Positions 1-60,000 of a DNA stretch of 60,000 nucleotides are shown piece by piece. A model generated the notes under the pieces. That model did not search any database. It was given only the letters and a program-made list of their open reading frames with translations, and was not told the origin of the DNA. The position numbers and the translations under genes were made by a program. This stretch comes from Bolinopsis microptera (taxonomy: Eukaryota; Ctenophora; Tentaculata; Lobata; Bolinopsidae). The stretch covers positions 1,693,675 to 1,753,674 of the forward strand of contig NC_087078.1 in the NCBI RefSeq assembly GCF_026151205.1, in the 5' to 3' direction. Each line of letters begins with the position of its first letter. Within the stretch, counting starts at the first letter, position 1.

Positions 1-82
1 GCAGTGCCTTCAGCTCCTCTGCAGCGTAAACGCTCTTCTCGCAGTTTGCGCATTTAGGTGCTCCTCCAAATACACGGGGCAT
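1..82 (-). CDS. LIM-domain protein, first coding exon (partial)
   Basis: On the minus strand an ATG at 82 opens a frame that reads MPRVFGGAPKCANCEKSVYA and continues AEELKAL to the window edge. This is the start of a CRP/CRIP/MLP-type LIM domain: the CxxC pair (two of the zinc ligands) is followed by the usual K-[ST]-V-Y-A-x-E-E. LIM domains bind two zinc ions and act as protein-interaction modules, in this family mostly on the actin cytoskeleton or in the nucleus. The exon strongly resembles exon 1 of the complete LIM gene at 7247-11569 (MPRFASAPKCFVC), so the two are probably tandem paralogues in the same orientation. The remaining exons would lie left of the window, so total length and number of LIM domains are unknown. 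Confidence 0.75.
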   Translation of the reverse strand, partial: MPRVFGGAPKCANCEKSVYAAEELKAL

Positions 83-993
83 TCTAGAATCTTCTACAAG
101 GGTAGATTAGTAGTAATCAAACTTCTAGAAAAAGAGAGAATATTGAAATCAAATGATACTGTAAATATTTAATACAGTAAAGTACTAAACGAAAACTGGT
201 GTCTTGACCAAATTGGGTATAGTTAGATACACGGCTTGACTCTTAAAATCACTTGAAATATTCCCATCAAGTATTTGTAGATAACTTTAAAGATGAGTAA
301 TTTATCCTGTAATATTTATTTCATGACAGAATATTTACATTATTCAATGAAGCAGCTTTCTGTTACAATCTCACTAATGTAGCAGCTCTTTACAAGATCT
401 TTATATGTAGCAAATAAGAGCGAATTATATAATGCATCAATATATTTCACTGTATATTATTACATTTCTTGGAGCACAACACAGCAGCAAAACTACAATA
501 ATTTCGTTCAAACAAACTATCAACAAAGCTCACATCACAAGTCACCATGTCGGATGTGACATTGTAACAACACAGCAAAGGATTTTATCACATGGAACTA
601 CGGTAATGAACAGAGCACAGAGAGTGAGAGGTGGCATTGTGGCAAGTGGCACTGTGGCAACCGTTTTGATAAATACAGTACTACAGAGCATCATACCAGG
701 TGATGTAAACTGATACATTAAAATACAGTGGTAAAATGATATGGTTAACTGGATCTTTCAGGAACCTTGATTGGTGGTTACACTTGATAGGGGGTTTTAG
801 CACCTTACAATTTACATGGACCAGTACATTGTACATGTAGAGATAGTGTAGTGTATACTACTGATAAGATGGTGCATTAACACGTCATGTACTGTTCCTG
901 TGCCCTTCTAAACAACAAAACAAAAACAAAGTGGTTCTTTGCATGACACTTTGAGAACCTCCGACACTGAACACAGCCGAATCAATGCGTCCA
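83..993. other. Upstream/intergenic DNA, no gene recognised
   Basis: This is the 5' flank of the minus-strand LIM exon. A 93-codon plus-strand reading frame at 432-713 has no recognisable domain and low-complexity composition, so I do not call it. No RNA gene or transposon was recognised. Confidence 0.4.
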
Positions 994-1617
994 CTGAGTG
1001 TTGAATAAGGGCTGTAACCATGGTAACTGTGAGTAGCTGGTGAGTGTTGAATAAGGGCTGTAACCATGGTAACTGTGAGTAGCTGGTGAGTGTTGAATAA
1101 GGGCTGTAACCATGGTAACTGTGAGTAGCTGGTGAGTGTTGAATAAGGGCTGTAACCATGGTAACTGTGAGTAGCTGGTGAGTGTTGAATAAGGGCTGTA
1201 ACCATGGTAACTGTGAGTAGCTGGTGAGTGTTGAATAAGGGCTGTAACCATGGTAACTGTGAGTAGCTGGTGAGTGTTGAATAAGGGCTGTAACCATGGT
1301 AACTGTGAGTAGCTGGTGAGTGTTGAATAAGGGCTGGTAACTGTGAGTAGCTGGTGAGTGTTGAATAATGGCTGTAACCATGGTAACTGTGAGTAACTGG
1401 TGAGTGTTGAATAAGGGCTGTAACCATGGTAACTGTGAGTAGCTGGTGAGTGTTGAATAAGGGCTGGTAACTGTGAGTAGCTGGTGAGTGTTGAATAAGG
1501 GCTGTAACCATGGTAACTGTGAGTAACTGGTGAGTGTTGAATAAGGGCTGTAACCATGGTAACTGTGAGTAGCTGGTGAGTGTTGAATAAGGGCTGTAAC
1601 CATGGTAACTGTGAGTA
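994..1617. repeat. 46-bp minisatellite
   Basis: About 13-14 head-to-tail copies of a 46-bp unit containing gtaaccatggtaactgtgag. Successive units start at 1014, 1060 and so on, 46 bp apart. At least two units (near 1335 and 1465) lack 8 bp (taaccatg), and a few carry single-base changes. Because 46 is not a multiple of 3 and the unit contains no minus-strand stop in any phase, all three minus frames stay open, giving spurious frames of up to 246 codons. Confidence 0.95.
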
Positions 1618-4038
1618 CTTGCCAAGTTAAGGTACGGAGATCTCCCGATCTAGTTCGCCCAGTTGGTGACGGAAACTGTCACCAGACCCTTACAATCATT
1701 AAATATTGGAGTTTTCGCATTTCAACGGACAGTGTTTCCAAATTGCTGTTCGCTATCCTCCTGGTGGTGGAGATCAAATGTAGTGAAGTATGAATGTCAG
1801 AGTTTCAGAGTAAAATATATTCCCGCAAAGAGTCAAGCCAGGATACAAGGCTACAACTACAAGGCTATATCTTTAGCTTTTAAAACAGGTATTTAAACAT
1901 CATTACATTAAACAGCGGTCTCGCTATCTCCGCTGAGGACACGAAAGTATTTATAAATAACAGTATAAAGCGGAAGGAGAGTACTGAGAGGTATTTGAGA
2001 GCTCATGGTCAATATACCACACAAACCCACCGAATCATCCTGACAGTGTAAGATGAGACAGCTATCTATCATCAAATGTGCAACCGTTCTGAAGAAAGGT
2101 CCAAAGAATCCAGCATACTGAAATTTCACTGCCACGTAAATAAATTTGTAACTTATTTCCTTTCTGCAGAGCGACGACAGCCGTTGCCGAGAAACATGAG
2201 ACATTTTAAAACTAACATCTTTTCCGAGAAATATACTATGTTGGCTATGAGAATATTAAAAGTATCTGCTTTGTCGCACTTGATATAACAGGGGAAGCAG
2301 GCAAAGACTAGAGCATATAACATGAACACAAAACATAAGAATTGAGAATTCTACACAAATCTACAACAAGAACAATTTAGAGAACTACTGATTTTTTCTT
2401 TTTTATATAAATAGCCGAAACTCAAAGTCAAATTTAGCTGAGTCATCAAATAATCTCACAAGTATACAACACAAGAGTGATGATCACAGCTGAGCTTGCG
2501 TTAACAATAAATCATCAAGTGTAAAATTATTACAATTAATGATCAGGATGCTTTGTTGATCTCTGTGCCAAACACTAATTATCAAACCCAGCATCTACGG
2601 AAGAGAAACTAGCATGTGACAATTGACACACAAAAAGCAATAAAAGTCGAATACTGTAATAAAATGACAAACGACAAAATAGAATACCTTCAATGGAGAC
2701 AACTCACTGGGAAACCTAATGCACATCAATTCTCCTTGTCAGTAACCCAATGAAATGAGAGTCTCGTATAGTAAGGGCAAGGCTAATAAACTCCCGATGC
2801 CCGGGCAAGTGTAGCAATTATTACTGTCGGAACTACCCAGGAAAATTGATCGCCGCCCTAACAGTGGCGTTGCTATATTTGTAGATCAGACCAAATATGG
2901 TCAATTTCCTGTGCACGGTGAGGAAATGTCAGATAAGTGCTGACACTCTTAAATCATGAGGTAATCTGAGGAATTCGCAAGTTTAAATGATATTAAACGC
3001 GGGATTATCATAGTGGTGACCTGTGAGATTGTGGAGAGAAGAGAATTTACCGCAGTAAGTTTAGAGAGCAAGTATATTATAATTACTTAAGTTATTTAAG
3101 TTACATGAGTTATTTAAGTTACCATATTTTAAAAGAAGGTATTTATAACGAACGATTCTGATGTAAGGATTCCCCCACAAATCTGTCAGATACTACATAC
3201 TGTGCGGTCAGTATAGCTGGCTGATATCGCCCGATCACTAAACTGATAACACCTCAATGTCTACGTGTGACCAGATTCTTTAGACTGTTGAGTCCTGAAT
3301 TAGTGAGGCTGTTATAATCGTCATTTGGCATTCCAGAGCGCTTTTTGGAATGCTATCAGGACTGTAATATGGAGGGTTTAAGCGAGACAGGCTATGACAG
3401 TGTATGAGTTACAAACAGTGACATGAGTTACAAACTTGTATGTATTTTGAGGAGACATAAGTTGAATTTGCAAGTAATGAAGTCGAACGGTCAACTTGAA
3501 ACTCGGCAAAGAATTGAAACATTTTATTAGTTGGTAAAATTGCAACACTTGCCAGCAGTGGGCACATCAACAAACCCTAATGTCGTTAAGTGTTGGCACT
3601 TGGCATACTGTCAGGTTTTAACGTTTAATAAATAAGGGGAGTGTCGAAAGAGTTAATGAATGGCTAAAAGGTTTTTAAACTATTGGTACGTTAAACATGG
3701 GCTACAATAGTATAAATTCATGAGGTCCAACGCGGCCTTTGTTAGTTGTTACTGGTAATGAAAAATTCACGCGAAAGTAAAACTACGCCATATTATGACA
3801 TTGTATAAAATGTCTGTTACAAACATTTGAATAAAAATACGGTAACAAAACAGCGGCTCAGGGAAAACTTGTCTCAGCCCGAAAATCTAACCCCACCCCA
3901 AAATGGGAAACTGAATTATTATGCGTTTTACTAACAAATGGCAAATCGTAGTACTGGACGTTGAGTATTGATAACCACGAAAATCAGGACAAATTACAGT
4001 AACTCCGTCTCGGAAACTGAGTAGTTTTTGCCCGGTTT
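1618..4038. other. Intergenic, no feature recognised
   Basis: AT-rich DNA. Short frames on both strands at 1602-2290 overlap each other and have no recognisable domain. I see no gene, RNA gene or clear transposon. Confidence 0.4.
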
Positions 4039-4145
4039 TGCTGATTCCAACATTCTACAAGCACGGCTGACGACGGCTGATGACGGCTGATGACGGCTGA
4101 TTCCAACAGTCTGCAAGCACGGCTGATGACGGCTGATGACGGCTG
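4039..4145. repeat. Short nested tandem repeat
   Basis: A 10-bp motif, gacggctgat, is repeated in runs and separated by a longer repeat, ttccaaca-tct-caagcacg, that occurs twice. It is a small imperfect nested minisatellite. The minus-strand reading frame across it (104 codons, 3984-4298) is probably an artefact. Confidence 0.8.
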
Positions 4146-6074
4146 GTATTGCGGACCTGCTGAAAGCTCCGCAAGTGAAGCCTGTGAACGAACGAGAACA
4201 GCCGAAAACATAACATTATAACAGCTCTCTGAGCTGAGTTTTGATGTTTGTTCTAGAAATTCTTTACACACATGCGTCCAACGTAAGGATTCGGTCACAT
4301 CTACATATTTTTCAACGTAACTCGTATGATAATAGCTTCTTCAGGTTCATTGGAATGCCGACCAGAAAGCAAAAGAAATTTATAACGAAACTGGACTAAA
4401 CACCACAACGGCAAATACAGTACAACCGTGTTAACTGTGAACTGTAACCTAATTTAGATTTGAGAACTCATGGAATTTAAGAACTTGAATTAAAGTAATC
4501 TGAATTTCTCACGTCACACTCGACCGGACAAATCGAATCACGCGTGAAATTTAAGAATAACGCGTGAAACTCCTGATCTGGGAAGAGAGAGGCTATTTCT
4601 CACTTTAACCCCCTGTTGTTACGTAAAGCTCCTCCCCGGGAGGTAGCGGGCCCTTACTGGGAGGTACTCTACGTCACGATCAGTAAACGAGAGTAAATGC
4701 GGGGGAACGAAAGACACCTGTAGAAAAGAGCACATTCTACACAAGTAAACTGTACAGTGTACAGTACAGACTACAGTACACGCTGTACAATTTACTCTCA
4801 CCAATAATTCTATATGAGAAGGAGTTCATTAGACCGAGCCTCACTCTCAGTCTTACCTATGTAGCACTTTTAATTGTTGTGCACGTGTCAAATTATAAAA
4901 CACTGGTCAAGCGAGACGCTCAGCCGAAATTATGAGCCTGAAATAGTGAAGCGCTCACATTTAAAACGAAACTGTTTGAGATTGTGACAGGGCAAAGAGC
5001 AAACCATGGGTAATTCGTTTGTCGACTTCAAAAACGTGAATCTACATTCTACCTCCCGGCACCAATTAATTTTAATCTAATTAAACTTTCATGTGAACAA
5101 AAGTAATTGACCAAAATAATTCCTTTGACTCTAAAATAATTGACAAAAGAATTTAGTCGGTTTACAAAAGGTCCTGGACTCTTTCTGAGGTTACCGAATT
5201 GAATTTACAAAGTGGAATTTAACTGGATGTGAGATTTTGTGCCAAGTAATTAAAGTGAAGTCTAAATATATAATTATAATATACTGTACTATGGTCAATG
5301 GAAGACGTAGCATGCAGAACATAGCTAATTCACTTAAATACCATTACTTAAATACCATTACTGCTTACGCCCTTATTAAACAATCAATATTACAAATTAC
5401 CAAATCATGTAAGCATCGCTCTAAAGATTTGTTAATTAAATATTACATTTAACGCAACAAACAAGTAAATCAGCAACGTTTTGTGCTCAGTTCACCACAG
5501 CAACATGACAAGGGAGGGGGCACCACAACAACCCCGCAGGAACTCTCCAGGAATCCTGCAAAGTGCAACAATTGTGTAAATACCAACAATCAGCTAATGC
5601 CAGAGGAACAGATGTTAATTTGACGGGAGACAGGGGAATCAGTGGGGTTAATTTAGCTTGAGACTAATTTAAATGTTTTTATGTCACGTGGTATGTTTGG
5701 AATGGAGGTTCGTGCCAGGTTCCTGGTAGTTCCTGGAATTCTGGTGTTCTCTCTTCATCGTGGTGGATCTCAGGGGATATCTTGGAATTCAGATTGCACT
5801 TGAGAATTGAGATGACTTACATTCAAGTACTCTCCATCCCCAGATGAAATGAGACAGCTATTTTTAAATATTTGAAAAGTTTACGGAAGTAGCGCAGACT
5901 TAGACGTACCTCTGACAAGGTACAAAGTAAAATACAAAGTATTACTTTGTGTTTAATTAAGTAAGTGTATTCTGTTGATGTCTTCAGATCTTTTGTTATA
6001 TTGAAGTTATTAAAAGAAGGGTGTTAGATGTCTGGTTACTTAACACTTCAAAGTAACATTATTAACGCATTTTG
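4146..6074. other. Intergenic, no feature recognised
   Basis: AT-rich non-coding DNA with scattered short frames. No domain, RNA gene or clear mobile element was seen. Confidence 0.4.
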
Positions 6075-6131
6075 CCTCTTTTACAGCCTCTTTTACTGCC
6101 TATTTTACAGCCTCTTTTACAGCCTCTTTTA
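6075..6131. repeat. 12-bp tandem repeat
   Basis: Five near-perfect copies of cctcttttacag, at 6075, 6087, 6099, 6111 and 6123, with one variant copy. This is a short simple repeat with no sign of function. Confidence 0.9.
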
Positions 6132-6680
6132 ACATCTGTATTACCGTAATACTATAGAGGAGGCTGCAACACGCCTCCTACTTTCGAGATTTAAGCAGAA
6201 TAAGAATAAACAAGATTCAAAAGACTAGTTAAGGGTATATACTTCACTAATCACTACACTATACATTGAACAATTCTAAAGAATAATACCAACGTCACAC
6301 TTTACAACCATACAAAATGACTCGGCCGTTTCGTAAGACCTAATATTTAAAATTTAGCAAATTTGATGACTCTCAATGAATTCACTTTGTAAACTATCCT
6401 TCTACAATATTTCCTCGTATATTGGGTCATGTATTCTGTTTACAATTATAAACCCTCAGTTACTATCCTTATCATACACTACGCCATCACGGTCCAGGAG
6501 AGTTTCCTTAATTATTTAATTACTAATTATCTAATTACTAATTACCAGTTGTATTGATCAGCACGGATTTTAACCAACACAAAGACTAACTCTCTCAGGT
6601 GTTACCCCAAAGTCGCCCATCCATAACATCCCAGCCCCAACAACTGTATAGTGTATAAGCACCTACTCATTACTCCCGCG

Positions 6681-6733
6681 TGACGTCACGACACATGACG
6701 TCACAAGTTGTGACGTCATACACTGTGACGTCA
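6681..6733. promoter_or_regulatory. Four evenly spaced CRE/ATF palindromes
   Basis: Four perfect 8-bp TGACGTCA palindromes start at 6681, 6696, 6711 and 6726, exactly 15 bp apart, with different 7-bp spacers. TGACGTCA is the consensus full cAMP-response element bound by CREB/ATF bZIP dimers. The row lies about 0.5 kb past the stop codon of the LIM gene ending at 7247, so it could act on a neighbouring gene. It could also be a small satellite whose unit happens to contain the palindrome. The spacers differ, which argues for conservation of the site itself. Confidence 0.55.
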
Positions 6734-7246
6734 CACGGCAAGATGCGCGTTACAGCTGCTGTCATATATTGTAACACCAGTATGGGAGCCCGATAAAGTG
6801 CATCCTGTGCGAGGTCACGGACCCCTGTCTGTTCCGCTAGTCACGTCCTCACACAGTCACATGACACATACTATTATCACGCAAATTAAAACATTTTAGC
6901 AAATTTACGAAATAATCGAGGTTAGAGAGTTGAAAGTTGCCCTGTTCTGTTATCATATAATTTATATCTATTGAAAGGGAGACTTTTCTAATTTCGAGAT
7001 TTCGAGATTTATATTTCATATGATATAGTTTATGTCAATTGCACGAATTTAGAAAGACTCACTTTTGGGGCATATATCAAGACGTATAAACGCAATCTTA
7101 GGCAAATAAATCGAGCACATGACAATCTTAAATCTTTTAAATCATGAAAACGACTTCATTCTAAAACACGCAATGACAAAGTCTCTCATTCTCTCTCACA
7201 CTCTCACGATGAAGCTCAAACACATGTAGCGGTGAGTTACTAATCA

Positions 7247-10200
7247 CTATTCAGCTTCTGCTTCAACAGCCTCTGGTTCGACTGCAGCTGTTGCTTCAAC
7301 GTCTACTGCAGCAGGTACTGGTAGACAACCTGCTGTTGAGCCGCCGCCTACTCCTAGTAGATATGTCGCATTATTATTACTTGCTGGCTACTTTGTTTGC
7401 TTTTTAAGAAGTAGTTTTTTTTGATAATTCTTCAAATTGTGCGTATAAAGCTGCTCCATCACACACGAAATAAAAAGAAAAACCTAATAGTATGATAGTG
7501 TAAAACAAACGCGATAAAAAATAGAGCATAATCAAATACCCACGAAACTAAGTAAAATACAGAAAGCTAACAAATGACAAACCGAGCTGAAAAACAATAG
7601 GACATTCTCGCATTTCTTAAAGTCTTAATTAACAATAAACTCGTATACTCAAATTCCCGGCCACCAACTTTGCACACACACACACACACACGAATAACAA
7701 ACAGCAGGATACAACACAAAGAGTTGATAGATTTACTGTTGTTTGCTGATTTACTGTCCCTCGGCATCTAAACAGCCGGCAGTGCATGCGCCGCTCACCC
7801 CTAGGGTGAAACTAACAATCAACATTCGTCCAGTTAATTAATAATATATATATATATATAATATGAAAACAGATAACGCGAACGAAAATTTGCGATGTTG
7901 AATATTATTCAATTGCACACGCATGAAGTTAATATGAAACATTAAACAGATAAATTAAAGCAACATGAAATGGGAAGAAGCTAATTGTGTCTTGGATGTA
8001 CTTGTATAACATAACGAAATGGAGAACGGAGGGTAAGACTAAATTTTAGTGAGTAAATTCCGACGTAAAATAATATAAAACTGTGAGAATCATTAAATTT
8101 ATTTAACAATTTGACCAAAACACATAATCATGGGTAGAGTGGACCGCTGCCAGTGTCTCTCTTTCCCAAACAAAAGGAAATGATATTAATTTGAAAGACC
8201 GTCTGCAAATTTGCAAAATGATACCGAGAATAAAGTCCTTTGCTTTTCCCATTTATTCACGGCTTACGAATTTACACATGCTGTAAGAATCTCTTTGGGT
8301 TGCTTTCGGGTCGATACCTAGTATTCAGTGTCAACCACTATCATTAACAATTGTAATAGATTAAGAAGAAGTACCCGAATTATTCGTAAGCCGTGAATAA
8401 ATGGGAAAAGCGAGCAACTTTACTCTCGGTATCATTTTGCAATTGCGGACGGTCATTCAAATTAATATCATTTCCTTTTGTTTGGGAAAGAGAGACACTG
8501 GCAGCGGTCCACTCTACCCATGATTATGGGTTTTGGTCAAGTATCATCTCTTTTTGATTATATAATGTCTGGGTAAAAAGTTGAAATGTAAACTTCACTA
8601 ATAAAGAGGTAATTTCAACGATTTCGAAATTTAACCGTTGAAAATTCATATATAATGCCATTTTACTGTCATGGGATTGCAAAATTTGTTCGAAATCACG
8701 AATGAGAAAAATTCTCAACTTGCCCACGTGCAAACTTTGAGCGGACGTTGCGTGCGCATACAACTATACAATATAGAATCACCGTAAATTTGGTGTATTA
8801 TAGATTGTTTGATATGCATGCAAAGTTTCAAAAGGTTTCACCAAGGACTTAGATCACAACGGGACTCCAAAGTTGACAGAAAATGGTGAAAATAGCAATT
8901 TTCAGTGATTTTAGCAATTTTCTATCAATTTGGACGTGTTCCCACGTGTGCAACTTTCGATTTTCAAAGTAGCCTAACGCACAATATAAACCTATAGGAA
9001 AGAGAACTGAGCTCCACAACCAAAGGCATGGCCCAACACCAGAGAATACTAATTCACAACTTTTGTGTTTTTATAAAATTATTCTTCAAAAAAGCACTAA
9101 CTTCAATAGCGAACATCTTTATAAAGGAGCAAGGTAGGACAACTTTCCGGTAGATTTTCAGAATGCTTCAAGAACTAATTACCTATCTTCAATGTATGTC
9201 CTCAAATTTTGAATAAAATTACTCCTTAATGTTGTAAAGTCGATTTGAAAAGTTGTTATTTTGTCAAAAATCAAGTTTTTAAAATGGTTAACTTGATGAC
9301 GTTGAATTATTTTTTTATATACCGTGAACTAAAGTCTAAACAATTATCTTCAAGACCTGTGGTCTGAAATGGCTGTATCTTTAAAGCTTTTGAATCTACG
9401 GTCACTTGAATGTAGGCTACAATTGACTGCAATTGACTACCAAAGCTTCATACATAGATATACTTCACGACAATCTGTTGTAAAACAGGGGTTCCAGAAA
9501 ACCCACTTCCCGATACTCCTGAAACATGATTTTTTAAACAGTCGATTTGGTCAAGGTCTAGACGCCCTGCAAAGTACTTTCGATGAGTCTTAATTCCTGA
9601 AATACAATAAAGGGGATATAATAGTACAGGGGGTAAATAGTATTGTGAATATAATGGCAACGGTAATGCTTGCCAGCATTGTGATAACTACATCAAATTT
9701 TGGTTAGAGAAAATTGGTAATCATTAATATGAGACATTAATTAATGTAGTATTAGCCGGAGATAATCTAGAATCATCTCTACGTTTAAGGATCTAAACAG
9801 TGAGTGGAATGATATTTTAAAGAGCATAAAACCAAATACACGTTTAGAGATCGTTTACTAAAGTTAGTGTGAAATCTACACAATAGCTACGTGTAAAGTG
9901 GTTAACGAACAAATAGAGGGAGTCTGAAAATGTCAAAATCTGACTGGGAACGAATAAAGAAATATTTGTCACGAGACAAGTTAGGTCACTGTTTATGAAC
10001 CGTACTTTTAAAAGTACCGTGGAAGAATATGGGTTAAAACACATTTATCACAATCTCACTCTCAACGTTTGTTTTACCAACATTGCCAACATACCTTTAG
10101 GTCCGAAATTCTTGCCATAGCAGTTCTTACAGTAAGGTTCTCCTTCGTGGTCTACCTGTGTACCAGCATTCATACGTTTAGCACAGTGTGTGCACTTAAA

Positions 10201-11569
10201 ACACTCCCTGATGATTTATATCGAGATAACGAAAATAATATTGCTGCAGTTTAATATTCACAATCAAGGGAAGTATTCACCGCTCACGCTGCAGAAAATA
10301 TTCAGCAACGTATGAATTATTCAGTAAGGTTTGAATTCAATATTTATTGAGGTGATTCATGTATTATAACTGTTACGTTGCACCGCAAGTGTTGCTCATA
10401 AGTGTTTGTTTATTTAATATAACCCACACACTACAGTGTTAGATCACATTCCTATCACGAGTAAATATTCCAAACATTTAACATTTAACACTTAACTTCA
10501 ATCCATTTTTAAAGATGAAAATCTGGAATAGGCACCAACGATTACATCGCTTACTCAACGGAATTCATAGACTTCTTAACATACAAAATATTGAATATTA
10601 AGCATTATAAATATATTTTGTTAAGAATAAGATGAAAATCTGGAGTAGGCACCAACGATTACATTACTTACGCAGCGGAATTCACATACTTCTTAACATA
10701 CAAAAATATTGAATATTAAGCATTAAAAATATATTTTTTTAAGTCGACAATCTGGAGTAAAACCTACAATTGCGCGGCTCTCTCTGCGAAATTAACAACT
10801 CTACAAATATCTCACTCTTACACTGCACACCTAATTGACTGTTGCCTGGTACTCAAAAGTTATCTCTCAACACCTACTTGATAAAATACCGTCAAGTTAG
10901 GAATCACATACTTAATAAAATACCGGAATAAAACCTTATTTTGCAGCCAAGAGAGAAAGCTCCAGGACTCTCCAATATAAATAATGAACTGTGCATTTGA
11001 CAGAACAAAAGGATGTCTACCAGTTACTAGTAACTGGTACCAGCTACTTGTTGCCACATCTAATAGCACCGCTATATTAGTAACATTTGGAACGTGGTCT
11101 GTAGTAAGTTAACAGCACGGTACTGAGTACGAGTGATCTGGTGGTGCTATTTTTAGCATGGGCTGTGAAGTAAAAGAAGCTCCGCAGTAGAAGCTGTTTT
11201 AACACTGAGAGGAGTGGGTGGATCTATTTATAGACTAGTAACTGAGTAACACCCAGTAAATGATGGTGTACAACATACCTCTTTATAAGTCAATATGAGA
11301 TGTGTTTCATTGATTACACGAAATAAAATTGATTTGCAGTCAACGGTTTAGATTAACATATACAATTATCTCAAAAGCTTGTTTCACTTTCACACAAAAT
11401 CGTCGCGAATAATTCTGACGAAAACACAAATTCTCCTCACACAATCACACATATTTCCCACTTCCGTTTCTCACTTGTGGTAAAGTCTGTTCAGTGTGCG
11501 AAGTTCCTCAGTAGCAAATACGCTTTTAGTGCATACAAAACATTTGGGGGCAGATGCGAATCTCGGCAT
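7247..11569 (-). CDS. Single-LIM-domain protein (CRP/CRIP-like), complete
   Basis: Three coding exons on the minus strand: 11569-11475 (donor gtgaga), 10207-10095 (acceptor cag, donor gtatg) and 7353-7247 (acceptor ctag, stop TAG). They sum to 315 nt, that is 104 residues plus stop, and both splice phases fit. The protein has one complete LIM domain with zinc ligands C10, C13, H31, C34 / C37, C40, C58, C61 in the canonical spacing. A GPKG motif follows, as in CRP-family proteins, and then a short Ala/Glu-rich acidic tail ending EAEAE. It lacks the Gly-rich repeat and second LIM domain of vertebrate CSRP. LIM proteins of this kind are adaptors on actin structures or in the nucleus. Introns are about 1.27 and 2.74 kb, and the larger contains a transposon copy (8111-9683). 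The exon at 1-82 is a paralogue. Confidence 0.9.
8111..8540. repeat. Foldback head of the composite element
   Basis: A long inverted repeat with arms of roughly 160 bp. It starts TTGACCAAAAC and ends GTTTTGGTCAA, with matching segments throughout, for example the tcccaaacaaaagg and ccttttgtttggga blocks and the ttcacggcttacgaa and ttcgtaagccgtgaa blocks. Just inside each end lies a nested small hairpin around CATAATCATG. The homologous head of copy 2 is at 42434-42950. Confidence 0.85.
8111..9683. mobile_element. Composite mobile element, copy 1 (hairpin-ended)
   Basis: This block in the large LIM intron is homologous from end to end to 42434-44550, and both copies have sharp boundaries. Each is flanked by AT on both sides (8109-8110 and 9684-9685 here). 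The left end is a 430-bp foldback. The right end is a short hairpin, AATGCT-TGCC-AGCATT, about 5 bp from the boundary. No transposase or Rep/helicase frame is seen, so it is non-autonomous. Insertion at A/T, a TC start when read on the minus strand and a subterminal hairpin at the far end resemble Helitron-type elements, but the CTRR terminus is missing, so the class is uncertain. Confidence 0.7.
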
Positions 11570-12639
11570 GGTTTCAAAAACTTGGGATTTTGGTTAGTTC
11601 GTAGTTTTACACTGATATGATGGACACTTCTGCTCTTCTCAAGAAATAATCAATATTTAAAACCGTACATATGATGAAACAGCTGGTCATAGTTTAAATT
11701 CGATGGAATAATATGGAAAAAGCATTGTCAGGCGACAGAAAATCGCAAACTAACTATCAAGCTCTGACTTTGAGTAAAACTGAGTCATGTTCAATTTCAT
11801 GTTCGTTTCTGAAAAAATTGACACGAAATTGACAGGAGCAAACCAAGGAAACAGACAAATAAATTTGTATTTTCCCGTTTAACACCCACACCAGATGTTA
11901 ACCTAATCAAGCAATAAGTGATAGTAAACATACCAACCAGTAAACAAATCGGCAATCACGTTATAAAGGCTTCCATGTAGACGAACAAAATCTATTTTAA
12001 ATTTATAAACGGTAAATAGTCCAGGTTTGAAAGTTGACACGTCACTGTAGGTTTACTACCAAGCTAAATAGGTTAGACAAATTCAATTTAAAAATGCTCA
12101 TTTGATGTCAGAACAAGACTTAGGCAGAAAAATTATTAGTTTAAGAATTTCTGTGCAATAACATCTATGATTAATGATGTTGACCTTCATGTTCAATGTT
12201 CATGGTACAAAACGTTATATAATTTTAAATAAAGGAATACTAATAATCAGGTTCAATATTTTTCATGGTTTACAAGGGTTAAGTTATTGGATGAAATACT
12301 ACAAATAACATTCCTTGGCCTAAACTCTCATGCTAAGTTCTAGTTACCCTGTCGAGTCTTAGAGACAAATTAATCAGATTAAGTGTGTGATTTAATCAAA
12401 TGAAAAAACAACATCTGTATAACAGAATTTCAAAGAGTTTTTCGAAATTGAATCATGCCATATATCAACATCATTCTGTTTGTAAACAGATGATATAAAA
12501 GTTTAGCTTATGACAACAGATTTTAGGAGACTTTTTGTATTTTTAAATAACATGTAAAAATACTTTTTCCAAGTTCAGAAATGATGAGAAAATAACAAAA
12601 TGTAATTATGTTTAAACTTTGTATTATATCTGGACCTTA
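11570..12639. other. 5' flank of the LIM gene, no gene recognised
   Basis: AT-rich upstream region of the minus-strand LIM gene. It should include that gene's promoter and 5' UTR, but I see no clear TATA box or initiator that I would assign. No transposon was recognised. Confidence 0.4.
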
Positions 12640-12812
12640 GGGAGAAGACATCCGGCAATACCAGGGGATTGACTGATTGAGTAGCTCTTACCGGCAGCCA
12701 TCCATAGGACTGCTGCTGTTACCAACCCCGGGGTTGCTGAGCGCTGACCATGAGTGTCAGCCTCGGACCCACTACTCTCTAGCTCGGGGCTAATTTATTA
12801 TTATTATTATGT
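12640..12812 (+). mobile_element. Possible retroelement 3' end with (TTA)n tail
   Basis: A relatively GC-rich island of about 140 bp in AT-rich DNA (it includes the stretch ctgctgttaccaaccccggg). It ends in gctaattta followed by a short TTA-repeat tail. GC-rich bodies ending in a trinucleotide tail are typical of SINE or truncated LINE 3' ends. No A/B boxes or reading frame could be assigned. Confidence 0.3.
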
Positions 12813-12999
12813 TACTCCATTCTTGGAAATAACCATGTGCATCCTTTACAAATTCACATTTATTTATTTACACTTTTGAGGGATTGACTGCTTGTGAACA
12901 GCATCACTCCTCTAGTTTTGCAATTTGTTTTATTGTTTCAAAAGATTCGGGATTCAAGCTTTCCACAAACAATCCATTAAATGTGCTTAAATGTTGTAG

Positions 13000-13085
13000 G
13001 TTTATAACCTACCAAGACACACGCCGATTTGGACTCGTCGCAGTCTTAATATTTGGAACAAATATTTTACAAATATCATGGGTTA
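13000..13085 (+). repeat. Dispersed repeat, copy 1 of 3
   Basis: The sequence ataacctaccaagacacacg continues through a ttggactcgtcg-like segment and an aacaaatattttacaaatatca segment. Diverged copies occur at about 15078-15196 and 15828-15915. This is an unclassified interspersed repeat family. Confidence 0.6.
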
Positions 13086-13317
13086 ACTTAAATGTTTTAA
13101 TCTAAAAACATGTTCATTATTCACCAAATGAAAATGAAGAAAATTGTATAAAAACAAAGGGAGCTAGAGTGTGTGGGATTGGATAAACCTAACAAAGTGT
13201 TTAATACACTATAGCTCATCACCATGATATAAGGTACAATGTGGAGGCTTCAACTGCTTATGTTTTTTGTGAGCAGTGCAGGCTGATCTTACATAAGTGT
13301 AGACAACAACAAAAAAT

Positions 13318-13388
13318 TTACCTGGGGACCCCAGGCTATTATGATTATAAAGCTGCGGCGAAATGACAAGCTGAGCGCCGCCTAGTAA
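13318..13388. mobile_element. Small palindromic element, 71 bp
   Basis: It starts TTACCTGGGGACCCCAGG and ends GCGCCGCCTAGTAA, so its ends form a short imperfect inverted repeat (TTACcTGGG against TTACTaGGC). Related copies lie at 15689-15805 and, in the opposite orientation, at 29922-30013. Shared internal parts are the agctgagcgccgcc and atgacaggct blocks. It is a short non-autonomous, MITE-like element with no coding capacity. Confidence 0.6.
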
Positions 13389-13489
13389 CAAAAAATGAAC
13401 TGAGCAATTTTAAATTTTGTGTATGCAGTATTAGCTAGTAATAGATATAGTGCAACCGTGACTTATTTACTTTTTTTTTGTTCACCCAT

Positions 13490-14160
13490 TTTTATTTTAA
13501 GCCTGCAAACTTGCAACAGATTTCTATAGTCGCCTTGAAAGCACTGAAAACGAACTACTCTCCGATGCATTTCATGAGCAGATTATGCTTGGCCTCACTA
13601 GTTCCTTGGTATACCAACATCTCCAATCTTCTCACCAAATATAACTTCCCCCACTCATCATATTCAAAATCTAAGTTCTCTACCCAAATCAGTCGCAACA
13701 TGAGGGACGAATTTGTGGATACCTGGAAAACTGCCAAGGCATCTTCGCCAAAATTAGAATTCTACAATCAAATTAAACATGACTTAGAACCAGAAACATA
13801 TTTACGAGTGGTCAAGATCCCCGATGCTCGAAAAAGCCTAACAAGGTTTCGTATTAGCTGCCAAAACCTGTACATTGAGAGGGGCCGATACGAAACCCCC
13901 TAGTACCAAGAGAAGATTGATGGTGCACTTACTGCTTTTTCGACAAGGGGCTTAAGCCTATTGAGGACGAAAATCATGTTTTAATTGACCGTTCACTCCT
14001 CAGTTAGGGAAAAATTTAACTTCTATAATCTATTGCAAAAATATAACTAACCGAGCCGGTTTCTTATACTATCCAATGTTCAATAAAACTCTAGACCCTA
14101 CCAAATTTACCGCCACAGCAAGAGCAATCCATTCAATTCTCTTTGTGAACGAATAATAAT
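13490..14160 (+). pseudogene. LINE reverse-transcriptase tail, broken
   Basis: A frame up to a stop at 13901-13903 encodes residues ending ARKSLTRFRISCQNLYIERG, the conserved C-terminal segment after the RT domain of many non-LTR retrotransposons. After a stop and frame change, the sequence around 13920-14005 reads CTYC, then about 15 residues on ENHVLIDRSLL, the zinc-knuckle-like CxxC...H end of the same ORF. Further recognisable coding remnants run to about 14160 with more stops. It is a dead 3' fragment of a LINE; clade not determined. Confidence 0.7.
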
Positions 14161-14529
14161 GATATACAGCTTACTATAAGAGCGAAGATTTCCACTCAAA
14201 TACTGGCCAGTGCATAATGCTATCATAGGACCTTTTATAAAATTGAACTTTACAAATCCGATTTGTTTTTTGACTAAAAACTAGCATGATTTAACATTTC
14301 TTAATTGTTCCAACATGAAAACATTTGTAAATATTATTGAAATTGTTTTTAACTTAAATTGTTTCGAGCGTCTTAATATTAATCATTTTACACTCAAATT
14401 CGAGATTTTTCTCAAAAGGCCCCCGACAGTTGAAACTAGTGGCGATTAGATTTGGACATTTGGACATTTATTTGTTCATTGTTCATTGTTATTGCTCGCT
14501 CCTTTCACTCTCCTTTTTAATTTGGGTAG

Positions 14530-15001
14530 TTCACATAGCCATGTGCCTCCGGCGGTCGCGCGCTACTGCAAGCGAGAGGGCTCTGGTTAGAGCAATTTGG
14601 GTAGCTTGAAGAAAGCGCCGCGCACAGAGACTGGCGTGCCAGGTAAAGTTGAAACCAAGTACTTGGATCGATATATTTTTGAACGTTGATTCACGATGTT
14701 ATTCCTTCTATTCGCATTTCGCCGATCTGTGGTTGCGAGAAGCATTATTGGATGCGCGCGCGACCCAATAGTGCATCGCCCTACAATTTTGAACAATGAT
14801 TTAAAATCACCCCACATAACATATGACATAAGTTGACTCCAATGTCGTTTCACTAAGTTTTAGTTTTATCGTTTCTACGATGCAGGGGGAGCTGCGTTGC
14901 TCTAATATATAACCAGAGCCTTCTCGCTTGCAATAGCGCGCGACCTACTTGTGAAACAAGCGCGTCACGCAGTTATACGCGTATACACATGGCTATGTGA
15001 A
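14530..15001. mobile_element. MITE with 16-bp terminal inverted repeats
   Basis: It begins TTCACATAGCCATGTG and ends CACATGGCTATGTGAA, a perfect 16-bp inverted repeat. The repeats continue inward: a cgcgctactgcaagcgagag / gagccttctcgcttgcaata region is inverted near both ends, and the left end seems to have lost a segment kept on the right (tatacgcgtataactgcgtg on the complementary strand). No transposase is encoded. A partial second copy lies at 15591-15675. No clear target duplication is visible. Confidence 0.75.
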
Positions 15002-15077
15002 GGTCGAAGGAGCTGTGCACGAGTGTGCGGCGGGTCATATAACATGTATGACAACGAAAAACTGTGTCGATCACGTT

Positions 15078-15196
15078 GTATGTTTATAACCTACCAGGAC
15101 GCGCGCCGAGTTGGACTCGTCGACGGTGATCCTGAAATGAATATATTTGAAACAAATTTTTTACGAGTATCACCCGTTAACGATCACGTAGTGTGA
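15078..15196 (+). repeat. Dispersed repeat, copy 2 of 3
   Basis: This matches 13000-13085 and 15828-15915: ataacctaccaggacgcgcg, then ttggactcgtcgacggt and an aacaaattttttacgagtatca segment. It runs directly into the inverted repeat at 15157-15270, so part of it is present again in reverse. Confidence 0.6.
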
Positions 15197-15270
15197 GTTT
15201 ACATAATCTAATATTAAATTATGTAAACTCACACTAGACGTGATCGTTAACGGGTGATACTCGTAAAAAA
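15157..15270. repeat. Large inverted repeat, about 51-bp arms
   Basis: The left arm 15157-15207 and the right arm 15218-15270 are reverse complements apart from a 2-bp indel. They are separated by a 10-bp AT-rich spacer. The core of the arm is acgagtatcacccgttaacg. The RNA or single strand would form a very stable hairpin. Confidence 0.9.
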
Positions 15271-15590
15271 CATAGTTTTTTGAACTTTTGAGCAAATTAA
15301 TTAATGGCATATCATTATTATATCATATCAGCAAAATTTTTGACGGAGGTTACTCGAGTCTAAATTTTTCGAAGTAGCGCGCGCCGGCCGGCCAAACTAT
15401 TAACAATGGTCAACAAAATTAGCAATATCAAATATAAAGATAGCTAGGCACTGCACTGAAAGACAGCCGCACATGATGGCATTAAAATTAAATTATTATT
15501 CCAAGATTTCCACGGATAAAAATACAAAAAATTGCTAAAAACGTTTTATATTTTGCTTAAATTTGGAATCATTTTCTGCAGTTACCTGGT

Positions 15591-15675
15591 TCACTTAGCC
15601 ATGTGTCTACGCGTACTGCGTGACGCGCTTGTTTCGGCGGTCGCGCGCTACTGCAAGCGAGAGGGCTCTGGTTAA
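15591..15675. repeat. Partial copy of the 14530-15001 MITE
   Basis: It reads ttcacttagccatgtg, then gcgtgacgcgcttgttt and cgcgctactgcaagcgagag. This is the complete form of the terminal region that is internally deleted in the left end of the 14530 element. Only one end is recognisable here. Confidence 0.6.
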
Positions 15676-15688
15676 ATGTTAAGGCAAG

Positions 15689-15805
15689 TTACCTGGCGGG
15701 ACCTCAGGTTATTATATTTTTGATCATAATCATCGAATAGAGATTTGGCGAATAGAGATTTGGCGGAATGCAATGACAGGCTGCTGGCTGAGCGCCGCCC
15801 AGTAA
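15689..15805. mobile_element. Small palindromic element, 117 bp
   Basis: Second member of the TTACCTGG...CCCAGTAA family (see 13318-13388). It contains a duplicated gaatagagatttggcg segment and ends gctgagcgccgcccagtaa. Confidence 0.6.
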
Positions 15806-15827
15806 TTTCATATCCTTGATTGTAGAT

Positions 15828-15915
15828 TTATAATGTATACCAAAACGCACGCCGAGTAGCGTACCCGTCAACGGTATTTGGAACAAATCTTTTAAGAGTA
15901 TCAGCCATTAAAATC
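15828..15915 (+). repeat. Dispersed repeat, copy 3 of 3
   Basis: Diverged copy of the family at 13000 and 15078, containing accaaaacgcacgccgagta and a ttggaacaaatcttttaagagtatca-like tail. Confidence 0.5.
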
Positions 15916-16739
15916 CTTATGTATCTTATATAATTGTACATATAAATATTATTATACTATAATATAGGGCAAAAGCATTTTTCGTTTGACGGATATTTAT
16001 GATCATGATCATTATTGATTACATAAATGTAATTATACAATATAATTATAATTCAATATCTCTGCTAATTGCTATGTATTCGTAATCTGAAATAACCGAT
16101 ATAATCCAAAATTATAAAGTAGCACTATAAATACATAATAGCAATATTAAATAAAGTGCTAGTAAAAATAAACTTGCAAAATCCAAGCATTGCACTACTA
16201 TAGTCTATACTATAATATATATAATTATATACGATAAACCCCTTTTAAAATGCGATAAGATTTTATCCGTTTTAAATCTCCTGAAACTTTTCGAAAAATT
16301 ATGTGAAGTGAAGATCTATATAATCTTGGAGCACACTTTATATATCAACCAGGCCATAGATTGAGTTTCCGAATTCTTACAATAAAAAGCGCTACTAAAA
16401 CCCCTGTATTACATATTAGGAACTCAGAATGCTGGGCAGCTCAATTCCGAGTTTCCGCCTTTTGGATTGCTAATGACAATGTTCGACCAATTATTTTAAG
16501 ATCTGCCCAGTAATTTAAAATTTAGTAGCAATGCAAAATCATCAGCGGGTTAAAAAATGAATTATGTCCTTCCTACACAGTACACTTGGCTTATTCTTTT
16601 AACATACCTCGCTCTCTGTTCAACTTGGCAGTCAAATATAAAACAGCTCAACAAGGTCAAGGTTACTTCTACCTCTGCAGTATTACTCGTTTGTCGTTAT
16701 AACACGAACAGTGAGCTACTCAACGTACAAAACTACAGG

Positions 16740-16849
16740 TAACCAGAACTTATATACGGTAAGGTAGGGTACAGATTTCTCACTCCGTCTTCGTTACGTT
16801 ACTTGGTTTGATCACTGTATATAATACGTTCAATCTTCTGGAGATTGGG
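16740..16849 (+). promoter_or_regulatory. Conserved upstream block of receptor A1
   Basis: The roughly 110 bp before the ATG are almost identical in front of A1, A2 (ATG 20916) and A3 (ATG 25172). They include a TATATAA at 16818-16824, only 26 bp from the ATG. If this is a working TATA box, transcription would start at or next to the ATG, so either the mRNA is nearly leaderless or the box is not used. Homology among the copies extends up to about 16200. Confidence 0.35.
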
Positions 16850-18874
16850 ATGAAACTTGTGTTTCTGGTTTTTCAGCTACTTCTGTTAACGGTAAGTCTT
16901 TTTAATAGTAAGACTATGATTAAATATGCGCTATAGTTTTTGTGTTTGTTTTAATCGAACTTCAGTTTAGACTTTAGAGATAAGAGGGAGAATTTTGTCG
17001 AAATTAAATATCAATCATTCACTTCGTATACTTCTTCAGCGAAACCTTTTAATACTATAATTATTGGACACAACAGAACACCATACTATTATTTGTTACC
17101 CCACCAGGAGAATATAGACTGCAGTGGAAAAGGGGAGATACAACTTGTTTCGTATATAGACTATACAAACTGCGGAGAAGATTGTGACTTTTACTTCAAG
17201 AACGTCGTAATTCAGGATGAGGATGGTAACAAATTTCTCGACGTAGCAAAAACAGATGACACTGGTAACACCGATAGGGTCTATTTCTCTAAAGTGAATA
17301 AGCTTGATAAAGCTATTCCAGTTGACATCAACACTGGTAGGAGTAATAGTATAACTATATCATTTGAAGCTTGGGATAAAGACACGGGTATTGGTAATTC
17401 TGATGATCATGAAAGAACAATGTCGGGTTTGGTGGTGCTATTTTCAGACATTGCCATTAGATCAGGTGGAACCTGGGAGTTTAAATCCTTTGTAAGTAAC
17501 ACTAACGCCGAGGGTCAAGACAAAGAAGCAACTCTTAAGATAAAATATAGGATATTGAGCTGCGATAACCGCTTCACTGGATTAGGCTGTAACTCCTGCG
17601 TAGATAACTACTATGGAACAGAGTGTGGTAAATACTGTAAACCTGTGTCAGGTCACTACACGTGTCATCCCACGACAGGGAGCAAGGTTTGTGAAGGAAA
17701 GAGAGCGGGAATTGAATGCGATGATTGTGTAGACCATTTCGAGGGAAACAATTGTGAGAGATGTGTTCAGAATTACTACCCGACAGAATCATGTAACATC
17801 CTCTGCATCCCAAACTCTGAAAGATACATTTGTACCTATGAAGGGGAAAAACAGTGTCTGCAATACAGGACTGGATCTGACTGCGAGGACTGTGTCGCAA
17901 ACCACTATGGAGAAGATTGTTCCAAGACCTGCCATGAGACGTCTAGCTTCAGCTGTGATGAATCAGGAGAGAAAGAGTGTAAGGAAAACTACTACCCAGC
18001 ACAGAAGTGTAACAGACACTGTGAGCTGGTACCAGGTAACTACACTTGTAACCAGGTAACAGGAGAAAAGATCTGTCTGGAGGGAAAGGAAGGAGAAGAC
18101 TGTGATGAATGTTTAAACAAAAACAAAGAAGGAGGAAATTGTGATAAATGCATAAAAAACTACTACGGGGATTGCACAGTCTATTGCAAGCCAGATAGTG
18201 AGCATTACAATTGCTTGGAAAATGGAACCAAAATCTGTGTTGACAACACAACAGTTGCTGAGCATGACTGTCGGATACCAAATCATATCTTAAACATTCC
18301 CTTGATAGGGGCAGCAGGGGGTTGTGTAGGGCTGTTTATCATTCTACTTTTGACTTGCATAATTCTAAAAGTGAGAAAAGACAGAAATAAAAACGTCGCA
18401 GAAGAGATACTGATAGGAGGAGAAACTGATAATACTCAAAGGAACCAATACCAGGAAGCAATTCACCCCACAGTGAATAATCAAGCTGCTCATTCCTCGG
18501 AGGAAACAGGAGATGTTTATAGCCGGATAAACAGACAGGAACAAGGAAAGCAACATCCCCAGATTGGACCTGACCAAAACCAAGACGCTCTCTACTCGAC
18601 AATGCAATCCCAGCCTGTCTACGCAACTATAGATAAAGGAGATAAATACGCTCGCCTAGACAGACACGAGGGAAAGTCTAATGGGACCTACAGTCCTGAA
18701 ACTGGAGAAGAACCAACATACGCTGACGTATCCTTTGTGAGGAATGAGAGATATGGTGCGGTGACATTTAGGAACAGAGCTCAAAATGGGGATAATGGTG
18801 TTGAAGGTACAGGACAGAATGGAGAGGAGGCGACCTACATTACAGTGAGTCAAGTGATAGAGGAGAGACTATAA
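16850..18874 (+). CDS. DSL-repeat transmembrane receptor A1 (Notch-ligand-like)
   Basis: Exon 1 is 16850-16891 (MKLVFLVFQLLLLT, donor gtaagt). Exon 2 is 17108-18874 (acceptor ccccaccag). Phase is 0 at the junction, total 602 residues. Residues 1-14 are the signal-peptide core. Residues about 15-165 are a beta-rich domain whose end (GGTWEF...KIKYRILSC) parallels the MNNL domain of Delta/Jagged ligands. Residues about 166-402 are consecutive DSL-like modules, the first reading YYGTECGKYC...GHYTC. About 410-434 is one transmembrane helix followed by KVRKDR. The 168-residue tail has tyrosine motifs YSRI (485), YSTM (510), YATI (519), YARL (528), YADV (552) and YITV (591). There are no EGF repeats, unlike true Notch ligands. 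NxT/S sites suggest glycosylation. Signalling through SH2 proteins is inference. Confidence 0.85.
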
Positions 18875-20095
18875 GTGGGTCAACTCTGTGAAGATTTGAA
18901 GGGCGATTATGGGCAATTAATATAACTATAATAAGTGTGAGATGAGTTTTAACTTAGAACTGTTAGAACAGTTGTGTTTTTACTGTTATAAGTAGTTTGT
19001 TGAACGTTGAAACCATTGCTGAAGAGCAGTGATATTATTTAAATAGACCTAATAATTTGATTAATTACCAGTTTTTTTGCTAATTTTGATGATTAAAACT
19101 ATTTGGAAGATGCGATTTCTTTTACTATTTGAAAAATTTCATGCGATTATTGATTATTACTAATTATTCCAATTGAACCCCAAATTGAGCTTCGTGTTGT
19201 TATAGTGTAGTGTTCTACTTCAATTTTTGTATTATCATTATTTCATAATCACTTTCATTTAATGCACTTTCAACAATTTCAATTCATGCATTTGCTTTTT
19301 GTTCCAAAATAGTAGAACATGATCAAACAATATGTAATTCGAAATATCTCTGAACCGAAATTGACAAATATAGAGGGTCACATCAGAGTTATTGTAACTT
19401 TTCTACTTCTAGGCTAACTCGAAGATCGAAACGTCACAACTTCCTATCTCACAGATATTATATTCCTGAGAACTGAGCTTTAACAATTGGAATATTGCTC
19501 GTCCCTGTTTTGTTAATACTCACTAGACTTATTGTGTTCGGTACACTGTTCACATTATACTCTAAATATAGAATACCTTTCCGGATTCTCAAGAGAAAAA
19601 GTGCTATCTACTCAAACTCAACACTTAATAGGAACTGAAATAGCTACTACTGAATGCTACTGAATGTAGCAGCTTAAGTCCATGATAGGGTGATGACTGA
19701 TGTCCATCTACCATTTCGTATCTTTAATGAATAAAGTATCTTGCTATTAAACTATACTTTCATTCACCCAAATTCCCGTTTTTGACAGCGATGTTAAAAC
19801 TGTCGATGATGAACGTACAACAATTAGCTAACAGTTATATATTATTTCGTGAACGATAAGTTATACCTATAGATAAAGATATAGATGTTGTACCATGTAC
19901 CACTTGCCTATACGCAGAACTGCAATAAAGAAAATCATATCTGCTACTAAAGATACAAAACCGTCATTGCATGACTACCGACTGTAACAGATTGCAACAT
20001 AGGGAATAACTTTCAGTTTTGCCTACAAGTAAATTCAGTTTTGCTTAGCATTTTGAGAACGCTTTATTTGAATTTCGTTGAATGATTGAAAGATA
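18875..20095 (+). other. 3' flank of receptor A1
   Basis: Non-coding and AT-rich, homologous to the flanks of A2 (23031-24351) and A3 (27204-28728). It probably includes the 3' UTR; a shared polyadenylation-type hexamer lies at 19730-19735. It ends at a leader-exon copy at 20096. Confidence 0.5.
19730..19735 (+). terminator. Candidate polyadenylation signal, A1
   Basis: AATAAA in the context gAATAAAgtatcttgctatt, about 0.86 kb past the stop. The same context is kept after A2 and A3. Confidence 0.3.
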
Positions 20096-20137
20096 ATGAA
20101 GCTGATATTTCTACTTACAAAGTTGCTTCTCTTGACG
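20096..20137 (+). other. Orphan leader exon, B type (upstream of A2)
   Basis: ATG to ACG encodes MKLIFLLTKLLLLT followed by the donor gtaagt. It is base-for-base the leader exon of gene B (28729-28770). Here the intron sequence runs on for about 125 bp and then switches to the A-gene upstream region, with no B exon 2 behind it. It is a duplication relic. Because it ends in phase 0, as does the A2 leader, it could still splice to A2 exon 2 at 21180 as an alternative first exon. Confidence 0.7.
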
Positions 20138-20915
20138 GTAAGTGATTTTCAAGCTGTCATTTAGTATTTTGTGATAATTCTTCTCACTACTTGCTATGAT
20201 TTTCAAATCCGCAATCCAACACTGAACACAGTCACACCTCGAAGGGTACCATGCTATGAATCGTTGTTTTTATTGTAATTATAATATATATATACGCTAA
20301 ATAGAACCCTTTTTAAAATGTGATAAGATTTTATCCGTTTTAAATCTCCTGAAACTTTTCGAAAAATGATGTGAAGTGAAGATCTTCATCTATATATGTA
20401 CATTTTACTTGGAGCACACTTTATATATCAACCTGAACCAGTGATGGATAGGGTTTCCGAATTCTTACAATAAAAAGCGCTACTAAAACCCCGATGTATT
20501 AGGAACTCAGAATGCTGGGCAGCTCCATTCCGAGTTTCCACCTTTTGGATTGCTAATAACAATGTTCTACCCATTATTTTAAGATCTGCTCGGTAACTTA
20601 AAATTTAATAGCAATACACAATCATCAGCGGGTTAAAAAATAAATTATGCCCTTCCTACACTTGGCTTATTCTTTACACACCTCTCTGTTCAACTTGGCA
20701 GTGAAATAAAACAGCTCAACAAGCTCAAGGTTACTTCTACCTCTGCAGTATTACTCGTTATAACAAGAACAGTGAGCTACTCAACGTACAAAACTACCGG
20801 TAACCAGAACTTATACACGGTAAGGTAGGGTACAGATTTCTCATTCCGTCTTCGTTACGTTACATTAACTGGTTTGATCACTGTATATAATACGTTCAAT
20901 CTTCTGGAGATTGGG

Positions 20916-23030
20916 ATGAAACTTGTGTTTCTGGTTTTTCAGCTACTTCTGTTAACGGTAAGTTTTTTTAATAGTAAGACTATGATTAAATATGCGATAT
21001 AGTTGTTGTGTTTGTTTTAATCGAACTTCAGTTTAAAGATAAGAGGGAGCATTATCTTAAGAAATGTCGTAATAAATTAAAATATTAATCATTCACTTCT
21101 TCAGCGAAACCTTTTAAGTTTTAATACTATAATTATTGGACACAACAGAACACCATACTATTATTTGTTACCCCACCAGGAGAATATAGACTGCAGTGGT
21201 AAGGGAGAGATAAAACTTGTTTCGTATACAGACTCTACATACTGCGGAGACGAGTGTGACTTTTACTTCAAGAACGTCGTAATCAAGGATGAGGATGGTA
21301 TCGAGTTTCTCAGAGTAGCAGAAACAAGTACAAGTTGGGACACTGATCCGGTCTATTTCTCTAACGTGGAGCAGCTTGATGAAGTTATTTCAGTAAACAT
21401 CCACACTGGTAGGAGTATAACGATATCATTTGAAGTGTGGGATGAAGACACGGGTGCTGATGATTATGAAAGAACAATGTCGGATTTGGTCGTACCATTT
21501 TCAGGCATTGCCATTAGATCAGGTGGACCCTGGTCGTGGAAATCCTTTGTAAGTGACACTAGCGCTGAGGGTGACGACAAAGAAGCAACTCTTTGGATAA
21601 AATATAGGATATTGAGCTGTGATAACCACTTCACTGGATTAGGCTGTAACTCCTGCGTAGCTAACTACTACGGAACAGAGTGTGGTAAATCCTGTAAACC
21701 TGAGCCTGGTTACTACACGTGTCATCCCACGACAGGGAGCAAGGTTTGTGTAGATAGGAGATCAGGAGATAACTGTGATACCTGCATCACAGGCTTCAGA
21801 GGAGAGAGTTGTCAGTCATGTTCTGATAATTACTACCCTGAGGGGACGTGTAATGTGCACTGTCTCCCAGATCTAGACAAATACACCTGCACTAACCAGG
21901 GAAGTAAAGAGTGCCTGGTAAATAGGGAAGGACCTAATTGTGAGGACTGTGTCGCTAACCACTACGGAGATGATTGTTCCACATTATGTGAAGAAACTGC
22001 TAGCTACACTTGTGGGGAATCAGGAGAGAAGATATGCAGGGACCACTTCTACCCAGCACAGAAATGTAACAAACATTGTGAGCTGGTACCAGATAACTAC
22101 ACTTGTAATAATACTACAGGAGAGAGGATATGCAGGGAACACTTCTACCCACCACAGTTATGTGAAACTAACTGTGAACCAGAACAAGGTAACTATACCT
22201 GTAACCAAACTACAGGAGACAAGAAGTGTGCGGAGGGAAAGACAGGAGAAGACTGTGATGAGTGTCAAAACAGAAACAAAGAAGGAAGAAATTGTGATAG
22301 GTGCATAAAAAACTACTATGGGGATTGCACAGCCTATTGCAAGCCAGATATGGAGCATTACAGTTGCTTGGAAAATGGAACCAAACTCTGTGTTGACAAC
22401 ACAACAGTTTCTGAGCATGACTGTCGGAGACCAAATCAGAACTTGAACATTCCCTTGATAGGGGCTGCAGGGGGTGGTGTAGGGCTGTTTCTCATTCTAC
22501 TCTTGACTTGCATCATTCTAAAAGTGAGAAAAGACAGAAATAAAAACGTCGCAGAAGAGATACTGATAGGAGGAGAAACTGATAATACTCAAAGGAATCA
22601 ATACCAGGAAGCAATTCACCCCACAGTGAATAATCAAGCTGCTCATTCCTCGGAGGAAACAGGAGATGTTTATAGCCGGATAAACAGACAGGAACAAGGA
22701 AACAGAAAGCAACATCCCCAGATTGGAGCTGACCAAGACGCTCTCTACTCTACAATCCAATCCCAGCCTGTCTACGCAACTGTAGATAAAGGAGATAAAT
22801 ACGCTCGCCTAGACAGACACGAAGGAACTTCTAACGGGATCTACAGTCCTGAAACTGAGGAAGAACCAACATACGCTGACGTATCCTTTGTGAGGAATGA
22901 GAGAGGAGATGATGTGGTGACGTTTAGGAATGCAGCTCAAAATAGGAATAATGGTGTCGAAGGTACGGGACAGTATGAAGCGGAGGCGACCTACATTACA
23001 GTGAGTCAAGTGATAGAGGAGAGACTATAA
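20916..23030 (+). CDS. DSL-repeat transmembrane receptor A2
   Basis: Exon 1 is 20916-20957 (MKLVFLVFQLLLLT, donor gtaagt). Exon 2 is 21180-23030. Phase 0, 630 residues. The architecture is that of A1, but the ectodomain carries one extra cysteine module (around 22110-22220; its start repeats ICR-[DE]-HFYP) and its middle modules differ strongly from A1, for example RRSGDNCDTCITGFRGESC. The six tail motifs are kept as YSRI, YSTI, YATV, YARL, YADV and YITV. The tail has an extra NRK and lacks NQ relative to A1. No stop or frameshift is seen. Two possible leader exons precede it (20096 and 20916). It probably acts at the cell surface; ligand unknown. Confidence 0.85.
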
Positions 23031-24351
23031 GTTGGTCAACTCTGTAAAGATTGGAAGGGTGATTATGGAAGGGTGAGATGAGTTTTGACTTAGAACTGTT
23101 AGGACAGCTTTGTGTTTTTCTACTGCTATTGACTTTTCATCTTCTTGATCAACATTTTAGTAAGTAGTTTGTTGAATGTTAAAACCATTGCTGAAGAGCA
23201 GTGATAATTTAAAGACGTAATAATTTGATTAATTGCAGTTTTGTTTTGCTTATTTTGATTATAAGAACTATTTGGAAGATGCGCAGTTTTTATTTTATTA
23301 GAACCGCGATTTCTTTTACTATTTGAAACATTTCATGCGATTATTGATTATTACCAATTGTGACGTCGACTAAAAGGTAAGCCGTGTTTTGGTAGGACGA
23401 ATTCCAATTGAACCCCAAATTGAGCTGCATGTTGTTATGGTGTAGTGTTCTACTTCAATTTTTGTATTATTATTATTTCATAATCACTTTCCTTTAATGC
23501 ACTTGCAACAATTTCAATTCATGTATTTGCTTTTCGTTCCAAAATAGTAGAACATGATCAAACAATATGTAATTCGAAATATCTCTGAACCGAAATTGAC
23601 AAATATAGAGGGTCACATCAGAGTTATTGTAACTTTTCTACTTCTAGGCTAACTCGAAGATCGAAACGTCACAACTTCCTATCTCACAGATATTATATTC
23701 CTGAGAACTGAGCTTTAACAATTGGAATTGCTCGTGTACCCTGGTTAGTAATAGTTAATACTCACTAGACAGAGACTTATTGTGTTCGGTATAACACTGG
23801 TCACATTATACTCTAAATATAGAATACCTTTCCGGATTCTCAAGTAAAAATTTGCTATCTTATCTACTCAAACTCAACACTTAATAGGAACTGAAATAGT
23901 TACTACTGAATGCTACTGAATGTAGCAGCTTAAGTCCATGATAGGGTGATGACTGATGTCCATCTACCATTTCGTATCTTTAATGAATAAAGTATCTTGC
24001 TATTAAACTATACTTTCATTCACCCAAATTCCCGTTTTTGACAGCGATGTTAAAACTGTCGATGATGAACGTACAACAATTAGCTAACAGTTATATATTA
24101 TTTCGTGAACGATAAGTTATACCTATAGATAAAGATATAGATGTTGTACCATGTACCACTTGCCTATACGCAGAACTGCAATAAAGAAAATCATATCTGC
24201 TACTAAAGATACAAAACCGTCATTGCATGACTACCGACTGTAACAGATTGCAACATAGGGAATAACTTTCAGTTTTGCCTACAAGTAAATTCAGTTTTGC
24301 TTAGCATTTTGAGAACGCTTTATTTGAATTTCGTTGAATGATTGAAAGATA
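23031..24351 (+). other. 3' flank of receptor A2
   Basis: Homologous to 18875-20095, and nearly identical from about 23520 on, running without a break into the duplicated upstream block of A3. No other gene is seen. Confidence 0.5.
23986..23991 (+). terminator. Candidate polyadenylation signal, A2
   Basis: AATAAA in the same gAATAAAgtatcttgctatt context as after A1, about 0.96 kb past the stop. Confidence 0.3.
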
Positions 24352-24393
24352 ATGAAGCTGATATTTCTACTTACAAAGTTGCTTCTCTTGACG
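24352..24393 (+). other. Orphan leader exon, B type (upstream of A3)
   Basis: Identical to the orphan leader at 20096 and to the leader of gene B. It encodes MKLIFLLTKLLLLT and has a good gtaagt donor in phase 0. No B-type second exon follows. It could serve A3 exon 2 (25443) as an alternative first exon, or be inert. Confidence 0.7.
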
Positions 24394-25171
24394 GTAAGTG
24401 ATTTTCAAGCTGTCATTTAGTATTTTGTGATAATTCTTCTCACTACTTGCTATGATTTTCAAATCCGCAATCCAACACTGAACACAGTCACACCTCGAAG
24501 GGTACCATGCTATGAATCGTTGTTTTTATTGTAATTATAATATATATATACGCTAAATAGAACCCTTTTTAAAATGTGATAAGATTTTATCCGTTTTAAA
24601 TCTCCTGAAACTTTTCGAAAAATGATGTGAAGTGAAGATCTTCATCTATATATGTACATTTTACTTGGAGCACACTTTATATATCAACCTGAACCAGTGA
24701 TGGATAGGGTTTCCGAATTCTTACAATAAAAAGCGCTACTAAAACCCCGATGTATTAGGAACTCAGAATGCTGGGCAGCTCCATTCCGAGTTTCCACCTT
24801 TTGGATTGCTAATAACAATGTTCTACCCATTATTTTAAGATCTGCTCGGTAACTTAAAATTTAATAGCAATACACAATCATCAGCGGGTTAAAAAATAAA
24901 TTATGCCCTTCCTACACTTGGCTTATTCTTTACACACCTCTCTGTTCAACTTGGCAGTGAAATAAAACAGCTCAACAAGCTCAAGGTTACTTCTACCTCT
25001 GCAGTATTACTCGTTATAACAAGAACAGTGAGCTACTCAACGTACAAAACTACCGGTAACCAGAACTTATACACGGTAAGGTAGGGTACAGATTTCTCAT
25101 TCCGTCTTCGTTACGTTACATTAACTGGTTTGATCACTGTATATAATACGTTCAATCTTCTGGAGATTGGG

Positions 25172-27203
25172 ATGAAACTTGTGTTTCTGGTTTTTCAGCT
25201 ACTTCTGTTAACGGTAAGTTTTTTTAATAGTAAGACTATGATTAAATATGCGATATAGTTGTTGTGTTTGTTTTAATCGAACTTCAGTTTAAAGATAAGA
25301 GGGAGCATTATCTTAAGAAATGTCGTAATAAATTAAAATATCAATCATTCACTTCGTATACTTCTTCAGCGAAACCTTTTAATACTATAATTGTTGGACA
25401 CAACAGAACACTATACTTTTATTTGTTCACTTACCCCACCAGGAGAATATAGACTGCAGTGGAAAAGGGGAGATACAACTTAACAAGTATACAGACTATT
25501 CAAACTGCGGAGACGCGGACTGTGACTTTTACTTCAAGAACGTCGTAATTCAGAATGAGGATGGTAACAAATTTCTCGACGTAGCAGAAACAGATGACAC
25601 TGGTAACACCGATACGGTCTATTTCTCTAGCGTGAATAAGCTTGATGAAGTTATTCCAGTAAACATCCACGCTGATAGGAGAATAACGATATCATTCGAA
25701 GCATGGGATGAAGACCCGGCCGGTAATTCTGATGATCATGAAAGAACAATGTCGGGTTTGGTGGTGCCATTTTCAGGCATTAGATCAGGTGGAACCTGGA
25801 AGGATAAATCATTTATAAGTTACACTAACGCTGAGAATGAAAACAAAAAAGCAACTCTTTGGATAAAATATAGGATATTGAGCTGCAATAACCACTTCAC
25901 TGGATTAGGCTGTAACTCCTGCGTAGCTAACTACTACGGAACAGAGTGTGGTAAATACTGTAAACCTGTGTCAGGTCACTACACGTGTCATCCCACGACA
26001 GGGAGCAAGGTTTGTGCAGGAAATAGAGCGGGAATTGAATGCGATGATTGTGTAGACCATTTCGAGGGAAATAATTGTGAGAGATGTGTTCAGAATTACT
26101 ACCCGGCAGAATCATGTAACATCCTCTGCATCCCAAAACCTGAAAGATACATTTGTACCAATGAAGGGGATAAACAGTGTCTGCAATACAGGACTGGATC
26201 TGACTGCAAGGACTGTGTCGCAAACCACTATGGAGAAGATTGTTCCAAGACCTGCCATGAGACGTCTAGCTTCAGCTGTGATGAATCAGGAGAGAAAGAG
26301 TGTAAGGAAAACTACTACCCAGCACAGAAGTGTAACAGACACTGTGAGCTGGTACCAGGTAACTACACTTGTAACCAGGTAACAGGAGAAAAGATCTGTC
26401 TGGAGGGAAAGGAAGGAGAAGACTGTGATGAATGCTTAAACAAAAACAAAGAAGGAGGAAATTGTGATAAATGCATAAAAAACTACTACGGGGATTGCAC
26501 AGTCTATTGCAAGCCAGATAGTGAGCATTACAATTGCTTGGAAAATGGAACCAAAATCTGTGTTGACAACACAACAGTTGCTGAGCATGACTGTCAGAGA
26601 CCAAATCAGAACTTGAACATTCCCTTGATAGGGGCTGCAGGGGGTGGTGTAGCGCTGTTTCTCATTCTACTCTTGACTTGCATCATTCTAAAAGTGAGAA
26701 AAGAAAGAAATAAAAACCTCGCAGAAGAGATACTGATAGGAGGAGAAACTGATAACACTCAAAGGAACCAAAACCAGGAAGCAATTCACCCCACAGTGAA
26801 TAACCAAGCTGCTCATTCCTCGGAGGAACCAGGAGATGTTTATAGCCGGATAAACAGACAGGAACAAGGAAACAGAAAGCAACATCCCCAGATTGGACCT
26901 GACCAAGACGCTCTCTACTCTACAATCCAATCCCAGCCTGTTTACGCAACTGTAGATAAAGGAGATAAATACGCTCGCCTAGACAGACACGAAGGAACAT
27001 CTAACGGGACCTACAGTCCTGAAACTGAGGAAGAACCAACATACGCTGACGTATCCTTTGTGAAGAATGAGAGAGGAGATGATGTGGTACTGACGTTTAG
27101 GAATGCAGCTCAAAATGGGGATAATGGTGTCGAAGGTACGGGACAGTATGGAGCGGAGGCGACCTACATTACAGTGAGTCAAGTGATAGAGGAGAGACTA
27201 TAA
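25172..27203 (+). CDS. DSL-repeat transmembrane receptor A3
   Basis: Exon 1 is 25172-25213 (donor gtaagt). Exon 2 is 25443-27203 (acceptor ccccaccag). Phase 0, 600 residues. The first 63 codons of exon 2 contain no ATG, GTG or TTG, so a simple ORF search would miss the N-terminal part, yet the frame is open and homologous to A1 (CSGKGEIQLNKYTDYSNCG). The N-terminal domain and DSL-like modules closely match A1. The transmembrane segment and tail match A2 (shared NRK insert, YSTI, YATV, TEEEPTYADV, QYGAEATYITV). This looks like a recombinant of the two. All six tail tyrosine motifs are present and no lesion is seen. Confidence 0.85.
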
Positions 27204-27605
27204 CTATAAGTGGGTCAACTTTGTAACGGTTGGGAGGTTGATTATGGACAATTAATATTATATTAGTGTGAGATGAGTTTTAACTGGGACAGTTGTGTGT
27301 AACTAATGTTATTGACTTTTTATCTTCTCAATCAACATTTGAGTAAGTAGTTTTTTGAATGTTAAAACCAGTGATACTATTTAAGACGTAATAATTTGAT
27401 TAATTACCAGTTTTTTGCTAATTTTGATGATTAAAACTATTTGGAAGATGCGCAGTTTTTATCTTAAGAACCGATTTCTTTTACTATTTGAAACATTTCA
27501 TGCGATTATTGATTATTACTAATTATGACGGCCCCTATTATAAGGTAAGCCGTGTTTTGGTAGGACGAATTCCAATTGATCCCCAAATTGAGCTTCGTGT
27601 TGTTA

Positions 27606-27776
27606 GGGGTCGTTCACATATTACGTAATCAGCTGAGGGGGGGGGGGGGGGGGTTTCGAATGATTACGCTAGTGTAATTTTTACACAATAGCTATGTGTA
27701 AAACTGATTACGGAGGGGGGGGGGGGGGGGGGTAAAAATGTTCCAAAAAATGATTAATGAATATGTGAACGACCCC
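27606..27776. mobile_element. 171-bp MITE with TTA target duplication
   Basis: The ends are GGGGTCGTTCACATATTACG and, on the right, ATATGTGAACGACCCC, inverted repeats. TTA stands on both sides (27603-27605 and 27777-27779). The paralogous flanks of A1 (near 19199) and A2 (near 23437) show the empty site gttgTTAt-gtgtag, which proves insertion. A 3-bp TTA duplication fits the PIF/Harbinger superfamily. Inside are two G-only runs of about 16-18 bases. There is no coding capacity. A longer relative is at 29483-30048. Confidence 0.85.
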
Positions 27777-28330
27777 TTATAGTGTAGTGTTCTATTTTAA
27801 TTTTTGTATCATTATTATTTCATAATCACTTTCATTTAATGCAGTACTTTCAACTGTCAACAATTTCAATTTATGTATTTGCTTTTCGTTCCAAAATAGT
27901 AGAACATGATCAAACAAAATGTAATTCGAAATTTCTCTGAACCAAAATATAGAGGGTCACATCAGAGTTATTGTCACTTTTCTAGGATAACTCGAAGATC
28001 GAAACGTCACAACTTCCTATCTCACAGATATTGTATTCCTGAGAACTGAGCTTTAACAATCCGAATAGCTCGTCCCTGTTTTGTTAATACTCACTAGACT
28101 TATTGTGTTCGGTACACTGTTCACATTATACTCTAAATATAGAATACCTTTCCGAATTCTCAAGAGAAATGTGTTATCTACTCAAACTCAACACTTAATA
28201 GGAACTGAAATAGCTACTACTGAATGCTACTGAATGTAGTAGCTTAAGGACATGATAGGGTGATGACTGATGTTCATCTACCATTTCGAGATAAATTAAG
28301 CTGAATTCAGTAGCAAGGGTATCTTTGACG

Positions 28331-28336
28331 AATAAA
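28331..28336 (+). terminator. Candidate polyadenylation signal, A3
   Basis: AATAAA in the same context as after A1 and A2, about 1.13 kb past the stop (the MITE insertion lengthens this flank). Confidence 0.3.
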
Positions 28337-29482
28337 GTATCTTGCTATTAAACTATACTTTGATTCACCCAAATTCCCGGTTTTGACAGCGGTTTAAAAA
28401 CTGTCGATGATGAACGTACAACAAGCTAACAGTTTTATATATTCTTTCGTGAACGATAAGTAATACCTATAGATATACATGTTGTACCACTGGCCTATAC
28501 GCAGAACTACAATTAATAAAATCATATCCTATTAATTCATTCATTCAAGCGTGAATGTGATGCATAGCCCGACTCATCAGCTACTCTAGATACAAAACCA
28601 TTTGCATTGCATGACAGATTGCAACATAGGGAATAACTTTCACTTTTGCCTACAAGTACAAGTAAATTCAGTGTTGCTTAGCATTTTGAGATCGCTTTAT
28701 TTGAATTTTGTTGAATGATTGAAAGATAATGAAGCTGATATTTCTACTTACAAAGTTGCTTCTCTTGACGGTAAGTGATTTTCAAGCTGTCATTTCTTTT
28801 TTGAGGGCTCATTTTTGTCCATGATTGTAGTATTTTGTGATAATTCTTCTCACTACTTGCTATGATTTTCAAGCCTGCAATCCAACACTGAACACAGTCA
28901 CACCTCGAAGGGTACCATGCTATGCATAATAGGTTATTTTCGTATCCGGATCCCAGGGACATACACAATGCAGTGGACAGGGAAAGATACAATTCTTGAC
29001 GTATACAGATTCAATAAGCTGTGATGACGGAGGAGAATGTGACTTCTTCTTTAAGAACTTCCTTATCCAAGACGAGGACGACAATGAACTTCACAAAGTT
29101 ACGGAAACGGGTGATACCAAAAATAAGGATACAGTTGATTTCTCCGACTTGAGTAAGTTTGCCAATGCGTTTGAAATAAATATCCCCTCGGGGAAACGTA
29201 TCAAAATATCGTTTGAAGTGTGGGATAAAGATGAGCCATGGAGCAAAAATGATCTGAAGCGAAATTTGACAGCTTTTTTGTCCCATTTTCATGCATAGAC
29301 TTAGAGGTTGCAAATGACTGGCGAGAGAAGTCATTCATGATTGGTGAAAACGAAGCAACTTTGACAATCCAGTATAAACTGACGAGGTGTGGACAAAACT
29401 TCACCGGTTTAGGTTGTAATTCTTGCGAAGATAACTACTACGGAACAGAGTGCAGCAAATACTGCGACCCTAATCCCAGTTA

Positions 29483-30048
29483 GGGGTCGTTCACATATTA
29501 CGTAATCAGCCGAGGGGGGAGAGGGTTTCCAAATGCTTACGGTTGATTACGGGGGGGGGGGGGGGGGTTTCGGTCGTTGATTACGTAATCAACATTTTCT
29601 TTTTTACCCTCTAGAATAATAACAATTTGACAATATTTTAATTCAAATTCCACTCAATTTCACTCTGATAGTGATAAAATTTAGAAATTGATCGAATATC
29701 CGGCTATATAATAATAGTAAAAAGTTTATAAGGTGCTTGGCCGGATATCATAACAATGATTTCGGCTCATCATGATAGCATGATCAGGGTAGCATGAACA
29801 ATGAAACGTATAGAAAAGTGTTTTCTAGGAAAAAAGTCAAAGGGGGGGGGGGGGGGGGGGGGTTGAGTCTTGATTATGGTTGATTACGGAAGGGGGGAGG
29901 GGGGTAAAAATTGCTAAAATATTACTGGGCCGCGCTGAGCGCTCAGCCTGTCATTCCGCCTAATCTCTATATCAATATGTTTATAAACATGGTAGCCTGA
30001 GGTCCCCAGGTAACTTAAATATTGATTACGTAATATGTGAACGACCCC
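29483..30048. mobile_element. 566-bp MITE inside receptor B exon 2
   Basis: Terminal inverted repeats GGGGTCGTTCACATATTACG... and ...ATTACGTAATATGTGAACGACCCC, with TTA duplicated on both sides (29480-29482 and 30049-30051). Joining the flanks restores the DSL-like codons for S-Y-Y-D-C. It is the same family as 27606-27776 but longer, with several G-only runs of up to about 20 bases and a second element nested at 29922-30013. No transposase is encoded. Confidence 0.85.
29922..30013. mobile_element. Small palindromic element nested in the MITE
   Basis: It starts TTACTGGGC and ends CCCCAGGTAA, and is the reverse-oriented relative of 13318-13388 and 15689-15805 (shared gcgctcagcctgtcatt and ggtccccaggtaa parts). 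Confidence 0.6.
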
Positions 30049-31214
30049 TTACTATGACTGTGACTCCTCTAGAGAAATAGTCTGTGAAGAAAAGAGAACA
30101 GGAGATAGGTGTAATGACTGTAACTGTAAGGAACATTTCGAGGGAGAAAATTGTGAGAGGTGTGTTGAGAGCTACTACCATGAGGGAACCTGTGATGCGC
30201 GCTGTCTCCCTGATCCAGAGAAATACAACTGCGCTGATCAAGGAGAGAAAGAGTGTCTCAGTCTAGGAAACAGAACTGGATCAAGCTGTAAGCGCTGTGT
30301 CATTTACCACTTTGGAGAAGATTGTACTAAATTCTGCAATAAGACAACTAGCTACAACTGTGATGGATCAGGAGAGCAAGTCTGTAACGATAACTACTTT
30401 CCGGAAAAGAAATGCGACACACAATGTGAACCAGTACTAGGTAACTATACTTGCAACCAGATGACAGGAGAGAAGATCTGTGTGAAGGGAATGGAAGGAG
30501 AAGACTGTGATGAGTGCTTAAATAGGAACAAAGAAGGAAGAAATTGTGATAGGTGCATTGAACAACACTACGGAGAGAATTGCACAGTCTATTGCAAGCC
30601 AGATATTGAGCATTACAATTGCTCGGAGAATGGAACAAAAATCTGTTCCGACAGCACAATGTCTATTGAGCATGACTGTCGGAGACCAAATCAGACCTTG
30701 AACATTCCTATGATTGGGGCTGCAGGGGGTGGTGTAGGGCTGTTTCTCATTCTACTGTTGACTTGCATCATTCTAAAAGTGAAAAAAGACAGGATGAGAA
30801 CATATTTAATTAAGCACAATCAAAGAAATCTGAACCGAGAAGCCATCTGCTCTACAGTAGAAACAAATCTTGCCCACCCCTCAGTCTCAGAAGATGGAGT
30901 GGGGGAAGAAAACAGGTACCAAGGAAGACATGCCCAGATTCAACCTGATGAGAACCAAGATGCCATTTACTCGACGATCCAGTCACACAGTACTGGAAGT
31001 GGATACGATACTCAACTGCTCTTAAAAGCTTGAACGATGAACATAATGGTAGCTTTTACAGATATGGGGGACTATCGAGCAAGGACTACTGGAAGAAGAA
31101 GAAACATACGCTGACGTAACATTCGTGAGGAACAGGAAAGGATATGATTATGATGTTGTGACGAAAAGAAACTCAGCTAAAAGTTGGATTCACGGAGTTG
31201 GAGAACAGGATTGA

Positions 31215-32836
31215 GGATGGAGATGAGGCGGGTGATCGTGAACCATCAAGATTGTTGGAGCGACGCTGACTTAGACTATGTAAAAACTCGGAGTGCAATC
31301 CTAGTTTGAACTTTTAATTTAAGAATGTTTTGTTTTTTAAACTGTATGAATGATGATAATACTAATAGCAAATTTCTCAGATATTTAAGTGGCTCCATGG
31401 GGGGTACACTACACGTTTTTACACTATTTTACACTACACAATTAGCCTTTTTTGTGTATGGTGTAGTAAAAAAGGTACACTTTTTTACCCTTTTTATTTC
31501 ACTTAACAAAATGATTTTATAAAAATCTTCTTTTTCCCTATTATTTTACAATCAGTCTTCACATAGTACGTTTCCAAATGCAAAGCGTAAAACAAACCTT
31601 TAGCCAGAAAAAAATGTAATTTTTTACACTTTTTTACACTACAATTATGCCTTTTTTTATGTATGGTGTTAAAAAGTGTAGTGAATCATTTTGAATTAAT
31701 TTTTTATAATATTGTGGTGTGGTGCTACTCTAAGTCTAATTCTAAATGTGGAGAGTAAATTTTTATTGTTTGAATTAATAATAATATGGAAACAGTTTCA
31801 GGCTAGGTTATCAATATGACTTTGAATTTTGTAACGTGGCAAACATTTTAGTCATCAATGTTAGTTAGGCATTTCAATGAGACAATTCATGTACTTGTAG
31901 AAAGGAAGATAATTTCACGGACAATGCCAGGTTTACAACCACTTTGCGAATAGAATCAATACGTGACACAGTCAACTCGTGACATCGTAGATCTAACTCG
32001 CGTCACATTCCCGTGAATGTTCTGGGAGGTGATCACAGGACACAGATAATATCATAGGAAATCTGTTAATCAGCTCAGTGAGTAGGTAACCGTCAAGAGA
32101 AAAACACAAGTCAATGTGACATGAGTCGCAGCACCGTACTGCTATAATGGGTATACGTATGACGTATTAAGTTGCATGTAGTTGTACTTGGGGTAACACC
32201 ATACTACTTAGAGTAGCAGAGTTTCTTACTATTCTGACTTCAGTTTTAATCAGAAACAAAATGAAACACACAATTTTTAAACAAAACAATCAAGCCATGT
32301 AACAACTTTATTTGCAATGTTTCAAAAAGCTTATTAAAATCATATTACGTATAATGGTATATGACCGGGGCAATCAAACTTCAGTCCTTCAAAAGTTACA
32401 CATCTTTCCTTGGGAAAAGTAACAAGGGTATTATAATTGCTGAACATTTACACTATACTAGCGATTGCGACCAGACCTCGAAAATGTTGTGTTGTTGTTG
32501 CCAGTGTGAATGTGATGTTAAATTATGCAGTTTTACACAGACAGAGTTGGCGACGATATCTGTCGATATCTCGCCAATACAGATTCTAGAATACAGATCC
32601 ACGGTGCTGGTGACCGGGGTATTTGAGACTGTGTTTATTTTTTGAGAATCAATGATTCGATTGAGACGATACTAATAGAGAAATATGAAGTTGAATTATC
32701 TCAAAAAAATGCACCTTTTAAGCTTAATAAAATATAAAAACAGACAAGCCGGGGAATAAACACAATCTCAAAACGGCAGAGAGCTCTGCTGTGTAATTAC
32801 AGGGTGACATAACATGTGTAATTGTATGGGTGTGGT
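31215..32836 (+). other. Downstream flank of receptor B (ancestor of the array unit)
   Basis: Non-coding DNA that, together with the 3' half of B, was copied into the 2,425-bp array. It differs from the array units at a few positions, for example tgacttcag against tgacttccag, and a gttgt insertion before the gttgttgttgcc run. No gene is recognised; small frames at 31325-31522 and 32361-32645 have no known domain. Confidence 0.5.
31401..31690. repeat. Possible MITE with imperfect ~24-bp inverted ends
   Basis: The left end ggtacactacacgtttttac and the right end aaaaagtgtagtgaatc are imperfect inverted repeats. Inner copies (ttttacactacacaattagc and gcctttttttatgtatggtg) are arranged in pairs. 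It is present in every array unit because it lies in the duplicated DNA. Confidence 0.4.
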
Positions 32837-33640
32837 GAACCAGTACTAGTAGCTACTAGTAGGTAACTATACTTGCAACCAGATGACAGGAGAGAAGATC
32901 TGTGTGAAGGGAATGGAAGGAGAAGACTGTGATGAGTGCTTAAATAGGAACAAAGAAGGAAGAAATTGTGATAGGTGCATTGAACAACACTACGGGGGGA
33001 ATTGCACAGTCTATTGCAAGCTAGATATTGAACATTAAAACAATTGCTTGGAGAATGGAACAATAATCTGTTCCGACAGCACAACGTCTATTGAGCATGA
33101 CTGTCGGAGACCAAACCAGACCTTAAACATTCCCTTGATTGGGGCTGCAGGGGGTGGTGTAGGGCTGTTTCTCATTCTACTGTTGACTTGCATCATTCTA
33201 AAAGTGAGAAAAGACAGGATGAGAACATATGTAATTAAGCACAATCAAAGAAATCTGAACCGAGAAGCCATCTGCTCTACAGTAGAAATAAATCTTGCCC
33301 ACCCCTCAGTGACAGTCTCAGAAGATGGAGTGGGGGAAGAAAACAGGAAGCAAGGAAGACAGCCCCAGATTCAACCTGATGAGAACCAATATGCCATTTA
33401 CTCAACGATCCAGTCACACAGTACTGGAAGTGGATACTCAACTGCTCTTAAAAACCTGAACGATGAACATAATGGTCGCTTTTACAGATATGGGGGACTA
33501 TCGAGCAAGGACTACTGGAAGAAGAAGAAACATACTCAGACGTAACATTTGTGAGGAACAGGAAAGGATATGATTATGATGTTGTGACGAAAAGAAACTC
33601 AGCTAAAAGTTGGATTCACGGAGTTGGAGAACAGGATTGA
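32837..33640 (+). pseudogene. 3' fragment of receptor B, array copy 1
   Basis: It starts inside a cysteine module (GNYTCNQMTGEKIC). It has a 3-bp insertion that creates a stop (cat-taa-aac) at 33036-33038 just before the NNC module, then an open stretch through the transmembrane segment (NIPLIGAAGGGVGLFLILLL) into a tail with YAIYSTIQ. It shifts frame before TYSDVTFVRN. There is no leader exon, N-terminal domain or upstream promoter, so it is not expected to make a receptor. Confidence 0.85.
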
Positions 33641-35261
33641 GGATGGAGATGAGGCGGGTGATCGTGAACCATCAAGATTGTTGGAGCGACGCTGACTTAG
33701 ACTATGTAAAAACTCGGAGTGCAATCCTAGTTTGAACTTTTAATTTAAGAATGTTTTGTTTTTTAAACTGTATGAATGATGATAATACTAATAGCAAATT
33801 TCTCAGATATTTAAGTGGCTCCATGGGGGGTACACTACACGTTTTTACACTATTTTACACTACACAATTAGCCTTTTTTGTGTATGGTGTAGTAAAAAAG
33901 GTACACTTTTTTACCCTTTTTATTTCACTTAACAAAATGATTTTATAAAAATCTTCTTTTTCCCTATTATTTTACAATCAGTCTTCACATAGTACGTTTC
34001 CAAATGCAAAGCGTAAAACAAACCTTTAGCCAGAAAAAAATGTAATTTTTTACACTTTTTTACACTACAATTATGCCTTTTTTTATGTATGGTGTTAAAA
34101 AGTGTAGTGAATCATTTTGAATTAATTTTTTATAATATTGTGGTGTGGTGCTACTCTAAGTCTAATTCTAAATGTGGAGAGTAAATTTTTATTGTTTGAA
34201 TTAATAATAATATGGAAACAGTTTCAGGCTAGGTTATCAATATGACTTTGAATTTTGTAACGTGGCAAACATTTTAGTCATCAATGTTAGTTAGGCATTT
34301 CAATGAGACAATTCATGTACTTGTAGAAAGGAAGATAATTTCACGGACAATGCCAGGTTTACAACCACTTTGCGAATAGAATCAATACGTGACACAGTCA
34401 ACTCGTGACATCGTAGATCTAACTCGCGTCACATTCCCGTGAATGTTCTGGGAGGTGATCACAGGACACAGATAATATCATAGGAAATCTGTTAATCAGC
34501 TCAGTGAGTAGGTAACCGTCAAGAGAAAAACACAAGTCAATGTGACATGAGTCGCAGCACCGTACTGCTATAATGGGTATACGTATGACGTATTAAGTTG
34601 CATGTAGTTGTACTTGGGGTAACACCATACTACTTAGAGTAGCAGAGTTTCTTACTATTCTGACTTCCAGTTTTAATCAGAAACAAAATGAAACACACAA
34701 TTTTTAAACAAAACAATCAAGCCATGTAACAACTTTATTTGCAATGTTTCAAAAAGCTTATTAAAATCATATTACGTATAATGGTATATGACCGGGGCAA
34801 TCAAACTTCAGTCCTTCAAAAGTTACACATCTTTCCTTGGGAAAAGTAACAAGGATATTATAATTGCTGAACATTTACACTATACTAGCGATTGCGACCA
34901 GACCTCGAAAATGTTGTTGTTGTTGCCAGTGTGAATGTGATGTTAAATTATGCAGTTTTACACAGACAGAGTTGGCGACGATATCTGTCGATATCTCGCC
35001 AATACAGATTCTAGAATACAGATCCACGGTGCTGGTGACCGGGGTATTTGAGACTGTGTTTATTTTTTGAGAATCAATGATTCGATTGAGACGATACTAA
35101 TAGAGAAATATGAAGTTGAATTATCTCAAAAAAATGCACCTTTTAAGCTTAATAAAATATAAAAACAGACAAGCCGGGGAATAAACACAATCTCAAAACG
35201 GCAGAGAGCTCTGCTGTGTAATTACAGGGTGACATAACATGTGTAATTGTATGGGTGTGGT
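32837..35261 (+). repeat. Tandem array unit 1 (2,425 bp)
   Basis: The unit runs from gaaccagtactagtagctac to the next occurrence of the same sequence. It holds the 3' half of the receptor B coding region plus about 1.6 kb of its downstream flank. Units 2-4 follow at exactly 2,425-bp steps, and I found no difference among units 1-4 on reading them. Confidence 0.95.
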
Positions 35262-36065
35262 GAACCAGTACTAGTAGCTACTAGTAGGTAACTATACTTG
35301 CAACCAGATGACAGGAGAGAAGATCTGTGTGAAGGGAATGGAAGGAGAAGACTGTGATGAGTGCTTAAATAGGAACAAAGAAGGAAGAAATTGTGATAGG
35401 TGCATTGAACAACACTACGGGGGGAATTGCACAGTCTATTGCAAGCTAGATATTGAACATTAAAACAATTGCTTGGAGAATGGAACAATAATCTGTTCCG
35501 ACAGCACAACGTCTATTGAGCATGACTGTCGGAGACCAAACCAGACCTTAAACATTCCCTTGATTGGGGCTGCAGGGGGTGGTGTAGGGCTGTTTCTCAT
35601 TCTACTGTTGACTTGCATCATTCTAAAAGTGAGAAAAGACAGGATGAGAACATATGTAATTAAGCACAATCAAAGAAATCTGAACCGAGAAGCCATCTGC
35701 TCTACAGTAGAAATAAATCTTGCCCACCCCTCAGTGACAGTCTCAGAAGATGGAGTGGGGGAAGAAAACAGGAAGCAAGGAAGACAGCCCCAGATTCAAC
35801 CTGATGAGAACCAATATGCCATTTACTCAACGATCCAGTCACACAGTACTGGAAGTGGATACTCAACTGCTCTTAAAAACCTGAACGATGAACATAATGG
35901 TCGCTTTTACAGATATGGGGGACTATCGAGCAAGGACTACTGGAAGAAGAAGAAACATACTCAGACGTAACATTTGTGAGGAACAGGAAAGGATATGATT
36001 ATGATGTTGTGACGAAAAGAAACTCAGCTAAAAGTTGGATTCACGGAGTTGGAGAACAGGATTGA
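35262..36065 (+). pseudogene. 3' fragment of receptor B, array copy 2
   Basis: Same truncated content and the same in-frame stop and frameshift as copy 1, so these lesions predate the amplification. Confidence 0.85.
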
Positions 36066-37686
36066 GGATGGAGATGAGGCGGGTGATCGTGAACCATCAA
36101 GATTGTTGGAGCGACGCTGACTTAGACTATGTAAAAACTCGGAGTGCAATCCTAGTTTGAACTTTTAATTTAAGAATGTTTTGTTTTTTAAACTGTATGA
36201 ATGATGATAATACTAATAGCAAATTTCTCAGATATTTAAGTGGCTCCATGGGGGGTACACTACACGTTTTTACACTATTTTACACTACACAATTAGCCTT
36301 TTTTGTGTATGGTGTAGTAAAAAAGGTACACTTTTTTACCCTTTTTATTTCACTTAACAAAATGATTTTATAAAAATCTTCTTTTTCCCTATTATTTTAC
36401 AATCAGTCTTCACATAGTACGTTTCCAAATGCAAAGCGTAAAACAAACCTTTAGCCAGAAAAAAATGTAATTTTTTACACTTTTTTACACTACAATTATG
36501 CCTTTTTTTATGTATGGTGTTAAAAAGTGTAGTGAATCATTTTGAATTAATTTTTTATAATATTGTGGTGTGGTGCTACTCTAAGTCTAATTCTAAATGT
36601 GGAGAGTAAATTTTTATTGTTTGAATTAATAATAATATGGAAACAGTTTCAGGCTAGGTTATCAATATGACTTTGAATTTTGTAACGTGGCAAACATTTT
36701 AGTCATCAATGTTAGTTAGGCATTTCAATGAGACAATTCATGTACTTGTAGAAAGGAAGATAATTTCACGGACAATGCCAGGTTTACAACCACTTTGCGA
36801 ATAGAATCAATACGTGACACAGTCAACTCGTGACATCGTAGATCTAACTCGCGTCACATTCCCGTGAATGTTCTGGGAGGTGATCACAGGACACAGATAA
36901 TATCATAGGAAATCTGTTAATCAGCTCAGTGAGTAGGTAACCGTCAAGAGAAAAACACAAGTCAATGTGACATGAGTCGCAGCACCGTACTGCTATAATG
37001 GGTATACGTATGACGTATTAAGTTGCATGTAGTTGTACTTGGGGTAACACCATACTACTTAGAGTAGCAGAGTTTCTTACTATTCTGACTTCCAGTTTTA
37101 ATCAGAAACAAAATGAAACACACAATTTTTAAACAAAACAATCAAGCCATGTAACAACTTTATTTGCAATGTTTCAAAAAGCTTATTAAAATCATATTAC
37201 GTATAATGGTATATGACCGGGGCAATCAAACTTCAGTCCTTCAAAAGTTACACATCTTTCCTTGGGAAAAGTAACAAGGATATTATAATTGCTGAACATT
37301 TACACTATACTAGCGATTGCGACCAGACCTCGAAAATGTTGTTGTTGTTGCCAGTGTGAATGTGATGTTAAATTATGCAGTTTTACACAGACAGAGTTGG
37401 CGACGATATCTGTCGATATCTCGCCAATACAGATTCTAGAATACAGATCCACGGTGCTGGTGACCGGGGTATTTGAGACTGTGTTTATTTTTTGAGAATC
37501 AATGATTCGATTGAGACGATACTAATAGAGAAATATGAAGTTGAATTATCTCAAAAAAATGCACCTTTTAAGCTTAATAAAATATAAAAACAGACAAGCC
37601 GGGGAATAAACACAATCTCAAAACGGCAGAGAGCTCTGCTGTGTAATTACAGGGTGACATAACATGTGTAATTGTATGGGTGTGGT
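35262..37686 (+). repeat. Tandem array unit 2 (2,425 bp)
   Basis: Second head-to-tail unit, same content and boundary sequence as unit 1. Confidence 0.95.
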
Positions 37687-38490
37687 GAACCAGTACTAGT
37701 AGCTACTAGTAGGTAACTATACTTGCAACCAGATGACAGGAGAGAAGATCTGTGTGAAGGGAATGGAAGGAGAAGACTGTGATGAGTGCTTAAATAGGAA
37801 CAAAGAAGGAAGAAATTGTGATAGGTGCATTGAACAACACTACGGGGGGAATTGCACAGTCTATTGCAAGCTAGATATTGAACATTAAAACAATTGCTTG
37901 GAGAATGGAACAATAATCTGTTCCGACAGCACAACGTCTATTGAGCATGACTGTCGGAGACCAAACCAGACCTTAAACATTCCCTTGATTGGGGCTGCAG
38001 GGGGTGGTGTAGGGCTGTTTCTCATTCTACTGTTGACTTGCATCATTCTAAAAGTGAGAAAAGACAGGATGAGAACATATGTAATTAAGCACAATCAAAG
38101 AAATCTGAACCGAGAAGCCATCTGCTCTACAGTAGAAATAAATCTTGCCCACCCCTCAGTGACAGTCTCAGAAGATGGAGTGGGGGAAGAAAACAGGAAG
38201 CAAGGAAGACAGCCCCAGATTCAACCTGATGAGAACCAATATGCCATTTACTCAACGATCCAGTCACACAGTACTGGAAGTGGATACTCAACTGCTCTTA
38301 AAAACCTGAACGATGAACATAATGGTCGCTTTTACAGATATGGGGGACTATCGAGCAAGGACTACTGGAAGAAGAAGAAACATACTCAGACGTAACATTT
38401 GTGAGGAACAGGAAAGGATATGATTATGATGTTGTGACGAAAAGAAACTCAGCTAAAAGTTGGATTCACGGAGTTGGAGAACAGGATTGA
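37687..38490 (+). pseudogene. 3' fragment of receptor B, array copy 3
   Basis: Same truncated content and lesions as copy 1. Confidence 0.85.
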
Positions 38491-40111
38491 GGATGGAGAT
38501 GAGGCGGGTGATCGTGAACCATCAAGATTGTTGGAGCGACGCTGACTTAGACTATGTAAAAACTCGGAGTGCAATCCTAGTTTGAACTTTTAATTTAAGA
38601 ATGTTTTGTTTTTTAAACTGTATGAATGATGATAATACTAATAGCAAATTTCTCAGATATTTAAGTGGCTCCATGGGGGGTACACTACACGTTTTTACAC
38701 TATTTTACACTACACAATTAGCCTTTTTTGTGTATGGTGTAGTAAAAAAGGTACACTTTTTTACCCTTTTTATTTCACTTAACAAAATGATTTTATAAAA
38801 ATCTTCTTTTTCCCTATTATTTTACAATCAGTCTTCACATAGTACGTTTCCAAATGCAAAGCGTAAAACAAACCTTTAGCCAGAAAAAAATGTAATTTTT
38901 TACACTTTTTTACACTACAATTATGCCTTTTTTTATGTATGGTGTTAAAAAGTGTAGTGAATCATTTTGAATTAATTTTTTATAATATTGTGGTGTGGTG
39001 CTACTCTAAGTCTAATTCTAAATGTGGAGAGTAAATTTTTATTGTTTGAATTAATAATAATATGGAAACAGTTTCAGGCTAGGTTATCAATATGACTTTG
39101 AATTTTGTAACGTGGCAAACATTTTAGTCATCAATGTTAGTTAGGCATTTCAATGAGACAATTCATGTACTTGTAGAAAGGAAGATAATTTCACGGACAA
39201 TGCCAGGTTTACAACCACTTTGCGAATAGAATCAATACGTGACACAGTCAACTCGTGACATCGTAGATCTAACTCGCGTCACATTCCCGTGAATGTTCTG
39301 GGAGGTGATCACAGGACACAGATAATATCATAGGAAATCTGTTAATCAGCTCAGTGAGTAGGTAACCGTCAAGAGAAAAACACAAGTCAATGTGACATGA
39401 GTCGCAGCACCGTACTGCTATAATGGGTATACGTATGACGTATTAAGTTGCATGTAGTTGTACTTGGGGTAACACCATACTACTTAGAGTAGCAGAGTTT
39501 CTTACTATTCTGACTTCCAGTTTTAATCAGAAACAAAATGAAACACACAATTTTTAAACAAAACAATCAAGCCATGTAACAACTTTATTTGCAATGTTTC
39601 AAAAAGCTTATTAAAATCATATTACGTATAATGGTATATGACCGGGGCAATCAAACTTCAGTCCTTCAAAAGTTACACATCTTTCCTTGGGAAAAGTAAC
39701 AAGGATATTATAATTGCTGAACATTTACACTATACTAGCGATTGCGACCAGACCTCGAAAATGTTGTTGTTGTTGCCAGTGTGAATGTGATGTTAAATTA
39801 TGCAGTTTTACACAGACAGAGTTGGCGACGATATCTGTCGATATCTCGCCAATACAGATTCTAGAATACAGATCCACGGTGCTGGTGACCGGGGTATTTG
39901 AGACTGTGTTTATTTTTTGAGAATCAATGATTCGATTGAGACGATACTAATAGAGAAATATGAAGTTGAATTATCTCAAAAAAATGCACCTTTTAAGCTT
40001 AATAAAATATAAAAACAGACAAGCCGGGGAATAAACACAATCTCAAAACGGCAGAGAGCTCTGCTGTGTAATTACAGGGTGACATAACATGTGTAATTGT
40101 ATGGGTGTGGT
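37687..40111 (+). repeat. Tandem array unit 3 (2,425 bp)
   Basis: Third head-to-tail unit, same content and boundary sequence as unit 1. Confidence 0.95.
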
Positions 40112-40915
40112 GAACCAGTACTAGTAGCTACTAGTAGGTAACTATACTTGCAACCAGATGACAGGAGAGAAGATCTGTGTGAAGGGAATGGAAGGAGAAG
40201 ACTGTGATGAGTGCTTAAATAGGAACAAAGAAGGAAGAAATTGTGATAGGTGCATTGAACAACACTACGGGGGGAATTGCACAGTCTATTGCAAGCTAGA
40301 TATTGAACATTAAAACAATTGCTTGGAGAATGGAACAATAATCTGTTCCGACAGCACAACGTCTATTGAGCATGACTGTCGGAGACCAAACCAGACCTTA
40401 AACATTCCCTTGATTGGGGCTGCAGGGGGTGGTGTAGGGCTGTTTCTCATTCTACTGTTGACTTGCATCATTCTAAAAGTGAGAAAAGACAGGATGAGAA
40501 CATATGTAATTAAGCACAATCAAAGAAATCTGAACCGAGAAGCCATCTGCTCTACAGTAGAAATAAATCTTGCCCACCCCTCAGTGACAGTCTCAGAAGA
40601 TGGAGTGGGGGAAGAAAACAGGAAGCAAGGAAGACAGCCCCAGATTCAACCTGATGAGAACCAATATGCCATTTACTCAACGATCCAGTCACACAGTACT
40701 GGAAGTGGATACTCAACTGCTCTTAAAAACCTGAACGATGAACATAATGGTCGCTTTTACAGATATGGGGGACTATCGAGCAAGGACTACTGGAAGAAGA
40801 AGAAACATACTCAGACGTAACATTTGTGAGGAACAGGAAAGGATATGATTATGATGTTGTGACGAAAAGAAACTCAGCTAAAAGTTGGATTCACGGAGTT
40901 GGAGAACAGGATTGA
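40112..40915 (+). pseudogene. 3' fragment of receptor B, array copy 4
   Basis: Same truncated content and lesions as copy 1. Confidence 0.85.
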
Positions 40916-42433
40916 GGATGGAGATGAGGCGGGTGATCGTGAACCATCAAGATTGTTGGAGCGACGCTGACTTAGACTATGTAAAAACTCGGAGTGCAAT
41001 CCTAGTTTGAACTTTTAATTTAAGAATGTTTTGTTTTTTAAACTGTATGAATGATGATAATACTAATAGCAAATTTCTCAGATATTTAAGTGGCTCCATG
41101 GGGGGTACACTACACGTTTTTACACTATTTTACACTACACAATTAGCCTTTTTTGTGTATGGTGTAGTAAAAAAGGTACACTTTTTTACCCTTTTTATTT
41201 CACTTAACAAAATGATTTTATAAAAATCTTCTTTTTCCCTATTATTTTACAATCAGTCTTCACATAGTACGTTTCCAAATGCAAAGCGTAAAACAAACCT
41301 TTAGCCAGAAAAAAATGTAATTTTTTACACTTTTTTACACTACAATTATGCCTTTTTTTATGTATGGTGTTAAAAAGTGTAGTGAATCATTTTGAATTAA
41401 TTTTTTATAATATTGTGGTGTGGTGCTACTCTAAGTCTAATTCTAAATGTGGAGAGTAAATTTTTATTGTTTGAATTAATAATAATATGGAAACAGTTTC
41501 AGGCTAGGTTATCAATATGACTTTGAATTTTGTAACGTGGCAAACATTTTAGTCATCAATGTTAGTTAGGCATTTCAATGAGACAATTCATGTACTTGTA
41601 GAAAGGAAGATAATTTCACGGACAATGCCAGGTTTACAACCACTTTGCGAATAGAATCAATACGTGACACAGTCAACTCGTGACATCGTAGATCTAACTC
41701 GCGTCACATTCCCGTGAATGTTCTGGGAGGTGATCACAGGACACAGATAATATCATAGGAAATCTGTTAATCAGCTCAGTGAGTAGGTAACCGTCAAGAG
41801 AAAAACACAAGTCAATGTGACATGAGTCGCAGCACCGTACTGCTATAATGGGTATACGTATGACGTATTAAGTTGCATGTAGTTGTACTTGGGGTAACAC
41901 CATACTACTTAGAGTAGCAGAGTTTCTTACTATTCTGACTTCCAGTTTTAATCAGAAACAAAATGAAACACACAATTTTTAAACAAAACAATCAAGCCAT
42001 GTAACAACTTTATTTGCAATGTTTCAAAAAGCTTATTAAAATCATATTACGTATAATGGTATATGACCGGGGCAATCAAACTTCAGTCCTTCAAAAGTTA
42101 CACATCTTTCCTTGGGAAAAGTAACAAGGATATTATAATTGCTGAACATTTACACTATACTAGCGATTGCGACCAGACCTCGAAAATGTTGTTGTTGTTG
42201 CCAGTGTGAATGTGATGTTAAATTATGCAGTTTTACACAGACAGAGTTGGCGACGATATCTGTCGATATCTCGCCAATACAGATTCTAGAATACAGATCC
42301 ACGGTGCTGGTGACCGGGGTATTTGAGACTGTGTTTATTTTTTGAGAATCAATGATTCGATTGAGACGATACTAATAGAGAAATATGAAGTTGAATTATC
42401 TCAAAAAAATGCACCTTTTAAGCTTAATAAAAT
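40112..42433 (+). repeat. Tandem array unit 4, interrupted
   Basis: Same as units 1-3 up to agcttaataaaat at 42433, where the 2.1-kb mobile element is inserted. The unit resumes at 44551 with ataaaaacagacaagcc. Confidence 0.95.
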
Positions 42434-44550
42434 TTTACCAAAACCCATAATCATGGGTAGAGTGGACCGCTGCCAGTGTCTCTCTTTCCCAAACAAAAGG
42501 AAATGATATTAATTTGATTGACCGTTCTCAAATGCAAAATGATACCGAGAATGAAATCGGTCGCTCGCTTTTCCCATTCATTCACGGCTTACGAATTGTA
42601 ATAATTTTCGATTGATTACATGTCAATCAGATGCAGTAAAAATCTCTTTGGGTTGCGTTCGGGTCGATACCTAGTATTTCGGGGTAAGGGACAAGGGTGG
42701 TAGTTATTACTTATTGAACAAGCTGAAGTTTATTGAATCTTCATTGCCGAGTACAGCTGCCTTGGGGTAGTTCTTCTTAATCTATTAGTATTACAATTGT
42801 AAATGAATGGGAAAAGCGAGCGACCGATTTCATTCTCGGTATCATTTTGCATTTGAGAACGGTCAATCAAATTAATATCATTTCCTTTTGTTTGGGAAAG
42901 AGAGACACTGGCAGCGGTCCACTCTACCCATGATTATGGGTTTTGGTAAAATATCATCTCTTTTTGATTATAATGTCAGGGTACTTTATAAAGTCGAAAC
43001 ATAAACTGATATATTCATTAATAAGGAGGAAGTTTCAACGATTTCGAAATTTTTCCTTTAAAAAACATTTCCTTGTGTTTAGGGAAGCATATCGGTCGAT
43101 CACTGACTGAATATGCCACTTAATACTCATTCAAGTTGGCATTAAATTCATATATAATGACATTAAACTGTCGTGGCAAAGCAGAATTTGTTGGAAATCA
43201 CGAATGAGCAAAATTCTCACCTTTCGCAGGTGCAAACTTTGAGCGGACGTTGCGTGCGCATCCAATATTGAATCGCCGTAAATTTTTGCATGTAATTGTA
43301 TTATATATAGTTTAATAGGCATGCAAAGTTTCAAATTATTTCAAGAAGAACTGTAATCACAACGGCACTCTAAAGTAGACAGAAAATGACGAAAACAGCA
43401 ATTTTCAGTGATTTTAGCAATTTTCTATCAATTTGGGCGTGTCCCCACGTGTGCAACTTTTCGATTTTCAACTTTAAAACTAGCCTAATGCACAATTTAT
43501 ACCTATAGGAAGCTGAACTGAGCTCCACAACCCAAGGCATGGCCCAACACCAGAGAATACTAAATCGCAAAATTGACGTTTTTATAAAATAATTCTTCAA
43601 AAAAGCACAAACTTCAATGACGAATATCTTTATGAAGGAGCAAGCTAGAAAAACTTTCCGGTAGATTTTCAGAATGCTTGAACAATTATCTAAGATAAAA
43701 ATTTCCTCAGATTTTGAATACAATTACTCCTTAATGGTTTAAAATTAATTTTAAAAGTTATTACTTTGTCAAAAATCAAGTTTTAAAAACGGTTAACTTG
43801 ATGACGTCATCAAGGGGTGTTTATGACGTCAAATAATTTTTTTATACAATGTAAACTAAAGTGTAAACAATTATTTGCAAGACCTGTGGTCGGAAATGGC
43901 TGTATCTTTTATACTTTTAAATATATGGACACCTAAATACAGGCTACAATTGACTGGCAAAGCGTCTATCCCTGAATATATGTATATGTATATATATGTA
44001 TGTATGTATGTATCACGACAATCTATCGTAAAACAGGGGTTCTAGAAAACCCATTTCCCGATGCTCCTGAAACCTGAAACTTTTTTTGCAGTCGATTTGG
44101 TCAACGTCTAGACGCCCTGAAAAATTTCAGATCTCTAACTCAATTTTAAGATGGTTTTTAAGGCACCTGAATATGGCGATTTTGGGTTTTTTACCGAATT
44201 TCGTATAACAGTGCTGGCGAGTATTTTATGCAAATTTCTTAAAAATCTCAACATAACTATTTTTTATTCCTGTCATCTTTGACATCAAATTAGAATGTTT
44301 TGAACTAAAAATAAATCTGCTGAACGACTTCCGATGAGTCTTAATGCCTGAAAAACTCCTGCCGGAGGCGGCGGCCTTCGGCCGCCGCCTCCGGCCGGAG
44401 TGCACGCTTCGCGTGCACAAAAGAGGCTTGTAACGTGTACCAAAGGGGGTATAATAGTAAAGGGGGTATAATAGTAAAGGGGGTATAATAGTAAATGGGG
44501 AACATAGTATACCCACAATAAATGCAACGGTCGTGCTTGCCAGCACTGTG
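42434..44550. mobile_element. Composite mobile element, copy 2 (hairpin-ended)
   Basis: A 2,117-bp insertion in array unit 4. Units 1-3 supply the empty site (aataaaat-ataaaaac), and AT is duplicated at 42432-42433 and 44551-44552. It has the same structure as 8111-9683: a foldback head at 42434-42950 (TTTACCAAAACCC...GGGTTTTGGTAAA), about 1.6 kb of AT-rich body and a terminal hairpin GTGCT-TGCC-AGCAC. It differs from copy 1 by internal insertions, including the GC-rich hairpins at 44361-44418 and a ggggtataatagtaaa triplication just after them. No transposase was found. Helitron-like features are noted under copy 1. Confidence 0.8.
44361..44418. repeat. Two adjacent GC-rich perfect hairpins with TTC loops
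   Basis: 44361-44395 is a perfect 16-bp stem with the loop TTC. 44400-44418 is a perfect 8-bp stem (GTGCACGC / GCGTGCAC), also with the loop TTC. They stand out sharply in AT-rich DNA. Element copy 1 lacks the whole segment at the matching place (near 9600). Confidence 0.9.
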
Positions 44551-45869
44551 ATATAAAAACAGACAAGCCGGGGAATAAACACAATCTCAAAACGGCAGAG
44601 AGCTCTGCTGTGTAATTACAGGGTGACATAACATGTGTAATTGTATGGGTGTGGTAAAACCAGTGTTCATGAGGCTAGGACAACTGCAGGACTCTATAAT
44701 AAGGTTCCTGTTAGCACAGTTGTCCTAACATCAGCGAGCTGAGGTCAGTGGTTGCAAATTTTATTGTGGCCAGATTCAAACTGCCACTCGAGGGGATCTA
44801 ATTCTAGTTATGGTCAAGAAGATTGCCACATTACTTGTGTATGGGCTCAAAGATAAGGATGAACGCCACGTTGTGTGACTTAGTAGCAACTAAGTGGCAG
44901 AATGGGAATTTGCCAAAATTGAAACCAACAGATCAGAGCTCGTTCTGGTAAACAGGAAACAAAATTGAAGAGAATAAAACTTTAAAGGAAACTGCCGTTA
45001 AAGGATAAATTCATCAAGTGTAAGCGTACTCTTCAATTTTGTTTAAAATCACCACCTTGTTGTTATTCATTTTAGTTAATAGTTCAGAAAACATGAGGTA
45101 GAATCGAAATATATAGATATCAAAAATAAACACAAGTTTTTAAACTCAGAACTGTTAGCTTTGGTCAAACTGACAAAATTATTTGACGGCTACGATTACA
45201 TCAAAATATCGAACAAAATGTTATGAAGCAACAATGGCTGATTGCTCTGTTATAAATTTATAATGAGGTATATAGTATCTATAAAAATTCCAAAAATTTT
45301 AGAAGCTGCCACGGATCAACATTGAGAATACATATTAATCTTTTTCAAAAAAGACATTCTAGATTCAGAAATGTTAAAGCAAAGCTACTGTTTCTACCGA
45401 TCACACAAGCCTGTGTTCATACATGAAAAAAATACCAGAATAATGTTAATAACCCAGCCAGAAAGATAAGGACCATCCCTCGGAACTTGCCAAATTTAGG
45501 AACAAAATTGCATGATCAAGCGCAGAAATATTTCTATCCACTATCAAAGTACGTAGAGTAGGATGAATAGTCATTTAACACGTACAGTATAAGTCAGTAA
45601 GCTAAGACCTCAGCTTGCTAACCTATCAGATCCGCTAATATTAAATTTCGTGGTTTATTTTATATCCAACAGTCCTTTCAGGATGGTCCACTCTCAATCG
45701 AAATAGCGCGGTGTTCTAATGTGTTCAAGGGGTATTAACATTAGTCTAACAAAGTGACTCTAGCAGCGAGTACAGAAAATTCAACAGTTGTAAGATATAC
45801 TAATCAAGAAGAATTAGTTACAAAATACCTTAGTTTAATAATAAGAGAGCCTGACTCGCCCGTAAAACG
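44551..45869 (+). repeat. Right-flank duplicate, copy 1
   Basis: Homologous, with few differences, to 46915-48245. The first ~100 bp are the end of array unit 4; the rest is a single-copy-type flank absent from units 1-3. The matching small frames are not conserved in length (for example a stop in one copy within the segment equivalent to 47187-47372), so coding is unlikely. Confidence 0.85.
44676..44727. repeat. Short hairpin in the duplicated flank
   Basis: TAGGACAACTG at 44676 pairs with CAGTTGTCCTA ending at 44727, with a further inner AGGA/TCCT pairing. It is kept in the second copy near 47038-47089. Confidence 0.6.
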
Positions 45870-46362
45870 TGACATTAAGTGACCGGTGAGCCACACTTCT
45901 TGACAAATTCTTTTAGAATAACGACCCAATCATAAGGTAAAAAGTGTAAGCTGTATTTTAAGGACTAATCTCAGTCCATCTAAGTCGTAAGTTTGGAGGA
46001 ATAATACGGCTAATTTTGCGATTCTAATTTAAAGTCTTGAACCAAAATACCCTGCTACGCGTCAACTGGGCCCAGGAAACCTTACTGGTAGGGGCCTAAC
46101 TTTGGAAGTAAAAGAGATAAAAACGTCGGATTTTCAACAAAATGTTCGCCTTGTAAAAATAACGTTTCCCCCCCCCAGGGGGAAACTTAAAAACAACGTA
46201 GATTTTTAATTATCGCGAAAAGTCATATTTTAGGCCTTATAAAACTGCGCAGCTATAACTTTGCAGATTGTTGTTCTCTGATTGGCTGAATCGTATCACG
46301 TGGTACGCGGTACAATTGCATCTTTGGAATGTTTGAAGCGTGCAAATGCAATGAACTTACTT
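45870..46362. other. Spacer between the two flank duplicates
   Basis: Unique AT-rich DNA with a small C-run/G-run hairpin near 46167-46190 (gtttccccc...gggggaaac). No gene is recognised. Confidence 0.4.
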
Positions 46363-47008
46363 ACTTGGGGTAACACCATACTACTTAGAGTAGCAGAGTT
46401 TCTTACTATTCTGACTTTCAGTTTTAATCAGAAACAAAATGAAACACACATTTTTTAAACAAAACAATCAAGCCATGTAACAACTTTATTTGCAATGTTT
46501 CAAAAAGCTTATTAAAATCATATTACGTATAATGGTATATGACCGGGGCAATCAAACTTCAGTCCTTCAAAAGTTACACATCTTTCCTTGGGAAAAGTAA
46601 CAAGGGTATTATAATTGCTTAACATTTACACTATACTAGCGATTGCGACCAGACCTCGAAAATGTTGTTGTTGTTGTTGTTGCCAGTGTGAATGTGATGT
46701 TAAATTATGCAGTTTTACACAGACAGAGTTGGCGACGATATCTGTCGATATCTCGCCAATACAGATTCTAGAATACAAATCCACGGTGCTGGTGACCGGG
46801 GTATTTGAGACTGTGTTTATTTTTTGAGAATCAATGATTCGATTGAGACGATACTAATAGAGAAATATGAAGTTGAGTTATCTCAAAAAAATGCACTTTT
46901 TAAGCTTAGTAAAATATAAAAACAGACAAGCCGGGGAATAAACACAATCTCAAAACGACAGAGAGCTCTACTGTGTAATTACAGGGTGACATAACATGTG
47001 TAATTGTA
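46363..47008 (+). repeat. Partial array-unit copy, right edge
   Basis: It starts at acttggggtaacaccatact and matches the last ~650 bp of the array unit (equivalent to about 32190-32835), with small differences such as two extra gtt repeats near 46670. It then passes without a break into the second flank copy. Confidence 0.85.
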
Positions 47009-48245
47009 TGGGTGTGGTAAAACCAGTGTTCATGAGGCTAGGACAACTGCAGGACTCTATAATAAGGTTCCTGTTAGCACAGTTGTCCTAACATCAGCGA
47101 GCTGAGGTCAGTGGTTGCAAATTTTATTGTGGCCAGATTCAAACTTCAACTCGAGGGGGTTCTAATTCTAGTTATGGTCAAGAAGATTGCCACATTACTT
47201 GTGTATGGGCTCAAAGATAAGGATGAACGCCACGTTGTGTGACTTAGTAGCAACTAAGTGGCAGAATGGGAATTTGCCAAAATTGAAACCAACTGATCAG
47301 AGCTCGTTCTGGGAAACAGGAAACAAAATTGAAGAGAATAAAACTTTAAAGGAAACTGTCGTTCAAGGATAAATTCATCAAGTGTAAGCGTTCTCTTCAA
47401 TTTTGTTTAAAATCACCACCTTGTCGTTATTCATTTTAGTTAATAGTTCAGAAAACATGAGGTAGAATCGAAATATATAGATATCAAAAATAAACACAAG
47501 TTTTTAAACTCAGAACTGTTAGCTTTGGTCAAACTGACAAAATTATTTGACGGCTACGATTACATCAAAATATCGAACAAAATGTTATGAAGCAACAATG
47601 GCTGATTGCTCTGTTATAAATTTATAATGAGGTATATAGTATCTATAAAAATTCCAAAAATTTTAGAAGCTGCCACGGATCAACATTGAGAATACATATT
47701 AATCTTTTTCAAAAAAGACATTCTAGATTCAGAAATGTTAAAGCAAAGCTACTGTTTCTACCGATCACACAAGCCTGTGTTCATACATGAAAATAATACC
47801 AGAATAATGTTAATAACCCAGCCAGAAAGATGAGGACCATCCCTCGGAACTTGCCAAATTTAGGAACAAAATTGCATGATCAAGCGCAGAAAAATGTCTA
47901 TCCACATCTATCCAATATCAAAGTACGTAGAGTAGGATGAATAGTCATTTAACACGTACAGTATAAGTCAGTAAGCTAAGACCTCAGCTTGCTAACCTAT
48001 CAGATCCGCTAATATTAAATTTCGTGGTTTATTTTATATCCAGCAGTCCTTTCAGGATGATCCACTCTCAATCGAAATAGCGTGGTGTTCTAATGTAGGG
48101 GTATTAACATTACTCTAACGTCGAACAAAGTGACTCAAGCAGCGAGTACAGAAAATTCAACAGTTGTAAGATATACTAATCAAGAAAAATTAGTTACAAA
48201 ATACCTTAGTTTAATAATAAGAGAGCCTGACTCGCCCGTAAAACG
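46915..48245 (+). repeat. Right-flank duplicate, copy 2
   Basis: Second copy of 44551-45869, ending at cgcccgtaaaacg, after which the two copies diverge. It has small indels relative to copy 1, for example an extra catctatc near 47903. Confidence 0.85.
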
Positions 48246-51200
48246 GGGGTTGCCCTTATTGATAGGCGGTAATTCTAATAATTATTTCTCTGGAGCACAA
48301 CCCCTCGTACATATTACTTTCACACCTAGATATACACTGTGCTTCAGAAAGTGTCTCATCAGTTTATTGAACGAATGCCTGTTTTGAATTAGACTGGATA
48401 AATTATTTTATACCTTAAAAGTGCCAAAATTTGGTTCGTCAAAAAGTGAATTTGGTAGTACTACCAACATTTTGGTCAACAATTTTGAAATTTAACGTTT
48501 ATAAAAGATGAAAATGTGTAAAAATAGATGAAAGGCGATTTTCCTAATCTGAAAAGCAGTTGCGGATGATATAGGAAGCAAATTCGAACGTATTCATGCT
48601 GAACGACATTTTAGTAGATGATTCAATTGGCAAACTATCAATTCAGTTTACCGTAATTTTAGCCAGAATTTTGGTTTTAAGGTATATTCTATTAAATTGA
48701 TCACCAACAAGGAAAGCCTCGTGCTTTGCACGACCTTGGAGATATACGGAAATATGCAAAAATATTCTAGAAAACCCACAGGTATATATCATTCTGCCTG
48801 TGTACGTTTGTATATATGTACAGACATAACATAACTTTCACTATAGGTACACCTGCCACACAGATTCTTCCCAAAAACGTAACAAAACGTCTGACTTGGC
48901 AGGCGGCAAGGAACTCGCAAGTGCATCGGAAACATGTAACTTTGCGGGACCCTCACTCCTCTTACAAGACTAGTTCAGCCAAACGAAATGTTAATCAGTA
49001 ATCAGGAATAATGAGACAGGTCATACTGTCTAGCTTGGAGTTTCTACATTGAGATAATACATTCGTTCACTTTTCTCTTTATTACCTATATAGTGCCAGT
49101 GATTGTGGCAAAATGTTTTTAAATTGTAGTCCACACATGCAAATCAAAGCTAATAATGTATCTTAGTATTGTTTGTCGGTCCAACCAACCAGTCTAGTTA
49201 CTGAATCGCAATAGTATTCTCGGTTATACAGCAAAGTTCTTGTTACAATTTGGCCAAATATGGACATGAAACACACCACAAAGTCAAGTAATTAAGTCTT
49301 GCCACAGAGTGCACCATAAAGGCAAGGAATCTAACCAGAAAGTGTTAGTTGTATGTTCGAGGGGAGTCTGTGAGGGAGGCGCCTCTGTGGCAAGCATCGC
49401 GCAGTATTCTCAGAATCTGCCCGGAAGCTTTAAGCTCGGGCGATACGTACCTATTAAAATATATATGTATATATATATATTATATATGTATGATGTACTG
49501 GATTATTATTCAACAGCAAAATTCGACCAATAGAATTAAACGGACAAGGAACCATCTATGTCAGTCGAAACTCTGCCTGAGAAGGTGTCAACTCGAATAT
49601 TATGGAATGATCCATCGGAGATTTAACTAGCTTGAAATAATCATGGATGGCACCTTGTCTGAAGATCGTACTTTATAATTTTCACCGGTAAGATAATCAT
49701 TTTGTCTCCTATAAACTGATGAGAAAGCGGAAATGAAAATTAAGCGCATGGTAGCTTCTGTATACATTCTATTCTGTTAGGCTAACTTATGTTAGGTTAG
49801 AAAATATAATTCGGCACAAAAAATGCTCGAAAGGCGAAAAGGAGAAAGTCCCCATAATATAAAATATTTACTCTGCTCTGCTATTTCTGCGTCAGTTACG
49901 AAACTGGTCTTTTGGATAGTAAGTATTGTGAAATTGACAAATGTAATGTGCCATGAAAAATGTTCAAAGACCTTAATAATCTAGTTATCTACCGTACCCT
50001 GCCACGAGGGACAGGGCACAGGATAAAGTAAAGAAATTGCAAGAGCAGAGCATTCTAATGGCAAAATCAAAACTTTTGCACTTTTCTTTTAAAAGAACCC
50101 CAAAAATATCAAATTCTACAACTTTTCCACAAAAGTATACAAAGCAACAATCTGTGCTTGGGACTTTCGTGACAGGATTCCCAAAAGAGGAGCGTTACTA
50201 TGGCAACAAAAACGATCACACTTTCTCACACTACCAAAATATAACTAGTGTAAAATATTACTATCGGGTATGCGTAATAATAAACTATCTTATAAACGGC
50301 AAACATCATCATTTATGACTACTGGTCCTTTTGCATAAATAAGAAAAAAGAAAAAAACAAACACATAATATTGACACGCGGTGTGAGGCGCGAGTAAAAT
50401 TAACTAGCATACACCAAACAATTTTTCGGTTACACACTCGGAAAGAGTGCAAAAATAAACCATCCGTGGGTCCACTAAACTCCAAATCAGGTTTAACATA
50501 TACACAAGGTAGAGAATAATATAGCATAGCAAATTATTGCTAATTATCAACAATAGCAACATTGCATTTGCTATTACAGTCTTAACGCGGTAGCAGTGCA
50601 ACTGGGAACTGAGTTTTTGAAGCGGGGTCACATCTCGCTTGCGGAGATTTCATAAATTATTTTCTCGGTTGCACTGCTCCCACAATTACCATTCTAAATA
50701 TCTTTAAACTGATCACGTCTAATTGTACACTGGGTCGCTGCGAAGCGCACGATACCAGAGATTGTACTGCGCGCAATCTGCACGTGGTGCCTCCGTTACA
50801 TTAACATGTCGTGGCACTCTTCACGCCAAAGAGATCGCTTTATAAATAGGTATACTTTAAACGTTTTTTACGCAGTAATATATTAAAATTTGACAAGAAA
50901 AAATTGGCCCTTACGATTTTTCACATAACATACAGAAATATGAAGAGGTAAGGTACGCCAACCTATTAAAATAACTAAAGATTTAAAATTCATAGCCACG
51001 GAATCATGGTAAGCGTTGATTCACCATTACACGGCACAAACTAGCAAGTTTTTCTTTCAAACAAGAAACCAAATTTTCAGAAACCTGACATGATATATGT
51101 TGAATTTCACCAATGATCTATAGAGAGAATTTGTTGCCAATTATTTCAGCTAAGAATTCATTATTAAGAAAGATATGTTTAAAATATCATGTGCACAGCA

Positions 51201-51891
51201 CCACATCGAAACAATTTACTTTGGACGAAAAACTATTGGCAACAAACAAATCTCTAAGGTAGGATTTCAGCAAACTATAACTACAAAATACTATTAAATC
51301 TCAATATCGGTATACTTTCGAACAAAAAACCGTGAGCTCGAGTTTGTCACTGAAACTAACGCGACAAGCCCGACACAAGGCTGTGGGACCCTGAAAAGCA
51401 CCACAACCACCAACAAGGCAACACTTGCATCACCCAATATAGGTGCTACAATAAGATCACCTTCCATGGCAGCGGCACTGGACAGAGCACCCACATTTTG
51501 CAGTATTAAACCGAACTTAAGTACACTAAAACACGAAGGAACAAATGGGTAATTATGTTTCTTTACAACATAAAGAAAATGAGCTTCTCCTCCTTTCATC
51601 TGAGAAGAATATTGTTAATCAATATATATGAATGTATTATTATATGGCGAATAACTATATCCTTATATCAGTAAAGTACATTATTATTTCGCAGAGACAA
51701 TAACAGGTATTCAAAATATGCTCCCCGTGGGAGCAATTCACACCAAACAGATAGAATGTATTAGTGCTGTTGCACGGCACAGAAGTACGGAAGATTCAGT
51801 GTGTTCGGATCACACTGGACGGGTCTGCATGTTTGTAGTGGGGTTGGAGTGCACCAGGGTGTGCACCCCGGTCTCCACACAGTTTATAGTT
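48246..51891. other. Intergenic, no gene recognised
   Basis: AT-rich DNA between the receptor repeats and the 3' end of the Roquin gene. It contains a TA-rich microsatellite near 49460-49490 and the inverted repeat at 50584-50690. A 101-codon minus-strand frame at 51294-51599 just past the Roquin stop has no recognisable domain and may lie in its 3' UTR. Confidence 0.4.
50584..50690. repeat. Imperfect inverted repeat
   Basis: gtagcagtgcaactgggaa near 50590 pairs with ttctcggttgcactgctccc near 50670 (core GCAGTGCAAC / GTTGCACTGC), separated by about 65 bp. It may be a small foldback element. Confidence 0.45.

Positions 51892-60000
<8,109 letters not shown>

Follow-up and report, generated by a model that had tools for sequence, protein, structure and literature searches.

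Receptors of the Draper/CED-1/MEGF10 and SCARF type carry EMI and EGF-type repeats and have ITAM/NPxY tails, and the Alr allorecognition genes of Hydractinia are clustered, diversified transmembrane genes with an Ig-like ectodomain. The closest precedent for the genes described here is the cnidarian DSL-only genes noted in 2009, which are compared by description only and include one with an MNLL domain and 3 DSL domains (Gazave et al. 2009, PMC2770060). In the available portion of that paper these genes are given two sentences and are doubted as possible misassembly. It is the only precedent for tandem DSL domains that we found in the available text of the open-licence PMC literature; the portion available of a study of Nematostella tandem repeats (PMC2805694) does not mention DSL. 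The Notch-binding face of the Jagged1 DSL domain includes F199, R201, R203 and F207 (PMC3415683), and the Jagged1 C2 domain binds PC/PS/PE liposomes with Ca2+ (PMC3888931).

We have analyzed a window of 60,000 nucleotides that contains a cluster of three intact genes (g1-g3) and one broken copy (g4) of a large and little-described receptor family. The features of the cluster are summarized in Table 1. The intact genes have open frames of 606, 639 and 649 codons, and the predicted proteins are 602 aa (g1), 630 aa (g2) and 600 aa (g3) in length. All three have the same layout: exon 1 encodes a 14-aa signal peptide and is separated by a phase-0 GT-AG intron from a single long exon 2, which encodes an N-terminal domain, DSL repeats, one transmembrane (TM) helix and a tail with multiple YxxPhi motifs. 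An earlier note on this DNA had described three intact genes and one broken gene in tandem, each intact gene with a signal peptide and one TM helix, and the gene models agree with it on both points. Of 21 paralogues outside the window, 19 have a candidate signal exon of the g1 type in the 500 bp upstream (reverse strand, 0 of 21). In g4 the frame changes near position 29298, within the C2 part, and stops early within the tail. Downstream lie four 2425-bp units, each holding a truncated fragment with the last DSL module, TM helix and tail; units 1-3 are mutually 100% identical. These truncated copies at about 32-42 kb, the g4-type first exons and the 31 C2-DSL places beyond the window had been overlooked in the earlier note.

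Table 1. Features of the receptor gene cluster, in positions of the window.
Feature	Position	Strand	Remark
g1 exons	16850-16891/17108-18874	+	
g1 exon 1, signal peptide MKLVFLVFQLLLLT, donor GTAAGT	16850..16891	+	
g1 C2-like N-terminal domain, 151 aa	17108..17560	+	fold by analogy with modelled g3
g1 DSL repeat array	17561..18304	+	Pfam DSL E 2.1e-18, 5 stretches
g1 TM helix	18305..18367	+	mean hydropathy 2.61, 21 residues
g1 tail, 7 YxxPhi	18368..18874	+	
g2 exons	20916-20957/21180-23030	+	
g2 exon 1	20916..20957	+	
g2 C2-like domain	21180..21617	+	
g2 DSL repeat array	21618..22457	+	exceeds g1/g3 arrays by 32 aa
g2 TM helix and tail, 6 YxxPhi	22458..23030	+	
g3 exons	25172-25213/25443-27203	+	
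g3 exon 1	25172..25213	+	
g3 C2-like domain	25443..25883	+	used for structure modelling
g3 DSL repeat array	25884..26627	+	Pfam DSL E 3.2e-18, 5 stretches
g3 TM helix and tail, 6 YxxPhi	26628..27203	+	
g4, broken copy	28729..31214	+	end coordinate from the earlier note
Transposon-like insert inside g4, 26-bp identical inverted ends	29483..30048 (about)	+	
Possible alternative first exon (MKLIFLLTKLLLLT) upstream of g2	20096..20137	+	identical to g4 exon 1
Possible alternative first exon upstream of g3	24352..24393	+	g4-type
Four near-identical 2425-bp tandem units	32010..41709	+	unit register is the analyst's choice

Genome-wide, 37 C2-DSL matches were found in 35 places; of the places beyond the window one, designated g0, lies 44 kb upstream of it. 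Open frames of 606-1103 codons are present at 10 of the 37 matches, two matches contain stops, and the number of DSL modules varies among members. The alignments used here (A1 and A3) comprise 23 of 30 loci; omitted are L036 (array truncated), L042 (N-terminus the same as that of L041), L050 and L056 (both the broken g4), L057 and L060 (partial), and L058 (stops). COX1, GFP and let-7 each gave no match, but mir-10, the positive control for let-7, was missed as well, so that these results do not place the animal. The DNA of g2 and g3 is 98.8% identical upstream and 97.3% identical over the TM helix and tail, with ectodomains that differ by 15-20%. This is a mosaic pattern, in which divergent ectodomains are set between similar flanks. 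The truncated tandem copies, the number of C2-DSL places and the divergence of ectodomains between copies bear out the view of an expanded and diversified cluster. Neighbouring copies keep the tail nearly constant and differ in their outer parts, as recognition receptors tend to do. Five of six pairs show purifying selection on the DSL array (p from 6e-5 to 5e-10). In the C2 domain, dN/dS is close to 1 for the closest copies. No paralogue pair in this one genome has dN significantly above dS. Pooled pN/pS reaches 3.0 in the last part of C2, with pairs that are not independent; since no single pair is significant (p 0.06-0.43), positive selection on C2 is not claimed.

Pfam DSL (PF01414) matches g1, g2 and g3 with E values of 2.1e-18, 1.6e-16 and 3.2e-18, in five stretches per protein, and the best matches in a PDB profile search are the DSL domains of Jagged, Serrate and Delta (4.4e-6 to 2.5e-5). 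No EGF family exceeds the Pfam cut-off in g1-g3, in keeping with the consecutive DSL-like modules free of EGF repeats that had been proposed. The cysteine modules do display weak matches to EGF_laminin (at most 20.3 bits against a cut-off of 21) and to SCARF1; no EMI domain is listed by Pfam at E<=1 in g1-g3. Between cysteines 3 and 4, 136 of 137 counted modules have a loop of 7-8 residues, compared with 11 in Jagged1; the count of modules rests on one cysteine pattern, and modules with other spacing fall outside it. A gap in the profile alignment covers Jagged1 D205-F207 (residue numbering by our own count), and with this short loop and the gap over F207 the modules lack the Notch-binding face formed by F199, R201, R203 and F207 in Jagged1. 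Among 30 genomic DSL loci an 11-residue loop occurs only in L001-L003, elsewhere in the genome, and in L022, the exception in g0; L001-L003 have no phenylalanine at the F207 position. Canonical Notch binding by the modules of this family is unlikely, because the contact loop is 3-4 residues short in nearly all of them.

The N-terminal domain had been described as MNNL-like, which Pfam does not support. MNNL (PF07657) is absent from the Pfam listing at E<=1, both for 6 proteins and for 23 proteins, so that of the two families in the HMM search suggested earlier only DSL was recovered; the alignment of the domain to MNNL by hhalign is weak (P 0.0015). A search of the whole genome for MNNL matched nowhere, not even at its controls, and carries no information. 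AlphaFold2 predicts a C2 fold for the domain of g3, and the top Foldseek match to this model is human Jagged2 C2-DSL-EGF (1.3e-6). Together with the PDB profile matches, these results uphold the assignment of a Notch-ligand-like ectodomain. The acidic residues of the C2 calcium site are kept in 19-20 of 23 members.

The tails of g1-g3 share the motifs YSRI, YSTM/I, YATI/V, YARL, YADV and YITV. The six YxxPhi motifs previously reported per tail are correct for g2 and g3; g1 has seven, adding YGAV. The tyrosines of YSTx, YATx and YARL are exactly 9 residues apart, as previously stated. The window tails have 6-7 motifs each, against 1.3-1.5 when their own residues are shuffled (p 0.0005-0.001), and 10 of 14 family tails are above the shuffle level. 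Many tails have six to ten copies, and residues inside the motifs are conserved. The ITAM consensus is YxxL/I-x6-8-YxxL/I and that of the ITIM [SIVL]xYxx[IVL]. A motif scan with these consensus forms found a textbook ITAM in 0 of 14 tails. An ITIM is present in 5 of the 14 tails, but in 0 of the 3 from the window. The ITAM label was rejected on this count. A YxxPhi-x5-YxxPhi pair is present in 6 of 14 tails and NPxY in 1 of 14 (0 of 3 in the window). One paralogue instead has two YVPM motifs, of the PI3-kinase SH2 type.

The predicted C2 head, DSL modules, single TM helix, long tail of repeated YxxPhi and wide expansion, with conserved tails and ectodomains that differ between near-identical flanks, suggest that the genes form a multigene family encoding single-pass recognition receptors of the cell surface, in which a C2 head is joined to an SH2-docking tail, a reading for which we judge the chances to be about even. 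The C2 head would bind the ligand, most simply a membrane phospholipid in a Ca2+-dependent manner as in Jagged C2, or else a protein partner; the DSL array would serve as a stalk that has lost canonical Notch binding. Clustering of the receptors may lead tyrosine kinases to phosphorylate the tail and so recruit SH2 proteins. Duplication and exchange between copies would give a single type of signalling tail many different heads, an arrangement that would suit recognition of self and non-self, microbes or dying cells. Ligand, tail phosphorylation and immune role are all inferred. More tentatively, these genes may represent an unrecognised class of variable animal recognition receptors. Their C2-DSL ectodomains, of Notch-ligand type but freed from Notch binding, would be swapped as cassettes among nearly identical promoters and multivalent SH2-docking tails, and an early animal lineage would have evolved its own receptor repertoire independently, for allorecognition or for recognising microbes or dying cells.

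One particular version of the recognition-receptor explanation is an engulfment receptor like Draper, CED-1, MEGF10 or SCARF, whose C2 head sees phosphatidylserine or another exposed lipid and whose tail drives phagocytosis. The retained calcium-site acids, the liposome binding of Jagged1 C2 with Ca2+ (PMC3888931) and the weak EGF_laminin and SCARF1 matches point this way, but with no EMI domain in the Pfam listing at E<=1, no strict ITAM, NPxY in a single tail and some 30 diverged copies, which seem excessive for a lipid receptor, we consider it somewhat unlikely. The proteins could also be adhesion or barrier glycoproteins. YxxPhi is a classical sorting motif, and here it would act mainly as an AP-2 endocytic signal, with no tyrosine-kinase signalling; the long cysteine-rich stalks and variable DSL number are in keeping with this. 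However, six to ten motif copies in many tails, with conserved internal residues, exceed what sorting would be expected to require, and the YVPM paralogue also argues against this unlikely reading.

A role in the Notch pathway, as an unusual ligand, decoy or cis-inhibitor, is quite improbable. It accounts for the C2-DSL order of Notch ligands and for Jagged, Serrate and Delta as the nearest solved DSL relatives by sequence, but not for the shortened contact loop with its gap at D205-F207 or the absence of EGF repeats over the cut-off; the genome has other DSLs with an 11-residue loop, yet these lack the phenylalanine at the F207 position. It is extremely improbable that the copies are not real genes but repeats that are decaying or were misassembled. 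Although both g4 and the tandem 2425-bp units are broken, units 1-3 show the kind of identity that an assembly artefact could give, and two matches contain stops, the long frames, purifying selection on DSL and candidate signal exons in most paralogues all argue for genes.

These results bear on the question left from 2009 of whether DSL-only genes are real or assembly errors, and they suggest that the Notch-ligand module has been put to a second use, supplying the outer part of expanded mosaic receptors with tyrosine-motif tails. If the recognition-receptor explanation is true, receptor diversity has a further origin, one that has no relation to the repertoires built on Ig, LRR or lectin domains. 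The family shares with the cnidarian DSL-only genes several DSL modules without EGF, one of those genes also having an MNLL-type N-terminus; their tail, family and evolution are not described in the available portion of PMC2770060. Like Delta, Jagged and Serrate, the family has a signal peptide, a predicted C2 fold directly before DSL, a single TM helix and C2 calcium-loop aspartates of the Jagged type; unlike them it has repeated short-loop DSL modules, no EGF over the cut-off, no Pfam MNNL and a multi-YxxPhi tail, and is spread over about 30 places. With the Draper/CED-1/MEGF10/SCARF group it has in common a cysteine-rich modular ectodomain, a single TM helix and tyrosine motifs in the tail, although here the combination is C2 and DSL with multiple YxxPhi. 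The Alr genes of Hydractinia are likewise clustered, diversified transmembrane genes, but are built on an Ig-like ectodomain.

Three intact receptor genes (g1, g2 and g3), arranged head-to-tail, share the same structure. A first exon of 42 nt encodes the signal peptide MKLVFLVFQLLLLT, an intron of 216-229 bp (phase 0, GT-AG) follows, and a single long exon encodes the remainder. The complete proteins have 602, 630 and 600 amino acids, respectively. These splice sites are predictions from the sequence. A second type of first exon, MKLIFLLTKLLLLT, belongs to the broken fourth copy, g4. With a donor site, it also precedes both g2 and g3, which could give each of them a second promoter and a second signal peptide. 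g4 is disrupted by frame changes and by a transposon-like insert, an end of which is matched at 27606, between g3 and g4. Further downstream, each unit of a tandem array carries a truncated piece comprising the last DSL module, the transmembrane helix (TM) and the tail. Identity is 100% among three of the units and 99.96% for the remaining one, with 4 gap columns; the array was amplified very recently or else is an artefact of assembly.

Features of the window (C7:1693675-1753674) and its upstream flank (window positions unless a contig is named)
Feature	Position	Strand	Remarks
g1-g3	16.85-27.2 kb		three tandem genes
g4-type first exon	20096-20137		820 bp upstream of g2 exon 1
g4-type first exon	24352-24393		820 bp upstream of g3 exon 1
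g4	28.7-31.2 kb		broken copy
Transposon-like element in g4	29483-30048		inverted ends, adjoining poly-G runs
Tandem array	32010-41709		four 2425-bp units
g0 (paralogue)	C7:1648945-1649454	minus	44 kb upstream of window
Direct repeat	44792-45091 and 47156-47455		98% identity across 300 bp, at 2364-bp spacing; not within the receptor genes
CCCH zinc-finger frame	54719-55237	minus	Pfam zf-CCCH E 2.4e-5; may resemble Roquin
Long dinucleotide repeat run	57096-57644		open frames on both strands

The family is expanded throughout the 264.65 Mb genome. The C2-DSL region of g3 found 37 matches, some of them fragments and two with stops, at 35 places on 9 contigs (19 places on contig C7), and the tail found 26 matches at E<=0.1, array fragments counted. 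Pfam DSL gave at least 72 matches, other DSL genes included, a lower bound since 150 of 214 candidates were scored. The longest single open frame in the family has 1103 codons. Of the 21 paralogues outside the window, 19 have a candidate signal-peptide exon, donor site included, in the 500 bp upstream (reverse strand, 0/21; shuffles, 32/2100). A quick tree of 23 members leaves 5 of 20 inner branches open, with C3_10304k on a long branch. The C2-DSL starts of L041/L042 (C3/C11) and of L051/L054 (C1/C13) are identical or nearly so across contigs; these pairs are recent dispersed duplications. In the former pair, the C3 copy carries two DGYVPM motifs in its tail. Other DSL-repeat genes, split over short exons, occur on C1, C4 and C8 (L005, L006, L010, L011, L015-L018, L020, L024-L026 and L030), with near-identical modules shared between C1 and C8 and, within C4, between opposite strands at a distance of about 244 kb.

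The candidate calcium-site loop of the family, EAWDxD...DD, aligns to VEAWDSSND of Jagged1, whose two aspartates we take to be D140 and D144 (our own count, chain start at residue 32). Of 23 members, 20 have D-x-D and 19 combine it with a third acid. Jagged1 reportedly needs D140 and D144, in the beta5-beta6 loop, to bind liposomes fully, and loses Notch binding with the DSL-domain change F207A (PMC3888931); Jagged1 and 2 are described as binding calcium through these loops, the aspartates being missing in DLL1 and 4 (PMC5538765). Roles of Jagged1 DSL residues are treated in PMC3415683. The loop between DSL cysteines 3 and 4 has 11 residues in Jagged1 and bears F207, whereas it is shortened to 7 or 8 in 136 of 137 family modules counted, and a gap in the profile alignment spans F207. 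The exception, a g0 module, has 11 residues without phenylalanine; DSLs elsewhere in the genome (L001-L003) also have 11, none with phenylalanine at the F207 position. Judged by its modules, the family does not appear to be a normal Notch ligand.

The genes are mosaic. The 1.67 kb upstream of g2 and g3 match at 98.8% (their final 330 bp at 100%), exon 1 at 100% and TM plus tail at 97.3%, but identity between the two genes is 84.7% for C2, 80.0% for DSL and, past the stop, 82.5% across 400 bp; g1 and g3 share 97.5% in DSL and 89.7% in C2. Thus heads were exchanged, or flanks homogenised, each independently of the other. Among g0-g3, dN/dS is 0.73-1.08 for C2, 0.36-0.47 for DSL in five pairs (g1-g3 gives 1.35 on 18 changes) and 0.39-0.50 for the tail in the three pairs having one. 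Once two more paralogues are included, the ratio for C2 is 0.42-1.19 over 15 pairs, exceeding that of DSL in 14. Purifying selection on the DSL array is significant in 5 of the 6 g0-g3 pairs; C2 is indistinguishable from neutral in all 6, and none has significant dN>dS. Relaxed constraint and diversifying selection both fit the C2 pattern; retention of the calcium acids argues against simple decay.

A TM helix was found in 14 of 30 frames, and these 14 tails were analysed. YxxPhi motifs exceed shuffles (p<0.05) in 10, which are not independent cases since the paralogues are related; the exceptions are C7_6240563, C7_6454781, C7_6832323 and C12_9971276. When g3 was compared with four divergent tails (including one pair of near-duplicates), identity was 54-90% in YxxPhi columns and 24-40% elsewhere, and each tail retained five of six motifs. 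C3_10302727 and C7_6236120 share 10/24 YxxPhi columns versus 28/136 others, with 4/6 motifs retained. The pair YSTI-x5-YATV also occurs in C7_6236120 and C7_6458065, and as YSTI-x5-YPTV in C7_6470524. By the usual ITAM, ITIM and PI3K consensus strings, a strict ITAM matched none of the 14 tails and an ITIM-like site 5; the C3_7471218 tail has two YVPM.

The architecture, the predicted C2 fold, the shortened DSL loop, the YxxPhi enrichment, the expansion and the mosaic pattern are computational results; the ligand, the phosphorylation and the recognition role are inferred. Most probably the DSL array would serve as a stalk under a C2 head that binds a calcium-dependent membrane or protein ligand, and the tail, phosphorylated at several YxxPhi motifs, would be read by SH2 proteins. 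The genome has 33 SH2 matches. Syk/Zap70 homologues are reported in invertebrates (PMC5978004), and such kinases would be natural partners of these tails.

Cnidarian genomes are described as having genes made up solely of DSL domains, 1-11 in number, besides one gene with MNLL plus three DSL domains; the same source asked whether the DSL-only genes are true genes or misassemblies (PMC2770060). Beyond these, our searches of the open-licence literature listed no genes that we recognised as tandem-DSL receptors. The family is one of known modules in a new combination and a new repertoire.
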